This document shows positions 1 through 64,000 of a stretch of 64,000 nt of DNA, piece after piece. The DNA is from Planctomycetota bacterium. GTDB taxonomy: Bacteria; Planctomycetota; JAMOSO01. Within the stretch, counting starts at the first letter, position 1; every line of letters starts with the position of its first letter. The DNA is taken from positions 1 through 64,000 of the forward strand of contig JAMOSO010000048.1 of the NCBI GenBank assembly GCA_027063065.1. The letters are read 5' to 3'. The notes beneath the pieces were generated by a model, which saw only the letters and a program-made list of their open reading frames with translations, had not been told where the DNA came from and ran no database searches. The translations under genes and the position numbers were made by a program.

Positions 1-181
1 ATCTGTATTGTACATACTGTTTTTGGCAAATTCGGCAAACTTATAACCATTATACCACTTACGCATAGTTGTAATTGATTGTTGCTTATCAAGTTTAAAA
101 ACCCCGACACTGGTATAATAGTCAATCTTTTAACATATAAATATTAAAAATTATTTATTTAAGTAAAATACAAAAAATTTG

Positions 182-187
182 TATAAT
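182..187 (+). promoter_or_regulatory. -10 element of nadK (possible leaderless transcript)
   Basis: A perfect TATAAT ends 7 bases before the nadK ATG at 195. If it is used, transcription would start at or next to the ATG, giving a leaderless mRNA. No Shine-Dalgarno sequence precedes the ATG, which agrees with this. The -35 region is weak. A second TATAAT at 114-119 could give a longer leader. Confidence 0.35.
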
Positions 188-194
188 ACTATTT

Positions 195-1013
195 ATGAAA
201 AAAATTTATTTAGTTGGTACTAAAGGTCGGCAAAATATTGCCAATGCCATTGACCATGCGCAAGCAGATATAAAAAAATATTTTGAAATTGTCGGCATCA
301 ATTGTGATGGTTCTAATATACCCGATAATCTTGATATGGATTTAATTATGGTCTTTGGAGGCGATGGTACAATTTTAGGAGTTGCCCATAGTTTAGAAGG
401 ACGAGAAATACCAATTATAGGTATCAACTTAGGCACTCTTGGATTTTTAACTGAAGCGTCATTACAAGAGTTACCTGTCGCTCTACAAAAACTATCTAAC
501 AATGCTTTTATAATTGCTAAACGCAGTTTATTACATTGGCAAATGACAATTTGTGGACAAGCCAAAAGCGGTTACGGACTCAATGAATTAGTATTAAGAC
601 GGTGTAATGAATCTCCAATATTTTCTAGCGAAGTATCTATTGATTCTAGCGACTTAACATCCTATCGGGGAGATGGACTATTAATTGCCACCCCAACTGG
701 TTCAACCGCCTATAATTTATCAGCCCAAGGACCTATTTTAGAAAGCTCTTTACATGCATTTATCATAACGCCATTGCATCCACATAGTTTAACCCATCGT
801 CCTCTTGTTGTAAGTGATGAAAGAGTAATTGAAATTTCACCACAACTTAATGGATTTTCTGTTGAAGTCTGCATTGATGGTCGCGATACTATAAGGATTA
901 ATGAAACAACCACTATTAAAATACAAAAAACAAAACGCAAAGTAAAAATTATTGAATTATCTATGCACAGTCATTACGAAAAAATACGTGCCAAATTAGG
1001 CTGGGGTTTATGA
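195..1013 (+). CDS. nadK: NAD kinase
   Basis: Phosphorylates NAD to NADP in the cytoplasm, using ATP or polyphosphate. The 272-residue protein shows the family signatures in order: the GGDGT nucleotide loop near residue 57, the NE motif (GLNELVL) near 130, and the glycine/Thr-rich stretch GDGLLIATPTGSTAYNLS near 160. Length is normal for bacterial NadK. The stop overlaps the start of the following phosphatase gene by 4 bases (ATGA), so the two are probably translationally coupled. No ribosome binding site is visible before the ATG; see the -10 element at 182. Identification is firm. Confidence 0.95.
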   Translation: MKKIYLVGTKGRQNIANAIDHAQADIKKYFEIVGINCDGSNIPDNLDMDLIMVFGGDGTILGVAHSLEGREIPIIGINLGTLGFLTEASLQELPVALQKLSNNAFIIAKRSLLHWQMTICGQAKSGYGLNELVLRRCNESPIFSSEVSIDSSDLTSYRGDGLLIATPTGSTAYNLSAQGPILESSLHAFIITPLHPHSLTHRPLVVSDERVIEISPQLNGFSVEVCIDGRDTIRINETTTIKIQKTKRKVKIIELSMHSHYEKIRAKLGWGL

Positions 1014-1534
1014 ATAAGCCCGTAATTTTTTTAGATCGTGATGGCACCATAAATGACGACCCCGGTTATCTTAGTCAGCCAAAAGATTTTATTTTATTAC
1101 CAAAAGTTATTGAGGCTTTACAACAATTACAAAAACTAGGTTTTGATTTAATCATTATTACTAATCAATCAGGAATTGGACGTGGATTTTTCAATCAAGA
1201 AAATTTAAATCAAGTACATTTATTTATGTTAGATATTTTTACACAACACAATATCACCATTAAAAATATTTATGTCTGCCCTCATTCACCACAAGAAAAC
1301 TGTATATGTCGCAAACCAAAAACGGGTTTAATTGATAAAGCTTGTGCGGAAAATAAAATCGATATGCAAAACAGTTGGATGGTTGGTGATAAAATTGCCG
1401 ATATTGAATTGGGAATTAACTGCGGTTTAAAAACTGCACAGATAATTGGCAAATACCCCCTGCATCAAAAAGCAAACTATAAGGTAAAAAACTTGCTTAA
1501 TTTTGTACAAATAATCACAATAGATAAAATATAA
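1010..1534 (+). CDS. gmhB: D,D-heptose 1,7-bisphosphate 7-phosphatase family (HAD-IIIA)
   Basis: HAD-superfamily phosphatase of 174 residues. The N-terminus carries the catalytic DxD motif (FLDRDGTIN, Asp near residues 9 and 11). Motif II is TNQSG near 50. A zinc-loop pattern C-x-H...C-x-C-RKPKTG lies near 100-115 and motif III/IV (MVGDKIADIE) near 128. This combination is typical of GmhB, which dephosphorylates heptose bisphosphate in ADP-heptose synthesis for lipopolysaccharide, and of the related histidinol-phosphatase. The GmhB assignment implies an LPS-bearing envelope. A histidinol-phosphate phosphatase cannot be excluded by eye. Coupled to nadK by a 4-base overlap. Confidence 0.85.
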   Translation: MNKPVIFLDRDGTINDDPGYLSQPKDFILLPKVIEALQQLQKLGFDLIIITNQSGIGRGFFNQENLNQVHLFMLDIFTQHNITIKNIYVCPHSPQENCICRKPKTGLIDKACAENKIDMQNSWMVGDKIADIELGINCGLKTAQIIGKYPLHQKANYKVKNLLNFVQIITIDKI

Positions 1535-1551
1535 TTAGTTTCAGTATTTAG

Positions 1552-2910
<1,359 letters not shown>

Positions 2911-2931
2911 TAAATATTAATTTCTTAAATA

Positions 2932-2968
2932 TAAAAAAAGCCCACGTTTAACAACGTGGGCTTTTTTA
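2932..2968. terminator. Bidirectional intrinsic terminator between eno and hisH
   Basis: A perfect 8-bp stem, GCCCACGT / ACGTGGGC (2940-2947 and 2954-2961) with loop TTAACA. It is preceded by an A-run and followed by a run of six T, so it can end transcription from eno on the plus strand and from the hisH operon on the minus strand. Confidence 0.9.
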
Positions 2969-2983
2969 TAAATCATTATCTGA

Positions 2984-3601
2984 TTAACATAATTCAATAA
3001 AATTTTCGACTATTTTTAAACCGACTGATTGACTTTTTTCAGGATGAAATTGAGTGCCATAAATATTTTGATATGCAACTGCCGATGGAAATTCTAAACC
3101 ATAATTAGTAGTTGCTGCAACTATATCATTATTATCCGTTTTTAAAAAATAAGTATGTACAAAATATACATGAGAATTAATAGGTATATTATTAAATAAT
3201 TTAGAGCTATTAGAAAAACTTAATTGATTCCAACCCATATGTGGTATTTTAAGCTTAACATCTTTAATATAATCCTTAAAAGATACTATCGAACCATCTA
3301 ACAAACCTAAGCCTTGATAATGTCCATTTTCAAAACTATCATTAAATAATAATTGAAAACCTAAACAAATACCCAATATTGGCTTACCCGCTTTGACCTC
3401 TTTACAAATAATTTTATCTAAGCCCTTTTCTTGCAACAAATCAATAGCATCTCTAAATGCACCTACTCCTGGCAATACTAATTTATCTGCAGAGTGTATT
3501 ACACTAGCCTCATCAGTAATCACGACATTATCACTGTACTTTTCAAAAGCTGTTTCTACACTACGTAAATTACCCATACCATAATCTATAATTGCTATCA
3601 T
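2984..3601 (-). CDS. hisH: Imidazole glycerol phosphate synthase glutaminase subunit (HisH-like)
   Basis: Class I glutamine amidotransferase of 205 residues. The nucleophile cysteine is in GICLGFQ (about residue 79) and the His/Glu pair is in GTQFHPEKSQ (about 187). The N-terminus IDYGMGNLRSV is diagnostic for HisH. The enzyme supplies ammonia to HisF in histidine synthesis. No hisF, hisA or other his gene is in the window; the gene sits last in an operon after the cyclases, 14 bases from them. An orphan paralogue serving a HisF-like synthase of a surface sugar is possible. Confidence 0.8.
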   Translation of the reverse strand: MIAIIDYGMGNLRSVETAFEKYSDNVVITDEASVIHSADKLVLPGVGAFRDAIDLLQEKGLDKIICKEVKAGKPILGICLGFQLLFNDSFENGHYQGLGLLDGSIVSFKDYIKDVKLKIPHMGWNQLSFSNSSKLFNNIPINSHVYFVHTYFLKTDNNDIVAATTNYGLEFPSAVAYQNIYGTQFHPEKSQSVGLKIVENFIELC

Positions 3602-3615
3602 ATTAATCCTTAAAA

Positions 3616-6114
3616 TTATTTAGTTTGCATAACATATCGACCATCCCAATCTGTATTAGGTGGCGTTTGTTGATAAGTTTTTATCCTAGATAAAAATACT
3701 TCACTAGGCTTATCTTTACCATATTTTTTTTGTAAATTTACAAATAAATTTTTAGCATCGACCCAATCCTGAGCAATATAAGCCTGTTTGGCTTCTTGCC
3801 AACAGATTAATTTATCACTCAATTGTTTAGTTAATTCTTTTTTATAACAAATGACCTCATATACCTTAATCGGCTCTGACTTACCTATAAATAAAATAGG
3901 ATCTAATAATCTAGTTACCAATTCATCTTTGATATATTCCCATGTAAATTGCGTAACAACAAAATTAGTACCATAAATTTTATTAGCTCCACGCACGCGT
4001 GCTGCTGTATTGACGACATCACCTATTATAGAATAATTCATTTTTTGTAACGACCCAATATTGCCAACAACCATATTGCCAGAATTTAACCCCGCCTCCA
4101 TAGATAATGGTTGCCAGCCCCTTTTAATCCAATTGGAGTTTAGTTCTTTTAAAATTTTTAAATTATCTAAAATAGCACTACATCCTTTTAAATGATGATC
4201 CGTTGATGGCACTGGAGCACCCCAAAAAGCCATAATTGTATCACCCTCAAACTTATCTAAAGTTCCACCAGTACCTAAAATAGTTTCTGTCATATGTGTA
4301 TGTGATTCTTGCAATAATTGCACAACTTCTTGAGGTTTAAGTTTTGCACATCGATGTGAAAAATCCACCATACCAGAAAAACTAACCGTCATATTTCTAG
4401 TTTCGCCACCTAATGAAACCATAGACGGATTTTTAATAATTTGATTGACCAATGCTGGCGACACAAACCTTCCAAAGGTTTGCTTTAAAATACCTCGCTC
4501 TTTTCCTTCAATTATTTGCTGAATAACTAAAGTTGATATATAACTTAACGACATTACTAAAATAGGTGTAAATAAAGGGATTAAATAATTATACCAACGA
4601 TATAAAACGATACTTACTAATAAATAAATAAATGATAATGTAGTAACAATAATTGCCGAGCGAACAGAAGAAAATATTAAAGTTATGATTGCAACTAACC
4701 AAGCAGAACAAATTAATATTAAAAACAATGTTGTTTGATTACTGTGTGTTAAAAAATCTTCTTCTAAAATATTATTAATGCCAGTCGCAACTATTTCGAC
4801 CCCGGGAGCATCAGCATCAAATGGAGTGACACGTTGATCGTGCAATTCTTTTGCCGTTGATCCTATAATAAAAATACGGTTCTTAATTTTATTTAATAAT
4901 GATGCATAATCTTTTTGAGGTGATGTACTATTGTTAAGTATTTTTTTAGTTAATAATATTTGAAAATATTTTTTTAAAATATTATTTATTTCATTGGCAC
5001 TAAACACATCTGGTGCATCTTGCGAGTCCATTAAAATTGCCAATATATCATTTAAAATTTTAGATAAAGATTGACTAAATTTAATATCCAAAGACTGTAC
5101 AAACTCATCATTACCATTTAATAATTTTAATAAATCTTTATCAATTAACTCATTAGCGCCTAACCATAAATCTTGACCGGGGTCTTCTTCCAATAAACTT
5201 AATAATTTAATTTTAAAATGTTTAGTTAATAACTTTCTAATTTGACGATATGGAATAATTTTATTTTCCCACCTATAAGCATCTAAAATTTTATAATAAG
5301 ATATATAATCAAAAGTAAAAGAATCACCATAATAATTTAAACGCATTTGCCCTTTATCATCTATAGGGATTTTTAAATTACCCTGATATTTAGATTTAAC
5401 ACCTTTCAATTCAAGATATTTTCCGTGGTGATATATTATATCTTTTGCTTTTATACCCTTTAACATCGCTACAGTTGCTACATCAATACTAGCATAATAT
5501 CTGCCATTCATTTGGCGTACGGCTAAACGCCTTCTAAAGACCCCGTCTGCATCAGAACTAATATCAATAAAAGCTACCCATTTAGCATTTTTTGCAAATA
5601 AATTATTTGGAGCGGCTACATTTACTTGCGATATTAATTTTTTATCTGTTGATAGCGTATCAATTGCCCATTTTTGCACATCGCTATCTGGTCCATTTTG
5701 TCTATGCTTAAATACTTCTCCTGTATGAAACATCATAGCCAAACAAGTAGAAGTATCTTTTAGCAAATTAGAAAATTGATTATCCGATAATTGATTAGTT
5801 AAGTCTTTTTCCACAAACAGCACATCAAAGCTAATACTACTTGCACCTTTTGCCTGCAAAAAAGATACAACCTGTCCATGTACTTTACGTGGCCATGCCC
5901 AAGGCCCCAACTCTTGCATACTGGCATCATCAATATCTATAATTGTAATTTGCTTATTTAAAAGTGACGCATCTCTAAAATTATTAGTTCTAAAATCACT
6001 TGTAAAATTTTCTAACCCTTTAATAAAAACCGTAGAACTTAAAAAATACACACATATAGATATTAATACCGCTATTAAAATAGCTAATAATTGAGTTTTA
6101 TTATAGCCTTTCAT
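3616..6114 (-). CDS. CHASE2-domain class III adenylate/guanylate cyclase B (lacks first metal Asp)
   Basis: Membrane cyclase, 832 residues from the ATG at 6114, chosen because it forms a TGATG overlap with the upstream stop; an ATG 33 bases upstream lies inside that gene. Order: N-terminal membrane segment, periplasmic CHASE2 sensor (about 40-440), three membrane helices (about 460-530), cyclase domain (about 575-760) and a TPR-like tail ending TDWDGRYVMQTK. Lys621 and the transition-state Asn702 and Arg706 (IIGDVVNTAAR) are present, and the second metal Asp is at 625. The first metal Asp is replaced by Gly581 (SFSGMVDF instead of FxDxxGF), so metal binding on its own seems lost. The upstream paralogue has the complementary set of residues. 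CHASE2 ligands are unknown. Confidence 0.88.
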   Translation of the reverse strand: MKGYNKTQLLAILIAVLISICVYFLSSTVFIKGLENFTSDFRTNNFRDASLLNKQITIIDIDDASMQELGPWAWPRKVHGQVVSFLQAKGASSISFDVLFVEKDLTNQLSDNQFSNLLKDTSTCLAMMFHTGEVFKHRQNGPDSDVQKWAIDTLSTDKKLISQVNVAAPNNLFAKNAKWVAFIDISSDADGVFRRRLAVRQMNGRYYASIDVATVAMLKGIKAKDIIYHHGKYLELKGVKSKYQGNLKIPIDDKGQMRLNYYGDSFTFDYISYYKILDAYRWENKIIPYRQIRKLLTKHFKIKLLSLLEEDPGQDLWLGANELIDKDLLKLLNGNDEFVQSLDIKFSQSLSKILNDILAILMDSQDAPDVFSANEINNILKKYFQILLTKKILNNSTSPQKDYASLLNKIKNRIFIIGSTAKELHDQRVTPFDADAPGVEIVATGINNILEEDFLTHSNQTTLFLILICSAWLVAIITLIFSSVRSAIIVTTLSFIYLLVSIVLYRWYNYLIPLFTPILVMSLSYISTLVIQQIIEGKERGILKQTFGRFVSPALVNQIIKNPSMVSLGGETRNMTVSFSGMVDFSHRCAKLKPQEVVQLLQESHTHMTETILGTGGTLDKFEGDTIMAFWGAPVPSTDHHLKGCSAILDNLKILKELNSNWIKRGWQPLSMEAGLNSGNMVVGNIGSLQKMNYSIIGDVVNTAARVRGANKIYGTNFVVTQFTWEYIKDELVTRLLDPILFIGKSEPIKVYEVICYKKELTKQLSDKLICWQEAKQAYIAQDWVDAKNLFVNLQKKYGKDKPSEVFLSRIKTYQQTPPNTDWDGRYVMQTK

Positions 6115-8699
6115 CAATGTGTATCCGTTCTTACGCAATAATTCCATGTAGATGAATTGGGTGGATTTACTTTTAAATTTTGACAGCGAGCGATATATTT
6201 AGCACAACCTAACTCGCCATCAAACGCCTTAGCCTTAGCCTGTGTAAATAATTCAATAGCCCTATCCCAATTTTGCGATTTATACGCAACAATAGCTTGT
6301 TCCCAAATAGGTATAAAATCTATGTATTCATTTGGTGGATTATTTTTTTCACTGATTAATTCATAAAAAGCTACAACTCCTCCGTCTAATTCTAAAAACC
6401 AATCTATCTCACGAGTATAAAAATAATCTTTAACTTTCAACCAAGTTCTATAATTAATTAATAATCTAGTACCCCAATTTTTTGATTCTTGTTCTAGTCG
6501 TTCAGCATAATGCCCTTGATCACCGTGTACCGTATACGACATTTTATCCCGCGCTCCCATATTGCCAACTGTAACCATACCAGTATTAATGCCTATGCGA
6601 GCCTTAACATCTGGCAGGCCTTCACTAAGCCATTGCTTGCGTAAACGATCTAATTCTCGTTGACAATTTAAAGCTGCCCTACAAGCTCGTAAATGATGAT
6701 CCTGCAAATCTAATGGTGCATTAAAAAAAGCAAAAATAGCATCTCCTTCATACCTGTCTACCGTACCACCTTCAGCTTGAATCAACTGCGACATAGAATT
6801 TAAATAATGATTAAGTAAAGTTACTAATTCTGCAGGGTTATCCTTAAACTTTTCTGAAATAGTTGTAAAACCTGATAAATCTGAAAAGAAAATAGTTAAT
6901 TCTTTTTCTATGCCACCTAATGAACACTTGTCTGGATGATTAAGAATATCATCAACAACATCACTAGATACATACTTACTAAATGCGTCTTTAATTTTTG
7001 CCTTTTCTTTTTCTTTAAGATAATACTTGGCCAATGTTACATTCACAAATACTAACATAACAGGTAATGCAACTGGTGTTACCTCAAGGTAATATGCATG
7101 ATGGTAAAATAAATATTTAGCTATAAAACCAATAGACAATAAAACTAATATGGTAAATAAACTAGATATCAAAGTTCCAAACTTAGACACAACAATAACT
7201 GCAATTAATCCCAAAATAATTAAACTGCCATATACAAGCCATTTTGGTTCTTGATAAATAAAATCATTTGCAATAATGGTATTGATAGAGTTGGCCGTAA
7301 TACCCATGGTTGGCTCTTTATTGCCAAATGGAGTGGCAGTAAAATCAATTATTCCAGCGGCTGTAATATTAAATAAAACAATTTTATTTTTAAAAGATTT
7401 TAAAAATTGTCGATCCTCAAGAGAAATTATCCCGTTGGCCTCTTGAGCTCTAATGGAAACTTGATATAAATCTGACCAATCAATATTGCGATATGTAGCA
7501 ATTGTCAAATATAAATGAAAAATATTTTGTATGTAATACTGAGTTAATTTTTGCTTAACTAATAAAGTTGCATTGTTACTACGATATATCTTTAACCAGT
7601 GCTTAGCCTCGCTAGAAAGGGATGCAAAATTAATAGAACCTTCTTTATATAAAAAAGTTCCTTTTGATATTAAACCATTAAATTCATTTTTTATATTATT
7701 GATCAGTTCTTTAGGTACCTTAGAATTAACATCCCAAGCATAAATTTGTTTGCGAAGAGCATCGCTTAAATGTGAACGCAAATTTATAATTTCTGGGGTG
7801 TTAATCTCTTTTAATAAAAACAAAATACTTTGTTTATCTTTAAAATCATTTAAATGATAATAATTGGCAAAGTTTATAGGAGCAGATGTTGCTCGGTAAT
7901 AACTACCAAAATAATTAATATTACACCTACCATGCTCATCAATAGGGATATTTAAGGTAGTACCATTAGGCAAGTGCAATACAACAGCATTTGAGTTAAT
8001 TTGAATTTGTTTTATTGCAATATTAAACCAATTACACACAGTTACTAATGACAAAGAAGGATACCATCTATTTTGAAACTCTATAAACAAAGGTACACTA
8101 CGCACAATACCATCGCTATCTAATATAAAATTACGATGTCCTACGTTTTTAACCGCATCACATAACTCATGCATCGGAGCAACCACCGATGTATATACAG
8201 GAGGCTTAATTGCCCCATTGGGTTTAATACCAAATTTTTTAATAACTGATTTTATTTGAGGGCTTGTAAAACCTTTATTTTTAAAGGTTAAAGCTAAAGA
8301 CGCTGTGGGCAATCTTGTAAGCATTTGAGCAAAATTATTATCTGATTCTACGCCAGCAACATTATAATCATTAGCTATAGTTAAATCAGGATAGGCAAAT
8401 GGAATATCATAAGCAATTAAACGAGGCGACCCGATGGCAGTTGTTAATAATTCTAAAATTTGTGATTGAGCTATCTTTTGCCAAGGCCAACGCCCCCACG
8501 ACTCATTGCCCCATTCTAAAGTTTCATCGGTAATATTAACTATAATAATATCTTTAACCATACACTTGTGTGTATTGCGGTTAGTTTTAAATTGTAAAGT
8601 TTCAATACTGCGTTCAAGCCAAAGTAATCCATTATTATTATATAAAATAAATACAAATAATAGTGAAGCCAAACCAGCCCACATCACAGATTTTTTCAT
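6114..8699 (-). CDS. CHASE2-domain class III adenylate/guanylate cyclase A (lacks transition-state Asn)
   Basis: Membrane cyclase of 861 residues with the same plan as its downstream neighbour: N-terminal helix, periplasmic CHASE2 domain (about 40-470), three membrane helices (about 487-560), catalytic domain (about 598-780) and a TPR-like tail (about 795-850). Both metal aspartates are present: D607 in FFSDLSGF and D653 in RYEGDAIF. The adenine-contacting Lys is Arg649. The GDxVNxAxR motif has become GDQGHYAER, so the transition-state Asn is His730 while Arg734 remains. It would therefore supply the metal-binding half of an active site but not the Asn. It overlaps the next gene by TGATG. cAMP or cGMP as product is not decided by the sequence. 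Confidence 0.88.
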   Translation of the reverse strand: MKKSVMWAGLASLLFVFILYNNNGLLWLERSIETLQFKTNRNTHKCMVKDIIIVNITDETLEWGNESWGRWPWQKIAQSQILELLTTAIGSPRLIAYDIPFAYPDLTIANDYNVAGVESDNNFAQMLTRLPTASLALTFKNKGFTSPQIKSVIKKFGIKPNGAIKPPVYTSVVAPMHELCDAVKNVGHRNFILDSDGIVRSVPLFIEFQNRWYPSLSLVTVCNWFNIAIKQIQINSNAVVLHLPNGTTLNIPIDEHGRCNINYFGSYYRATSAPINFANYYHLNDFKDKQSILFLLKEINTPEIINLRSHLSDALRKQIYAWDVNSKVPKELINNIKNEFNGLISKGTFLYKEGSINFASLSSEAKHWLKIYRSNNATLLVKQKLTQYYIQNIFHLYLTIATYRNIDWSDLYQVSIRAQEANGIISLEDRQFLKSFKNKIVLFNITAAGIIDFTATPFGNKEPTMGITANSINTIIANDFIYQEPKWLVYGSLIILGLIAVIVVSKFGTLISSLFTILVLLSIGFIAKYLFYHHAYYLEVTPVALPVMLVFVNVTLAKYYLKEKEKAKIKDAFSKYVSSDVVDDILNHPDKCSLGGIEKELTIFFSDLSGFTTISEKFKDNPAELVTLLNHYLNSMSQLIQAEGGTVDRYEGDAIFAFFNAPLDLQDHHLRACRAALNCQRELDRLRKQWLSEGLPDVKARIGINTGMVTVGNMGARDKMSYTVHGDQGHYAERLEQESKNWGTRLLINYRTWLKVKDYFYTREIDWFLELDGGVVAFYELISEKNNPPNEYIDFIPIWEQAIVAYKSQNWDRAIELFTQAKAKAFDGELGCAKYIARCQNLKVNPPNSSTWNYCVRTDTH

Positions 8700-8709
8700 A
8701 AATAATAAT

Positions 8710-10569
8710 TTACTCAGTTATACCAATTTTAATGGCTTCTTCTAAAGTAGTAATACCACGTTGTGCCAACATCATTACATGTCCACCCAAAGTTATCATA
8801 CCCTCTTGTCTAGCAACTTTCCCTATCTCTAAATTGTTACCACGATTAGTGATTATTTCACGAATAGCTTTTGAATACAAACTCATAACCTCAAAAACTG
8901 GCACGCGCCCTTTATAACCTATATCATGACATTTATTACAGCCAGCACCTTTAAAAAATTTCATGGTTTTTAATTTATCATCATCATAACCCATAGCTTC
9001 AAGCATTACTTTTTCATCAGCTGTTGGCAAATGCTCTGCTTTACAATCTGTGCAGATTCTTCTAGCTAATCTTTGTGCCACAATAACCCTTACTGCTGCC
9101 GCCACCAAAAAAGGCTGAACATTCATATCAAATAAACGTGTAACAGTAGACGGTGCGTCATTGGTATGTAATGTCGAAAACACCAAATGCCCTGTTAATG
9201 CCGCCTTAATAGCAATGCCAACAGTTTCAGCATCTCTAATTTCACCAACTAAAATAATATCTGGATCTTGACGTAAAAAAGCTCGCAGGGCTACTTCAAA
9301 TGTAAAACCTATGCTTTGTTGAACATTAACCTGAGTGATACCATGCAAATTATATTCTACAGGATCTTCTGCTGTAGTAATGTTTGTACGCGGATCATTA
9401 AGTTGATTTATCATTGTATAAAGACTGGTAGATTTTCCAGACCCTGTTGGACCCGTAACTAAAATCATTCCAAACGTTCCAGATAAGGCGCGCTGTACAA
9501 TAGCCTCTTGCTCTGGTTCCATACCTAAAGATGCAATGTCATCACTTAATTTACTTTGCCCTAATAAACGCATTACTACTTTTTCGCCATAAATTGTTGG
9601 CAAAGTATTAACACGCAATTCTAACTCTCGTCTACCTAGTTTTAATTTAATTCTACCGTCTTGAGGTATACGCCTTTCGGCGATATCCATATTAGACATA
9701 ATCTTAATGCGACTTGTTACAGGGTTTTTAACAGAGGCTGGCAAGTTCATCATTTCATGCAAAGTACCATCTATTCTAAAACGCACCCGAAAGCTTTTTT
9801 CAAATGGTTCAATATGAATATCACTAGCCTCCATCTCATCGGCTTTAACAATAATACCATTAACCATTTTAATAATTGGCGGAGCATCAGCCTGCATAGA
9901 TACGCGATATTCAGATTCTTGTGTTTCACCAGAATCAAATACTACATCATCTAATACGCCTGAGACAATTGCGTCAAAATCTTTTATCTCTAAAGATTTT
10001 TTAGCTTCTTCGACACTTAAACCTTCATCAGCTTCAACATTACCCTGAGCAGCATAATTTTTTTTAAGCAAAGACATGCTCTTTGTTTGCTCATCTACAC
10101 TAGATTTCATACTATCCAAGCCTGTACGCAATAGATTGGTATCTCTGGTTTTTTCATCGCCGTAAAGACTGTTCCAATGCTCTTCTATAATTTGCGGGCC
10201 AGTAAGGTAAATCTTTAATTTTTTATCTAATTTACGGGCTATGGTCTCTAACTGTAAAGAGGCACTTACATCTAAAAAAGCAATATGTAAAAATTGATCA
10301 TCACATTTAAAGGGCACACATTTGCATTGACGTGCCACACGCCATGGCACACACTTATCTAGGTCTTTAGAAATTTCATCAATATGAGCAATTGGATATT
10401 TTGTTTGCTCTGAAACAACATTAAGAAGCTGTTCCTCTTCTATCATATTATTTTTAATTAAAATAGAGCCTAAAAACTCACGGCTTTTTGTCTGAATACC
10501 CAAAGCCTCAGACAGTTGCTTTTGATTAATAAGCCCGCGCTCTATTAATATTTCACCAAGTTTTTTCAT
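8710..10569 (-). CDS. gspE: Type II secretion / type IV pilus assembly ATPase (GspE/PilB family)
   Basis: Cytoplasmic hexameric ATPase driving pseudopilus or pilus assembly. The 619-residue protein starts with an MshEN-type domain (about 1-140), then an N2-like domain. The Walker A GPTGSGKST is at 373-381, the Asp box is around DPVEY at 402, Walker B is DPDIILVGEIRD near 435-446 and the His box STLHTNDA near 465. A zinc-binding CTDC...CNKC pair lies at about 506-557. It shares a 4-base overlap with the upstream small gene and ends 10 bases before the cyclase. No other secretin, GspF or pilin gene is adjacent; gspK is 50 kb away. GspE and PilB cannot be told apart here. Confidence 0.9.
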   Translation of the reverse strand: MKKLGEILIERGLINQKQLSEALGIQTKSREFLGSILIKNNMIEEEQLLNVVSEQTKYPIAHIDEISKDLDKCVPWRVARQCKCVPFKCDDQFLHIAFLDVSASLQLETIARKLDKKLKIYLTGPQIIEEHWNSLYGDEKTRDTNLLRTGLDSMKSSVDEQTKSMSLLKKNYAAQGNVEADEGLSVEEAKKSLEIKDFDAIVSGVLDDVVFDSGETQESEYRVSMQADAPPIIKMVNGIIVKADEMEASDIHIEPFEKSFRVRFRIDGTLHEMMNLPASVKNPVTSRIKIMSNMDIAERRIPQDGRIKLKLGRRELELRVNTLPTIYGEKVVMRLLGQSKLSDDIASLGMEPEQEAIVQRALSGTFGMILVTGPTGSGKSTSLYTMINQLNDPRTNITTAEDPVEYNLHGITQVNVQQSIGFTFEVALRAFLRQDPDIILVGEIRDAETVGIAIKAALTGHLVFSTLHTNDAPSTVTRLFDMNVQPFLVAAAVRVIVAQRLARRICTDCKAEHLPTADEKVMLEAMGYDDDKLKTMKFFKGAGCNKCHDIGYKGRVPVFEVMSLYSKAIREIITNRGNNLEIGKVARQEGMITLGGHVMMLAQRGITTLEEAIKIGITE

Positions 10570-11012
10570 AAATTAGGTACAACCATTTTTAACACATAAG
10601 ACCAGTCTTCTTGATGAATTACTTCCCAATCCATATCGTTAAACTGTACAAAAGAGCCCTCTACTACCCCCTCAAGCTCTTCTAAAATATCTATTTTAAC
10701 CATACCTGAACCAAACGGTTGCACAGCTAATGTATTATCTATGGTAAAATCATCTTCTAAAGGTCGGTTAAAACTTTTTTGATATACTTTTCTAATACTA
10801 AATAAATCAAAATCATGCTCTAATAAATCAGATCTTAATTTATCCAATAACTGTTGTTCATTAAAACCTGCTCTGCGTAAATATTTAGCTGCATGTATTG
10901 CCTTTTCAAAAAAAGGAAACTCAAAATCTACCTCAAGATTACTAATCTCTTGCAAGTAACGTTTACTGAGCTCTTCAATTGAACAAGCTTTTAATTCTAA
11001 AAAATTTTCCAC
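10566..11012 (-). CDS. Unknown 148-residue protein, first gene of the gspE-cyclase operon
   Basis: Not recognised. A soluble acidic protein, mostly predicted helical in the first 90 residues, with Trp and hydrophobic residues in the last third. No signal peptide, membrane segment or metal motif is visible. The ATG is preceded by GGAGAAC, a good ribosome binding site. Its stop overlaps the gspE start (ATGA), which implies coupled expression with the ATPase. An 18-bp palindrome lies 15-32 bases upstream of the start. A role in pilus or secretion regulation is only a guess from position. Confidence 0.75.
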   Translation of the reverse strand: MENFLELKACSIEELSKRYLQEISNLEVDFEFPFFEKAIHAAKYLRRAGFNEQQLLDKLRSDLLEHDFDLFSIRKVYQKSFNRPLEDDFTIDNTLAVQPFGSGMVKIDILEELEGVVEGSFVQFNDMDWEVIHQEDWSYVLKMVVPNL

Positions 11013-11026
11013 AGTTCTCCTTCACA

Positions 11027-11044
11027 ATTGCACAGATGTGCAAT
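11027..11044. promoter_or_regulatory. 18-bp perfect palindrome upstream of the gspE-cyclase operon
   Basis: ATTGCACA-GA-TGTGCAAT is a perfect inverted repeat just upstream of the first gene of the minus-strand operon (start 11012) and about 220 bases before greA on the other strand. Size and position suit a dimeric repressor or activator site. The cognate regulator is not identifiable. Confidence 0.55.
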
Positions 11045-11184
11045 CAACAGATTATAGTTACCTATATAAAATGGTCAAGTCTCAGAAATGCAAATGAAGA
11101 TAAAACTATACAAAATATATACTTAAACACTTTTAGTCTATTAACTTGATGATATTTAAGATATTATATAAAATCAAAAGATAA

Positions 11185-11224
11185 GAGTTTATAGAGCAAA
11201 TACACTTTACTCTTTAATAAACTC
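11185..11224 (+). promoter_or_regulatory. Stem-loop in the greA leader
   Basis: GAGTTTAT-AGAG (11185-11196) pairs with CTCT-TTA-ATAAACTC (11210-11224), a 12-bp stem with a small bulge about 40 bases before the greA ATG. It could be an attenuator or leader structure. No clear U-tract follows at once, so a terminator role is uncertain. Confidence 0.35.
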
Positions 11225-11266
11225 AGTTATTATCAATTTTTTACTAAAATTTAACAGGTATGAATA

Positions 11267-11740
11267 ATGAAATCGATTTTACAAAGTGATTTTGATCGTT
11301 TGGAAAAACGAAAACAAGAATTATTAAAAGAATTGCGGGAAGCAGAAATTGCAATAGGCAAAGCGGCAGAGCACGGAGATTTATCAGAAAATGCCGAGTT
11401 TGATGCAGCAAAAGAAACTAGAGAACGTGTTGGGGAACGCATCAAACAATTGGATTCACAGATGACAGGTGCATATATTATTGACGACAAAGATGTGCCT
11501 GCTGATGAAGTAACCATCGGTAAAATTGTTGAAATAGAAGATTTAGATGACGGAGATATTGTAACATATAAATTAGTTGGCTCTGATCCCGATCGAGATA
11601 ATGACGAGATATCAATGGAATCACCATTAGCACAATGTATGCTCAATAAAAAAGCTGGCGAAAACTTTACCCTAGTTTTACCCAATGGGCTTCAACGCGA
11701 AATGAAAGTCAAAAGTTTAAAAGTAGCTATAAATAATTAA
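11267..11740 (+). CDS. greA: Transcription elongation factor GreA
   Basis: Binds the secondary channel of RNA polymerase and stimulates cleavage of backtracked RNA. Of 157 residues, the first 75 form the antiparallel coiled coil with the tip acidic pair in GDLSENAEFDAAKE (about 40-53). The C-terminal FKBP-like domain includes the SMESPLAQCMLNKKAGE-like segment near 125-140. Length is standard. A hairpin follows the stop. Confidence 0.95.
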   Translation: MKSILQSDFDRLEKRKQELLKELREAEIAIGKAAEHGDLSENAEFDAAKETRERVGERIKQLDSQMTGAYIIDDKDVPADEVTIGKIVEIEDLDDGDIVTYKLVGSDPDRDNDEISMESPLAQCMLNKKAGENFTLVLPNGLQREMKVKSLKVAINN

Positions 11741-11748
11741 TATCATAA

Positions 11749-11767
11749 GGACAGTGCAACACTGTCC
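11749..11767 (+). terminator. Hairpin after greA (weak terminator)
   Basis: GGACAGTG-CAA-CACTGTCC is a perfect 8-bp stem with a 3-base loop, 9 bases after the greA stop. It is followed by TTAAAATATATT rather than a true T-run, so termination may be partial. The next gene starts only 12 bases later without a visible ribosome binding site. Confidence 0.6.
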
Positions 11768-11779
11768 TTAAAATATATT

Positions 11780-12883
11780 ATGAATTTAGTTGGTACAAAA
11801 CCATTTAAAACCAGCACTCAAAAGTGGAACAACTGGCAGTGGCAATTGCATAATAGACTTTCCAGCCTACACGATTTAAAACAATATCTAAAACTATCTC
11901 AAAGTGAAATAGCCGGACTTAAATATGCTCAAGAAACTTTTAGAGTTTCTATTACCCCTTATGTAATATCTTTAATGGAATTTGATAACCCTTTATGCCC
12001 CATCCGTCAACAGGTCATACCAACAATAAACGAAAAAATATCACACCCTAGTGATTTAATCGACCCCCTAGGAGAAGAACCATATACGGCAGTTGAGGGA
12101 TTAATACATAAATATCCAGATAGAGCCTTATATTTACCAATAGATAATTGCGCTAGCTACTGCAGATACTGCACTCGTTCACGCTTGGTAAATCGAGGCA
12201 GCCTAAAAACATCAAAACATACATTTGATAATGTATATAACTATATAAAATCAACACCTGCAATTAGAGACGTTTTAATAACCGGTGGTGATCCACTTAT
12301 TATGAATACTGATACCTTATGTGAACGCATATCTAAAATAAATTCAATTTCACACGTGCAAATGATACGCCTCGGTACAAGAACCCCTACCTTTCTGCCG
12401 CAAATTATTACGCAACAATTAGTTAAACAACTTCGTACAGCTGGAGTTTTATATGTCAGTTTGCATATTAATCACCCTCGTGAATTAACTCCGCAAACAA
12501 TAACAGCATTAAATATTATGGCTGATGGAGGATTAGTAATGGGCAATCAATCTGTTTTATTAAAAGGTATTAATGATAAGGCAGAAATTATTAAAAACTT
12601 AAACCACAAATTATTACAAAATCGTGTAACACCTTATTATTTACATTTATGTGATTGCGTAAAAGGTACATCACATTTTAGAACCTCAATCCAAACAGGC
12701 ATTGATATTATTGATAAGTTACGTGGATATACTACGGGCTATGCTGTACCAACATTGGCTTTAGATTTGCCAAATGGCGGAGGTAAAGTAGCTATCAGTT
12801 CTAATACTATTATTAAGCAAAATGGCAAAAAATTTATTCTACGGAACTATCAAGGTTTAGACTGGCAGTATCAAGAGGTTTAA
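11780..12883 (+). CDS. Lysine 2,3-aminomutase family radical SAM enzyme (KamA/EpmB-like)
   Basis: The cluster motif CASYCRYCTRSR near residues 125-136 provides CxxxYCxxC for a 4Fe-4S cluster. The PLP/substrate regions TGGDPL near 170, QMIRLGTRTP near 195 and the C-terminal LDLPNGGGKV near 333 match the KamA/EpmB family. The 367 residues are between EpmB (about 340) and clostridial KamA (about 416). It could make beta-lysine, either free or on a protein such as elongation factor P. No epmA or efp is in the window. Its 3' end overlaps the convergent gene on the minus strand by 50 bases. Confidence 0.85.
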   Translation: MNLVGTKPFKTSTQKWNNWQWQLHNRLSSLHDLKQYLKLSQSEIAGLKYAQETFRVSITPYVISLMEFDNPLCPIRQQVIPTINEKISHPSDLIDPLGEEPYTAVEGLIHKYPDRALYLPIDNCASYCRYCTRSRLVNRGSLKTSKHTFDNVYNYIKSTPAIRDVLITGGDPLIMNTDTLCERISKINSISHVQMIRLGTRTPTFLPQIITQQLVKQLRTAGVLYVSLHINHPRELTPQTITALNIMADGGLVMGNQSVLLKGINDKAEIIKNLNHKLLQNRVTPYYLHLCDCVKGTSHFRTSIQTGIDIIDKLRGYTTGYAVPTLALDLPNGGGKVAISSNTIIKQNGKKFILRNYQGLDWQYQEV

Positions 12884-13382
12884 GATTTTCTTGCGTGTCA
12901 TCTGATATAGAATCATCCTGTAATAAACGCATCGCACGCTGAATAGAACTAGGTGAATCTTCAAAAATATTATTGCCACCCTTATCTTCTGACATTTTTT
13001 TTCTAATTATACCTCCACCAGCTAAATCATTTAAAGCTTTTTGAGCATCTTGTGCTATTTCTCTTAAACGCTCGCCACTAGAACCGTCCATTAAAGCAAC
13101 AATATGATGCATTATAGGACCTAATTTTTTAGGTATAGATGATATTGTTTCAGGTACTTCATCAAAACCGCCAGCAGGTTGCCCTTGTTTAATGCGCGCC
13201 ATAGTATCGCGCACAATTTTTGAACCATCACCTACAATTACCTCATCACCCTTAGGAAATAAAGTAGAAATAGGCGAGCGACGCGATTTACGTCTAGAAG
13301 TAACCGCAGTTGTTGCCTTTGATTCGACGTTTCTAGAATCAATTGTAGCTTTTTGTAACGTACTATTAATATTTTCTATCAT
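12834..13382 (-). CDS. Unknown basic/low-complexity protein
   Basis: Not recognised. The ATG at 13382 is chosen because AAGGA lies 8 bases upstream; an in-frame ATG at 13436 lacks one. The protein of 182 residues has an N-terminal basic patch (SRRKSRRSP), a central segment with GGFDEVPETISSIPKKLGP, a helical segment GERLREIAQDAQKALNDLAGGG, and a polar acidic tail. No membrane segment is visible. Its last 50 bases overlap the end of the aminomutase-like gene on the opposite strand. It may be a scaffold or nucleoid-associated factor, but nothing proves this. Confidence 0.6.
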   Translation of the reverse strand: MIENINSTLQKATIDSRNVESKATTAVTSRRKSRRSPISTLFPKGDEVIVGDGSKIVRDTMARIKQGQPAGGFDEVPETISSIPKKLGPIMHHIVALMDGSSGERLREIAQDAQKALNDLAGGGIIRKKMSEDKGGNNIFEDSPSSIQRAMRLLQDDSISDDTQENLKPLDTASLNLDSSVE

Positions 13383-13465
13383 AATGGTTTCCTTATCCAC
13401 CACTACTATCGACATTAAATCATATTTCTTTAGCAAAAAAATAGGATTTTTATTATTTTTTAAAC

Positions 13466-13484
13466 TAGGAACAATATGTTCCTA
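13466..13484. promoter_or_regulatory. 19-bp palindrome in a divergent intergenic region
   Basis: TAGGAACA-ATA-TGTTCCTA lies between the divergent unknown gene (start 13382) and hinT (start 13606). It resembles an operator; the GAAC...GTTC halves recall LexA-type boxes, but the spacing differs from the known 4-base centre. Confidence 0.4.
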
Positions 13485-13605
13485 ATGCGGAAAATTATTC
13501 CATAAATACAATATATTGTGGATTTTTATTAAAAATTGTATTAAAATAAATCTTGTGAATAGGATTTTTCTTTGATTATATCAAGCGTTGATGGAGCAAT
13601 AAAAT

Positions 13606-13953
13606 ATGAAAGATAATTGTTTGTTTTGTAAAATAATCGCCAAAGAAATACCAAGCGATATTATTTATGAAGATGATGATATTTTGGCTTTTAAAGATAT
13701 AGAACCGCAAGCGCCATTACATATTTTAATAATACCTAAAGCTCATATTCCCACATTAAATGCTACCTGCAAAGAAGATGATATGGTATTAGGAAAAATG
13801 CAAAGAATTGCAGCTTATATTGCTGCAAAACAAAATTTAGCTGAAGATGGATTTAGAACTGTAATCAATTGCAACAAAGCCGGTGGACAAGTAATATATC
13901 ACATTCATCTGCACCTATTAGCTGGACGCGATATGCAATGGCCACCAGGTTAA
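13606..13953 (+). CDS. hinT: HIT family purine nucleoside phosphoramidase
   Basis: Small cytoplasmic nucleotide hydrolase of 115 residues. The histidine triad is HIHLHLLAGRDMQWPPG at the C-terminus, and the N-terminus CLFCKIIAKEIPSDIIYED is typical of HinT. It cleaves AMP-lysine and related adenylates. Length and order match the family. Its stop touches the convergent DUF3392-like gene without a gap. Confidence 0.93.
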   Translation: MKDNCLFCKIIAKEIPSDIIYEDDDILAFKDIEPQAPLHILIIPKAHIPTLNATCKEDDMVLGKMQRIAAYIAAKQNLAEDGFRTVINCNKAGGQVIYHIHLHLLAGRDMQWPPG

Positions 13954-13971
13954 TTAAACCTGATTTTTTTT
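13946..13971 (+). terminator. Intrinsic terminator of hinT
   Basis: CAGGTT-AATTA-AACCTG hairpin (13946-13962) overlapping the hinT stop, followed by a run of eight T (13964-13971). The T-run doubles as lysine codons of the convergent gene. Confidence 0.75.
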
Positions 13972-14277
13972 ATCAGCTAGAATACCTAATATTAAAAAGA
14001 TACCGATAATAACAACACCTAAAAAATTGCCGGTTTTCCAACTTAAAACATCCTGCACTAATGCAGCTAAATATGTTGTCGCAAAGCCATAACCAAAACC
14101 ACTAACTAATATAAATATAAATACCCGTACTAAATATTGATAATTATTTGTGTTTTTGCGTACAAAAGCATTGATTCTATCTCCATAAATAACCAATAAT
14201 GTGGCCACAAATGAAAAAGAAATTTCATTTAAATAAGGCTTAAACCATGATGATGTAGTATTTAATATCCAATCCAT
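13954..14277 (-). CDS. DUF3392-like small inner-membrane protein
   Basis: The 107 residues contain three hydrophobic segments (about 20-36, 48-75, 82-100) in an arrangement like the DUF3392 family: a WFKPYL start, then FVATLLVIYGDRIN, then FGYGFATTYLA. The family is found in proteobacteria and has no known function. It starts 3 bases after the Rep gene ends, so the two may be co-transcribed. Family membership is from memory of its pattern, not a search. Confidence 0.6.
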   Translation of the reverse strand: MDWILNTTSSWFKPYLNEISFSFVATLLVIYGDRINAFVRKNTNNYQYLVRVFIFILVSGFGYGFATTYLAALVQDVLSWKTGNFLGVVIIGIFLILGILADKKNQV

Positions 14278-14279
14278 TT

Positions 14280-16127
14280 TTAACTCTCATATTGTTTTAT
14301 CATATTCATTAAATTTGCAAATGCCTTGTCGCCGTTTAATCTGGCAAGCAAACCTGTAGTTGCTGTATCATAAGCGTCTTTAGGTTGACAGTCAATTTGC
14401 GAAAAACCTTCAATTAATGCCTCTATTTGCTGAGGTGTAAACTTATCTACTAAACCATTTCTAAAATCATGCCATTGGTCATTAGTGTCTTGAATAATAA
14501 CAATTTCATCTGGAATAAAAGTATTTGACGATGAATGAGACTTAGCTTTTAAGTTAATTTCTTTTTGTTGGGCGTGTTCACTACCAGCAATAGCTTCTCG
14601 CCATATTCTAGAATCATCATTTTTTAACATATGCACAATAAATTCAGGGGTTTGTTCTTCACTGCTTAATTGTGTGAACACTCTTATTAAACGTTCTATT
14701 TTATCACTGTATTTATGTGTTCTAACAAAATTTTTGGCAACTGGAGAAGCAATAGAAGCTATTTGAGTTAAAAAAGTATATTGATCATATTCTTGAGTGT
14801 TCATCAAATTAATTTTACCGCTACGTTGGTAAGCTGTTAGCGATTCTTTTTGCTTTTCTAAAATATCAATTAATTCTAACTTAGATTTATGATCCCAGGG
14901 TGGCACTTGTTTTACGCAATTGCGTAACCAAGCTTGAGGTTTTTCAATTTCATTGGGAATAACCCTTAAAATACGCCTTAAAGCGTTAATGTCTGCCTCT
15001 AAATGTGGAAATTCACGTCCAGGAATATACTCATCAGTGCCTTCAATATGCGAGTCTATAATTTTAATACATTCGCGTGTTGGCAATTTAAATTCACGCA
15101 ACTTCATAAAAAAATCATAATGCGCAGGCTTACAATTAAAACGCTCTGATAAATCGTCATATAATTTACCCGCTTTTAAATTAACCTTATAATAAATAGC
15201 ACGATTTTCGTCAAAACACTTTATATAATCTTCCTTTTGTACCTTCTCAATAACCTCTTCTTTTTCAAAATCCTTTAAATAAGATTTAATCCTTTGTTTT
15301 AATTTTGATTCATAACTAAACGTATCAGGATTAATACCTGCTACATCGGCTAGCTCACGCAATTTTAAAGTAATACTGCGATTTACGCTAAATACCGTAT
15401 TTAAAAATCTAAAAATATTTTTTTTTGTCTTAGATTTAAATAATGCCAAAGCATCTAAATCAATTAAAACCTCTCCATCCTTTAAGCTTCGCCAATAATC
15501 TTCATGTAAGCCAACTTGAAACACTGGTTTATAAAATACTTGGACGTCTCGAATTACACCATCGGTTTCTTCGGTAATTGTCCTACTTTCATCACGCTCT
15601 CTTTTGTAAACAGCTAAAAAAGGCAGGCTTTCTTTAATAGCTTTACCAGTATCATGGTCTATCCAATAATCCGATGAAATTGTCGAAGTATTTAATTTAT
15701 CTAAACTTTCTTCTAATTTTTCATATACTTTACCATTGGCGGATAAATTCATTTTACGAATTATTTCATGATTAGTTGTTTTTATAATCCTTTCACCTTC
15801 ACCGTTATTTCTATCTAAACATAAGTTTTGAATTGCTAAAAATACAGCATCATCAAAATCATTTGTAGATAAATATTTACCATGTGTTTCTATTTCCATT
15901 TGAACACTACGCAAACGCCCTTGTTTGTCGGCAATAATTCTATCAAACTGCGTTACATAATAAGGGACATTATCTTGTGGTCTAAGTTTTTTAATTAATT
16001 TAGAATCGCCGGGAGCTACTATAGATGTTTGTGAAGTTAAAAACTCTGATAAGGTAATATTATGCGTATTACTTGTATCTACAGGTAAAAAAGACATTTG
16101 TTGTTTAGAAATAGTATTTTTTCTCAT
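14280..16127 (-). CDS. Plasmid-type replication initiator protein (Rep)
   Basis: Protein of 615 residues. The central part (about 90-340) reads like a winged-helix plasmid initiator: DDAVFLAIQNL, IIRKMNL and TISSDYWID in a first helix-rich domain, then LDALALFKSKTKKNIFRFLNTVF, LRELADVAGIN and QRIKSYLKDFEKEEVIEK in a second. A long polar C-terminal region follows. No ATPase motif is present, so it is not a DnaA. It is placed between a 1.6 kb repeat-bearing gene-free region and a small membrane gene, and transcribed away from parAB. It probably binds the repeats upstream of its own start and opens the origin. Iteron-type initiators of plasmids and the RctB initiator of Vibrio chromosome 2 are the nearest concept; family membership needs a profile search. 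Confidence 0.7.
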   Translation of the reverse strand: MRKNTISKQQMSFLPVDTSNTHNITLSEFLTSQTSIVAPGDSKLIKKLRPQDNVPYYVTQFDRIIADKQGRLRSVQMEIETHGKYLSTNDFDDAVFLAIQNLCLDRNNGEGERIIKTTNHEIIRKMNLSANGKVYEKLEESLDKLNTSTISSDYWIDHDTGKAIKESLPFLAVYKRERDESRTITEETDGVIRDVQVFYKPVFQVGLHEDYWRSLKDGEVLIDLDALALFKSKTKKNIFRFLNTVFSVNRSITLKLRELADVAGINPDTFSYESKLKQRIKSYLKDFEKEEVIEKVQKEDYIKCFDENRAIYYKVNLKAGKLYDDLSERFNCKPAHYDFFMKLREFKLPTRECIKIIDSHIEGTDEYIPGREFPHLEADINALRRILRVIPNEIEKPQAWLRNCVKQVPPWDHKSKLELIDILEKQKESLTAYQRSGKINLMNTQEYDQYTFLTQIASIASPVAKNFVRTHKYSDKIERLIRVFTQLSSEEQTPEFIVHMLKNDDSRIWREAIAGSEHAQQKEINLKAKSHSSSNTFIPDEIVIIQDTNDQWHDFRNGLVDKFTPQQIEALIEGFSQIDCQPKDAYDTATTGLLARLNGDKAFANLMNMIKQYES

Positions 16128-16180
16128 AGTTAATTAACTTTCTAACTTATAAACTATTAACAATAACAAGGGAAACGAAA

Positions 16181-16203
16181 AAGTCCTTGCTACATAAGGA
16201 CTT
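16181..16203. promoter_or_regulatory. Inverted repeat upstream of rep
   Basis: AAGTCCTT and AAGGACTT are perfect 8-base arms with a 7-base spacer, 54 bases upstream of the rep start. Initiator genes are often repressed by their own product at such inverted repeats, so this is a candidate rep operator. Confidence 0.45.
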
Positions 16204-16220
16204 AGGTAAAATTTTATCCT

Positions 16221-16284
16221 GAAATATCATATTTTTAACACTCAAATCTCATATTTATTATCTCGAATCTCAACATATTTACAC
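16221..16284 (+). repeat. Three imperfect 21-22 bp iteron-like direct repeats
   Basis: Units start at 16221, 16243 and 16264. The cores are AAATATCATATTT, AAATCTCATATTT and GAATCTCAACATATTT. The spacing of 22 and 21 bases puts them on one face of the helix (two turns), as in iteron arrays of plasmid origins. They lie about 100-160 bases upstream of the rep start. Confidence 0.5.
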
Positions 16285-16377
16285 GCATTAATCAACCAAC
16301 ACTTGATTATTTATACTTATTTATCAAACAATATCAAGTTAAATATTAGAATATATATGTTAAATATTAGATTATTT

Positions 16378-17150
16378 AGTGTAAATATGTTTGAACAATA
16401 GGTTTACACTCAAACATCGAAAAAGTATATCTTGAATAATTACTCTAAGATATCAAGTATATTGCTATTTAGAGGTTGATATAGGTAATCTAACTAAAAT
16501 TTACATATATTTAAGCTATATTTTAAATTTGGTTGATTTTCTGGGGTAATAATGTGGATTTTATTCTAATTACACAAATAAATATATTGAATACGTAAGT
16601 TACGTATAGTCTATAAGCCGTTGTTCAATGATTTTTACCTTCAAATATCAATAAAATATCCAGATAATGAGTTTTTTATTATCAATAACAGTTTATTCTA
16701 TAAAAATTTGTTTCAATAATGAATTAGTTTGAGATATTAAGGTAAAAAAATAGGAATACATTGATTTTTGAGTATAAAATACCGCTTTTTTATTATGAAT
16801 AGGTAGTTATAACTAAATGTATGAATATTTTAAGCTATGATTTATTGATATTTAAGTGTAAATATTAATTTTTATACCTAAATAACAAGCTTAGTTTATA
16901 ATTTAAACTGAAATAACAACATATATAGAGTTTTTATACTAATATCACAATGTAATTCTTGTTGTAGGTGCCATATTTTGATAATTTGTTGATATTGTAG
17001 CTTAAAAATGCCTTTGGTATCGATTTATATTCATAATATTATTAAAGAACAATTTTGATGTTTGGGTATTTAGTGTAATGTTTAAATTTTAGTTGATTTG
17101 TAGGTGCAAAAATCAATTTTAAATATAAATTGATAGTGTATCGAGTGTAA
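16378..17150. repeat. Five dispersed AGTGTAA motifs in the origin
   Basis: Exact AGTGTAA occurs at 16378-16384, 16855-16861, 17072-17078 and 17144-17150 on the plus strand and at 16404-16410 on the minus strand. The first and second form an inverted pair (AGTGTAAA...TTTACACT). In an AT-rich 1.6 kb stretch well under one copy is expected by chance, so this is a candidate initiator-binding motif. Confidence 0.45.
16591..16607. repeat. 17-bp palindrome ATACGTAA-G-TTACGTAT
   Basis: Perfect inverted repeat near the point where the G/C skew changes sign. TTACGTAA recurs near 17522. It may bind a dimeric protein. Confidence 0.45.
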
Positions 17151-17558
17151 TAAGTATTTTAATACATGACGTATGTGCTTTATTTTACAGTTTATAATTT
17201 TTTATGGTCAGATGTATCTATTTTATTACACACATAAGTCAAAGTTTGTCTGTGTTTTATATTTGTAGTGTAGTCTGCTAATGCAAGTTATTATTCGTAG
17301 CGATAGTATATATTTTTGACTATATATTTAATATGTGTTTTGACATAATGTTTTATAAGATAAATTATTTGCCATAGTATGTTTAGTAATCATCGGTTTA
17401 ATAATAAATTGTAAATTAATAGATACAAATAAACTGTAAAGATTTATTTGATAAATAATCTCAGCTTTATCATATTAAAGGTGCAGATTGTATTTTTAGA
17501 TATAATTTTAAATACAATTAAATTACGTAAAGTGTTTGGTGCAAGGCAGATACGTCCA

Positions 17559-17574
17559 CTTGCGCCAGCGCAAG
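17559..17574. promoter_or_regulatory. Palindrome CTTGCGC-CA-GCGCAAG, left copy
   Basis: A GC-rich palindrome in an AT-rich region, directly abutting the parS site. A second copy with core TTGCGC-TG-GCGCAA lies at 17681-17694. The pair brackets parS and sits in the parA promoter region, so it is a plausible operator for par autoregulation or for another origin-binding protein. Confidence 0.55.
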
Positions 17575-17592
17575 TAGTTTCACGTGAAACTA
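17575..17592. other. parS: parS centromere site
   Basis: TAGTTTCACGTGAAACTA, a perfect 18-bp palindrome. The inner 16 bases match 14 of 16 positions of the known chromosomal ParB site TGTTTCACGTGAAACA, including the whole GTTTCACGTGAAAC core. It lies 157 bases upstream of parA. ParB would load here and spread, marking the origin for segregation. Confidence 0.9.
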
Positions 17593-17680
17593 TTGTAAAT
17601 AATGTTTTGTGTAATTTAGATAGATTTAAAATTTTTAATTATTTGATGATTGACACTAGAGATTTTAATTGTAAATTTAA

Positions 17681-17694
17681 TTGCGCTGGCGCAA
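17681..17694. promoter_or_regulatory. Palindrome TTGCGC-TG-GCGCAA, right copy
   Basis: Second copy of the palindrome at 17559-17574, in inverted centre orientation, 54 bases before the parA start. Together they flank parS. Confidence 0.5.
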
Positions 17695-17748
17695 GATATG
17701 CCTTAGTTCTTCACTTCAATACATTTAAGTTAATTAAATGAGGATAAT

Positions 17749-18528
17749 ATGCTGATAGTTTGTACCAATAATAAAGGTGGTGTGGGTAAAACTACTATTT
17801 GTTTTAACTTGGCATATACATTGGTGGAGATGGGCGCGCGTGTTTTGCTTGTAGATTTTGATCCACAGGGAAATTTAACTACTTTTTGTCGGCATCCAAT
17901 GAATGTGGATGGTGGAGTTTTGTCTTTATTTCATGGAGAAGAGCCAGAGGTTTTACAGACTCATATAGGTGCAGATTTGATAGCTGGGCATTCAGCGATG
18001 ACAGATAGAAAGTATATGGCTGATATGGTTTTAAACGATTTGGCTAATTATGTGAGCGCTTTACGCACAATTACCAGAGAAGAAGATCCTATTTATGATT
18101 TTATATTTTTTGATATGCACCCTACAGAAACTTCTTTACACGAACCTGTATTAAGTTTGGCAGATTTTTTTACTATTCCTACAACACCTGATAAGCTTTC
18201 TAATGATATGCGTTTATATGCTATGAGTCAGTTGCCGGACGAGGCAGGAGTTATGTTGCTGGTTAATAGATATCGGCGTCAGCAAAATATGTCTAGGGCA
18301 TATTTAAACATGATTTTAAATGATGATAAGTCAAAGGATAATTTCTTTTTAATTCCAGAAGAGGCAGCATTAGCAAAAGCTTGTCAAAAATCATTGCCTG
18401 TTGAGGTTTTCGCTAAAGAAACAGGTATACGTACTGAGGTTAAAACTATTAAGGCATTTCATCAAGCAAGTGAATATTTAATGAATTGGAAAAAAACTAA
18501 TATTACAATAGAGCATATAGGAGTGTAA
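17749..18528 (+). CDS. parA: Chromosome partitioning ATPase ParA (Soj-like)
   Basis: Deviant Walker A motif KGGVGKTT at residues 9-16 with the signature Lys, then LLVDFDPQGNLT near 35-46 and the Walker B-like FIFFDMHPTETS near 118-129. Length of 259 residues, without an N-terminal HTH, fits the small ParA/Soj type. It forms ATP-dependent dimers on DNA and moves ParB-parS complexes. A GAGG ribosome site precedes the ATG. The stop overlaps the parB start (TAATG). A parS site sits in its upstream region. Confidence 0.93.
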   Translation: MLIVCTNNKGGVGKTTICFNLAYTLVEMGARVLLVDFDPQGNLTTFCRHPMNVDGGVLSLFHGEEPEVLQTHIGADLIAGHSAMTDRKYMADMVLNDLANYVSALRTITREEDPIYDFIFFDMHPTETSLHEPVLSLADFFTIPTTPDKLSNDMRLYAMSQLPDEAGVMLLVNRYRRQQNMSRAYLNMILNDDKSKDNFFLIPEEAALAKACQKSLPVEVFAKETGIRTEVKTIKAFHQASEYLMNWKKTNITIEHIGV

Positions 18529-19541
18529 TGTCTAAGAAATCATCAGAGTTAGATGAATTAACTAATGATTATGCAACATCTGCCATTAATGAGGATGCTG
18601 TGAAATTACATACTGCCACTAAGAAAAAGCGTCGATTAAATTTGCGTTCTATGATTCAACAAGCGCCTTTGCAAGATATTTCTTTAAGTGAAATTTCTAT
18701 AGGCGATCAACCCCGTAAATTTTTTGATGATGACAAGTTGGCAGAATTGGCACAGTCTATTCAGGACAGGGGACAATTAGAGCCGATTAAAGTATTAAAG
18801 AAAGCTCAGGGCTATAGTTTAATTTTTGGTGAGCGTCGTTTTAGGGCTTCATTATTAATACCGGGTAAAAAAACTATTAAAGCATTGGTTTTTGAAGAGG
18901 GCATGGACACCAGAAGTATTATTTTGGATCAACTAGCTGAAAATATTCATCGTGAAGATTTAAATCCACTAGAGAAATCACAGGGTCTTGTAGCGTTAAT
19001 TAATTTGCCAGGTATGAGTGGAATAAGTAATACAGAATTAGCCAAGCAAGTACAAAAATCTGAGACTTACGTATCAAGATTATTAACTTTAGCAAAATTA
19101 GATAGTGAATATCAGGATTTATTACTTGTGCATAGTTCGATATTTGGTTCTAAATTTATTTATGATAAATTACCAGCATTAATCAATGCTGCTGGTGAAA
19201 ATCATAATGATTTACACCAAAAAATCTATGATTCTATTGAACAAGGTCAGAATCTTTTTATACAAGAATCACAACCGATAGGGAAGGTTAAAAATGGAAT
19301 TGTTAAAAAGAAGGCTGGGCGTAAAAAATTACCTCCGTTAGAATTAAATACGTTTAAATGTAATCTGACAGTTGGAGTTAGAGTTGCTAGTGTAAAACGA
19401 GAAGCAGACTTACAAAAACGTAAAGAAATGGTACAAACAGATTTAAAAGAAGCTATTCAAACTTTAAAAAATACAATTGCCCAGAAGTTTAAATCTTATT
19501 TGGATGAAGAGGCTATTAACGATATTTTGAAAAATAATTAA
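18528..19541 (+). CDS. parB: Chromosome partitioning protein ParB
   Basis: CTP-dependent DNA clamp that loads at parS. The N-terminal ParB/Srx fold holds GDQPRKFFD near 64 and the box I motif GERRFRAS near 102. Box II is ENIHREDLNPLEKSQG near 139-154. The HTH follows (NTELAKQVQKSETYVSRLLTLA). The C-terminal third (from about 245) has a basic linker KKKAGRKKLP and a dimerisation helix region. Length of 337 residues is within the family. Translationally coupled to parA. Confidence 0.93.
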   Translation: MSKKSSELDELTNDYATSAINEDAVKLHTATKKKRRLNLRSMIQQAPLQDISLSEISIGDQPRKFFDDDKLAELAQSIQDRGQLEPIKVLKKAQGYSLIFGERRFRASLLIPGKKTIKALVFEEGMDTRSIILDQLAENIHREDLNPLEKSQGLVALINLPGMSGISNTELAKQVQKSETYVSRLLTLAKLDSEYQDLLLVHSSIFGSKFIYDKLPALINAAGENHNDLHQKIYDSIEQGQNLFIQESQPIGKVKNGIVKKKAGRKKLPPLELNTFKCNLTVGVRVASVKREADLQKRKEMVQTDLKEAIQTLKNTIAQKFKSYLDEEAINDILKNN

Positions 19542-19559
19542 GCTTGAGGTGTTGGTGTA

Positions 19560-20108
19560 ATGAAATGTATAGAGTTTGATGAATTAGTAGAAAATTTTAA
19601 TTGTGATTCTACAACTATTGAATATTTAAAAAAGGTAGCTTTTAAATCTGGTGGGGCAGAATCGTTATTTGTTGATTTAGATACTATAAGTTCTGATTGT
19701 CCGCAAAGAGATTATTTGTTAGAAAAGTGGCAGGAGTTTACATCAGAGTCTATTAAAAATATAGAAAATGGTGATATTATAGAGCATGATATTGAAGATA
19801 GGTTTTGTGAGCGTTTTAACAAGCTTGAAGATACTTTGCAACAGTTATCTCACACTATGATTTCTGATAAAGCGCAAATAGCTAGTTTGGCAAATGAGCT
19901 AATAGATATGAAGCATATGGTAAAGGAGCAAAAAAGGGTGTATTCTGATTTTGTGGAGTTATCACAAAAAATGGATCAGTCTGTAGGAGATCTAATAGAA
20001 AAAACTTGTCGTATTGAAGGTTATTTTGCCAGCCCGTTTAGGGATAAATTATTGTATATTATTATATTTTTATTGTTGGTATTAGATATTTGGAAATCGT
20101 TTTTATGA
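19560..20108 (+). CDS. Tail-anchored coiled-coil protein in the parAB operon
   Basis: Not recognised. Of 182 residues, about 85-155 form a heptad-rich coiled coil (FNKLEDTLQQLSHTM, IASLANELIDMKHMV) and the last 20 are a strong membrane helix (LLYIIIFLLLVLDIW). That makes it a C-tail-anchored inner-membrane protein facing the cytoplasm. It follows parB by 18 bases and overlaps the next receiver gene by ATGA. A role in holding the partition complex or a signalling protein at the membrane is inferred from this position only. Confidence 0.75.
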   Translation: MKCIEFDELVENFNCDSTTIEYLKKVAFKSGGAESLFVDLDTISSDCPQRDYLLEKWQEFTSESIKNIENGDIIEHDIEDRFCERFNKLEDTLQQLSHTMISDKAQIASLANELIDMKHMVKEQKRVYSDFVELSQKMDQSVGDLIEKTCRIEGYFASPFRDKLLYIIIFLLLVLDIWKSFL

Positions 20109-20506
20109 TGTCTGCTTTTCTTGTTAATGAGCCACCAAAAAAACGTATCATTGTGGCAGATGATTCGTTACATATGCGTAGATTATTACAGAAATATTTA
20201 GCGAACGAAGGATATGTTGTGCAGGTATGTAGTAACGGTTTAGATATAGAGGATTTATTTGCAGAGTGGCCTGCGGATTTGTTGATAACAGATGTTATCA
20301 TGCCAGAAAAATATGGCTCGGAAGTGGCTAGAGACTTGCAAAAATCTCATAGAAAATTAAAAGTTATATTGGTAACAGGAGCTAATAATACTCATACGGA
20401 TGATTTGAAAGCTTCTGGTGAATATGGCGAATATATTTTGTTACGCAAACCATTTAAATTAGAAAAATTAGGCCAGTTGGTGCAAGATGTATTTAAGACT
20501 ATATAA
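20105..20506 (+). CDS. Single-domain response regulator, coupled to the parAB operon
   Basis: CheY-like receiver of 133 residues with all key positions: ADD near 18, the phospho-acceptor Asp in LLITDVIMP near 61, Thr in LVTGAN near 88 and Lys in LLRKPF near 112. No output domain. The ATG at 20105 overlaps the upstream stop (ATGA), so it is translated with the tail-anchored protein; an upstream TTG would extend into that gene. It may act by protein contact, as DivK does in Caulobacter, but the partner is unknown. Confidence 0.9.
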   Translation: MMSAFLVNEPPKKRIIVADDSLHMRRLLQKYLANEGYVVQVCSNGLDIEDLFAEWPADLLITDVIMPEKYGSEVARDLQKSHRKLKVILVTGANNTHTDDLKASGEYGEYILLRKPFKLEKLGQLVQDVFKTI

Positions 20507-20610
20507 TTAGTTTAATTTTATTAGATAATCATATAATATTAAGTAAACTGATATCGTACATAAATCGTTGCGTTATTTATTGTTGGGCATGTAGATAATA
20601 TAGAGGGGTT

Positions 20611-20961
20611 ATGGTGGTAAATAGACAGAAAAGGGTTTTGTTAATAGATGATGAACGTTTAATTTTAGATATATATAAGGCGTTTTTAGAAGAGCATGAT
20701 GTTGTTGTTGATATATGTGAGTCAGGTTTAGAAGCTGTGAATTATGTAACAAATAATAAGTATAATCTTATTATTTGTGATATGCTTATGCCAGGTAAAA
20801 GCGGTTTAAATACTGTTAATGCAATTGTAAAGGTTGATCCAAAAGTAAAAGTATTAATTATTACAGGTTATGAACAAACTGCCTATTTGCGAGGCCATGC
20901 TAATATAGTAGATGTGTTATCAAAATCTTGTCATTTAAAAGAAATATTAGTGTATATATAA
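20611..20961 (+). CDS. Single-domain response regulator
   Basis: A 116-residue receiver domain: IDDE near 13, the phospho-acceptor Asp in LIICDMLMP near 57, Thr in IITGYE near 85 and Lys in VLSKSCHLKE near 106. A GAGGGG ribosome site lies just upstream of the ATG. It is 104 bases from the previous receiver and could be the last gene of the parAB transcript or have its own promoter. The segment after the Thr is short of the usual K-P (KS instead), so signalling may be altered. Confidence 0.85.
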   Translation: MVVNRQKRVLLIDDERLILDIYKAFLEEHDVVVDICESGLEAVNYVTNNKYNLIICDMLMPGKSGLNTVNAIVKVDPKVKVLIITGYEQTAYLRGHANIVDVLSKSCHLKEILVYI

Positions 20962-21019
20962 GGTGTTTTTTTTTGTAATAATGATAAATTTGAGTTGATT
21001 GAAAAGATTTGATTGAAAA

Positions 21020-21409
21020 ATGAATAAGCCATTAAAAGTAACAGCTGGAGTAATCCATCGAGGAAGAGAGGTTTTTATCGCTCAACGCCCAGAGGGAGCT
21101 AATTTTTCTGGATATTGGGAATTTCCTGGTGGTAAAATAGAAGAAGGCGAGACTCCTGAGCAGTGTTTGGTGCGCGAATTGCAAGAAGAGCTTGGTATTG
21201 GTACACGTATTATTGAGCACTTAGTTACTACAACTCACTATAATGGTGATTTTTGTATTGAATTAGCAGGGTATAGAGTTGAAGTTATTAAAGGCAAAAT
21301 AGCTGTATGGGAGCATACAGATGGGGCATGGGTTTTGCCAGAAAATTTACATAAATGGAAAATGACCCCGGCAGATAATGCTATTATAGAATTATTAAAA
21401 GCGGAATAA
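21020..21409 (+). CDS. mutT: NUDIX hydrolase (MutT-like)
   Basis: The 129-residue protein contains a full Nudix box G-x5-E-x7-RELQEELG ([24 protein letters not shown] region at about 37-59). The N-terminus [19 protein letters not shown] is typical of MutT, which removes 8-oxo-dGTP from the nucleotide pool. Substrate is inferred from overall similarity. Its stop abuts that of the convergent GIY-YIG gene. Confidence 0.85.
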
Positions 21410-21733
21410 CTATTTATTTTGCTTGATTGAAACACAGGGGTGTGTTTGTATGTGCATATCTAAATTTAATATGGTAGCTATGTTATCTTGATGTTGTAAT
21501 AAATGTTCTTTTTGTTGGCGTGATAATTTTTTAATTTTGGCTTCCACTGTTAAAGCCTTGCCAGTTTCTTCGTTTATTTGCCAACAGGCTACCATCATTA
21601 GCGGTTTAAATGCTCTTGTATATTTGGCACCCTTACCAGTACAGTGTTGCAAAAACCGCCTTTGCAGATTGCTAGTGGAGCCTGTATATAAACTGTTATT
21701 GCAACAACGTAATATATATATCCATTTATACAT
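21410..21733 (-). CDS. GIY-YIG domain protein (YhbQ/UPF0213-like)
   Basis: A 107-residue single GIY-YIG nuclease domain: YILRCCNNSLYTGSTSNLQRR at residues 6-26, then a conserved GAKYTR and the catalytic Glu in VEAKIKKLSR. Stand-alone proteins of this kind may act in DNA repair, but the role is unproven. It starts at the last base of rimO and is probably co-transcribed with it. Confidence 0.85.
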   Translation of the reverse strand: MYKWIYILRCCNNSLYTGSTSNLQRRFLQHCTGKGAKYTRAFKPLMMVACWQINEETGKALTVEAKIKKLSRQQKEHLLQHQDNIATILNLDMHIQTHPCVSIKQNK

Positions 21734-23049
21734 TAAAATTCGGCATATAAATTAAAGTCATCATGACCAATAATATCAGCAACAATGATATCGCCTGTTT
21801 CTAAATCTTCGCCTTCGACATATGTAACACCATCAACATCCGGACTTTGACCCATTGTTCGCCCTATTGCACTTAATTCATTATTGGAAGGTTTATCGAT
21901 AATAATCAATTGTTCTGTGTTGACTTTGTTGGCATTTAACTCGTTTGATATTTCTGCGGCACGTTTCATTAGTATGTTACATCGTTTCTGAATGATATCT
22001 TCTGAAACCTGATTTGGCAGTTTTTCTGCAGGTGTGCCAACTTCAGGACTATAGCCAAATACACCTACTCGATCAAAACGGATTTTATCGACTAGATTTA
22101 ATAAGCTTTGGAAATGCTCTTCTGTTTCTCCGGGAAATCCTACAATAAAAGTGGTGCGTAAAATGAGATCTGGATTTTGTTGACGTGCTTCAATTAGAAA
22201 TTCTGGTATATCACCAAGCGGAGGACGGTTCATTAATTTTAATATTTCTGGATGACCATGCTGTAGTGGAATATCGACATAGGGTAATAATTTTTCACTG
22301 CCATGCATACGTTGTATAATAGGTTTAACCATTTTTTCGGGAAACAAATAATGTAAACGCAACCAGTCTAAATTGTCTATTTTTTCTAAAGCATTAATGG
22401 CATCTAAAATATTTATATTATCATTTAAATCACGTCCATAAGTTATAGGATCTTGAGCAATTAAAATAATTTCTTTAATTCCTTTGTTTACTAAATGCTT
22501 TGCTTGTGAAACTAAAGTATTAATATCAGAGCTAACTTGTTTACCTCTGATTGTTGGTATAGTACAAAATGCGCACGATTTAGAACATCCCTCTGCTAAT
22601 TTTAAATATGCACTGGCTCCACCAGTTAAAATAGTGGGATTTTTAGCTTCTGGCACAGCATATTGATTAGTGTCTACTGTACGTATCTTTTTACCTTGTT
22701 GGGCTGTTGTAATTGATTCTAAGAGTTGTACATAGCCGCTAAATCCAGAAATGATATCAATGTCAGGAAATTTAATTTCTAATTGTTTAGCATCTTTTTG
22801 AGGCATACAGCCTAAAACAACAATTATGCCACCGTATTGCTGTTTCCAAGCAATTGCATCTTGGATATGGGCATAGCCTTCTTCGCGGGCAGGACCAATA
22901 AAACCGCAGGTATTTATCATAAAAATACCTGCTTTGGTTTCATCTGTTTGTAAAGAAAATCCGTGTTCACTAAGGTTTCCTAATACGTTTTGCGAATCGA
23001 CAAGATTTTTTGAACAACCTAGACTTACAAGGAAAATTTCTTTATTCAT
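21733..23049 (-). CDS. rimO: Ribosomal protein uS12 methylthiotransferase
   Basis: Radical SAM methylthiotransferase that modifies the conserved Asp of ribosomal protein S12. Of 438 residues, the N-terminal UPF0004 domain begins VSLGCSKNLVDSQ, the radical SAM cluster is CSKSCAFCTIPTIRG near 155-169, and a TRAM domain ends the protein. The SLGCSKNLVDSE-like start distinguishes RimO from MiaB. Confidence 0.93.
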   Translation of the reverse strand: MNKEIFLVSLGCSKNLVDSQNVLGNLSEHGFSLQTDETKAGIFMINTCGFIGPAREEGYAHIQDAIAWKQQYGGIIVVLGCMPQKDAKQLEIKFPDIDIISGFSGYVQLLESITTAQQGKKIRTVDTNQYAVPEAKNPTILTGGASAYLKLAEGCSKSCAFCTIPTIRGKQVSSDINTLVSQAKHLVNKGIKEIILIAQDPITYGRDLNDNINILDAINALEKIDNLDWLRLHYLFPEKMVKPIIQRMHGSEKLLPYVDIPLQHGHPEILKLMNRPPLGDIPEFLIEARQQNPDLILRTTFIVGFPGETEEHFQSLLNLVDKIRFDRVGVFGYSPEVGTPAEKLPNQVSEDIIQKRCNILMKRAAEISNELNANKVNTEQLIIIDKPSNNELSAIGRTMGQSPDVDGVTYVEGEDLETGDIIVADIIGHDDFNLYAEF

Positions 23050-23071
23050 TTGTTTCCTGAAAATTAAAACA

Positions 23072-23110
23072 TAAAAAAACCCTTCTTTAAAATTTTAAAG
23101 AAGGGTTTTA
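23072..23110 (-). terminator. Terminator downstream of the tRNA genes
   Basis: AAACCCTTCTTTAAAA pairs with TTTTAAAGAAGGGTTT as a long near-perfect stem. On the minus strand a run of seven T follows. It ends the tRNA-Lys/tRNA-Glu transcript and perhaps the whole rpsB-tsf-pyrH-frr readthrough. Confidence 0.85.
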
Positions 23111-23112
23111 AA

Positions 23113-23190
23113 TGGTAGCGCCAACGGGATTTGAACCCGTGTTGCTGGAATGAAAACCCAGAGTCCTAGGCCTGGCTAGACGATGGCGCC
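23113..23190 (-). tRNA. tRNA-Glu (UUC)
   Basis: The minus strand folds into a cloverleaf. The acceptor stem GGCGCCA pairs with TGGCGCT, the anticodon stem CTGGG/TCCAG (last pair G-T) encloses loop TTTTCAT with anticodon TTC, and the T arm is GTTCAAATC. The 3' CCA is encoded. The start GGCGCCATCGTCTAGCCAGG fits bacterial tRNA-Glu. Confidence 0.95.
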
Positions 23191-23196
23191 TTATAA

Positions 23197-23272
23197 TGGT
23201 GAGGACAGATGGACTTGAACCATCGACCAATTGATTAAAAGTCAATTGCTCTACCAACTGAGCTATGTCCCC
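23197..23272 (-). tRNA. tRNA-Lys (UUU)
   Basis: The minus-strand cloverleaf has acceptor GGGGACA/TGTCCTC, D arm GCTCAGTTGGTAGAGC, anticodon stem ATTGA/TCAAT with loop CTTTTAA (anticodon TTT), T arm GTTCAAGTC, and an encoded CCA. It lies 6 bases upstream of tRNA-Glu and 9 bases after frr, so it is probably part of the rpsB-tsf-pyrH-frr transcript. Confidence 0.96.
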
Positions 23273-23281
23273 AATTATAAT

Positions 23282-23839
23282 TTATACGGTCATTATCTCT
23301 TTAATTTTTGTTTCTAAAAGAGAGTTAATAAGCGTCTCATGCTTAGAAATTAAGTCTTGAACTTTATCCTTAGCAGTGTAACATTCATCTTCACTAATGG
23401 TACTATTTTTTTGTGCTAAGTCAAGTTTTTTATTGGCATCACGGCGTGCGTTTCTAGTGGCAACTTTGGCTTTTTCAGCTTCTTCTTTTGCTAAAGATTG
23501 TACTTGTTTACGACGTTCTTCAGTAAGTGGAGGAAAGTTTAAACGGATAACTTTACCGTCATTTGCAGGCGTGACACCTAAGTCAGATTTTAAAATAGCT
23601 TTTTCTATATCACCAAGAGTACTTGCGTCAAAGGGCTTTATCATTATTTGTCTTGGTTCTGGTGTGGCTATATTTGCCATTTGAGCAATACCTGTAGGTG
23701 CACCGTAATATTCAGCGCGAATATTTTCAACTAGAGCTTTTGAAGCTTGCCCAGTACGTAAAGTTTTAAATCTATTTTTTAACGCCTCTGTGCTGGCTTC
23801 GATTTTTTCTTCTAATTCAAACAATAATTCTTCAACCAT
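23282..23839 (-). CDS. frr: Ribosome recycling factor
   Basis: The 185-residue protein splits post-termination ribosomes with EF-G. Family features: FKTLRTGQASKALVENI near 25-41, YYGAPTGIAQMANIATPEPRQ near 44-64, and the helical hairpin LTEERRKQVQSLAKEEAEKAKVATRNARRDANKK near 110-145. It follows pyrH by one base in the standard rpsB-tsf-pyrH-frr order. Confidence 0.97.
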   Translation of the reverse strand: MVEELLFELEEKIEASTEALKNRFKTLRTGQASKALVENIRAEYYGAPTGIAQMANIATPEPRQIMIKPFDASTLGDIEKAILKSDLGVTPANDGKVIRLNFPPLTEERRKQVQSLAKEEAEKAKVATRNARRDANKKLDLAQKNSTISEDECYTAKDKVQDLISKHETLINSLLETKIKEIMTV

Positions 23840-23840
23840 T

Positions 23841-24560
23841 TTAAGCTCCTACAATAGTTCCAATGGGTTCACCTTGAGCTGCTTTTAAAACTGAACCCTT
23901 GTCTTGTAAACAAAATACTTGTATGGGCAGATTATTTTCTTTGCACATTGCTATAGCAGTGGCATCCATGACACGTAATTCATTTTTTAAAACATCCATA
24001 AAACTTAAACGTTCGTATTTAGTTGCTGTTGCATCTTTTTTGGGATCAGCAGTATATATACCGTCTACATTTGTGGCTTTAAAAATAACATCGGCATTTA
24101 TTTCATTGGCTCGCAATGTGGCTGTTGTGTCCGTGGTAAAAAAAGGACTGCCAGTTCCACCTGCAAAAATAACTACTTTGCCGTTAGATAAATGTTCTAA
24201 TGCATTACGCCTAATGTAAGGTTCGCCAATTTCTTTTAAATGCAAAGCAGAAAGCAATGCTGTTTTTGTGTTCATTTTTTCTAATACATCGCGCAACATC
24301 ATGGCATTCATCATTGTTGCCATCATACCCATATAGTCGCCATTAACACGATCCATACCAGCTTGTGCCATGGCTTCGCCACGCATAAAATTACCGCCGC
24401 CTATAACTACTGCTATTTCAAACCCAGCTTTGGCAACGCTATCGACTTCTGCAGCAATATTTTTAACAGTTTTAGCACAAAAGCCAAAACCTATATCACC
24501 AGCCATAGCTTCACCACTAAGTTTAAGTAAGATTCGTTTATAGGGGCGGTTATTTGACAT
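23841..24560 (-). CDS. pyrH: Uridylate kinase
   Basis: UMP kinase of the amino acid kinase fold, 239 residues. KRILLKLSGEAM at the N-terminus, VIGGGNFMRG near 51-60, DYMGMMATMMNAM near 78-90 and VFAGGTGSPFFTTDT-like segment near 132-146 are diagnostic. It makes UDP for nucleotide supply. It lies 3 bases after tsf, between tsf and frr. Confidence 0.97.
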   Translation of the reverse strand: MSNNRPYKRILLKLSGEAMAGDIGFGFCAKTVKNIAAEVDSVAKAGFEIAVVIGGGNFMRGEAMAQAGMDRVNGDYMGMMATMMNAMMLRDVLEKMNTKTALLSALHLKEIGEPYIRRNALEHLSNGKVVIFAGGTGSPFFTTDTTATLRANEINADVIFKATNVDGIYTADPKKDATATKYERLSFMDVLKNELRVMDATAIAMCKENNLPIQVFCLQDKGSVLKAAQGEPIGTIVGA

Positions 24561-24563
24561 TAC

Positions 24564-25154
24564 TTAGTTGGCACCAACTTCAAAACGGCTAAAACGTGCC
24601 AATTTTACGTTTTCACCGACTTTTTGAATGGCAGTTTTAATAACGTCAGTGATGGTCATAGAGTCATCTTTAATATATTTTTGTTCTTCTAAGCATTGTT
24701 CTGAAAAGAATTTATTCATTTTGCCATCGACAATTTTATCGATAATTTCAGCAGGTTTTCCCTTAACTGTTTCGGCAGCAATTTCACGTTCTTTAGCAAT
24801 AACGTCTTCAGGAACATCTTCGCGTTTTAAATATGGAGGATTCATCGCTGCAATATGCATAGCAATATCACGTCCAATTGCTTGGAAATCAGCATTGCCA
24901 GCAACAAAATCAGTTTCGCAACTGATTTCAAGCAATACACCAATTCTGTTATTTGAGTGAATGTATGAAATTACAATACCTTCACCCGTAGCGCGATCGC
25001 CTTTTTTGGCAGCTTTAATTTCACCAGATTTGCGTAGGGCTTCAATAGCTTTTGCCATATCACCATCGGTTTGACTTAGAGCTTTTTTACAGTCCATCAT
25101 TCCAAGGCCTGTTTTTTCGCGTAATTCTTTTACTTGTGCAGCAGTTATAGCCAT
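24564..25154 (-). CDS. tsf: Elongation factor Ts, short form
   Basis: Nucleotide exchange factor for EF-Tu. The UBA-like start ITAAQVKELREKTGLGMMDCKKAL and the core SCETDFVAGNADF (exchange motif TDFV, near 76-88) are present. At 196 residues it is the short type known from Thermus and others, lacking the coiled-coil region of the E. coli 283-residue protein. Confidence 0.96.
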   Translation of the reverse strand: MAITAAQVKELREKTGLGMMDCKKALSQTDGDMAKAIEALRKSGEIKAAKKGDRATGEGIVISYIHSNNRIGVLLEISCETDFVAGNADFQAIGRDIAMHIAAMNPPYLKREDVPEDVIAKEREIAAETVKGKPAEIIDKIVDGKMNKFFSEQCLEEQKYIKDDSMTITDVIKTAIQKVGENVKLARFSRFEVGAN

Positions 25155-25169
25155 TTATATATCCTTTAA

Positions 25170-25955
25170 TTACTTAGCTTCTACAACTTCTTCTGTTTTT
25201 TCTACAGAAGCTTCAGCAGTTTTTTCTTCAACTTTTTTATCGGAAGCAGCTTTTTCTGCTGCAACAGCACGGTGTTTTGCGCCTTCATTGATGGCGGCTG
25301 CCAATTTATCAACTACAATAGCGATAGAGCGTATAGCATCGTCATTTCCTGGAATTGGAATTTTAGCTCCATCTGGATCGCCATTTGTATCGCAAAGAGC
25401 AATTACAGGTATATTGCAAGAATTAGCTTCGTGCATAGCGATTTTTTCATAACCAGTGTCTATAACTACAATCGCGTCAGGAAGTTTTTCCATGTTTACG
25501 ATACCTTCAAGATTGCGTTTTAATTTTTTATGTTCACGGCGTAAATTAGCTTGTTTACGTGTAGGCAAACTTTCAAGTTCGGCAGGGTTTTGCATCATTT
25601 CATCTAATTCTTTAAATCGTGATATACGACTGCGAACAACAGTAAGGTTAGTAAGGGCTCCGCCTAACCATTTTTGATCTACATAAGGCATACCGCAAGA
25701 TTTTGCAGCAACTTTAATAGCTTCTTTAGCTTGTTTTTTAGTGCCTACAAACAAAACCTGTCCATTATGGGCAGAAATATATTGTACTAAATGGTACGCC
25801 TTAATTAAGCCTTTAACAGTTTCACGAATATTAATGAGGTAAATCCCATTTTTTTTGCCGTGAATGTAAGGTTTCATTTTAGGGTTCCAGTGGCTGGTGC
25901 TGTGTCCAAAGTGGATACCAGACTCAAGTAGCTCGTCTACAGTTACGATGCTCAT
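25170..25955 (-). CDS. rpsB: 30S ribosomal protein S2
   Basis: The 261-residue protein begins VTVDELLESGIHFGHSTSHWNPKM and contains GTKKQAKEAIKVAAKSCGMPYVDQKWLGG-type text near 70-100 and DTNGDPDGAKIPIPGNDDAIRS near 185. The last 30 residues are an acidic/alanine-rich tail (KVEEKTAEASVEKTEEVVEAK region). First gene of the rpsB-tsf-pyrH-frr operon. A GGAG-type ribosome site precedes the ATG. Confidence 0.97.
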   Translation of the reverse strand: MSIVTVDELLESGIHFGHSTSHWNPKMKPYIHGKKNGIYLINIRETVKGLIKAYHLVQYISAHNGQVLFVGTKKQAKEAIKVAAKSCGMPYVDQKWLGGALTNLTVVRSRISRFKELDEMMQNPAELESLPTRKQANLRREHKKLKRNLEGIVNMEKLPDAIVVIDTGYEKIAMHEANSCNIPVIALCDTNGDPDGAKIPIPGNDDAIRSIAIVVDKLAAAINEGAKHRAVAAEKAASDKKVEEKTAEASVEKTEEVVEAK

Positions 25956-25986
25956 AGTTTCTCCTTCTTTAACCCAGAGTTATTCT

Positions 25987-26003
25987 TAGAGAACCATTCT
26001 CTA
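25987..26003 (-). promoter_or_regulatory. Hairpin in the rpsB leader
   Basis: TAGAGAA-TGG-TTCTCTA on the minus strand, a perfect 7-bp stem 32-48 bases before the rpsB ATG. S2 operons are often autoregulated through leader structures; this is a candidate. Confidence 0.4.
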
Positions 26004-26047
26004 TCTCTGTAGGTAAAAGATTTATAAAGGTAAAAAATTGAAGAGAA

Positions 26048-26076
26048 ATAAAACCATATAAATCATATAAAGTCAA
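26048..26076 (-). promoter_or_regulatory. Promoter of the rpsB operon
   Basis: Minus strand: TTGACT (26076-26071), 17-base spacer, then TTTTAT (26053-26048), about 95 bases upstream of the rpsB start. The -35 is close to consensus, the -10 weaker. Confidence 0.5.
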
Positions 26077-26118
26077 GTGAAATATGGCTCATTATATTTA
26101 ATTAAATGTATTTAGTTG

Positions 26119-26146
26119 TTGCCAAAAAAAATTGCAAAATTACAAT
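26119..26146 (+). promoter_or_regulatory. Promoter of 6S RNA
   Basis: TTGCCA (26119-26124), 16-base spacer, TACAAT (26141-26146). The predicted start at about 26152 coincides with the first base of the 6S terminal helix, which supports both calls. Confidence 0.6.
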
Positions 26147-26151
26147 ATAAA

Positions 26152-26297
26152 TGTCTTGGGTTGAGTCGTTGGCATCAGAGGCGAGCCTAGGTATTTAAAT
26201 AGGTACACTACCTTCCCCGTTGCGACTGGTTCCAATGGGAGCGTTTACCACTTAAACCGTTGTTGGTTCGTAATAGGCCTTTGATTTGCCCAGGGCA
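26152..26297 (+). ncRNA. ssrS: 6S RNA
   Basis: Long-hairpin RNA that sequesters housekeeping sigma factor-RNA polymerase. The ends form a 9-bp helix, TGTCTTGGG (26152-26160) with CCCAGGGCA (26289-26297). A second helix TCAGAGGC (26175-26182) pairs with GCCTTTGA (26277-26284), separated by internal loops, leading to an open central part. The length of about 146 bases and this fold suit 6S RNA. The gene lies upstream of rarA and ygfA, matching the conserved ssrS-ygfA linkage of proteobacteria. The 3' arm runs into the AGGG ribosome site of rarA. Confidence 0.8.
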
Positions 26298-26303
26298 TTT
26301 TAT

Positions 26304-27641
26304 ATGAATTTATCATTATTTGACACTTCTGTTGATAATTTGGATTTGACTGTGCCAAATTTACCAATTAATGCACCTTTAGCTGCCAAGCTTCGTCCAA
26401 AAAAATTAGATGATTTTTTGGGGCAAGAACATTTTATGTCTAGCGGAAAAATGCTCAGACGTATGATTGAAACTAAACGATTGAATTCTTTATTGTTTTA
26501 TGGACCTCCAGGAACGGGAAAAACTACTTTATCTAGGCTAATAGCCACGGAAATTTCCGCGCCGTTTGTAGAGATTAATGCCACCGAATCAAACGTAAAA
26601 GAATTGCGTGCGGTTTTAGAGCGCAGTCGGTTATCGTTGCGACGCACAGGTCGCAAAAGTATTTTATTTATTGATGAAATACATCGGTTTAATCGCGCTC
26701 AACAAGATGTATTATTGCCAGATATTGAAAACGGTTTTTTGATTTTGATAGGAGCTACAACTATAAATCCATCATTTTCAATTAACTCGCCATTGTTGTC
26801 GCGTTCTAATTTGTTTAGTTTTGAGGTTTTATCTTTAGGTGCTCAAACACAATTAATTATGCGTGCAATTAATTTATGTAAGCAAGAATTAGCCGTTGAT
26901 ATAGTAATAAATACAGACGCACAAGAGTATTTGTTGGCGCGTGCAAATGGTGATGGGCGACGGTTATTAAATGCCTTAGAGTTAGCAATTTATTCTACTG
27001 CAGTTAATGATGGAAAAATATCATTGAGATTACAAGATATTGAAGAAGCTATTCAAGTCAAAGCTGCAAGGTATGATCGCAATGGTGATGATCATTACGA
27101 TGTAATATCAGCTTTTATTAAGTCTATTCGTGGTTCAGATGCAAATGCAGCTATTTATTGGTTGGCTAGAATGTTAAATGCTGGCGAAGATATTAGATTT
27201 ATTTCCAGAAGATTGATTATTTTAGCATCAGAGGATATTGGCAATGCATCACCGCAAGCCTTGTCGGTTGCCACATCAGCTGCACAGGCAGTGGAATTAA
27301 TAGGTATGCCTGAGGCGCGGATTATTTTAGCGCAAGCTACTACATTTTTGGCTACCGCGCCTAAATCTAATGCTAGTTATTTAGCTATTGATAGAGCTTT
27401 GTCAGATATTAAAAACGGTGTGATTCATGAAGTGCCAAAGCCGCTACGTGATGGGCATTATAAAGATGCCAAGAGCATGGGTAATAGTTTGGGGTATTTA
27501 TATCCTCATGATTATCCAAATCATTGGGTGCGGCAAGAGTATTTGCCTGATGAGGCCAAGTATTATCAACCCAGTAATCAAGGTTATGAATTGCGTATTA
27601 AGGAAAAGATGAAAAACAATGACAAAAACAATGATTCGTAA
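26304..27641 (+). CDS. rarA: Replication-associated recombination protein A (RarA/MgsA AAA+ ATPase)
   Basis: AAA+ ATPase of the clamp-loader clade that acts at stalled forks. Walker A GPPGTGKTT and Walker B ILFIDEIHRFN lie near 60 and 110. The start LAAKLRPKKLDDFLGQEHF and the C-terminal region with AYWLARMLNAGEDIRFI-like text and LPDEAKYYQPSNQGYE are typical. The ATG at 26304 is preferred (445 residues): an AGGG site lies 8 bases upstream, whereas the alternative TTG at 26286 is inside the 6S helix. Its end overlaps ygfA by 23 bases. Confidence 0.93.
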   Translation: MNLSLFDTSVDNLDLTVPNLPINAPLAAKLRPKKLDDFLGQEHFMSSGKMLRRMIETKRLNSLLFYGPPGTGKTTLSRLIATEISAPFVEINATESNVKELRAVLERSRLSLRRTGRKSILFIDEIHRFNRAQQDVLLPDIENGFLILIGATTINPSFSINSPLLSRSNLFSFEVLSLGAQTQLIMRAINLCKQELAVDIVINTDAQEYLLARANGDGRRLLNALELAIYSTAVNDGKISLRLQDIEEAIQVKAARYDRNGDDHYDVISAFIKSIRGSDANAAIYWLARMLNAGEDIRFISRRLIILASEDIGNASPQALSVATSAAQAVELIGMPEARIILAQATTFLATAPKSNASYLAIDRALSDIKNGVIHEVPKPLRDGHYKDAKSMGNSLGYLYPHDYPNHWVRQEYLPDEAKYYQPSNQGYELRIKEKMKNNDKNNDS

Positions 27642-28161
27642 GCAAATACGTCAGCGTTTACATGGTATGAGTATGGAGCAGAAGCAGATAAGTTCGCAAA
27701 AAGTATGTAATATATTAAATAAAGAATTGGCGTATTTATCTAAAGGTTCTACTGTTATGTGTTATATGGCTTTAGATGATGAGGTCAATATTGATAAAAC
27801 AATTGAGTTTTTATGGTCTCGTGATATTAAAACGGTATTTCCTCGTGTTTTTAAACAGGCTATGCAGATATGTTATGTGCGTAGTTTTGCCGATGATTGC
27901 CATCGCGGATATTGCAATATTTTAGAACCAAATTTAGAATTAAGTCATTGTGCCATCCAAGATATAGATGTTATTTTAGTCCCTGGGGTGGCGTTTGATG
28001 ACAATGGTGGCAGGCTGGGGAGAGGAAAGGGGTTTTATGATAGATTTATTCCTCAAGCTATTAATGCGATAACAATTGGCTGTGCTTTTGTGGTGCAAAA
28101 AATGGATGTTGTATTAACCGAAAAGCACGATCAATTATTACATAAAGTTATTTTTGCTTAG
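27619..28161 (+). CDS. ygfA: 5-formyltetrahydrofolate cyclo-ligase
   Basis: Converts 5-formyl-THF to 5,10-methenyl-THF with ATP. The 180 residues include an N-terminal basic helix, a central PRV segment near 73, and the signature VPGVAFDDNGGRLGRGKGFYDRF near 121-143. It starts inside rarA (23-base overlap; a second ATG 12 bases on is also possible). Its 3' end overlaps the convergent receiver gene by 14 bases. Confidence 0.9.
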   Translation: MTKTMIRKQIRQRLHGMSMEQKQISSQKVCNILNKELAYLSKGSTVMCYMALDDEVNIDKTIEFLWSRDIKTVFPRVFKQAMQICYVRSFADDCHRGYCNILEPNLELSHCAIQDIDVILVPGVAFDDNGGRLGRGKGFYDRFIPQAINAITIGCAFVVQKMDVVLTEKHDQLLHKVIFA

Positions 28162-28552
28162 TTTTTAGGCTAACTCCCCATTCTGGCAGGCCAATCACTT
28201 CTTGTATTTCGGTATGCAATTCACTTGTTTTTATTGGCTTGGCAATAAAAGCAGATGCCCCTGTTTCTAATAAATCACTGATTTCTTTTACAGTTACAAC
28301 TCCACTCATGATGATTACAGGTATTTTTTGTAAAAGGTCGTCTTCTCTTATGAGTTTAATTAATTCACGCCCATCCATATTGGGCATCATCATATCTGTT
28401 AAAATTAAATCAAAATTGGCATCTTGTTTTAATACTTCCCAGGCTTCTTGTCCGTCTGGACAAAATATAGGTTCGTAACCGTCTTTTAATAATTTTTTTT
28501 TCAATATTAAACGTAGTGCTGAATCGTCTTCCGCTATTAACAATCGCATCAT
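28148..28552 (-). CDS. Single-domain response regulator
   Basis: A 134-residue CheY-like receiver: AEDD near 8, phospho-acceptor Asp in LILTDMMMPNMDG near 55, Ser in IIMSG near 83 and Lys in FIAKPI near 106. No output domain. The gene is divergent from cheA, with a 192-base shared upstream region, and may be functionally linked to it. Confidence 0.9.
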   Translation of the reverse strand: MMRLLIAEDDSALRLILKKKLLKDGYEPIFCPDGQEAWEVLKQDANFDLILTDMMMPNMDGRELIKLIREDDLLQKIPVIIMSGVVTVKEISDLLETGASAFIAKPIKTSELHTEIQEVIGLPEWGVSLKTKQK

Positions 28553-28744
28553 GTGTCCTCTCCTTCAAAATAGTCCCATTTATATAAATGGTAACTAATT
28601 CTTTAAAAAGGGCAAATAAATATTGGTTGTTTAAAAAAATAGAAATTTAGTTATCTTTGCTTGCAATTTGGGCTTGGTAATCGTAATCTTGTAAGATATT
28701 GGACAACATCGTCGTAAGACGTTTTTATTTTCAGCGGGGTTAGT

Positions 28745-31700
28745 ATGGATTTTGATGAAAGTATCGTAGCAGAATTTATTGAAGAGTCTGAAGAACATCT
28801 TGATGGAATTGAAGATGATTTATTGGCAATTGAACAAGCTGGAGCAGATGTAGATCCAGATGTAGTCAATGAGGTTTTTCGTGCATTACACACTATTAAG
28901 GGAGGTGCTGGGTTTTTAGCCTTAAATGTCATTAAAGAATTAGCTCATCATCAAGAGCATCTTTTAAATTTAATTAGAAAAGGCGAGTTGATTCCAACGC
29001 CAGAAATTGTCAATAGCCTGTTAAATGGTATTGATAAATTGCGTAGTTTAATAGCAGATTATGCCAATAGTAATGAAGAAGACGTAAGTGATTTGGTGGC
29101 GGATTTACAACGTGTAGCCAACGCAGACAGTAGTGCTGATAGTGTTGGCTCTGATGAGGTTCAATCGCTTGATTCAAATGCCTCTTCAAATACCTCTTCA
29201 AATACCTCTTCTAATAGTGATAAAAACATTGTGAAAATCTACAACGAAAACAATGTAGAGCTTTTTACCACAGATATGTCCTTGATAGAAAATGAACGAG
29301 GCAAAGGACATTATTTATATATTTTAACTGCAGATTTGACCAAGGCGACAGATGAGAATAGTGACCCTAATAAAGTTGCTGAACACTGGAAAGGTATAGG
29401 CACAGTATTAAAAAGTTCTAAAAAATTAAATGAAGGGCTTTGTGATGATATACAAGAAAGTCAACTTCCAGAATTACATTTGTTTTTGGCAACCGTTTTA
29501 GAACCAGATATGTTAAATGTGATGATTGAAGTGCCTGGTCAAAGTTTGCGACATTTGGATGATGATGATTTTATTGCGGCAGATGATACTGCGCAAAACA
29601 CTGTTGCTTCAACGGAATCTGTATCAAAAGCGCCAAATGTAGCAACGCCAAGTCTTGAGACTAAAACAGAGAAACCGGTATCTACTCCGGTTGAAGTAAA
29701 GCCAGCTCCTGTTAAAGTGGCGTCAGCACCCGTAAAAGCGCCCGTCAAAAATGCTGAAAAAGCAACCCCTCCTAAAAAAGTAGATGCTAGTATTCGAGTA
29801 CAGTTAAATACTTTAAATACATTAATGACTTTGGCTGGAGAGTTAGTATTAGCTAGAAATCAGTTGGTGCAAAGTGTAAAATCTGCAGATATGTCTACAG
29901 TTGAAGGTGTTACTCAACGTGTGGATACAATAACATCTGAATTGCAATTAGCAATTATGGCCACTCGTATGCAACCTATTGGCAATGTGTTTAATAAGTT
30001 TAAACGAGTAGTACGAGATTTATCACGTACACTAAAAAAAGAAATAGAATTAGAAATTACTGGTGAAGATGTTGAACTTGATAAGACCATTATTGAAGCA
30101 ATAGGCGATCCTTTAACGCACTTAATTAGAAACGCCTGTGATCATGGTATTGAATTGCCAGCAAAACGTTTAGCTGCTGGTAAGCCTAAATCAGGTCGTA
30201 TGGCTTTACGCGCTTTTTATGAAGCTGGTCAGGTAATTATTCAAATAGAAGATAACGGTAATGGTATTGATGCTACTAAAGTAAAAGCTAAGGCTTTAGA
30301 AGGCGGTGCTTGGACGGCGGAACAGCTTGATGCAATGCCAGAAAAAGAAATAGTTAAATTGATTTTTAATCCTGGATTTTCTTTGGCAGAAAAAGTAACA
30401 GATGTTTCAGGACGTGGCGTTGGCATGGATGTTGTGTTTCAAAATTTAACCAAGATAGGCGGTGTTATCGATATTGATACAGAGGTTGGTAAAGGTTCAA
30501 TATTTACCATTAAGTTACCATTGACCCTTGCCATTATGCCAAGTTTATTAATTTCATTAGCTAAACATAATTATGCAATTCCTCAGGTAAATTTAGTAGA
30601 ATTAGTTCGCATTTCGCCAGATAAAATTCAAGAGAGCATACAGACTATAGGTGAAGCCGTGATATTGCGCTTAAGAGATGTCTTATTGCCTATATTGCGT
30701 TTAAGCGATGTGTTAGGTCTTGAAAGTAGATCTTTTTTCGATCCTGAAACAGGTATCGAACGCCCATGCAGGCGTGATGCCATTGCGGATAGACGTAGTA
30801 ATGAAAGCGCTAAACAAAAAGCAAAAAATGATGAAAATCGATTGTCTACTGATAGACGTAGTATTATAAATAGTTCTATGAATATTGTAGTGGTAAACCA
30901 GGGTGGTTTTCACTATGGCTTAATTGTGGATGATTTTTTAGATTCTGAAGAAATAGTTGTGAAGCCACTTGGTAAACATTTGCAAGATTGTAAATGTTAT
31001 GCTGGAGCTACTATTCAAGGAGATGGTTCTGTGGCATTGATTTTGGATGTGGTTGGCATTTCTGATCATATGAATCTTGGTGCATTGCAAGACGCCAACT
31101 CTAATGTGGATGAGGTAGTTGATGATTCATTAGAAGAAGATCATAGTTTATTGTTGGTTAAAAATCATAAAGATGAACAGTTTGCCGTACCTTTATCGTT
31201 AATAGAGCGAATAGAAAAGATTAAAAATGAAGATATTGTCGAAGCAGGTGGCAGATCATCTATTCAGTACCGTGGTGGGTCATTGGCATTATTTTCTATT
31301 GAAGAAGTTGCGCAGGTTAAACCACGCAGTACTGATGGTGATATTTATGTATTAGTATTTGAAGTTGCTAAACGTGAAGTTGGTGTATTGGTTTCTGATG
31401 TTGTTGATGTTTTGGATTATAAAGGCGAAATTGACGAAAGTACTTTCTCGCAAAAATGCATATTTGGTTCTGGTATTATGAATAATGTAACTACATTATT
31501 GTTGGATTTACAGGGAATTATTCAAGAAAGTTGTCCAGAATGGTTTGTTAAACTTGATGCTAAAACATCAGAATCTATCGATGGTTCTAACGGAAAAACA
31601 ACACGTAGTAAGAAGATTTTAGTAGTTGACGATTCAAAGTTCTATCGCAATCAGATATCTCGTTTTATAACAGAGACAGGTTGTGAGGTTGTAACAGCAG

Positions 31701-31975
31701 AAGATGGAGCACAGGCATTAGAGCTAGTTGAAAATTCTTTAGATGATCCTTTTGGAGTGGTTTTTACAGATATTGAAATGCCTGTAATGGACGGGTTAGA
31801 GTTTACACGTAAAGTAAGGGCTAATCCTCACTTTAGTGATTTGCCGATGGTAGCTATTACTTCTGTGGCTGGTTCTACAGGAGAGAAAGCTGGTTTTGAG
31901 GCCGGTGTAGATAGGTATTTAATTAAATTAGACAAAAATAGTATAGTTGAAGCTTTAGAAAACTATGTGTTTTAA
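28745..31975 (+). CDS. cheA: Hybrid chemotaxis histidine kinase CheA with two CheW-like domains and a receiver
   Basis: Protein of 1076 residues. The N-terminal Hpt domain has phospho-His49 (ALHTIKGGAGFL). A low-complexity stretch (ASSNTSSNTSSNSD, near 145-158, from a 12-base tandem repeat) and a Pro/Lys/Val-rich linker follow. The P3 dimerisation segment starts near 350. The ATPase boxes include HLIRNACDHGIE (N box), DNGNGID (G1) and DVSGRGVGMDVV (G2). Two CheW-like domains follow (about 585-770 and 800-940), then a C-terminal receiver with phospho-acceptor Asp in VVFTDIEMPVMDG near 1018. This plan is common in non-flagellar or pilus chemosensory systems. First gene of cheA-cheW-cheB-cheR. 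Confidence 0.93.
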   Translation: MDFDESIVAEFIEESEEHLDGIEDDLLAIEQAGADVDPDVVNEVFRALHTIKGGAGFLALNVIKELAHHQEHLLNLIRKGELIPTPEIVNSLLNGIDKLRSLIADYANSNEEDVSDLVADLQRVANADSSADSVGSDEVQSLDSNASSNTSSNTSSNSDKNIVKIYNENNVELFTTDMSLIENERGKGHYLYILTADLTKATDENSDPNKVAEHWKGIGTVLKSSKKLNEGLCDDIQESQLPELHLFLATVLEPDMLNVMIEVPGQSLRHLDDDDFIAADDTAQNTVASTESVSKAPNVATPSLETKTEKPVSTPVEVKPAPVKVASAPVKAPVKNAEKATPPKKVDASIRVQLNTLNTLMTLAGELVLARNQLVQSVKSADMSTVEGVTQRVDTITSELQLAIMATRMQPIGNVFNKFKRVVRDLSRTLKKEIELEITGEDVELDKTIIEAIGDPLTHLIRNACDHGIELPAKRLAAGKPKSGRMALRAFYEAGQVIIQIEDNGNGIDATKVKAKALEGGAWTAEQLDAMPEKEIVKLIFNPGFSLAEKVTDVSGRGVGMDVVFQNLTKIGGVIDIDTEVGKGSIFTIKLPLTLAIMPSLLISLAKHNYAIPQVNLVELVRISPDKIQESIQTIGEAVILRLRDVLLPILRLSDVLGLESRSFFDPETGIERPCRRDAIADRRSNESAKQKAKNDENRLSTDRRSIINSSMNIVVVNQGGFHYGLIVDDFLDSEEIVVKPLGKHLQDCKCYAGATIQGDGSVALILDVVGISDHMNLGALQDANSNVDEVVDDSLEEDHSLLLVKNHKDEQFAVPLSLIERIEKIKNEDIVEAGGRSSIQYRGGSLALFSIEEVAQVKPRSTDGDIYVLVFEVAKREVGVLVSDVVDVLDYKGEIDESTFSQKCIFGSGIMNNVTTLLLDLQGIIQESCPEWFVKLDAKTSESIDGSNGKTTRSKKILVVDDSKFYRNQISRFITETGCEVVTAEDGAQALELVENSLDDPFGVVFTDIEMPVMDGLEFTRKVRANPHFSDLPMVAITSVAGSTGEKAGFEAGVDRYLIKLDKNSIVEALENYVF

Positions 31976-31985
31976 GGGGGATAAG

Positions 31986-32426
31986 ATGCAAGTAAGTGAT
32001 ATAAATGAATTAACAGTATTTTTGCTAGGTGATGTGCATTATGGAATCCCAGTACGTCAGGTGAAGGAGATTAATCAAAACTTTAATATCACGCCTGTAC
32101 CTGGAGCTCCTGATTATGTACGTGGTGCTGTTAATTTGCGTGGACAAATAGTTACAGTGATTGATTTACGTATGCGATTTGGTTTACAATCATCTGAAAT
32201 TACAAATATCACTCGAAATATTGTTGTTAGTTTCGAAGATGAACAGGTAGGGTTGTTAGTGGATAGTGTTGAAGATATTACAGAAGTAGATCAAGGGCGT
32301 TTTCAACCTCCTCCTGCAAATTTAGGTGGTATTCACCGAAATTTCTTTTTATCAGCTTATAAGCGAGAAGAGGATTTGATTTCTGTATTAGATATTAATG
32401 AAGTGTTGCAAGTGGAAGAATCTTAA
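31986..32426 (+). CDS. cheW: Chemotaxis coupling protein CheW
   Basis: A 146-residue coupling protein bridging receptors and CheA. TVFLLGDVHYGIPVRQVKEINQ and PDYVRGAVNLRGQIVTVIDLR (residues about 40-60) are the standard CheW text. The ATG at 31986 is chosen for the AAGGGGG ribosome site; an upstream in-frame ATG overlaps cheA. Confidence 0.93.
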   Translation: MQVSDINELTVFLLGDVHYGIPVRQVKEINQNFNITPVPGAPDYVRGAVNLRGQIVTVIDLRMRFGLQSSEITNITRNIVVSFEDEQVGLLVDSVEDITEVDQGRFQPPPANLGGIHRNFFLSAYKREEDLISVLDINEVLQVEES

Positions 32427-32442
32427 TATTATAAAGGAATAT

Positions 32443-33561
32443 ATGGAACAACCTAAAATAAAGGTTTTGGTAGTAGATGATTCTGCGATTTATCGTAAGA
32501 TTATTACTGCTTGTTTAGAAAAAATGCCAGGTGTTAGCGTAGTTGGTACAGCTCCAAATGGTCGTTTGGCATTGATTAAAGCAAAGTCATTACAACCAGA
32601 TTTAATAACTTTAGATGTTGAGATGCCGGATATTGATGGTGTACAAACGTTAAAAGAGTTACAAAAGAGTGGTTTTAATATTCCTGTGATTATGATTAGT
32701 GCGCATACTAAGGAAGGAGCCGCTGTTACTATTGAAGCATTGGAGTTAGGTGCATACCATTTTGTTACTAAACCAGATGGTATGGATTTGCAAAAAAATA
32801 TTCATTATTTAACAGAAAGTTTTAAAGATTTAATTGCTCAACTTCCGCGTCAACAATTGTTGCAGACATTAAAGCGTTCTGCATCTAAACCATCTTTGAC
32901 AAGTGTAAAACCAACTTCAACATTTGCATCTAAACCATCTGTTGTTGCTAGCAAATCTAATACTGTATGTAAGACAGGCGTTGCTTTGCCACGTAATAAA
33001 AGTGTATTGGTGATAGGTGTCTCTACTGGGGGGCCTAATGCTTTAGCGGAAATTATCCCAAAATTGCCATCTACTTTAAAAGTTCCAGTATTGATTGTAC
33101 AGCATATGCCAGCAGCTTTTACATCAGTTTTAGCTGAATCTTTGGATAAAAAATCACCTTTGAGTGTAGTAGAGGCTAAACATGGCGAGCTTATTCAACG
33201 GGGTAAGGTATATATCGCTCCTGGTGGTAAACAGATGAGGTTGAAAGGCAGTGCAAGTGCTGCGACTATCGATATTACTGATGATGCGCCAGTTAAGCAT
33301 TGTAAACCATCTGTTGATTATTTATTTTCAACGGTTGCAGATGTTTTTGGGTCTTCAACTTTGGCTGTCATTTTAACTGGTATGGGTGATGATGGTACAG
33401 AAGGCTGTAGGCAGTTAAAAAATAAAAATGCGTTTGTATTTGTACAAAGTGGTGATACTTGTGTTGTAAATGGTATGCCCAAAGCCGCAATAGATGCTGG
33501 AGTAGTTGATACGGTTTTGCCTTTATCTGAAATTGCTCCAGCTTTAGCATCGGTGTTCTAA
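32443..33561 (+). CDS. cheB: Chemotaxis protein-glutamate methylesterase CheB
   Basis: Demethylates receptor glutamates and deamidates glutamines when phosphorylated. The N-terminal receiver has VVDDSAIYR near 11 and Asp in LITLDVEMPDIDG near 57. A Ser/Thr/Lys/Pro linker (about 140-185) leads to the methylesterase domain with catalytic Ser in GVSTGGPNA, His in VQHMP and Asp in LTGMGDDG. AAGGAA precedes the ATG at 32443, preferred to an upstream ATG within cheW. The stop overlaps the cheR start (TAATG). Confidence 0.95.
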   Translation: MEQPKIKVLVVDDSAIYRKIITACLEKMPGVSVVGTAPNGRLALIKAKSLQPDLITLDVEMPDIDGVQTLKELQKSGFNIPVIMISAHTKEGAAVTIEALELGAYHFVTKPDGMDLQKNIHYLTESFKDLIAQLPRQQLLQTLKRSASKPSLTSVKPTSTFASKPSVVASKSNTVCKTGVALPRNKSVLVIGVSTGGPNALAEIIPKLPSTLKVPVLIVQHMPAAFTSVLAESLDKKSPLSVVEAKHGELIQRGKVYIAPGGKQMRLKGSASAATIDITDDAPVKHCKPSVDYLFSTVADVFGSSTLAVILTGMGDDGTEGCRQLKNKNAFVFVQSGDTCVVNGMPKAAIDAGVVDTVLPLSEIAPALASVF

Positions 33562-34379
33562 TGGCAGAATTTGATATAATTCGTGAATATGTACATAAAG
33601 TCAGTGGTATTACTTTAGATTCGTCTAAAGATTATTTAATTCATGCCAAATTTGATCCTATTGTTAAAAAAATTGGTTGCGCGCATATTGATGATATTGT
33701 GGCTAAGGCTAAGGCGGATGCGACAGGGGCTATTACAGAAATGATAGTAGATGCTATTACTACTAATGAAACTTTTTTCTTTCGTGAGCCCCAGACATTT
33801 AAGTTGTTTGAGTTTAAACTTTTGCCTGATGCTATGGATCGTAGTGGTAATGCCATTGGTGGAGTGCGTATTTGGTGTGCAGCGTGTTCGACAGGTCAAG
33901 AACCTTATACAATAGCTATGGTTATGGAAGAGCTATTTTATGGAGATCCTCCATGTCCCATTCAAATTTATGCTACCGATATTTGTGATGAGGCTATAGC
34001 TAAAGCATCATCTGGTTTATATACACAATTTGAAATTGGTCGCGGGCTAGATGCACAAAGAGTGCAAAAGTATTTTGATAAAGAAGGCAATCAATATCGC
34101 ATTAAAGATCATATTCGCTCTAAGGTGAAATTTGGTAAGGGTAATTTGTTTGATTTTAATTCTGCTCCGGCAAAAGGTTTTGATATTATATTTTTGCGTA
34201 ATGTAATGATATATTTTGATTCTAACGATAAAAAAACATTATATTCAATAATAGCATCTCATTTGCGTCCAGGAGGAGTGTTGGTTGTGGGTTCTTCTGA
34301 AATGGTAGAGCCATACACAGATTGTTTCGAAAAAAACAACAAGCATTTTAATGCCACTTATTACGAAAAAAAACAATAA
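33561..34379 (+). CDS. cheR: Chemotaxis protein methyltransferase CheR
   Basis: SAM-dependent methyltransferase for receptor glutamates, 272 residues. TNETFFFREPQTF near 68, the SAM motif WCAACSTGQEPYTIA near 104-118, ATDICDEAIAKA near 138 and FLRNVMIYFD near 210 are all diagnostic. Last gene of the cheAWBR run. No receptor (MCP) gene is in the window. Confidence 0.95.
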   Translation: MAEFDIIREYVHKVSGITLDSSKDYLIHAKFDPIVKKIGCAHIDDIVAKAKADATGAITEMIVDAITTNETFFFREPQTFKLFEFKLLPDAMDRSGNAIGGVRIWCAACSTGQEPYTIAMVMEELFYGDPPCPIQIYATDICDEAIAKASSGLYTQFEIGRGLDAQRVQKYFDKEGNQYRIKDHIRSKVKFGKGNLFDFNSAPAKGFDIIFLRNVMIYFDSNDKKTLYSIIASHLRPGGVLVVGSSEMVEPYTDCFEKNNKHFNATYYEKKQ

Positions 34380-34418
34380 AATATTAAGTTGTTATATTAT
34401 ATACCTAATATTTTATTG
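34374..34418. terminator. Inverted repeat across convergent stops of cheR and the next gene
   Basis: CAATAAAATATTA (34374-34386) and TAATATTTTATTG (34406-34418) are perfect 13-base arms 19 bases apart. The left arm spans the cheR stop and the right arm the stop of the convergent gene. A weak AT-only stem, without T-run; possible bidirectional terminator or mRNA 3'-end protector. Confidence 0.4.
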
Positions 34419-35163
34419 TGCTTATATCATAAATGTTTTCATAATAAAAAGTGGCGATATCTTTTAAGTTAATTTGAGCTAATTGACTTTGTTGTTTTAA
34501 GTTTTGTATTGGATGTCTCAATACGGAAATAAATTTATGCGATGCTTCTGTGAGTTGTTTTTGTTGTGTTAGGTGTAAAATGTTATGTTTTTCACGTTCA
34601 AATACGCGTTTAACTCTGTTTGTTGCCTCTAAACTTTTTTGTGGCATATCTATGCCTTGGCAGAATTGTAATAAGGATATTAATTCTTCAAGACGGTTTT
34701 CTTTGATTTCGTTTTCAATAAAGTTTAATAATTTTAAAAAGTTTTTAAATTCTAAGGTTTTATTTTGTAAGGCTATTTTAACGGTTTTTGACAGATAACT
34801 ATTTTTTAGCCATAACAATATAGCTGTTTCAATTTTATGAAATATTTGAGATTTTTTTAATGTATTTTCTTGGCTAGGCTGTAAATCTATGCCAACTTCA
34901 AAGCATTTATATAATGATGCGTTTAATTTTATTTGTTCTGATAATATAAAAATATTGGTTAAGGTATTTTTGTCTGGAGCACAAATATAAGCAATAATTT
35001 GTTGGCTTAATTTTAAAATATTATTTTTAAAAGATGTACAATTATTTTTTTTGCATTGTTCAATGCTAATTGTAATATCACGCATAGCGTCGGCGTCAAT
35101 ACCGTCATGTTGTACTATAAATAATGCTAGATTACAAATGCGATTTAATTGTTCTTCATTCAT
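34405..35163 (-). CDS. Unknown helical protein next to CoaC
   Basis: Not recognised. The 252 residues are mostly helical, Lys/Asn/Gln/Leu-rich, with Cys in the first 60 positions (CNLALFIVQHDG, CKKNNC). No membrane segment or catalytic motif is seen. It is not the CoaB synthetase domain that is normally fused to CoaC. It overlaps the upstream coaC-like gene by 8 bases, so they form one operon. Function cannot be inferred. Confidence 0.65.
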   Translation of the reverse strand: MNEEQLNRICNLALFIVQHDGIDADAMRDITISIEQCKKNNCTSFKNNILKLSQQIIAYICAPDKNTLTNIFILSEQIKLNASLYKCFEVGIDLQPSQENTLKKSQIFHKIETAILLWLKNSYLSKTVKIALQNKTLEFKNFLKLLNFIENEIKENRLEELISLLQFCQGIDMPQKSLEATNRVKRVFEREKHNILHLTQQKQLTEASHKFISVLRHPIQNLKQQSQLAQINLKDIATFYYENIYDISTIKY

Positions 35164-35695
35164 TTGTACTTAAAGTTTTTAAAATATATTGAACAATATC
35201 TTTTGGGTTGGCTAAAGCGCCTATGCCCATATCGCCACAAGCGAGCTGTTTTTTAATTGGCTCAATAATATGGGATTGTTTTTTGAGCTTATTTATATTG
35301 GCAATGGTTTGTTGGTGTTGCCACATACGGGTATTCATAGCTGGCGCAAAAAATACAGGTTTATCCTGCATACATAAATAAGTGGTGGATATAATATCAT
35401 CTGCAATACCGTGGGCACATTTGGCAATGATATTTGCTGTAGCAGGAGCAATTACAAACGCAGATGCCCATGGGGCTAATTCAACATGTTCAATCGAGCA
35501 ATTATCGCTAAAGGTGTTGGTTATAACGGGATGACTTGATAGTGTTCTTAGAGTTAAAGGGGTTATAAATTCCGCACCTGCTTGGGATAATAAAACTCTG
35601 ACATTATAATTATTATATTTAAATGTTTGAATGATATCACAGGCTTTATAAGCAGCGATTGATCCTGTTATAGCAAGCACTATATTTTTTTGCAT
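35156..35695 (-). CDS. Stand-alone phosphopantothenoylcysteine decarboxylase-like flavoprotein (CoaC domain)
   Basis: Homo-oligomeric FMN-binding decarboxylase fold of 179 residues: LAITGSIAAYKACDI at the N-terminus, the active-site His in IEHVELAPWASAFVIAPATAN near 68, and PAMNTRMW near 117. In most bacteria this is the first half of a fused CoaBC of about 400 residues, making 4'-phosphopantetheine for CoA. Here the CoaB half is missing and an unrelated gene follows. It could be true CoaC with CoaB elsewhere, or a related flavoprotein such as a peptidyl-cysteine or UbiX-like enzyme. Confidence 0.8.
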   Translation of the reverse strand: MQKNIVLAITGSIAAYKACDIIQTFKYNNYNVRVLLSQAGAEFITPLTLRTLSSHPVITNTFSDNCSIEHVELAPWASAFVIAPATANIIAKCAHGIADDIISTTYLCMQDKPVFFAPAMNTRMWQHQQTIANINKLKKQSHIIEPIKKQLACGDMGIGALANPKDIVQYILKTLSTNE

Positions 35696-35947
35696 AATAA
35701 TTACAATAGAATAAACGGTTGTTAATTTCCAGTTTTTTTTATAATATTATAAAGGTATCGAGTTGTACGTAGTACGTATGTTGTTTAGTATGTAATTTAT
35801 GTAATATGTGCCGATTGTTTGTTATTATATTGTAGTGCGTTAAAATCTTAATAAATCTATGAAAATATAAATATTTTGTTTATCTTTTGGTTTGCTTTTG
35901 TAATATTATCATTTATTTACAATATGTTATAAAAATAAGGAAAAGTA

Positions 35948-36796
35948 ATGAAAATAACTGCTGTTAATTTTTCTGGGCCTCAGTTGAATATTATCAACAA
36001 TACGTTAGCTCAGATAGATTCAGCATCTGTAAATCCTGTGCCTATTACCAGTGCTCAAGAATCAGTTGGCTTAGAAGATGTGATTATTTTCTATTGGGAT
36101 GGGGATAGTAATATGGGTTTAACTCATATTAAGGAAATGCGAGAAGCCTTGAGCTTTAAAGATGTGCCGTTAATATTAGTTTGTGAAAAAAAACCAGACT
36201 TTATTGATAAAGCGATGACTTCTGGTGCTAGTAAGTATTTGACTATTCCTTTGGATGCAGAATTATTAAAAAAGACAGTAGAGAATGCAGTTAAACCTGT
36301 TGGATCTATTGCTAATGGTGTTAATGTAGAATTTGTTAATCCTTTTATTCAATCAACAGTAGATGTGTTACAAACTATGGCACAGGCTAAATCGGTTAGT
36401 CGAAAAGCTTTATATCTTAAAAAAGATTATAATATGTTTGGTGATATTTCTGGAGTTATGGGTTTAAGTGGCAAGGCTGTTGGATCTGTAGTTGTTACAT
36501 TACCAGAAAATCTAGCTGCTAAATTAGTGGCTAGTATGTTAGGTATGGATGCTAATGGTTTAGCTAAAGAAGAAATTCATGATGGTGTTGGTGAATTAAT
36601 TAATATGATTTCTGGTAAGGCTAAGGCAGAGTTAGCTAATACTGATTATCAATTTGTAATATCCCTGCCAACTATAGTAGCTGGCCATGGGCATGAAATA
36701 GTTCACAAGACAGGCACGCCTTGTATTGTAATTATAATGGAAGCTGACGGACAGGAATTTGCATTGCAAATATCTTTAGCAGCTGATAAATCTTAG
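35948..36796 (+). CDS. Degenerate receiver fused to CheX-like phosphatase
   Basis: The first 120 residues resemble a receiver. The central Asp region (FYWDGDSN) survives but the conserved C-terminal Lys-Pro is IP (YLTIPLD), so it is probably inactive. Residues about 135-282 are a CheX/CheC-type phosphatase: GDISGVMGLSGKAVGSVVVTLPE, then the catalytic helix HDGVGELINMISGKAK with the E-x2-N pair. Such enzymes dephosphorylate CheY. The gene is directly followed by a CheY gene, its likely substrate. Confidence 0.85.
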   Translation: MKITAVNFSGPQLNIINNTLAQIDSASVNPVPITSAQESVGLEDVIIFYWDGDSNMGLTHIKEMREALSFKDVPLILVCEKKPDFIDKAMTSGASKYLTIPLDAELLKKTVENAVKPVGSIANGVNVEFVNPFIQSTVDVLQTMAQAKSVSRKALYLKKDYNMFGDISGVMGLSGKAVGSVVVTLPENLAAKLVASMLGMDANGLAKEEIHDGVGELINMISGKAKAELANTDYQFVISLPTIVAGHGHEIVHKTGTPCIVIIMEADGQEFALQISLAADKS

Positions 36797-36813
36797 ATGA
36801 GTTGGGAGAAAAT

Positions 36814-37176
36814 ATGAAAATTTTAGTAGTAGATGATTCCTCGACCATGCGTCGTATTATTACCAATACTTTGACAAACTTAGGTCATGAAGGTGTGGTA
36901 CAGGCTGTTGATGGTCAGGATGCTTTAGTCAAGGTTGAAGAAAACCCAGATATTGAGTTTGTGTTTTCTGATTGGAATATGCCTAATATGAATGGCTTAG
37001 AATTTTTAAAGAAATTTAGAGAGAAAAACAAAACAGTTCCTTTTGTAATGGTTACTACAGAGTCCGAAAAAGAATCAGTAGTAGAAGCAATTAAAAGTGG
37101 GGCATCAAATTATGTGGTGAAGCCATTTACTCCTGATGTATTGAAGGATAAAATGGATGCCGTGATGAAAAAATAA
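36814..37176 (+). CDS. cheY: Chemotaxis response regulator CheY
   Basis: A 120-residue single receiver: VVDDSSTMRRII near 6-17, phospho-Asp in FVFSDWNMPNMNG near 53, Thr in MVTTES near 83 and Lys in YVVKPFTPD near 105. All are CheY-type and very close to the canonical sequence. The ATG at 36814 follows GGAGAA; an upstream in-frame TTG is unlikely. Confidence 0.92.
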   Translation: MKILVVDDSSTMRRIITNTLTNLGHEGVVQAVDGQDALVKVEENPDIEFVFSDWNMPNMNGLEFLKKFREKNKTVPFVMVTTESEKESVVEAIKSGASNYVVKPFTPDVLKDKMDAVMKK

Positions 37177-37184
37177 TTTAAACT

Positions 37185-39332
37185 ATGAAACAAGATTCTG
37201 AAATAAGGGTTTTGGTTGTCGATGATATGGAAAGTATCCATATATCATTTGAATCCATTTTATCCTCATCTCAGAATCTTAATAGTTTAGACTTGTTGGT
37301 AGAGTCAATTGTAGAAGAAAGTACACGGCGAGTTACACCACTTAGTTTAAACTGTAATATTACGTCGGCTTATCAAGGTTATGAGGCGGTTGATATGCTG
37401 AGAGAGGATTTAAAGCAGGGACGCAGATTTGATTTAGCTTTTGTTGATATGCGTATGTCGCCTGGTATTAATGGGCTTGATACCATTAAGTTATTGTGGC
37501 AATTAGATCCTGACTTAGAAATAGTTCTTTGTACAGCATATAGTGATTATTCTATTCAAGAAATTCATCAAAAATTAGGATCGGTCGATAATGTTATATT
37601 TCTTAAAAAACCGTTTGATACTATTGAGATAGAGCATATTGTATTGAGCTTAAGTAAAAAACGTGCTTTAAAGCTAGAGGTACAAGCGCAGTTACATCAA
37701 TTACAAACAGCAAATGAGCAGTTATTAAAAAGTAATAAGAAAATTAAACAATCTCAAGAAAAGGCCATTGGATTGGAGCGACAATTAGCGCAGTCTCAGA
37801 AAATGGAAATGGTTGGGACATTGGCAGGTGGTTTAGCACATGATTTTAATAATGTACTAGCAGGAATTACCGGTACAGTTCAGCTAATACAGATGAAATG
37901 TAAAAAAGCTGGTGTTAAAATAGCAGACGATCCATATTTATCTTATTTAGATGTTATTGATGAGTGTACTGATCGGGCTAGGGGTTTGGTTTCTAATTTG
38001 TTAAGTTTTGCTCGCAAATATGATTATGATTTAAAAATATTTGATTTGCGTGAATCAATTAAAGGTGTTGTGAAAATTATATTAAATTCTTTTGATAAGA
38101 TGATTGATATAGAGATGCACTTGCCGACACACCCTTTATACGTACGTGCAGATTCTAATATTATGGAACAGGTGTTGTTAAATTTATGCGTTAATGCTCG
38201 TGATGCTATTGGTGATCAAGGTGGTAATATTGTTATAACAGCAGAAAATTTTGAAGCGGGTTTGGATTTTATCAAAGAACATCCAGAGGCTACGGAGGGT
38301 TATTATCATAAGCTTTCTGTGCGTGATTCTGGTTTTGGTATTTCTAAAGAAATTATTAGTCGTATTTTTGATCCTTTTTTTACTACTAAGGCAGTTGGCA
38401 AAGGCACGGGATTGGGTTTAGCTATGTGTTATCAAAACATAAAACAGCTAGGTGGTTTTATGAAAGTTTATTCTGAAATAGGTATAGGTTCTGTATTTAA
38501 TATTTATTTGCCTGCAGAAGAAGCGATGCATGAGCCAGCCACTATTGTCAAGACGGATATACCTATGGGAAGTGGCACGATTTTGGTTGTGGATGATGAA
38601 ACAGTAATGCGTACGATTGCTAAAGGTCTATTAGAGGAATCAGGATATAATGTTATTTTAGCACATGATGGATTTGACTGCTTGGATGCTTATGTAAAGC
38701 ATAGAGATGAGATTGATTTAATTTTATTGGATATGGTAATGCCGCGTTTGAACGGTCGCGACACTTATGAGCGTCTACAAGAAATAGGCGCACAAGAACC
38801 TATTGTTTTATGTTCTGGCTTTGCAGGTGATAGATATGTGGAATTAATTTCTAGGCCTAATATTCGTCATTTTATTCAGAAACCTTACTCCGCTTATGAG
38901 TTGATAACTCTTATTTTTAATATTTTGGCAGAAACAGAAGGCTTGTTGCGCTGTAGGCCTAATTATGTTTTATTAGCAGAAGATGATGATGACAATAGGG
39001 TAATGTTAAAAAAACAATTAGAAATCTTAGGTTATAGAGTGGACGTTTGCTGTAATGGTGAAGAGGCTTGGCAGAAATTTGTCCAAACAGATAATACGTA
39101 TGATATTGTTGTTACTGATATTTGTATGCCTATTATGGATGGCTTAGAGTTGGTTAAGCGTATCAGGGATAGTGGAAGTAATGTTGGGATTTTAATGATT
39201 TCTGCTAGAAATGATCGTGAATTAATTAAAGATGCTTTGCGATTAAAGGTTGATGAGTTTGTGGACAAGCCAATTGCCAAAAAAGATTTAAGGTTTGCTT
39301 TAGAGCGGGTTGTTGCTAAGTGGAAATCTTAA
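37185..39332 (+). CDS. Hybrid histidine kinase with three receivers (REC-HK-REC-REC)
   Basis: 715 residues without a membrane segment. An N-terminal receiver with a 25-residue insertion (Asp88 in [12 protein letters not shown]) is followed by a coiled coil (about 160-205) and a kinase core of the DFNN type (His219 in [13 protein letters not shown]). The ATPase boxes are [20 protein letters not shown] and GTGLGLAMC. Two C-terminal receivers follow (about 465-585 and 595-712) with Asp in [13 protein letters not shown] and [13 protein letters not shown]. It is a cytoplasmic relay kinase. It overlaps the next gene by 13 bases, which points to the NtrC-type regulator as its partner. Confidence 0.9.
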
Positions 39333-40774
39333 TAGTTGATGATGATGCTGTAATTTTAGAAGTCATGTCAATGGCTTTAGGTGAAGAAGGGCATACTGTT
39401 TGCACTTGTTTATCTGGTGAAGAGGCATTAACTATTTTGAGTTCTGCCAGTTTCCCCATGGTTATTACTGATATTAATATGCCTGGTATGACAGGTTTAG
39501 AGTTAATAAAGCAGATATGTTCTAATTTTAAAGTGCGTAATTGTGATATTGTTGTGTGTACTGCATCTGGGGATATTGATACGGCTATTGCTGCTATGCG
39601 AGTTGGCGCATTTGATTATATTCAAAAACCAATTAATATTTCAGAATTGGTCTTGGCTGTTGAGCGTGTGCGTAAGCATCAAGATTTGGTTACAGAAAAT
39701 CAGGAGCTAACCCATAATTTTGAGCAAGTTGTTCAAGCATCGGTAGCTCCATTACAGACAGAGATTGCCAGTTTAAAGTCCAGAGTTTCTAGTATTAATG
39801 GCCTCAGTACTTTTTGTGCAGAATCTAAAGCTATGCAACAGATATATCGCGATTGTATGATGTATCATCATAATCCAGAGTCTCCAGTGATTATCGAAGG
39901 AGAAACAGGTACGGGTAAGGAAGTCATCGCTAAATTAATACATTATGGCGACTCGGTTGAATCGGCTCCGCTGATAGATATAAATTGTGCAGCTATATCT
40001 AAGGAATTATTTGAAGCAGAATTATTTGGTTATGAAGCAGGTGCGTTTACTGGTGCAAAGGCTAAAGGTGAGCGAGGTAAAATTAATTTAGCTGCAAACG
40101 GTTCTTTGTTTTTAGATGAAATTGGTGATATGCCAATAGAGTTGCAGCCTAAGCTGTTGCGTGTGTTACAGGAAAGGATTTATTTTCCTGTCGGTGGTTT
40201 AAAGCATCAGCAGGTCAATTGTAGGTTAATTTGCGCTACAAATTTAAATTTAGAAGCAGAGATAATCAAAAAGACTTTTCGTGAAGATTTATATTATAGA
40301 TTAAATGTTGGTAGGGTTTATATTCCTCCATTGCGAGAAAGACGAGAAGATATTTTACCGCTTGGTGAAATTTTTTTAAGGCGTGAGTCTATAAAAAAGA
40401 AAAAATCTTTTGAGCGCATAAGTGTTGATGCTGCTCGTTTATTTATTAAATATGATTGGCCGGGCAATGTTAGGCAATTAGAAAATGCTATAGAAAGGGC
40501 TGTTTTGGCTTTTGACGGTAAAGAATTGCTTCCCGAGCATTTGTGGTTTATTGATTGGGGGCAAGGTAAAGTAAAGAGTTGTGATGAAAATAATTTGCCA
40601 TATATTCATATGCCTGAAGATCATCTTAACTTGGAGGGTTTGATTGATAAGCTTGTGGTTCAAAGTTTAGAAAAATATTCGGGTAATAAAACAAAGGCGG
40701 CTAATTATTTGGGTATTAGCCGTTTTGCATTGCACAGAAGGCTTAAGAGCTTAACAGGTATAATTAAACATTAA
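39320..40774 (+). CDS. NtrC-family sigma-54-dependent response regulator
   Basis: 484 residues. Receiver with Asp in VITDINMPGMTG near 52. Central AAA+ domain with Walker A GETGTGKE near 195, the GAFTGA sigma-54 contact loop near 243 and Walker B LFLDEIGDMP near 265. C-terminal Fis-type HTH, GNKTKAANYLGISRFALHRRL. It activates sigma-54 promoters after phosphorylation, probably by the overlapping kinase. Targets are unknown; the nearest downstream genes are the G-rich RNA and the glycogen cluster. Confidence 0.93.
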   Translation: MEILIVDDDAVILEVMSMALGEEGHTVCTCLSGEEALTILSSASFPMVITDINMPGMTGLELIKQICSNFKVRNCDIVVCTASGDIDTAIAAMRVGAFDYIQKPINISELVLAVERVRKHQDLVTENQELTHNFEQVVQASVAPLQTEIASLKSRVSSINGLSTFCAESKAMQQIYRDCMMYHHNPESPVIIEGETGTGKEVIAKLIHYGDSVESAPLIDINCAAISKELFEAELFGYEAGAFTGAKAKGERGKINLAANGSLFLDEIGDMPIELQPKLLRVLQERIYFPVGGLKHQQVNCRLICATNLNLEAEIIKKTFREDLYYRLNVGRVYIPPLRERREDILPLGEIFLRRESIKKKKSFERISVDAARLFIKYDWPGNVRQLENAIERAVLAFDGKELLPEHLWFIDWGQGKVKSCDENNLPYIHMPEDHLNLEGLIDKLVVQSLEKYSGNKTKAANYLGISRFALHRRLKSLTGIIKH

Positions 40775-40999
40775 AAACAAGAGCGTAATCGCACAGATTA
40801 ATATATTATAGTGCGAAATAGCACGTTCATATAAATCCCTTAGATATCTACACTTAACATTGGTTGTGTTATTTTTTATATTATCGCGTGCATATTCGCA
40901 CGGCATCCAAAGATTGTAATTTAATAGATTTATATTATTTTTAGCTGTAAGTTGTTGTGTATTTGTATGTTAGACGTATTAGCCGGTTTATTGTGGTCG

Positions 41000-41027
41000 T
41001 TGGCACATTAATAGCTTTATGTATTAA
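41000..41027 (+). promoter_or_regulatory. Promoter of the G-rich RNA
   Basis: TTGGCA (41000-41005), 16-base spacer and TATTAA (41022-41027). The expected start is at about 41034, just before the first G-run. Confidence 0.5.
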
Positions 41028-41033
41028 AGTAAA

Positions 41034-41197
41034 TAGGGGTGGGAAAAAGTGAGGGAGTGGTTAGGGGTAAATGGTAGGGGCGGGAGAGGTTAGTGTGGGG
41101 TAGTCTTCCTTGGGGAAGAAGGCGTACGGCCGAGGCACGGAGGGCTGAGGTCACAAGAAGAGATGCGTATCTGAGGGGGCGCAGCTCTTTTTTTTTT
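41034..41197 (+). ncRNA. G-rich structured small RNA candidate, about 164 bases
   Basis: Not a known family that I recognise (not tmRNA, SRP RNA or RNase P by motif). The block stands out in this AT-rich genome. It has seven G-runs of three or more between 41036 and 41100, a perfect TCTTCC-TTGG-GGAAGA hairpin (41104-41119), further GC-rich text and an intrinsic terminator. At least four GGA motifs occur (for example GGGA at 41053-41056), which would fit a CsrA-binding RNA, but this is speculation. It sits immediately upstream of the glycogen genes. Confidence 0.55.
41159..41197 (+). terminator. Intrinsic terminator of the G-rich RNA
   Basis: AGAGATGCG (41159-41167) pairs with CGCAGCTCT (41180-41188), eight pairs and one A-G mismatch, followed by ten T (41188-41197). 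Confidence 0.75.
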
Positions 41198-41279
41198 GTA
41201 AAAATCTTTTTTTCATTAAATTTCCTTTATATATCGAACAAATGAAGTATGCTAATATGTATATTCATTTACATTGGTC

Positions 41280-43268
41280 ATGTGGGGGAACGTGAAAGAA
41301 ATTAAAATAATTACCAATGATTCTTGGCTCGAATCACACAGAGGCGCTATTGAAGGGCGTTTAAACCATTATCAATATTTGAGTAAGCAATTGCCGGGTT
41401 CAAATCAAACTTTGGCAGATTATGCGCAAGGATATTTATATTATGGTTTACATAAACAACAAGATTGTTGGGTACTGCGTGAATGGGCTCCTAATGCGAC
41501 CGAAATTTTTTTGATAGGCGATTGTAATAGTTGGTCTAAATCTGATGATTATGCTTTTAAGCGCATTAATCAAGCAGGGGATTGGGAATTGCATCTACCG
41601 TTAGATAAATTAACTCATTATGCAGAATATCGTTTACATATTTTTTGGGCGGAAGGCAATGGCGAACGTTTACCAGCCTATGTTAATAGGGTAGTGCAAA
41701 ACCCGGAAACACATGGGTTTAATGCTCAAGTTTGGAGTCCTCCAAAACAATTTGTATGGCAAAATAATGCTCCTCTACGCCCGCGGGAACTGACCGTATA
41801 CGAAGCGCATATTGGTATGGCATTAGAAGAAGGTAGGGTTGGTAGTTACATAGAATTTGCTAACTATATTTTACCTAAGATTGTTGAAGCAGGATATAAC
41901 ACTGTTCAACTTATGGCTATTATGGAACATCCATATTATGGTTCATTTGGCTATCAGGTGTCTAATTTCTTTGCCCCATCTTCACGTTTTGGAACTCCAG
42001 ATGAATTAAAATATTTGGTTGATACAGCGCATGGTTTAGGTCTGAATGTCATTATGGATTTGGTACATTCTCATTGTGTAAAAAATGCAGTTGAAGGTAT
42101 TGCTTTGCAAGATGGTACAGATTATCAATATTTTCATGGTGGCGATAAGGGCTTGCACCCCGCTTGGGATAGTCGTTGTTTTAATTATGCTAAATATGAG
42201 GTGATTCATTTTTTATTATCTAATTGTCGCTATTGGTTAGAAGAATTTAAATTTGATGGTTACCGTTTTGATGGTGTTACCAGTATGTTGTATCACGATC
42301 ATGGTTTGGGTAAATCCTTTACATCTTATGCTGATTATTATGGGGATAATTGTGATAATGACGCTATCGCTTATTTGTCCTTGGCCAATAATGTAATTCA
42401 TAGTGTTAAACCTAACGCCATTACTATTGCCGAAGATATGAGTGGTATGCCCGGTATTGGTTTACCGTGCGATGATGGTGGTTTAGGTTTTGATTATCGT
42501 CTATGTATGGGTTTACCAGATATGTGGATTAAACTTTTAAAAGAAGTGCGTGATGAAGATTGGGATATGGGGCAGATTTGGCATGAGTTAATCAATAGAC
42601 GTATGGGTGAAAATTCTATTGCGTATGCAGAGAGTCACGATCAAGCTTTGGTGGGAGATAAGACGCTTATTTTTAGGCTGATTGATGCAGAAATGTACAC
42701 GTCTATGAATAAAGATTCTAGGTCTGTAGTAGTCGATAGAGGGATAGCTATTCATAAATTATTGCGTTTAATTACTTTTACTGCAGGTGGTGAAGGCTAT
42801 TTAAACTTTATGGGTAATGAATTTGGTCATCCAGAATGGATTGATTTTCCACGTGAAGGTAATAATTGGAGTTATCATTACGCTAGACGTCAATGGTCCT
42901 TGGCAGATGCAGATTATTTGCGTTATAAAGGCTTGGCAGAATTTGACAAACAGATGCTTGGTGCTTGTACGTCTGTGTTAAGCTGTACGGATACTACTTT
43001 GATTTTAGAGCATATTGCTAATCAGATTATAAGTTTTAAACGTGGTGAATTTGTGTTTGTGTTTAATTTTAATGGTACACAATCTTTTGAAAATTTTGCT
43101 TTGCCAATTGGTGGCGAGTTTGAGTTGATTTTTTGTACTGATGAATTGCGTTTTGGCGGACATGGTAGAGTTGAATTGCCACAGTATTTTGGCACAATAA
43201 GTGGTACAGAAATATTATTATATTTGCCCACACGTTCGGCATTGGTTTTAAAAGAAAAAAATAAATAA
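41280..43268 (+). CDS. glgB: Eukaryote-type 1,4-alpha-glucan branching enzyme (GH13_8-like)
   Basis: Makes alpha-1,6 branches in glycogen. The N-terminal CBM48-type domain (about 25-160) precedes a GH13 barrel. Catalytic text: RFDGVTSMLYHDHG (Asp nucleophile, near 340), ITIAEDMSG (Glu acid, near 395) and AESHDQALVGDK (His-Asp, near 455). The wording YGSFGYQVSNFFAPSSRFGTP and GNEFGHPEWIDFPREG matches animal/plant branching enzymes more than E. coli GlgB. The ATG at 41280 is chosen; a GTG at 41292 is also possible, and both lack an ideal ribosome site. First gene of the alpha-glucan cluster. Confidence 0.9.
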   Translation: MWGNVKEIKIITNDSWLESHRGAIEGRLNHYQYLSKQLPGSNQTLADYAQGYLYYGLHKQQDCWVLREWAPNATEIFLIGDCNSWSKSDDYAFKRINQAGDWELHLPLDKLTHYAEYRLHIFWAEGNGERLPAYVNRVVQNPETHGFNAQVWSPPKQFVWQNNAPLRPRELTVYEAHIGMALEEGRVGSYIEFANYILPKIVEAGYNTVQLMAIMEHPYYGSFGYQVSNFFAPSSRFGTPDELKYLVDTAHGLGLNVIMDLVHSHCVKNAVEGIALQDGTDYQYFHGGDKGLHPAWDSRCFNYAKYEVIHFLLSNCRYWLEEFKFDGYRFDGVTSMLYHDHGLGKSFTSYADYYGDNCDNDAIAYLSLANNVIHSVKPNAITIAEDMSGMPGIGLPCDDGGLGFDYRLCMGLPDMWIKLLKEVRDEDWDMGQIWHELINRRMGENSIAYAESHDQALVGDKTLIFRLIDAEMYTSMNKDSRSVVVDRGIAIHKLLRLITFTAGGEGYLNFMGNEFGHPEWIDFPREGNNWSYHYARRQWSLADADYLRYKGLAEFDKQMLGACTSVLSCTDTTLILEHIANQIISFKRGEFVFVFNFNGTQSFENFALPIGGEFELIFCTDELRFGGHGRVELPQYFGTISGTEILLYLPTRSALVLKEKNK

Positions 43269-43299
43269 TATAAGAATTTTAAATATAAAGGAGTACAAT

Positions 43300-43845
43300 A
43301 TGGCAAAAGTAGTTAAAAAAGCCGTAACAAAAACCGCAAAGAAAGCGGCTAAGAAAGTAGCAAAAAAAGAAGTTAAGAAAGTGGCAAAAAAAGTAGCAAA
43401 AACCCCTGTAAAAAAAGTGACTAAAAAAGCTACTGCAACAAAAAAAGTAACGACAGCTAAAAAGGTTGTTGCAAAAAAATCAGTTGCAAAAAAACCAGCC
43501 TTGCCAAAGGCTTTATTAACTACATGGTTAAAGGGTCGCGATGGTTGGAATGATTTAGATTGGTGGCAGTTACTTGAATATTTACGCGCTGAAGGCCATT
43601 CTTTTTACGCAGATGTTCAAGAAGGGCGTGAGGCTGTATCTGCCTTTTTAAAAGAAAAATCAACTTCAAGTGTTAAATTGCCTAAAAGATTGTTAAATGC
43701 TTGGTTAAAAGGTCGCACAAGTTGGAATCATGATGATTGGTTGGGCTTGTTAAAAGAGCTTGAAGAAGCAGGGCATAAAAAATTAGTTCATTCTTCTAAA
43801 AGTTTATTAGCCATTGGTCATTATTTAGAATCAAACGTAGGTTAA
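43300..43845 (+). CDS. Lysine-rich histone-like protein with duplicated Trp-rich units
   Basis: 181 residues. The first 65 are KKA/KKV repeats like histone H1 or bacterial HC-type proteins. Two homologous units follow: KALLTTWLKGRDGWNDLDWW with 25 more residues (about 70-110) and KRLLNAWLKGRTSWNHDDWL with its equivalent (about 125-165). They share the pattern LL-x2-WLKGR-x2-WN-x-DW-x2-LL-x4-GH. A GGAG site precedes the ATG. It lies 31 bases after glgB and 2 bases before the debranching gene, so it is co-expressed with glycogen enzymes. DNA or polyanion binding is likely; a scaffold for the glycogen particle is conceivable. I do not recognise the duplicated unit. Confidence 0.85.
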   Translation: MAKVVKKAVTKTAKKAAKKVAKKEVKKVAKKVAKTPVKKVTKKATATKKVTTAKKVVAKKSVAKKPALPKALLTTWLKGRDGWNDLDWWQLLEYLRAEGHSFYADVQEGREAVSAFLKEKSTSSVKLPKRLLNAWLKGRTSWNHDDWLGLLKELEEAGHKKLVHSSKSLLAIGHYLESNVG

Positions 43846-43847
43846 TT

Positions 43848-45815
43848 ATGTGTGAAGGGTCAATCAAAGGAGATATTAATTTAAATAGTCATTTAGAATT
43901 AGAATGGCTTGAAACCAACGGCTTAGGTGCCTATGCTAGCTCGACACCAACTACGTGTCATACGCGCAAATACCATGGTTTATTAGTAAGCTCCCTGCCA
44001 AATTTAGAAGGTCGTTATGTATTGTTGTCGGAAATGCCAACGGCAGTTATTTTTGACGATGAGATTGTTGAACTTTCTACTAATCGTTATAGCGATGTGT
44101 TTCATCCAGCAGGTTACTCTTTGATTGACTCTTTTGATTTTGAGCCGTGCCCAACAACAAAGTGGAAAGTTGGGCGAGCAGAAATCACTCGTAGTATTTT
44201 AATGGTTCGCGGAGAAAATGCCGTTTATATGCGTTATTCTTTAAAGGGGCAAAAAAATGTACAGTTGTCTATGCGTCCCCTGTTAAGTTATCGCAATTCT
44301 CATGTATTAACTTTTGAAAATATGGATTTAAAATCACAGGCTTATGATATAGGTAAAAGTGTATCATTTAGTCCATACGAAGGTATGCCGTCTTTGCATT
44401 TTCAATCTTCGTGTCCATTAGAATTTAAACCAGCACCTTTTTGGGAGCACGGCGTTAAATATTTATGGGAAGAAAGACGAGGTTTTGACAACTGTGAAGA
44501 TCGCTTTTGTCCCGGTGTTTTTAACTATAACTTAAGCAGTAAAAATGATTTAATCATTAGAGTTGCAATTGATACTTTAGAAGATGAAACACAAATAATT
44601 AATAATTATAATCAAGAATTATCTCGTAGAACTAAGCGCGCTCAAAAGTGTAAAACTTCATCCAAATCTTTAAGCTTGTTAAAACGTAAGTCCGAAGACT
44701 TTTGTATTATTAATGCCAATAACGAAGCGTCTGTAGTAGCTGGTTACCCATGGTTTGGAGAATGGGGTCGCGATACAATGATAGCTTTGCCAGGCTTAAC
44801 TTTTTTTGCCGATAATGCTCAGCATGGTATTGATGTTTTAAAAGCGTACGCTTCTCATGTAGTCGATGGTTTATTACCTAACACTTTGGGCGGGTTGCAG
44901 GGGTTTGAGTCTTATAATTCTGTTGATGCTTCTTTGTGGTATTTTTGGGCTGTACAGCAAATGGTTAAACACCATGGTATTAATGCTGTTGATATACAAT
45001 TATTTAATATTTTAGAATCAATTATTACCGCATATTTTGAGGGTCGCGTACCTGTAGCGCATATTATTTCTGGTGGTTTATTAAGCGCTGGTACTGAAAG
45101 CTCTCAGTTGACTTGGATGGACGCTACTGCTTGGGGGCGTCCTGTTACGCCTCGTCACGGTTGCGCGGTTGAAATTAATGCATTGTGGTATAATGCTTTA
45201 TGTTTTTATGATGAATTATGTGCCGTATTTAATAAAGAATGTTTAGATGATGCTCGCGAGGCTATTATTAGCTTTCCAGAAACTTTTATCAAACGTTTTT
45301 GGTTGCAAGATAAAGGATTTTTAGCTGATGTAGTGGGTAAATGGGGCATAGACCCATCTTTGCGACCCAATCAAATTTTTGCTGTGTCATTGCCTTATTC
45401 TGCATTAGATGATAAGTGTGCACGTGCGGTTGTGAATGCCGTTAATGATTCTTTGGTAACGCCATTTGGCATACGTACTTTAGCACCAGATGCTCCACAT
45501 TATTGTTCTCGTTATGCAGGTAATGGTGATGAACGTGATAGCACTTATCATCAAGGAACGGTTTGGCCATGGCCAATGGGGCATTTTATTGAAGCAGAAT
45601 TAAAAGTAAGCCATAACATAAAAGAAACGGCGATTAATCGTTTAGAGGCTTTAAAGCCCTTACTTAACGAGCATCTTTATCAAGCTGGATGGGGTGGTAT
45701 TTCTGAGATTTTTGACGGTTCTGAACCTCACACCCCACAAGGGTGTATTTCTCAAGCATGGTCTGTATCTGAGATTATCAGAGCTTGTACGTTGCTTGAG
45801 AGGGCAAGGAAATAA
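43848..45815 (+). CDS. Glycogen debranching enzyme, amylo-alpha-1,6-glucosidase type (GH133-like)
   Basis: 655 residues. N-terminal domain begins LEWLETNGLGAYASSTPTTCHTRKYHGLLV, the hallmark of the bacterial/archaeal glycogen debranching family. The C-terminal (alpha/alpha)6 barrel includes VAGYPWFGEWGRDTMIALPGL near 298-318, LPNTLGG, DATAWGRPVTPRHG near 425 and YHQGTVWPWPMGHF near 565. It removes alpha-1,6-linked glucose. Two bases separate it from the preceding gene and two from the following one. Confidence 0.9.
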   Translation: MCEGSIKGDINLNSHLELEWLETNGLGAYASSTPTTCHTRKYHGLLVSSLPNLEGRYVLLSEMPTAVIFDDEIVELSTNRYSDVFHPAGYSLIDSFDFEPCPTTKWKVGRAEITRSILMVRGENAVYMRYSLKGQKNVQLSMRPLLSYRNSHVLTFENMDLKSQAYDIGKSVSFSPYEGMPSLHFQSSCPLEFKPAPFWEHGVKYLWEERRGFDNCEDRFCPGVFNYNLSSKNDLIIRVAIDTLEDETQIINNYNQELSRRTKRAQKCKTSSKSLSLLKRKSEDFCIINANNEASVVAGYPWFGEWGRDTMIALPGLTFFADNAQHGIDVLKAYASHVVDGLLPNTLGGLQGFESYNSVDASLWYFWAVQQMVKHHGINAVDIQLFNILESIITAYFEGRVPVAHIISGGLLSAGTESSQLTWMDATAWGRPVTPRHGCAVEINALWYNALCFYDELCAVFNKECLDDAREAIISFPETFIKRFWLQDKGFLADVVGKWGIDPSLRPNQIFAVSLPYSALDDKCARAVVNAVNDSLVTPFGIRTLAPDAPHYCSRYAGNGDERDSTYHQGTVWPWPMGHFIEAELKVSHNIKETAINRLEALKPLLNEHLYQAGWGGISEIFDGSEPHTPQGCISQAWSVSEIIRACTLLERARK

Positions 45816-45817
45816 AA

Positions 45818-47107
45818 ATGCGTATCCTAATGTTAGGCTGGGAATTTCCGCCTTACATTAGTGGTGGCTTAGGTACAGCTTGTCAGGGCATAGCTAAAGG
45901 ATTAATCGAAGAACATATTGCGATTACTTTAGTTTTGCCTCAAGTGCCAGATGCCGGTTTAGGTGGTATTGAATTTTTATCAGCAGAAGATGTTGCTCCT
46001 CTTAGTGTTGCAGAATCTAAGATTAAAGAAAAATTATATTCGGGTTTTGAAGATTTAATTACGGTTGAATCTTGTATAAATCCTTATTTTGATGAAGAAG
46101 AATATCAATTTCAAAAAGCAAGGGTTATGCAGTTGTCGCAACAACAGCAACGACAGGAATACGATAGGGGAAAGATTTACCTTGAAGGGCAATATGGTGA
46201 TAACTTATTAGCAGAGGTAAGTCGTTTTGCCCGTGTAGGTACTAGGTTAGGTTTAAGGGGTAAATATGATATTATTTATGCCCATGATTGGATGACAATG
46301 TTAGCGGGTGTCGAGGCGGCTAATCAAAGCGCTACCCCATTAGTTTTGCATATTCATTCTACTGAGTATGACAGAAATAGCACCAATCCAAATCAACAAA
46401 TTATAGATATTGAAAAATTTGCTATGCAAAAAGCCGATATGCTAGTTACTGTGTCTAATCGCAGTAAAGATGTTTTAATTAATCATTATGCGATTAAGCC
46501 TAAAAAAATCTCAGTGGTATATAATGCTCTTACTCAAGTGAAAATAGATAATACATTATTAGATGATTCACATAAGTTTAAAGAAAAGTTGATATTATTT
46601 ATGGGGCGCATTACCGAGCAAAAAGGGCCAGAGTTTTTTATTAAAGCGGCTAAAAAAGTTTTACAGCACAATAGTAATTTGCGTTTTATTATGGCCGGAT
46701 GTGGCGATCAATTGCCTAAAATGATTGAATTAGTAGCCACTGAACGCATGGAGCGACATTTTCATTTTACTGGTTTTTTACGCGGTGAGGAAGTTCATAA
46801 AATCTTTAATTTATGTGATTTGTTTGTGATGCCTTCAGTTAGCGAGCCATTTGGTTTAGTGCCTTTAGAGGCTATGGGATATGGATTACCGACTATTATT
46901 TCTAAGCAATCAGGTGTTGCCGAGATTTTATCCAACGCTATAAAGGTGGATTTTTGGGATACTGATGCAATATCACAATCTATACTTAGTGCATTAGATA
47001 ATGATGAGTTAGGTGAAAAATCCGCTGATGAAGTTAAAAATTTAAGTTGGGGTTCGCCAGCTAAACAATTAAAAAACATTTTTGAAACTCTTGTTAAGCG
47101 TTTTTAA
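45818..47107 (+). CDS. Glycogen/starch synthase-like glycosyltransferase (GT-B fold)
   Basis: 429 residues. The N-terminus MLGWEFPPYISGGLGTACQGI has the GGLG donor loop typical of glycogen synthases. The C-terminal domain shows LFMGRITEQKGPEFF near 267-281 and the E-x7-E motif in SVSEPFGLVPLEAMGYGLPTI near 345-365. It is shorter than GT5 GlgA (about 480) and has GT4-like text, so sugar donor (ADP- or UDP-glucose) is undecided. No glgC is in the window. Confidence 0.85.
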   Translation: MRILMLGWEFPPYISGGLGTACQGIAKGLIEEHIAITLVLPQVPDAGLGGIEFLSAEDVAPLSVAESKIKEKLYSGFEDLITVESCINPYFDEEEYQFQKARVMQLSQQQQRQEYDRGKIYLEGQYGDNLLAEVSRFARVGTRLGLRGKYDIIYAHDWMTMLAGVEAANQSATPLVLHIHSTEYDRNSTNPNQQIIDIEKFAMQKADMLVTVSNRSKDVLINHYAIKPKKISVVYNALTQVKIDNTLLDDSHKFKEKLILFMGRITEQKGPEFFIKAAKKVLQHNSNLRFIMAGCGDQLPKMIELVATERMERHFHFTGFLRGEEVHKIFNLCDLFVMPSVSEPFGLVPLEAMGYGLPTIISKQSGVAEILSNAIKVDFWDTDAISQSILSALDNDELGEKSADEVKNLSWGSPAKQLKNIFETLVKRF

Positions 47108-47110
47108 AAG

Positions 47111-48319
47111 ATGAAACATTTAAATTTCTATTTTCAGTTACATCAACCATATAGATTGTGCCCGAGTTATAATTTTTTTGCAATGGGTAAAAATCATGAT
47201 TATTTTGATGATAGTTTAAATAAAATGATTATGCAAAGGGTGGCGCAAAAGTGTTATCTACCAGCTAATGATATGATGTTGCAGTTAATTAAAAATTACG
47301 ATCTGCATATTAGTTTCTCTTGTAGTGGTGTTTTTTTAGAGCAATGTCAAAAATGGTCTCCAGAGGTGATAGAATCATTTAATAAATTATATGCGACAGG
47401 TAATGTGGAGTTTTTGTCAGAGACTTATTATCATTCTTTATCTTCTGTTTTTTCTAATCAGGAATTTGGTGAGCAGATAGATTTACATGCAAAGTTACTA
47501 AAAAAATTATTTAATGCCGAAGCTTCTGTTTTTAGAAATACGGAATTAATCTATAATGATATTATCGCACAGGAAATTCAAAAGCGTGGCTATACTGGTA
47601 TTTTAACAGAAGGCGCTGATAAAATTTTGGCATGGCGTAGTCCTAATAGACTTTATCAACCACAAACTTGTGACAATTTGGCTTTATTACTTAAAAATTA
47701 TGACTTATCTGACGATATAGCTTTTAGATTTATACAAAATGGCCAACCTTTGCGATTAGATGACTATATCGCTAAGTTAAATAATGGTTTTTTGGATGGA
47801 AATCTAATTAATATTTTTATGGATTATGAAACATTTGGAGAGCATCAAAGTAAAGAGACAGGCATCTTTGATTTTTTTATAAATTTAATTAAAAATTTAC
47901 AAAATAAAAAGATTCAGACATTAACAACTAGCCAAGTGATTAAACATCACAATATCGTTGCTAAGTTACAAGTGTTAGACGCTATATCATGGGCTGATAC
48001 AAACCGTGATTTAAGTCCATGGTTGGGCAATTCTTTACAAGATTCTGCAATGCGTTTTGCTTATGAATTGGAAGGGGCAGTTAGACAGTCAAAAGATAAA
48101 AAGATTATTGATGATTGGCGTAAACTTTTGATTTCAGATCATTTTTATTATATGTCAACCAAAGATAAAGGCGATGGTGAAGTACATAAGTATTTTTCAC
48201 CTTTTTCAACACCGCATGATGCTTATGTGGTGTATACAAATGTGTTAAACGATTTAAGTATGCGACTAGAAGCAGAAGGCATATATTTGCCAGATTTACG
48301 CTTTGGATGGTCGCAATAA
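47111..48319 (+). CDS. Glycoside hydrolase family 57 enzyme (alpha-amylase/4-alpha-glucanotransferase type)
   Basis: 402 residues. The start LNFYFQLHQPYRL is the GH57 conserved region 1. The nucleophile Glu is in FRNTELIYND near 140 and the acid Asp in FMDYETFGEH near 238. A short C-terminal helical domain follows. It probably hydrolyses or transfers alpha-1,4-glucans in glycogen turnover. It lies 3 bases after the glycosyltransferase gene. Confidence 0.88.
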   Translation: MKHLNFYFQLHQPYRLCPSYNFFAMGKNHDYFDDSLNKMIMQRVAQKCYLPANDMMLQLIKNYDLHISFSCSGVFLEQCQKWSPEVIESFNKLYATGNVEFLSETYYHSLSSVFSNQEFGEQIDLHAKLLKKLFNAEASVFRNTELIYNDIIAQEIQKRGYTGILTEGADKILAWRSPNRLYQPQTCDNLALLLKNYDLSDDIAFRFIQNGQPLRLDDYIAKLNNGFLDGNLINIFMDYETFGEHQSKETGIFDFFINLIKNLQNKKIQTLTTSQVIKHHNIVAKLQVLDAISWADTNRDLSPWLGNSLQDSAMRFAYELEGAVRQSKDKKIIDDWRKLLISDHFYYMSTKDKGDGEVHKYFSPFSTPHDAYVVYTNVLNDLSMRLEAEGIYLPDLRFGWSQ

Positions 48320-48329
48320 TAGGAGTTAT

Positions 48330-50849
48330 ATGGCTAAGAAAAAGTTACAAAAACAGTTGGAAGGACAAAAAGATTTACGTTCGCGTCAAGGGCATGATAC
48401 ACAATCATTTATTCATGGTTTTGCGGAACATTTAAAATATTCTTTAGCGGTAGATCCAATGATTGCTTCATCGCATGATCATTATCATGCACTTTGTTTG
48501 GCTATTCGCGATAGATTGATTGAGCGTTGGGTTAAAACAAAGCAAGTACATTCAGAAAAAAAAGTAAAAAGAGTTTATTATTTATCTTTTGAATATTTGA
48601 TGGGACGTGCAATAGGTAATAATACAATTAATTTAAAATTTGAAACATCTGTGCGTCAGGCTTTAGAAGAATTGGGTTATTCTTGGGAAGAATTACGTGA
48701 TTTAGAAGTTGATGAAGGTTTGGGAAATGGTGGCTTAGGGCGTTTAGCAGCTTGTTTTTTAGATTCATTAGCAACTTTAGAAATACCTGCTTTTGGTTAT
48801 GGCTTGCGTTATGAGTACGGTTTGTTTCGTCAAGAAATTGAAAATGGTTATCAGGTAGAAAAAGCAGACGACTGGTTATTGCGTGGTAATCCTTGGGAAG
48901 TAGAACGCGAAGATATTTCTGTAAAGGTACAATTTGGTGGTCAGGTAACACAGGGGCGTGATGGGCGTAGATATTGGGTAGACACCAGTGATGTAATGGG
49001 TGTACCATTTGACACTCCAATAGTCGGTTATGGTGGCAATACTATTAATACATTGAGGTTGTGGAGTGGTAAAAGTGTTAGCCGTTTAGATTTTCAACAA
49101 TTTAATAGTGGTCACTATCGTGAAGCCGCTTGTCCCGAAGTAGACGCTAAAACATTAACTCAAGTTTTATATCCAAATGATAGTCATCCAGCAGGTCATG
49201 AGTTGCGTTTTAAACAACAATACTTTTTTGTTGCCTGTTCCTTACATGATGCTTTACGTAGATTTAAATTAAAAAATTTACCGTTGACTGATATTCCAAA
49301 TTTAATTGCAATGCAATTAAACGATACTCACCCCGCTTTGGCAATTCCAGAGTTAATGCGTATTTTAGTAGATGAAGAATTTATGAGTTGGGAAGATGCT
49401 TGGGATATTTGTGTACGTACCTTTGCATATACCAATCATACTTTAATGCCAGAAGCATTAGAGACTTGGCCTGTTAGTATGTTTGAACGTATTTTACCAA
49501 GGCATATGGAAATCATCTATGAGATTAACCATCGCTTTATGCAAGAGGTCTCTAATGCGTTTTCAAGCGATAGAGGCAAAATGGAACGAATGAGTATCAT
49601 ACAAGAAGGTGATGAAAAAATGGTGCGTATGGCTCATCTTTCTATTATAGGTTCGCATTCAACTAATGGTGTAGCAGCTTTGCATTCTAAATTAGTTAAA
49701 GAAGAATTAGTGCCAGATTTTTATGAAATGTTTCCAGAGCGTTTTAATAATAAAACAAATGGTGTAACGCAACGCCGTTGGTTGTTAAAAGCTAATCCTC
49801 CTTTGGCAAAATTAATCACAGAAAATATAGGTGATAATTGGATAATTCATCTTACGGATTTAAAACAATTAGAGCCATTGGCCGATGATCCTAAATTTCG
49901 CAGACAATTTCGAGAAGTTAAACGCAAAGCTAAACAGCGTTTAAGTAAGTATTGTAAAAAACATTTTGGTTATGAATTAAATTTGGATTCCATTTTTGAC
50001 GTGCAAGTTAAAAGATTGCATGAATATAAACGTCAATTATTAAATGCGTTACATATTGTTATGTTGTATAATCGTGTTCGCAAAGGCGAAGAAATTGTAC
50101 CACGTACTTTTATTTTTGGTGCAAAAGCTGCACCTGGTTACGATTCGGCAAAATTAATTATTAAATTTATTAATAATTTAAGCTTTGTAATTAATAACGA
50201 TCCACGTGTTCGTGATTTAATCAAAATACATTTCTTACCAAATTATAGAGTCTCTATGGCCGAGCATATTTTTCCTGCGTCGGATTTATCTGAGCAAATC
50301 TCTACAGCAGGTACAGAAGCTTCAGGTACTGGCAATATGAAATTTATGATTAATGGTGCGTTGACCATAGGCACTTTAGATGGCGCTAATGTAGAGATTG
50401 TCGAAGAAGCTGGCATTGAAAATGCGTTTATATTTGGAATGAAAGACGATGAAGTTTTGGATTTAAAACCTCGTTATAATCCTCGTGGTTATTATGAACG
50501 AGATCCAGAAATCAGAGAAGCAATTGATTTAATTGCCAATGAACATTTTAATGTAAGTGAACCTGGCATTTTTACTCCGATAGTCGAAAATTTGTTAAAT
50601 GTCGATTATTATATGTGTCTGGCTGATTTGCGTTCTTATGCTAAGGCGCAAAAGAAAGTCGATGAGGCTTACCGTGATCAGGATAATTGGTCGCGTATGG
50701 CTATCTTAAATATGGTTAATTCTGGTAAGTTTTCTTCTGATAGAACTATTCAAGAATATGCCGATGAAATTTGGGATGTAAAAGCAGTGCCAATTGATCA
50801 CGGCGAATCATTTTCTGAACCTATTGAAGAAGCTCGTTTTAAAGAGTAA
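48330..50849 (+). CDS. glgP: Glycogen phosphorylase
   Basis: PLP enzyme that releases glucose 1-phosphate from glycogen, 839 residues from the ATG at 48330 (preceded by AGGAG; an upstream TTG overlaps the GH57 gene). Family text: VYYLSFEYLMGRAIGNN, EVDEGLGNGGLGRLAACFLDS near 125, KRLHEYKRQLLN near 562 and the PLP/active-site stretch TEASGTGNMKFMINGALTIGTLDGANVEI near 665-693. Length is normal. Confidence 0.97.
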   Translation: MAKKKLQKQLEGQKDLRSRQGHDTQSFIHGFAEHLKYSLAVDPMIASSHDHYHALCLAIRDRLIERWVKTKQVHSEKKVKRVYYLSFEYLMGRAIGNNTINLKFETSVRQALEELGYSWEELRDLEVDEGLGNGGLGRLAACFLDSLATLEIPAFGYGLRYEYGLFRQEIENGYQVEKADDWLLRGNPWEVEREDISVKVQFGGQVTQGRDGRRYWVDTSDVMGVPFDTPIVGYGGNTINTLRLWSGKSVSRLDFQQFNSGHYREAACPEVDAKTLTQVLYPNDSHPAGHELRFKQQYFFVACSLHDALRRFKLKNLPLTDIPNLIAMQLNDTHPALAIPELMRILVDEEFMSWEDAWDICVRTFAYTNHTLMPEALETWPVSMFERILPRHMEIIYEINHRFMQEVSNAFSSDRGKMERMSIIQEGDEKMVRMAHLSIIGSHSTNGVAALHSKLVKEELVPDFYEMFPERFNNKTNGVTQRRWLLKANPPLAKLITENIGDNWIIHLTDLKQLEPLADDPKFRRQFREVKRKAKQRLSKYCKKHFGYELNLDSIFDVQVKRLHEYKRQLLNALHIVMLYNRVRKGEEIVPRTFIFGAKAAPGYDSAKLIIKFINNLSFVINNDPRVRDLIKIHFLPNYRVSMAEHIFPASDLSEQISTAGTEASGTGNMKFMINGALTIGTLDGANVEIVEEAGIENAFIFGMKDDEVLDLKPRYNPRGYYERDPEIREAIDLIANEHFNVSEPGIFTPIVENLLNVDYYMCLADLRSYAKAQKKVDEAYRDQDNWSRMAILNMVNSGKFSSDRTIQEYADEIWDVKAVPIDHGESFSEPIEEARFKE

Positions 50850-50857
50850 AGGATACT

Positions 50858-52537
50858 ATGACCATATCACGTTACCCAATACCACAGTTACAATCGCATT
50901 TTTTAAATCAAGGTCCTGCGGGGGTTTTGAAAAGGCATTTTCCTGTGGAAGCAGGCGAATTTTTTAGAGATTTAGTAGGCGCAACTTTAAAATTGGCGGT
51001 TGAAACTGAAGGTGATTATCCAGAGGCGCAATTTGTATTACATAGTGATATTGGTTGCGAACAGGATTGGCATGATATGGCCTTAGACAAAAAAGGAAAG
51101 CGATTTGAAATAGAAGTACCCTTAACTGCAACGGGTAATTTTAGTTTTAAATTAAAATATTCTTTAGACAATGGTCAAACCTGGTATTGGGATAGAGTTC
51201 CCTATACCAGAGTTTTAGTTGATCCAGCGGACACAAATGACATCCGTATGTATACATTAATACCAAGTATTTCTGGTTATATTAAAGATTGGATTAAGCT
51301 ATTAGACGATATTGCCAATATGCATTTTAATGCTGTGCATCTATTGCCGATTACAGCAATGGCTATTTCAGAAAGTCCGTATGCTGCAGAAAACTTGTTT
51401 GATATTGATTGTTCTTATGTTGACCCAGATGATGAGCGTTCTGGTTTAGAACAGTTTGAAGATTTTGTAAAAAGATGCCAAGAACTAAATATAAAACTTT
51501 GTGTTGATTTAGTTTTTAATCACGTTGGTATCACAAGCAATATAGTTAAAGAATGTCCTTCTTGGTTGGCAAGTGATAATACTGAAAATGACGGTTTTAA
51601 ACGCGCTGGGTGTTGGCATAATAACAGTTGGATTACATGGGGTGATTTGGTGCGTGTTAATTATGCACATCCACACGATGAAGTACGTTTGAAAATTTGG
51701 GATTATATTAAAGCTTATTGCGCCTTTTGGGGTAATTATGCCAATCAAACAGGCGGGTTAGTGCGTTTTGATAATTTACATTCTTCTAATAATGAATTTG
51801 TTACGGAACTTACTAGATTTTTACATAATGAGTTTCCGCAATTAAAAATTTTGGCAGAATTTTTTACCGATGATGATACTATGCTAGAGCAAGTTCCTCG
51901 TTGGGGTTTAAATTTGCTTTTGGCTAATTCTTGGGAATATACTTTTACGCCTCAGTTACGTGATTATTTGATGTATTTGCATCGTATGGGCAAGCAATTA
52001 CGTTATTTTGCACCTATTACAACCCATGATACGGGAGCACCTGCGCAGGAATATGGTAAAGATGTAGCTGCAATACCGCGATATTGTATTTGTGCATTGA
52101 TGGCAACTGGGCAAACAGGATTAACACAGGGAGTCGAACATGGTATTGACGAAAAAATAGATTTTATAGGTCGTCGTTCAAAGCCGATGGAGTTTAAAAA
52201 TTACGGTCGTTTTAGTGTTTATTTGGGATTAATAAATAAATTATTAGCAGATTTTCAAGTTTTTCATCAGGTTGATAATATCACATTTATTGATAATGGT
52301 CATCAGGCTATTTTGGCAGCTTATCGCGATGGTTCACAAATAAGTGACTCATCTTTTATAGTTGTAGCTAATTTGGATGTAATGGGCAATCAGCAATGCA
52401 CATTGGACTTGGAAGAGATAAATTTATTTCAAGCAGAGTTGTTAGAGATGATTACCTCTGAAAATAAATCTATAGATCGTGGTATTTTAAAATTAGATTT
52501 ACCACCATGCGGTATCAGAATTTATCAAATTATGTAA
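50858..52537 (+). CDS. GH13 alpha-glucan hydrolase/transferase
   Basis: 559 residues with a beta-sandwich N-terminus (about 40-130, including FSFKLKYSLDNGQTWYWD) and a GH13 barrel. Region I CVDLVFNHVG near 213-222, region II GLVRFDNLHSS near 298-308 (Asp nucleophile), region III ILAEFFTDD near 330 (Glu), region IV PITTHDTG near 388-395. It resembles transferase domains of debranching enzymes more than secreted amylases and has no signal peptide. The exact activity (4-alpha-glucanotransferase or alpha-amylase) is not certain. Last gene of the cluster. Confidence 0.8.
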   Translation: MTISRYPIPQLQSHFLNQGPAGVLKRHFPVEAGEFFRDLVGATLKLAVETEGDYPEAQFVLHSDIGCEQDWHDMALDKKGKRFEIEVPLTATGNFSFKLKYSLDNGQTWYWDRVPYTRVLVDPADTNDIRMYTLIPSISGYIKDWIKLLDDIANMHFNAVHLLPITAMAISESPYAAENLFDIDCSYVDPDDERSGLEQFEDFVKRCQELNIKLCVDLVFNHVGITSNIVKECPSWLASDNTENDGFKRAGCWHNNSWITWGDLVRVNYAHPHDEVRLKIWDYIKAYCAFWGNYANQTGGLVRFDNLHSSNNEFVTELTRFLHNEFPQLKILAEFFTDDDTMLEQVPRWGLNLLLANSWEYTFTPQLRDYLMYLHRMGKQLRYFAPITTHDTGAPAQEYGKDVAAIPRYCICALMATGQTGLTQGVEHGIDEKIDFIGRRSKPMEFKNYGRFSVYLGLINKLLADFQVFHQVDNITFIDNGHQAILAAYRDGSQISDSSFIVVANLDVMGNQQCTLDLEEINLFQAELLEMITSENKSIDRGILKLDLPPCGIRIYQIM

Positions 52538-52625
52538 CGATGTGGTCAACTTCGGGAACTTTTTACAAATAGTTGCCAATTTATAAGTCACAGGTATATT
52601 TATATTGAATTGTATATGGAGAATT

Positions 52626-53195
52626 ATGGCTATTAAAAAAGAGAAACCTTTATCACCACGCAAGATTGCTAGTTATTGTCAGGTAAATTTTAAAACTGTT
52701 TTAACTTGGATAGAGAAGGGGCAATTAAAATCTGCTTATAAGTTGCCAGGTGGTAGCAATAGGATTGCAAGAGAAGATGTGGTCGAGTTTCTTTTTGAAT
52801 ATAATTTGCCAATCCCACATGATTTAGAACCAAATGCGGGTATGCGTGTACAATTAATTAGCGATGATGCTAGTTTAAGTGCCGATATGCAAAAGTTATT
52901 AATTAATAATAATTATGTTTTAAAAATAAGCGATACATTATTTGACGCTGGTTTATGTTTTGCGTGTTATAAACCTAATAAAGTAATTATTGATATGGAT
53001 TTTATTAATAATACTTGCAAACATTATATTGATTTAATTAATTCTAGAGCGACAAAAAGAAAATATGAAAAAGTAAATATTATTTGTATGGCACAAGAAT
53101 TTTCTATCGAAGCTAAAAGTATGTTATTGAGCTTGGGGGTAAGTGCTTGCGTTGAAAAATCTAAAATATCAGAGCAATTGATTGGGCTATTATAA
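52626..53195 (+). CDS. HTH DNA-binding protein with degenerate receiver domain
   Basis: 189 residues from the ATG at 52626 (GGAGAA upstream; a TTG further up is unlikely). Residues about 8-55 form a MerR/excisionase-type helix-turn-helix (PRKIASYCQVNFKTVLTWIEKG). Residues about 75-185 read as a receiver fold with VQLISDDASLSADMQKLL at its start and VIIDMDFI at the Asp position, but the conserved Lys is absent (CVEKSKI). It is probably an atypical regulator responding to protein contact, not phosphorylation. It follows the glycogen cluster by 88 bases and starts the next signalling group. Confidence 0.75.
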   Translation: MAIKKEKPLSPRKIASYCQVNFKTVLTWIEKGQLKSAYKLPGGSNRIAREDVVEFLFEYNLPIPHDLEPNAGMRVQLISDDASLSADMQKLLINNNYVLKISDTLFDAGLCFACYKPNKVIIDMDFINNTCKHYIDLINSRATKRKYEKVNIICMAQEFSIEAKSMLLSLGVSACVEKSKISEQLIGLL

Positions 53196-53198
53196 TTT

Positions 53199-54122
53199 AT
53201 GGCAGGTTTCATGTGGAAACCCAATGTGTATCAAGTATGTGATGTAAAAAATTTTGAGATAAATAATGCTGAGGCTTTAATTGCACAAGCGGGTTTTAAA
53301 ATAAATCAATCTAATAATTTATATGAAGCTGTTATTGAAGTTATACAATTGATAATCCAAACTACTGGGTGGGATATAGGACATTTGTTAATTGAAAATA
53401 ATCCATTGTCTTTAGCAAGCTCTAAGATATGGGGCATTAAAAAAGGCGTTGTGTTTGATAATGAATTTAAAACCGTTAGCGAAAGTTGTAAATATATTAA
53501 AGATGTTGGTTTAGCGGGGCATATATTTCATACGCACGATATTGTTTGGGGTCAAGATTTAAATACTTTACAGCATAAGCGCAAAATATTGGCGAATAAT
53601 ATAAAAATAAAATCTATATATGCTTTTCCAATTATCATCGAAAATAATATCGTTGCATTGTTAGAGTTTTTTTCATCACAAACAGTTGCAGATATCAAAT
53701 TTAAAAAATTTATCAATGGTATAATAGAGCAACTATTCTATGCGTTTAAACGGCATGATCAGTATACTAAAATGTTAATATCTAAAGAAAAATCAGAAGT
53801 AACTATTAGTCGTAATTTTGGTGGCACTGGTTTAGGCTTAACTATCAGTAAAGAATTAGTTGCGTTGATGGGTGGAGATTTAAACGTTACAAGTGAAATA
53901 AAAAAAGGTTCGCAATTTGAATTTAATATTAATTTATCTGTTTGTTCAGAAGATATTTATAATTATTCACTAGCAAGTTTAACGGATAAAAAAGCTATTG
54001 TGCTTGAATCACATCCGCGTGCATCGATGTCTTTGGCGACACAGTTGAGATATTATGGTTTAGATATTTTTTTACATGATATGCGTAAACTATTAAAAGA
54101 GGAAATACATGAATCTTACTAG
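53199..54122 (+). CDS. GAF protein with only the end of a histidine kinase (core deleted)
   Basis: 307 residues. GAF-like sensor domain at about 28-190. Then, after a short junction ([15 protein letters not shown]), the text jumps directly into the G2 box of a kinase, [23 protein letters not shown] (about 208-230), followed by a receiver-like fragment ([32 protein letters not shown]). The phospho-His/DHp domain and the N and G1 boxes are missing, so it cannot autophosphorylate. The reading frame is intact. It appears to be an in-frame deletion derivative of a hybrid kinase. It overlaps the Hpt gene by 14 bases. Confidence 0.75.
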
Positions 54123-54444
54123 GCAAGAATGGATACAGAAACTAGAGGCTGATTTAGGTATTGATGAAGAAGATATTATAGAAGTTTGTGAAATATTTTT
54201 TGATGAATTACCAACAGAATTATCGAATATGCGTAATGTATATGCAAATAATGATATTAAAATTTTGTCTAGGCTTGCACATGGCTTAAAGGGTTCTGCC
54301 GCCAATATTGGTTTTTTAACAGTGTCAGAATTGGCTAAACAAATAGAAATTATGGCCAAACAAAACAAGGTTGCGGATTTAGATAAGTATTTAAAGGATA
54401 TCGAAGAAGCAACAGAAGAACTTAAAATATTTGTTGGTATTTAA
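54109..54444 (+). CDS. Histidine phosphotransfer (Hpt) protein
   Basis: 111-residue four-helix Hpt domain with phospho-His58 in [15 protein letters not shown]. Such proteins carry phosphate between receivers in multistep relays. It starts within the end of the gutted kinase gene and may once have been the C-terminal module of that protein. The next gene, an intact kinase with receiver, is a candidate donor. Confidence 0.88.
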
Positions 54445-54454
54445 TATATATTTT

Positions 54455-56107
54455 ATGAGCGCTTTTAAGAATATTGATATTTCTCAATACCTAAATCAGG
54501 GTATTTTGTTATTAAATCACAAAGGATGTATTTTAGGTTGGAATTATTGGTTAGCTACACATTCTGGCTTAAGTAGTGCAGAAGTTTCAGGGCATTTTCT
54601 TTTAGATATATTTAATGATATTAAAGTAAAACCTGCTTTTTTGCATTTGATGAGTGCTTTTAAAACACATACGCACGTATCTTTATCGCCTACAGTACAT
54701 CAATATTTATTACCGTTACAGGTTACAGATGAACAAAAAAAAGACATACAATATATGTATCAATTGGTACAGGCGCAAGTAATAGATATCTCAGATAGCA
54801 CGTCAGCATTGTTGGTTACCATTAATGATGTAACGGAAAATTATTTATTAAATAAAAAAATTCAGTTAAATTTTCAAGAAATACAGCGACAAAATAAGCA
54901 ATTAGATTTGGCAAGACAATACGCCAGTTCTTTTTTAGCTAATATGAGCCACGAGTTACGAACACCTTTAAATAGCATTTTGGTTTTGTCTCAACTATTA
55001 TGTGAAAATAAAACTAATCATTTAGATGAAAATGAAACTGAGTATATCACAACAATTAATCGTTCAGGCAAAGATTTATTAAAATTAATTAATGATGTAT
55101 TGGATTTAGCTAAAGTAGAATCAGGTTATTTAGAAATAGTAAAAGAAGTGTTTGAGTTAGATGATATGATTAAATCTGAAAAACATATCTTTGAACCTTT
55201 AGCGATGGAACGTGAATTTGAATTTACTGTTAATATTGCTAATGATGTGCCAAAGTATTTTTATGGAGACGCTCATAGAATATCTCAGATTTTGCGAAAT
55301 TTTTTATCAAATGCTTTTAAGTTTACACATTGTGGAGAGGTCTCTTTGTCTATCGAGAGATTATATAATTATGAACCATTTGTGGATGCTTTAAAATTTT
55401 CTGTACTAGATACAGGTCTGGGTATTGAAGAATCTAAAATTCATGAAATATTTAAAGCGTTTAAACAGGCTAATGGTTCTATTAGTAGACAATATGGAGG
55501 GACAGGTTTAGGGCTGTCTATTTCGCAAGAATTAACAGAATTGCTAGGCGGTAAATTATTAGTTAAATCACGTGAGGGTGAAGGCTCTTGTTTCTCATTA
55601 ATATTACCTATTGATAAACGTGTATTTGATAAAAATATCAATTATCAACAGCTTGCACAACCAGATAAAAAACGTATTCAAAAAATATCTGCAACTTCTC
55701 ATAAATTATTTAAAGGTGAGGTTTCATTATCATTAGATATGCAAAGTATTAAAAATAAAAAAATAATTATAGTGAGTAATGCCATACGCGATGTGTATTT
55801 ATTAACAGCGACATTTGAACATTTATATATGCAAGTGATTACTATAGCTGAAAGTTTAAAAGCTATAGATATTATAGCCCAAGAAGGTGTTGATGTAATG
55901 TTGATTGATTTTGATAATTCGGATAATAATACTTTACAATTAATTAAAGAGATTCGAGATACAGAAGAATATTTTAGATTACCTATTTTTGTTGTTTCGC
56001 ATAATAAAAATATAATTGAATGTAAAAATGGTTTGGCAGATGAATGTTTTATAAAACCGATAGATTTAAATTTGCTAACTCGTATGTTGGCACAATATCT
56101 GTTATAG
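54455..56107 (+). CDS. PAS-type hybrid histidine kinase with degenerate receiver
   Basis: 550 residues from the ATG at 54455; an upstream TTG overlaps hpt. An N-terminal PAS-like domain (about 10-140), then a DHp with phospho-His in SFLANMSHELRTPLNS near 160-175, and the ATPase boxes NFLSNAFKFTH, VLDTGLGIEE and GGTGLGLSISQELTELLGG. The C-terminal receiver (about 430-548) keeps an Asp (MLIDFDNSD) but lacks the acidic pair at its start (IIIVSNAIRD), so phosphorylation is doubtful. No membrane segment. Confidence 0.88.
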   Translation: MSAFKNIDISQYLNQGILLLNHKGCILGWNYWLATHSGLSSAEVSGHFLLDIFNDIKVKPAFLHLMSAFKTHTHVSLSPTVHQYLLPLQVTDEQKKDIQYMYQLVQAQVIDISDSTSALLVTINDVTENYLLNKKIQLNFQEIQRQNKQLDLARQYASSFLANMSHELRTPLNSILVLSQLLCENKTNHLDENETEYITTINRSGKDLLKLINDVLDLAKVESGYLEIVKEVFELDDMIKSEKHIFEPLAMEREFEFTVNIANDVPKYFYGDAHRISQILRNFLSNAFKFTHCGEVSLSIERLYNYEPFVDALKFSVLDTGLGIEESKIHEIFKAFKQANGSISRQYGGTGLGLSISQELTELLGGKLLVKSREGEGSCFSLILPIDKRVFDKNINYQQLAQPDKKRIQKISATSHKLFKGEVSLSLDMQSIKNKKIIIVSNAIRDVYLLTATFEHLYMQVITIAESLKAIDIIAQEGVDVMLIDFDNSDNNTLQLIKEIRDTEEYFRLPIFVVSHNKNIIECKNGLADECFIKPIDLNLLTRMLAQYLL

Positions 56108-56145
56108 TATGGAAAATTTAAATATAATTTTATATAGGTATAAAT

Positions 56146-56592
56146 ATGAATAAATTTTTATTAAGCGTAATGATTGCAGTAATATTTGTTGGATGTGGAC
56201 ATAAAGTCCCCAAAACATTAAAAGATTATAGTATTATCAATAATCAATTAGAATATGGAGACTTTAAAGCTATTGTAGCAGTACAGCCAGCGGGAATGCG
56301 TTTAAGCGAATTTGTAACTAATGTTGGGGTTACTAAAGCTCCTTATGATATTTGTTATAGTACCAATCCATATATTGTACCGTGGGTTTTTCACTTGGGA
56401 AAGGTTCGTATGGATATTCAAGTAGAGCGTCATAAAGATGGTTTTCATATTTCGCAAGATTATGCACCTATTATTACATTTGATGGTATGAGCCGTCATG
56501 AGCGTATGAAATCGTACTATAGTCATATGGGCAGTTTGTTAAAGGCTAAAAATAAAGAGTTAGACAAGTTAGATAAAAAATATTTTCAATAA
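56146..56592 (+). CDS. Small lipoprotein of unknown function
   Basis: 148 residues with a lipoprotein signal peptide: KFLLSVMIAVIFVGC with a lipobox ending at Cys17. The mature part has no recognised domain; Tyr/His-rich text and a basic C-terminal helix (KAKNKELDKLDKKYF) are visible. It would be anchored in the outer or inner membrane facing the periplasm. Terminator follows. Confidence 0.75.
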   Translation: MNKFLLSVMIAVIFVGCGHKVPKTLKDYSIINNQLEYGDFKAIVAVQPAGMRLSEFVTNVGVTKAPYDICYSTNPYIVPWVFHLGKVRMDIQVERHKDGFHISQDYAPIITFDGMSRHERMKSYYSHMGSLLKAKNKELDKLDKKYFQ

Positions 56593-56607
56593 ATATAAGT
56601 TTATATT

Positions 56608-56646
56608 AAAAAAGGCCATCTACTGTAATAGTAGTGGCCTTTTTTA
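56608..56646. terminator. Bidirectional terminator between the lipoprotein gene and clpC
   Basis: A-run, GGCCA-T-CTACT, loop GTAAT, AGTAG-T-GGCC, T-run. A strong stem with A and T tracts on both sides, serving the convergent genes. Confidence 0.9.
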
Positions 56647-56659
56647 TTGGGCAAATTAT

Positions 56660-59098
56660 TTATTCAAATATTAATTTTTCTTCTTTAATAGATGCGCGCA
56701 CCTGTTTGCGATCTTTAAATTTACCTCTTAGTAATTCTTCTGCTAGTTCATCTTCAATATATTTTTCAATAGAGCGACGTAAAGGTCTAGCGCCGAAATC
56801 TAAATTAGAACCGCCTTGTTCAATTAAAAAGTCTTTAGCATCTTTGCTTAGGCGTAGGCTAAGTCCTTGTTCTGTAAGACGCGAACGAACATTTTCTAGC
56901 TCTAAATCAATTATTTGTTCTAAATCTTCTTTGCGTAGGGGATTAAATACAATGTTATCATCTAAGCGGTTAATAAATTCTGGCTTAAAGTGGTTATGTA
57001 ATTCGGATTGGATTCGCTTTTTCATTTCATCGACATTTTGACTTTCATTAGTTGACGCAAATCCCATGCCGTTTTTATTGCGTATAATATTAGAGCCAAT
57101 ATTAGAAGTCATAATGATGATAGTATTTCTAAAATCAATTTTGCGTCCTAGACTGTCGGTTAAAGTGCCTTCTTCCATAATTTGCAATAGTAAATTAAAG
57201 ACGTCTGGATGGGCTTTTTCTATTTCATCTAGTAAAATTAATGAATGTGGTTTTTTGCGAACTTTTTCTGTTAATTGCCCACCTTCTTCGTAACCAACAT
57301 ACCCTGGAGGCGCACCAGCAATTCTGCTTGCTGCAAATTTTTCCATGTATTCCGACATATCTATTTGTATGATGTCATCTTTAGAGCCAAACATAAATTC
57401 TGCCAAGGATTTGGCTAACAATGTTTTACCAACTCCTGTGGGACCCAAAAACAAAAAACAGCCGATTGGACGATTTGGGTTTTTTAATCCAGAACGCGCC
57501 CTTCTGACTGCCTTGGCAACACGAGCGATAGGTTCTTCTTGATTGATTATGCTGTCTTTTAAACTGTTTTCCATTTTTAATAGGCGTTCAGTTTCGGCTG
57601 ATTCTAATCTTGTTAAAGGAATACCAGTTATATCGCTAACGATTTCTGCAATTAAATCACCATCGACTATACCCATTTCTTCGGTATTTTTAACACGCCA
57701 TTTATCTTGAGCTTCTTGCATGGTAATTTTAAGTTTTTCGGCAGTATCTCGTAATTTAGCAGCACCTTCAAAGTCTTGGTTAGTTACGGCTTCTTCTTTG
57801 TCTTTTTCTAGATTTTCTATTTCTCGTTGTTTTTCTTTTAAATCAGGTGGAATAATTGATGATTTTAGTCTTACTTTAGAGCCGGCCTCATCTATTACGT
57901 CAATGGCTTTGTCGGGTAAAAATCGTCCACTTATGTATCTATCGGATAATATTACGGCTTCTGCAATAGCATCATCTGTAAAGGTTAGTCGGTGGTGAGC
58001 CTCATATTTATCGCGTAGTCCTTTTAAGATTTCAATAGCATCTTCTACGCTTGGCGGTTCTACCATAACTGTTTGAAAACGTCTTTCTAAAGCACCGTCT
58101 TTTTCTATATGTTTGCGATATTCATCAATAGTTGTAGCTCCTATACATTGAATTTCGCCACGAGAAAGGGCTGGTTTTAAAACATTGGCGGCATCTACAG
58201 CACCTTCTGCTCCGCCAGCACCGACAATGGTATGTAATTCATCAATAAATAAAATAATATTTGAGTCTCTGGCAACTTCTGTCATAACCGCTTTGATGCG
58301 TTCTTCAAATTGCCCACGGTATTTTGTGCCTGCTATCATCATAGCTAAATCTAAGGAGACAATTCTTTTTTTAGCTAAAATATCAGGTACGTTTTCATCG
58401 ACTATAGCCTGTGCAAAACCTTCTACTATAGCTGTTTTGCCAACCCCAGCTTCGCCGAGTAGAACAGGGTTGTTTTTGCGACGACGGCATAGTATCTGTA
58501 ATACTCTTTCAATGTTTTTAGCTCTGCCGATTACAGGGTCTAATTTGCCTTCTCTTGCCAATACTGTTAAATCTCTGCCAAATGAATCTAAGGCGGGTGT
58601 TTTTGGTGTTTTTTGTCCTTTGGAAGAGCCTGTTGCATCAGTAGGGTCATTAGAGCTAACATCGGCACCTAATAGATGTAAAATTTCTTTGCGGACATCT
58701 TCTAGCTTAATATTGCAGTTCATTAAAACCTGTGCTGCGATGCCTTCTTCTTCACGCAGTAGCCCAAGAAGTAGATGTTCTGTGCCAATATAATTATGCC
58801 CTAAACTACGGGCTTCTTCTAGGGAGTATTCTAATACTTTTTTGGCGCGTGGGGTAAAAGGCATTTGCCCCATAGATACAGTTGTCCCACCATTTTGCAC
58901 AATTTTTTCTACCTCTAGGCGCAAGCGTGCCAAGTCTAAGTTCATATTTTCTAATACATTAGCAGCTACACCACTACCTTCTTTGATAAGGCCTAACAAC
59001 ATATGCTCTGTACCAATGCTGTCATGGTTAAGGCGTTCGGCTTCTTGGCGTGCAAAGCCCAATATTTTGCGGGCGCGGTCAGTAAAACGATCAAACAT
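56660..59098 (-). CDS. clpC: ATP-dependent Clp protease ATPase subunit ClpC
   Basis: 812-residue AAA+ unfoldase. N-terminal double Clp repeat (FDRFTDRARKILGFARQEA, and KVLEYSLEEARSLGHNYIGTEHLL). D1 Walker A GEAGVGKTAIVEG near 215. A UVR motif in the middle helix (VTNQDFEGAAKLRDTAEKLK near 445) identifies ClpC rather than ClpA. D2 Walker A GPTGVGKTLLAKS near 545. It feeds substrates to ClpP and may need an adaptor. ClpC is frequent in Gram-positives and cyanobacteria and less so in proteobacteria, where ClpA is usual. Confidence 0.95.
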   Translation of the reverse strand: MFDRFTDRARKILGFARQEAERLNHDSIGTEHMLLGLIKEGSGVAANVLENMNLDLARLRLEVEKIVQNGGTTVSMGQMPFTPRAKKVLEYSLEEARSLGHNYIGTEHLLLGLLREEEGIAAQVLMNCNIKLEDVRKEILHLLGADVSSNDPTDATGSSKGQKTPKTPALDSFGRDLTVLAREGKLDPVIGRAKNIERVLQILCRRRKNNPVLLGEAGVGKTAIVEGFAQAIVDENVPDILAKKRIVSLDLAMMIAGTKYRGQFEERIKAVMTEVARDSNIILFIDELHTIVGAGGAEGAVDAANVLKPALSRGEIQCIGATTIDEYRKHIEKDGALERRFQTVMVEPPSVEDAIEILKGLRDKYEAHHRLTFTDDAIAEAVILSDRYISGRFLPDKAIDVIDEAGSKVRLKSSIIPPDLKEKQREIENLEKDKEEAVTNQDFEGAAKLRDTAEKLKITMQEAQDKWRVKNTEEMGIVDGDLIAEIVSDITGIPLTRLESAETERLLKMENSLKDSIINQEEPIARVAKAVRRARSGLKNPNRPIGCFLFLGPTGVGKTLLAKSLAEFMFGSKDDIIQIDMSEYMEKFAASRIAGAPPGYVGYEEGGQLTEKVRKKPHSLILLDEIEKAHPDVFNLLLQIMEEGTLTDSLGRKIDFRNTIIIMTSNIGSNIIRNKNGMGFASTNESQNVDEMKKRIQSELHNHFKPEFINRLDDNIVFNPLRKEDLEQIIDLELENVRSRLTEQGLSLRLSKDAKDFLIEQGGSNLDFGARPLRRSIEKYIEDELAEELLRGKFKDRKQVRASIKEEKLIFE

Positions 59099-59174
59099 GG
59101 AACCTCTTTTTTAACTATTAAGAGAAATTATAAATAAAAATTCATTATAGTTTAGTTGAAGTATTAAACAAGGT

Positions 59175-60128
59175 TCAATACTTAGGGTTGATTTTTACTC
59201 CTGATAAATTATCTGCCCAAAATAATAAAGAACATTCTTGTTGGTTGCGTTTTATAAAAAAAGATCGCAATAATTGTCGATCAGTTGTTTTGGCTAATAC
59301 GTCTACTCTAAAAATAGAGCTTTTTACACCTAATAATGCTCGTACAATATTTATAGTATTGGGACTGACGCCAATAATATTTGTTAAATCTTTTGTAGAT
59401 GTAAATGGTTCATCAATACGTTGTTGCATAATATCATCAATAGTGCTAGCAGATGCATCGGCAAATATGGCCATTAATAAGTATTTTGGCGCAGTATTAA
59501 TATTAATTGTATCGTGGCTAGAATAAACACTTATAAATTGTGGTAATGGCGGTATCAACCATTGCGTTTTATCATCTGGTTGTTTTATGCCATTATATAT
59601 GGAGTCCATATATGGTACTTGGCGTAAACTTGATAATCTAAAGAATTTATGTTTGTAAATACTTTGCATTGTATCGATGAGATTTTCTTCAATATCTTCA
59701 GCGTATTTACTTGGTTTTAAAATAGCTTTTAAAATTTTATGATGTCGAATATCAAGTGGTATTTTTGTGTTTTTATTATTTTGTTTATATAAAGCATTAA
59801 TAGGCCACTTACCGTCTTCATCATGAATACTAAAGGCTACATTTATTTTGGATTTTTCAAACTCAAATGTATGTAAAGCGGGCTCTGCCCATCTATCAGT
59901 TAAGCAATCAAATTTGTTGTCATCTAAATCGGCTAGTAATAATTTTGATGCCAATGATGCGGCATTAAAGCAAGCTTGCTCTAACTGTGGTTTAGAAGCA
60001 TAACTTTTAGTTGTTTCTAGGGTTATTGACGATTGTGGTAGATTGTCTAAAACAATAAAGGTTAAAATGCTTAAACACATTAACACTACCAATAAAGCGA
60101 TACCTGTTTGATTAGATTTATTTATCAT
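59175..60128 (-). CDS. gspK: Type II secretion minor pseudopilin GspK
   Basis: 317 residues from the ATG at 60128 (an upstream TTG gives two more). Prepilin-type N-terminus with cleavage at G/IALLVVLMCLSILTFIVLDN. The large periplasmic domain has an N-terminal part with DEDGKWPINALY and helix-hairpin-helix segments (INTAPKYLLMAI, EPFTSTKDLTNIIGVSPNTI) typical of GspK. The residue after the conserved hydrophobic start is not Glu at +5, as is known for GspK. It caps the pseudopilus tip. It stands alone here; GspE is at 8.7 kb. Confidence 0.82.
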   Translation of the reverse strand: MINKSNQTGIALLVVLMCLSILTFIVLDNLPQSSITLETTKSYASKPQLEQACFNAASLASKLLLADLDDNKFDCLTDRWAEPALHTFEFEKSKINVAFSIHDEDGKWPINALYKQNNKNTKIPLDIRHHKILKAILKPSKYAEDIEENLIDTMQSIYKHKFFRLSSLRQVPYMDSIYNGIKQPDDKTQWLIPPLPQFISVYSSHDTININTAPKYLLMAIFADASASTIDDIMQQRIDEPFTSTKDLTNIIGVSPNTINIVRALLGVKSSIFRVDVLAKTTDRQLLRSFFIKRNQQECSLLFWADNLSGVKINPKY

Positions 60129-60194
60129 GCTCAAAAGTATGGCATATCAATAGTAAAAAAGCAAAAGGGTATATTTAATAATATATGATTTTTC

Positions 60195-60224
60195 TTGGGC
60201 ATAAAATGTAGGTGCTATTATACT
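60195..60224 (+). promoter_or_regulatory. tilS promoter, possibly leaderless
   Basis: TTGGGC (60195-60200), 18-base spacer, TATACT (60219-60224), ending 6 bases before the ATG at 60231. Transcription would start at the ATG. No ribosome binding site is seen. Confidence 0.4.
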
Positions 60225-60230
60225 ATAGGT

Positions 60231-61577
60231 ATGCGCATAGAGGATATTGTTTTAATAGATAAAAATTTAGCTGATGCTAATTTGGGTGTGGCAGTTTCTG
60301 GGGGGCGTGATTCAATGGTGTTATTGGATTTGTTATGCAAACAAATAACACACACAAAATTATTTGTGTTACATTTTAATCATAATTTACGTCAACAATC
60401 AGATGCAGAAGCTAAATTTGTACAAAATTATTGTATAGAAAATGGCTTAAATTTTGTTTCAGAAAAGGCTGAAAATTTATTTAGTGAAAATGGTTCATTG
60501 GAAATGCTTGCCAGAGAGGCTAGATATAAATTTTTTATTGATGCGATAGTTAAATATCGATTAAAAGCATTATTTATGGGTCATCATTTTGATGATCAGG
60601 CTGAAACAGTGATGATGAGATTGCTTAAGGGTACAGGCGTAATGGGCTTGGCTTCTATGATGAAGGCACGAGAATTAATAAATAGTGTTAAAATTCATCG
60701 ACCGCTATTGTCAATTAGCCGTCAAAAAATTGATGCTTATGCAAATTTAAATGCTATTAGCTATTGCGAGGACAGTACTAATAGTGATGAAAATTTTTTA
60801 CGCAATCATTTACGCCATTCTATTTTGCCTGTATTGCATAATGTAAACAGTGGTTTTGCCCAACATCTTTGTGATTTAGCTGAAGAAACACACAGTTTGC
60901 AAGAATGGATTGCACCCATATTGACACAGATGCAATCATCGGTTATTGATGATAATAAATTAAATATTAATCAATATGTAAGATTGCCAAAATGGCCACG
61001 GTCTGAAATTTTAAGAAAATTTTTAATCGATTTAGGTTGTGTACGCCCAACTAGGGAAAGAATTAAGTCTTTGGATAATTTTATTTGCAATGTTAAAAGT
61101 ACTGGTATTTTTGAAGTTGGCGGCGGTCTGAATTTAGAAATATCGCAAAATATATTAAGGCAAGCACAAGTGGTTAAAGATTCTTTAGAGTTGTTGCCTA
61201 TTAAGATAGGTGTATCGCCTAAAACGTTTAATTATGCTAATTATTTTTGGCAGGTAGATGTGATTAATAATTGGCAAGGCACAGATATTTCTAAAAATGA
61301 ATTTTTAATTAATATTACAGAAGCTAAATCTTTAATGTTGCGTTCTCGGCAATCGGGTGATTATATCTTGTTGGGTAATGATAAAAATAAAACTTCTAAA
61401 CATAAAAAATTAAAACGTTTTTTGATAGATAAAAAAATAGACAAGCATTTGCGTAATGCTTTGCCATTATTGGCTAGAGATAGTCAAATTTTATTGATAC
61501 CTAAATATTTTAGAGATATTTACGCCTTACCTTTACTAGGTGATGATGTTTTGCGAATTACTTATTATCCCGTATAG
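60231..61577 (+). CDS. tilS: tRNA(Ile)-lysidine synthase
   Basis: Converts C34 of the CAU-anticodon tRNA-Ile to lysidine, so it reads AUA. The 448 residues start VAVSGGRDSMVLLDLL (PP-loop SGGxDS) near 20, then LHFNHNLR near 48 and GHHFDDQAETVMMRLLKGTG near 120. The C-terminal TilS domain includes RSRQSGDYILL near 380. The ATG at 60231 is chosen; an upstream TTG lies in the promoter. An essential gene in most bacteria. Confidence 0.93.
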   Translation: MRIEDIVLIDKNLADANLGVAVSGGRDSMVLLDLLCKQITHTKLFVLHFNHNLRQQSDAEAKFVQNYCIENGLNFVSEKAENLFSENGSLEMLAREARYKFFIDAIVKYRLKALFMGHHFDDQAETVMMRLLKGTGVMGLASMMKARELINSVKIHRPLLSISRQKIDAYANLNAISYCEDSTNSDENFLRNHLRHSILPVLHNVNSGFAQHLCDLAEETHSLQEWIAPILTQMQSSVIDDNKLNINQYVRLPKWPRSEILRKFLIDLGCVRPTRERIKSLDNFICNVKSTGIFEVGGGLNLEISQNILRQAQVVKDSLELLPIKIGVSPKTFNYANYFWQVDVINNWQGTDISKNEFLINITEAKSLMLRSRQSGDYILLGNDKNKTSKHKKLKRFLIDKKIDKHLRNALPLLARDSQILLIPKYFRDIYALPLLGDDVLRITYYPV

Positions 61578-61597
61578 GATATAAGTAATTCGCAAAA
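61549..61597. repeat. Long inverted repeat across tilS and STAS stop codons
   Basis: TTTTGCGAATTACTTAT (61549-61565) and ATAAGTAATTCGCAAAA (61581-61597) are perfect 17-base arms 15 bases apart, with ATCC/GGAT extending the stem inside. The tilS stop is in the loop and the repeat lies just before the convergent STAS stop. A T-run after the stem is absent, so termination would be by structure only. Part of it encodes the last TilS residues. Confidence 0.6.
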
Positions 61598-61600
61598 TAA

Positions 61601-61966
61601 TTAGCCAAAAAAACCACGTTTTTTATATGCGGCAATGGCTTTGTCTTCCGTTGGGTAAATGCTAAAAATTTTATTTAATTTAGTTATTTTAAAGACTTCT
61701 AAAATAGTGGGGGATAATTCACACATTTTTAAATTGGTTTTGTCGGCTTTACATTTTTTATGTAAGGCCATTAATTTGCCTAAAACGGCTGAAGATAGAT
61801 ATTCAACCTCATTAAATGCTAATAACAATTTACCTCCACAGGCTTTAGTGGCAATATTCATGAGTTCTTCAGATATTTTTAAGATTTGTACCTCATCTAA
61901 AATTTTGGCATCTTTAAAATAAATCACAACGACATCGCCGTTGGTTTGTGTCATAAGAGAAGGCAT
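61601..61966 (-). CDS. STAS-domain anti-sigma factor antagonist
   Basis: 121-residue STAS domain like RsbV/SpoIIAA. The phosphorylatable Ser is in VEYLSSAVLGKLMAL near 58. Unphosphorylated, it would bind an RsbW-type kinase and release a sigma factor or other target. It directly follows the gene of a GAF-PP2C-HATPase protein (12 bases apart), which has both the phosphatase and kinase halves of this switch. Confidence 0.88.
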   Translation of the reverse strand: MPSLMTQTNGDVVVIYFKDAKILDEVQILKISEELMNIATKACGGKLLLAFNEVEYLSSAVLGKLMALHKKCKADKTNLKMCELSPTILEVFKITKLNKIFSIYPTEDKAIAAYKKRGFFG

Positions 61967-61978
61967 ATATACTCCTGT

Positions 61979-63712
61979 TTAAATCTCTTTTGTAAGTAAT
62001 AATTGACGACCACCATTGAAGTAATCTACGCTATCAAAATAATGTTTCATCAATAAAACACCACGTCCACGCTCTAAGTATAAGCTTTCTTCATCGTCTG
62101 GATCTGGCACATCATAAGGCTCAAATCCATCACCTTGATCTTCGATTAATATTGTAAAATGTTTGTCTGTTAACCTTACTGACGCATAGGCTATTTTATC
62201 TGCTTGTAGTTTATTGCCGTGTCGCATAGCATTGACTAGGGCTTCATCTAGTGCAAGACGAACACCAAAGTATAGTCTTTGATCGGCCAGATTGCGTGTT
62301 TCTAATAAATTTACAATATCTTCGATTATTGGGTCTTTATCGCTTAAATTTTGTGATGTTGTTTGGTTAGAATATATAAGCTCACCTTCTAAGGGTGCTT
62401 TTTCATCTAAAACAATTATTTTCATTCCTGATTGTTCGGGTGGTTCGCTTGGTTCTCCGATTACTTTCATAACAAACATTGTTATATCATCTCGTTGTGG
62501 GGCATCGCCACAAAAATCATAAACGGATTTTTCTATTTTATTAATTAGTTCTTCAGCAGTTAAATCTGTATTACATTTGATAAGTTCTATAAGGCGTTCA
62601 CGTCCGTATTCTTCATCGTTGGCATCCATTGCTTCCCATACACCGTCAGTGCAAAATACACCAATATCTCCGTTTTGTAATTGAAACGGGCCTTCGGTTG
62701 GAAAATCCTCATCATCTATCATACCAATGGGGATACCAGTTGCGTCTAGTTCTACATATTCACCGTTACGAAATATTAAAGGCGAATCATGCCCACCTGA
62801 AGAGTAGGTTAATTCTAAGGTATATGTGTCTAACATACCAAAAAATAAGGTTAAAAATCTCTCATCAGCAAAGTCATTTTCAATGGTTTTATTGACATGT
62901 GCCATTACTTTTTCTAAGTTTGGTTTAGCTGCCGCATAAGAGCGTAAAGCAGCTCTGGCAGTAGTAATTAACATTGCCGCTGGAATACCGTGTCCTGAAG
63001 CATCGCCGATGACTAAGCCTAATTTACCATTAAAACCTTCGATAAAATCATAAAAATCTCCGCCCGTTTCATCACATGGGATATTTTTTGCCGCAAATTC
63101 TAATTTGTCGTTATTGGGCATAGTTTTAGGAAATAAACTTGTTTGTATTTCGGCGGCTATTTCTAAACTTTGTTGCATTTGCTTTTTTTCGACAAAGTGT
63201 TCAATTAGCATTGCATTTTCTAATGCCATTGCCGATTGCACTGCTACAGAACTTAACAATTCTTCGTCATATTGACTAAATGAAGAGTTTTTTTTATTTA
63301 AAACCTGTATAGAGCCAATAACAATTTGATTATTATTAATCAGTGGCATACATAATATGGAATTAGTGTGATAGCCTGTTTTTTTATCAATAGCAGGATT
63401 AAACCGTTTGTCTTGATAGGCATCGGCAATATTGATTGTATGGCCGTTAGTAAATACAGATCCTGCAATACCGGCATCACTTGGTATTCTAATCTCAGAT
63501 ATTTCTGCATTTTTTGCTACACGAGAAAATAACTCGTTATGTTTTTTATCATATAAAAATATGGTTGCTCTATCGGCGTCCATAATCTTGCACGTATCAT
63601 CCATAATTTGATTTAGCAAAACAGTGAGATCTTTTTCTTGTTGCATTGCCAAGGTTATACCTAACAATATTTGTAAATCTTGTATTTTTTTATCAGCACT
63701 AATTAAGCTCAT
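61979..63712 (-). CDS. GAF-PP2C phosphatase-HATPase kinase fusion (RsbU/RsbW-like)
   Basis: 577 residues from the ATG at 63712 (AAAGG site 6 bases upstream; GTG at 63718 less likely). Order: GAF sensor (about 20-170), SpoIIE/RsbU-type PP2C phosphatase (about 195-415: TGGDFYDF, GDASGHGIPAAM, CTDGVWEAMDANDE, RDDITMFV), then a serine-kinase-type HATPase (about 450-575: N box LALDEALVNAMRHGN, G box EDQGDGFEP). It can remove and perhaps add phosphate on the adjacent STAS protein. No sigma factor gene is next to it. Confidence 0.9.
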   Translation of the reverse strand: MSLISADKKIQDLQILLGITLAMQQEKDLTVLLNQIMDDTCKIMDADRATIFLYDKKHNELFSRVAKNAEISEIRIPSDAGIAGSVFTNGHTINIADAYQDKRFNPAIDKKTGYHTNSILCMPLINNNQIVIGSIQVLNKKNSSFSQYDEELLSSVAVQSAMALENAMLIEHFVEKKQMQQSLEIAAEIQTSLFPKTMPNNDKLEFAAKNIPCDETGGDFYDFIEGFNGKLGLVIGDASGHGIPAAMLITTARAALRSYAAAKPNLEKVMAHVNKTIENDFADERFLTLFFGMLDTYTLELTYSSGGHDSPLIFRNGEYVELDATGIPIGMIDDEDFPTEGPFQLQNGDIGVFCTDGVWEAMDANDEEYGRERLIELIKCNTDLTAEELINKIEKSVYDFCGDAPQRDDITMFVMKVIGEPSEPPEQSGMKIIVLDEKAPLEGELIYSNQTTSQNLSDKDPIIEDIVNLLETRNLADQRLYFGVRLALDEALVNAMRHGNKLQADKIAYASVRLTDKHFTILIEDQGDGFEPYDVPDPDDEESLYLERGRGVLLMKHYFDSVDYFNGGRQLLLTKEI

Positions 63713-63795
63713 AGCCACCTTTGGTTGATAGTTCTAATCTAAATTTCTTTAGATGATAACGTTGCCCATTCAAAAGAGCAATATTTTTGAAGCAG

Positions 63796-63972
63796 TTAAT
63801 TATTTAAATGGTCTTTTAACTCTATTTTTAAGTTGTCCAAAAGATTAAATAAAATATCACTATTATCTTCCATGTTATGAAAATTAGCTAAAATTGTCTT
63901 GGCGTTTTCAAGGCGTTTATCACCATTATTAATAAAGATCATATTTTCTAAAACACTATTATGTACACTCAT
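63796..63972 (-). CDS. Unknown ORF, may continue beyond the window
   Basis: From the ATG at 63972 the frame encodes 58 residues (start SVHNSVLENMIFINNGDKRLE) and ends at 63796. The frame stays open upstream to the window edge, so the true start may lie outside. No family is recognised. It lies upstream of the GAF-PP2C gene on the same strand, separated by 80 bases. Confidence 0.4.
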   Translation of the reverse strand: MSVHNSVLENMIFINNGDKRLENAKTILANFHNMEDNSDILFNLLDNLKIELKDHLNN

Positions 63973-64000
63973 GTGTGGTTGGTTGATTTTTTTATAGCTA

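Follow-up and report, generated by a model that had tools for sequence, protein, structure and literature searches.

The stretch of DNA that we analysed (here called the window; 64,000 nucleotides from a contig of a Planctomycetota bacterium) carries two class III cyclase genes in tandem on the reverse strand. Cyclase A (6114..8699, 861 residues) is built, according to its open reading frame, Pfam matches and predicted fold, from a CHASE2 sensor, membrane helices C-terminal of CHASE2, a class III cyclase domain and a C-terminal tail. Cyclase B (3616..6114, 832 residues) likewise joins CHASE2 to a class III cyclase domain. The two genes meet in a TGATG stop/start overlap (6112..6116, reverse strand) that can be read directly in the sequence, the TGA of A and an in-frame ATG of B at base 6114 sharing bases, and translational coupling would be expected from it. 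A longer reading frame for B also exists (3616..6147, reverse strand, 843 residues), but its Met12, the ATG of the overlap, is most likely the start of the protein. We therefore number B from there, i.e. the ORF number minus 11. A type II/IV secretion (pilus-type) ATPase with an MshEN domain is encoded 10 bases upstream of A (8710..10569) and a class I glutamine amidotransferase (HisH-like) 14 bases downstream of B (2984..3601), both on the reverse strand, and these two genes probably form one operon with A and B. Elsewhere the window holds a glycogen/alpha-glucan cluster (41274-50849; branching enzyme-like protein, debranching enzyme and phosphorylase) and a CheA-type hybrid kinase (28745-31975; Hpt, CheA core, CheW and receiver). 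The presence of this kinase together with the secretion ATPase upstream of A is suggestive, and only suggestive, of a link between cAMP and type IV pili.

Both proteins are recognised by Pfam well over the cut-off, A with CHASE2 at 1.7e-34 and Guanylate_cyc at 4.2e-15, and B with CHASE2 at 4.6e-46 and Guanylate_cyc at 2.8e-15. Hydrophobic segments follow CHASE2 on its C-terminal side in both chains (residues 493-561 in A) and, with the Pfam CHASE2 match, mark A and B as CHASE2 sensor proteins; an N-terminal helix is clear in B and falls under a simple threshold in A. The domain order CHASE2, membrane helices, class III cyclase is that of Sinorhizobium CyaD1, CyaD2 and CyaK (PMC13001267) and of intact single CHASE2 cyclases, which unlike A and B keep all catalytic residues and are expected to be homodimers. 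The catalytic domains of both, predicted as single chains, took on class III folds with high confidence, at a pLDDT of 92.0 for A, with P. aeruginosa CyaB (3r5g) as best PDB match, and of 92.6 for B, with a synthetic phytochrome-cyclase (6fht) as best match. Both predicted folds resemble the CyaB, CyaC and Cya2 structures, as befits class III nucleotide cyclases.

Class III active sites form between two domains, one of which supplies the metal ligands and the other the base-reading Lys, Asn and Arg. The same arrangement is described in PMC8815786. We placed the corresponding residues of A and B by alignment to solved cyclases (CyaB 3r5g and 6fht) and some 40 relatives. Written in the order metal Asp 1, Lys, metal Asp 2, Thr, Asn, Arg (Me1-K-Me2-T-N-R), the signature is D R D T H R in A and G K D S N R in B. 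A keeps the first metal ligand Asp607 (GAT, 6879..6881) and the second, Asp653 (GAT, 6741..6743), and has Arg649 (AGG, 6753..6755) in place of the adenine Lys and His730 (CAT, 6510..6512) in place of the transition-state Asn. B has Gly581 (ORF 592; GGT, 4372..4374) at the first metal Asp and keeps the adenine Lys621 (ORF 632; 4252..4254), the transition-state Asn702 (ORF 713; 4009..4011) and Arg706 (ORF 717; 3997..3999), all codons lying on the reverse strand. For both chains the alignment agrees with the residue assignments that a preliminary description had made from the DNA letters and translations. Ser695 of B occupies the base-reading Thr/Asp position. B also keeps a phosphate-side Lys, Lys745 (ORF 756; 3880..3882, reverse strand), without counterpart in A. 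We considered it as a third diagnostic residue and found it weak evidence, because intact single cyclases vary there too and carry Ile or Arg.

Homodimeric bacterial class III cyclases hold the full residue set in each chain, which is the case for neither protein, A being without Lys and Asn and B without the first Asp. The two chains complement each other in the manner of C1/C2-type enzymes, A plus B supplying every residue at one site. The split is partial compared with that of the other pairs described below, since A retains Arg734 and Thr723 and B retains the second metal Asp. The preliminary description had named beforehand one observation that would speak against the loss in B, namely that Asp584 serves as a shifted metal ligand. 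This residue stands three positions past the lost Asp, at the glycine position of RGF (the Gly of FSDxxGF), where intact relatives mostly have Gly, Asn, Ser, Lys or Asp; in six intact cyclases an Asp at this point coexists with the metal Asp. Asp584 is therefore natural variation, and we rejected it as a substitute ligand.

A single base separates each changed catalytic codon from a canonical one (GAT to GGT, AAT to CAT, AAG to AGG), as it would if the pair were an ordinary intact one and its losses were artefacts of assembly or sequencing. We regard such an artefact as extremely improbable: three errors hitting three catalytic codons are unlikely, neighbouring motifs are altered too (FSGMVDFS in B and GDQGHYAER in A), the reading frames of A and B are free of frameshifts, and the same division of residues recurs in 21 other assemblies.

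The set of relatives was extended beyond the Planctomycetota cyclases by a scan of named genomes, with aligned metal-deficient chains as query, and by a survey of 396 Nitrospirota genomes. Complementary CHASE2 cyclase pairs are present in at least 21 other genomes, including Nitrospirota and Planctomycetota (22 with the window), and CHASE2 is recognised by Pfam in both chains of all pairs scanned. The two genes are adjacent in 20 of the 21 other genomes (21 of 22 counting the window). The sole complementary pair with its genes far apart is that of genome G552, on separate contigs (C13 41087-43825 and C55 108246-110354), where the opposite defects are both kept. All metal-deficient chains (23/23) retain Lys, Asn, Arg and the phosphate Lys, and each such chain with a readable neighbourhood is matched by a partner that keeps both Asp but not the Asn (both Asp in 22/22 partners, Asn in 0/22); the twenty-third metal-deficient chain (G781) stops near the contig end. 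Unpaired cyclases have both metal Asp, the Asn and the Arg intact in 112 of 112 cases, in a table that omits duplicates, truncated rows, a degenerate single cyclase (L089) and fused double-domain proteins (L198). Losses in this table are limited to members of complementary pairs, which argues against chance. Because the set was built with metal-deficient queries, its frequencies are no population estimate; no selection was made, however, on the partners.

The pairs of Nitrospirota and Planctomycetota (for example L111, L109 and L231) resemble A/B in being adjacent CHASE2 cyclases with complementary losses, and differ in that the first gene is the metal-deficient one, from which both Asp are gone, while its partner has lost Arg as well as Asn. 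Nearly all CHASE2-type cyclases read from Planctomycetota relatives are intact; the exceptions are neighbouring genes, L071/L109 and L068/L110, that have opposite defects and come from two genera of another family. Adjacency alone is no sign of complementarity, because one tandem (L278) consists of two intact non-CHASE2 cyclases. The pair of a Nitrospirales genome (G394) comprises the only class III cyclases found there. Neighbouring genes differ between the pair lineages examined, and no partner gene is shared among these neighbourhoods. A scan of genome contigs with single proteins returned no close relatives of the A/B pair, and when 59 and 392 Planctomycetota genomes were searched, A and B alike had only intact singletons as best matches. 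Some organism labels among the relatives look doubtful (L142, L143 and L112): cyclases labelled 'Helicobacteraceae' fall inside a Treponema clade, and a genome labelled 'Dependentiae' has 3.8 Mb and 13 cyclase matches.

These comparisons bear on whether both chains are needed for catalysis. One chain alone, most likely A, could be active as a homodimer with His and Arg standing in for Asn and Lys, the other chain being regulatory or silent. A does retain Asp607, Asp653, Arg734 and Thr723, and His in place of Asn is also found in metal-supplying partners of other pairs (L241 and L244), suggesting that His may be a tolerated state. However, in the metal-supplying chains of other pairs the Asn is replaced by Thr, Ala, Glu, Arg or His and the Arg almost always by Glu, which makes solo catalysis unlikely, and the invariant Lys, Asn, Arg and Lys of the metal-deficient partner would be hard to account for unless these residues are used. 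We consider it improbable that a single chain carries the activity.

It is more improbable still that A and B are two decaying pseudo-cyclases without cAMP output, their cyclase domains being left with a dimerisation or scaffolding role in CHASE2 receptors. The long tree branches of A and B, reflecting fast evolution, would fit with decay, and a degenerate single CHASE2 cyclase with a kinase domain does exist (L089). Against it, the losses across 22 genomes are strictly complementary and not random, the genome retains cyclic-nucleotide-binding proteins whose phosphate-binding motif is of the usual kind, and both chains of the large family are under purifying selection of similar strength, with dN/dS values (omega) of 0.08-0.23 between related genomes and the most conserved blocks of both chains around the active site. 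These selection figures are those of the large family, the A/B pair itself being without a close relative in the collections searched.

To follow the origin of the pairs we built trees of the cyclase domains with the six catalytic columns removed and compared topologies by AU tests. A family of seven genomes forms one clade, in which the metal chains and the Lys/Asn/Arg chains are sisters, and L117/L119 form another clade of like internal structure. Uniting all nine metal chains in one clade is rejected (p 0.0002), as is uniting all nine Lys/Asn/Arg partners (p 0.0003). Grouping A with the seven-member metal clade (p 0.007) and B with the seven-member Lys/Asn/Arg clade (p 0.002) is rejected too, so that A and B are not orthologous to the large Nitrospirota-type family. 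Joining the window pair to L117/L119 gives p 0.28 and 0.36 for the two subunits, and a sister relation of A and B is compatible with the data (p 0.56, or p 0.36 with a longer region and closer singletons). The nearest relatives of A and B outside the pair are intact singletons, shared by both. A single origin of all pairs is rejected, both between the two other lineages and between the window pair and the large family. By these tree comparisons complementary pairs have at least two, and probably three, separate origins, which is also supported by the differing gene order, the metal subunit being encoded first in the window pair and second in the other pairs.

Taken together our results point to a membrane-bound, C1/C2-like adenylyl cyclase that has a single working site and of which A and B are the two chains, a reading to which we give a probability of about 0.84. 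The cyclase domains of A and B would pair head to tail, as those of other class III cyclases do. One interface site would then be complete, with Asp607 and Asp653 of A holding the metals and with Lys621, Ser695, Asn702, Arg706 and Lys745 contributed by B. The second site would be dead, as B is without the first metal Asp and A without Asn and Lys. With one site complete and the other dead, each heterodimer would make cAMP at a single site, and homodimers of A or of B would fall short of full activity. For a physical complex of A and B, gene adjacency and the TGATG overlap are indirect evidence. As for the product, Lys621 is the Lys expected at the base-reading positions of the complete site and Ser695 takes the place of Thr/Asp, and a Lys plus Ser/Thr combination predicts ATP as substrate. 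We infer both the assembly of A and B into a heterodimer and cAMP as its product. Probably an intact single gene was duplicated in tandem and the two copies then underwent complementary loss, and other bacteria would have taken the same route independently. A laboratory version of such an arrangement exists in the mycobacterial enzyme Rv1625c, where the complementary point mutants D300A and R376A regain activity in trans (PMC4821796). The preliminary description had proposed an obligate heterodimer divided as in mammalian C1/C2, and the core of this proposal finds strong support in the residue split, the alignment, the recurrence in other genomes and the two or more origins; on its further suggestion of an AND gate of two sensors our results weigh neither for nor against.

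Each chain has its own CHASE2 domain, and two sensory inputs would thus be able to act on one site; both may be used. Alternatively, the heterodimer could have one working site and one functional sensor, the second CHASE2 being structural and no AND gate being formed. In the large family the CHASE2 domain of the metal chain is less conserved (0.18-0.39 over blocks of 60 residues) than that of the Lys/Asn/Arg chain (0.27-0.56). Known heterodimers often sense through one chain. For the fungal rhodopsin cyclase NeoR the role of the input is unclear (PMC8815786). Both CHASE2 domains are nevertheless kept and recognisable in every pair scanned, and we put the chance of a single functional sensor just short of even. 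Returning to the heterodimer with two inputs, we are led to speculate, with the odds somewhat against us for the whole of the proposal, that two-gene obligate heterodimeric adenylyl cyclases evolved repeatedly in bacteria from tandem CHASE2 duplicates, each with one site read out as a two-sensor coincidence detector and with the dead site free as an allosteric pocket, in parallel with eukaryotic C1/C2 and alpha/beta enzymes.

Soluble guanylyl cyclase alpha/beta is encoded by two genes and is an obligate heterodimer with one working site, of which only one subunit senses. It shares with our proposal the two genes and the one working site but is an animal, cytosolic, GTP-specific enzyme with a haem sensor on one chain. 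In mammalian transmembrane adenylyl cyclases (C1/C2), as in A/B, the metal Asp come from one domain, Lys, Asn and Arg come from the other, and the second site is degenerate. These enzymes are, however, single chains with two six-helix membrane domains and a Lys/Asp pair, whereas A and B are two bacterial proteins with CHASE2 and Lys/Thr-Ser (class IIIb-like), and the origins are separate. The fungal NeoR/RGC rhodopsin guanylyl cyclases consist of two membrane-sensor cyclases that function only as a pair (PMC8815786), as we propose for A and B, but they are guanylyl cyclases with light sensors, and RGC1 and RGC2 keep their catalytic residues, unlike A and B; the reason for NeoR/RGC heterodimerisation therefore lies elsewhere.

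Bacterial class III cyclases have been stated to be homodimers, and the complementary division of the site to be a eukaryotic feature that came about via duplication and fusion (PMC9552081, PMC4821796). In our search of the literature available without subscription we found no paper joining CHASE2, adenylate cyclase and heterodimer, and no description of natural two-chain bacterial heterodimeric class III cyclases. The word 'heterodimer' is counted as occurring in a 2004 survey of actinobacterial cyclases (PMC2447327), and an earlier suggestion of such pairs may be found there. If our hypothesis were correct, natural two-chain heterodimers of several origins would correct the homodimer-only statement of reviews, would represent replicate evolutionary experiments on a symmetric enzyme turning asymmetric, and would offer ready-made two-input cAMP switches. 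A simple rule for annotation follows, namely that an apparently dead CHASE2 cyclase should prompt a look for a neighbour with the opposite defect.

The genome of the window encodes four cyclic-nucleotide-binding proteins (L100 1402-2418, L101 976-1986 and L102 1405-2388, all on the reverse strand, and L099 1255-2175 on the forward strand) that are, by their domains, likely readers of cAMP. Three of them have two binding domains each and a GE...PRxAT motif, and one is single-domain. All four share an N-terminal module and are unusual as cAMP effectors, no DNA-binding domain being visible in any of them. The one other class III cyclase of the same genome (L093 6750-8108, reverse strand) carries, at the base-reading positions, Gln where the adenine Lys would stand and Gly in the Thr position. 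Among the other proteins met in the searches, the single gene L089 (2985-6956, forward strand) combines a protein kinase-like domain, CHASE2 and a fully degenerate cyclase domain (RGGTH-) and is a probable pseudo-cyclase. Two further proteins (L198 2-4027 and L279 3-4253, both on the reverse strand) each carry two cyclase domains on one chain, with the metal ligands kept in the first and Asn and Arg in the second; L198 contains an AAA domain as well and has the look of a bacterial pseudo-heterodimer of the soluble-adenylyl-cyclase type.
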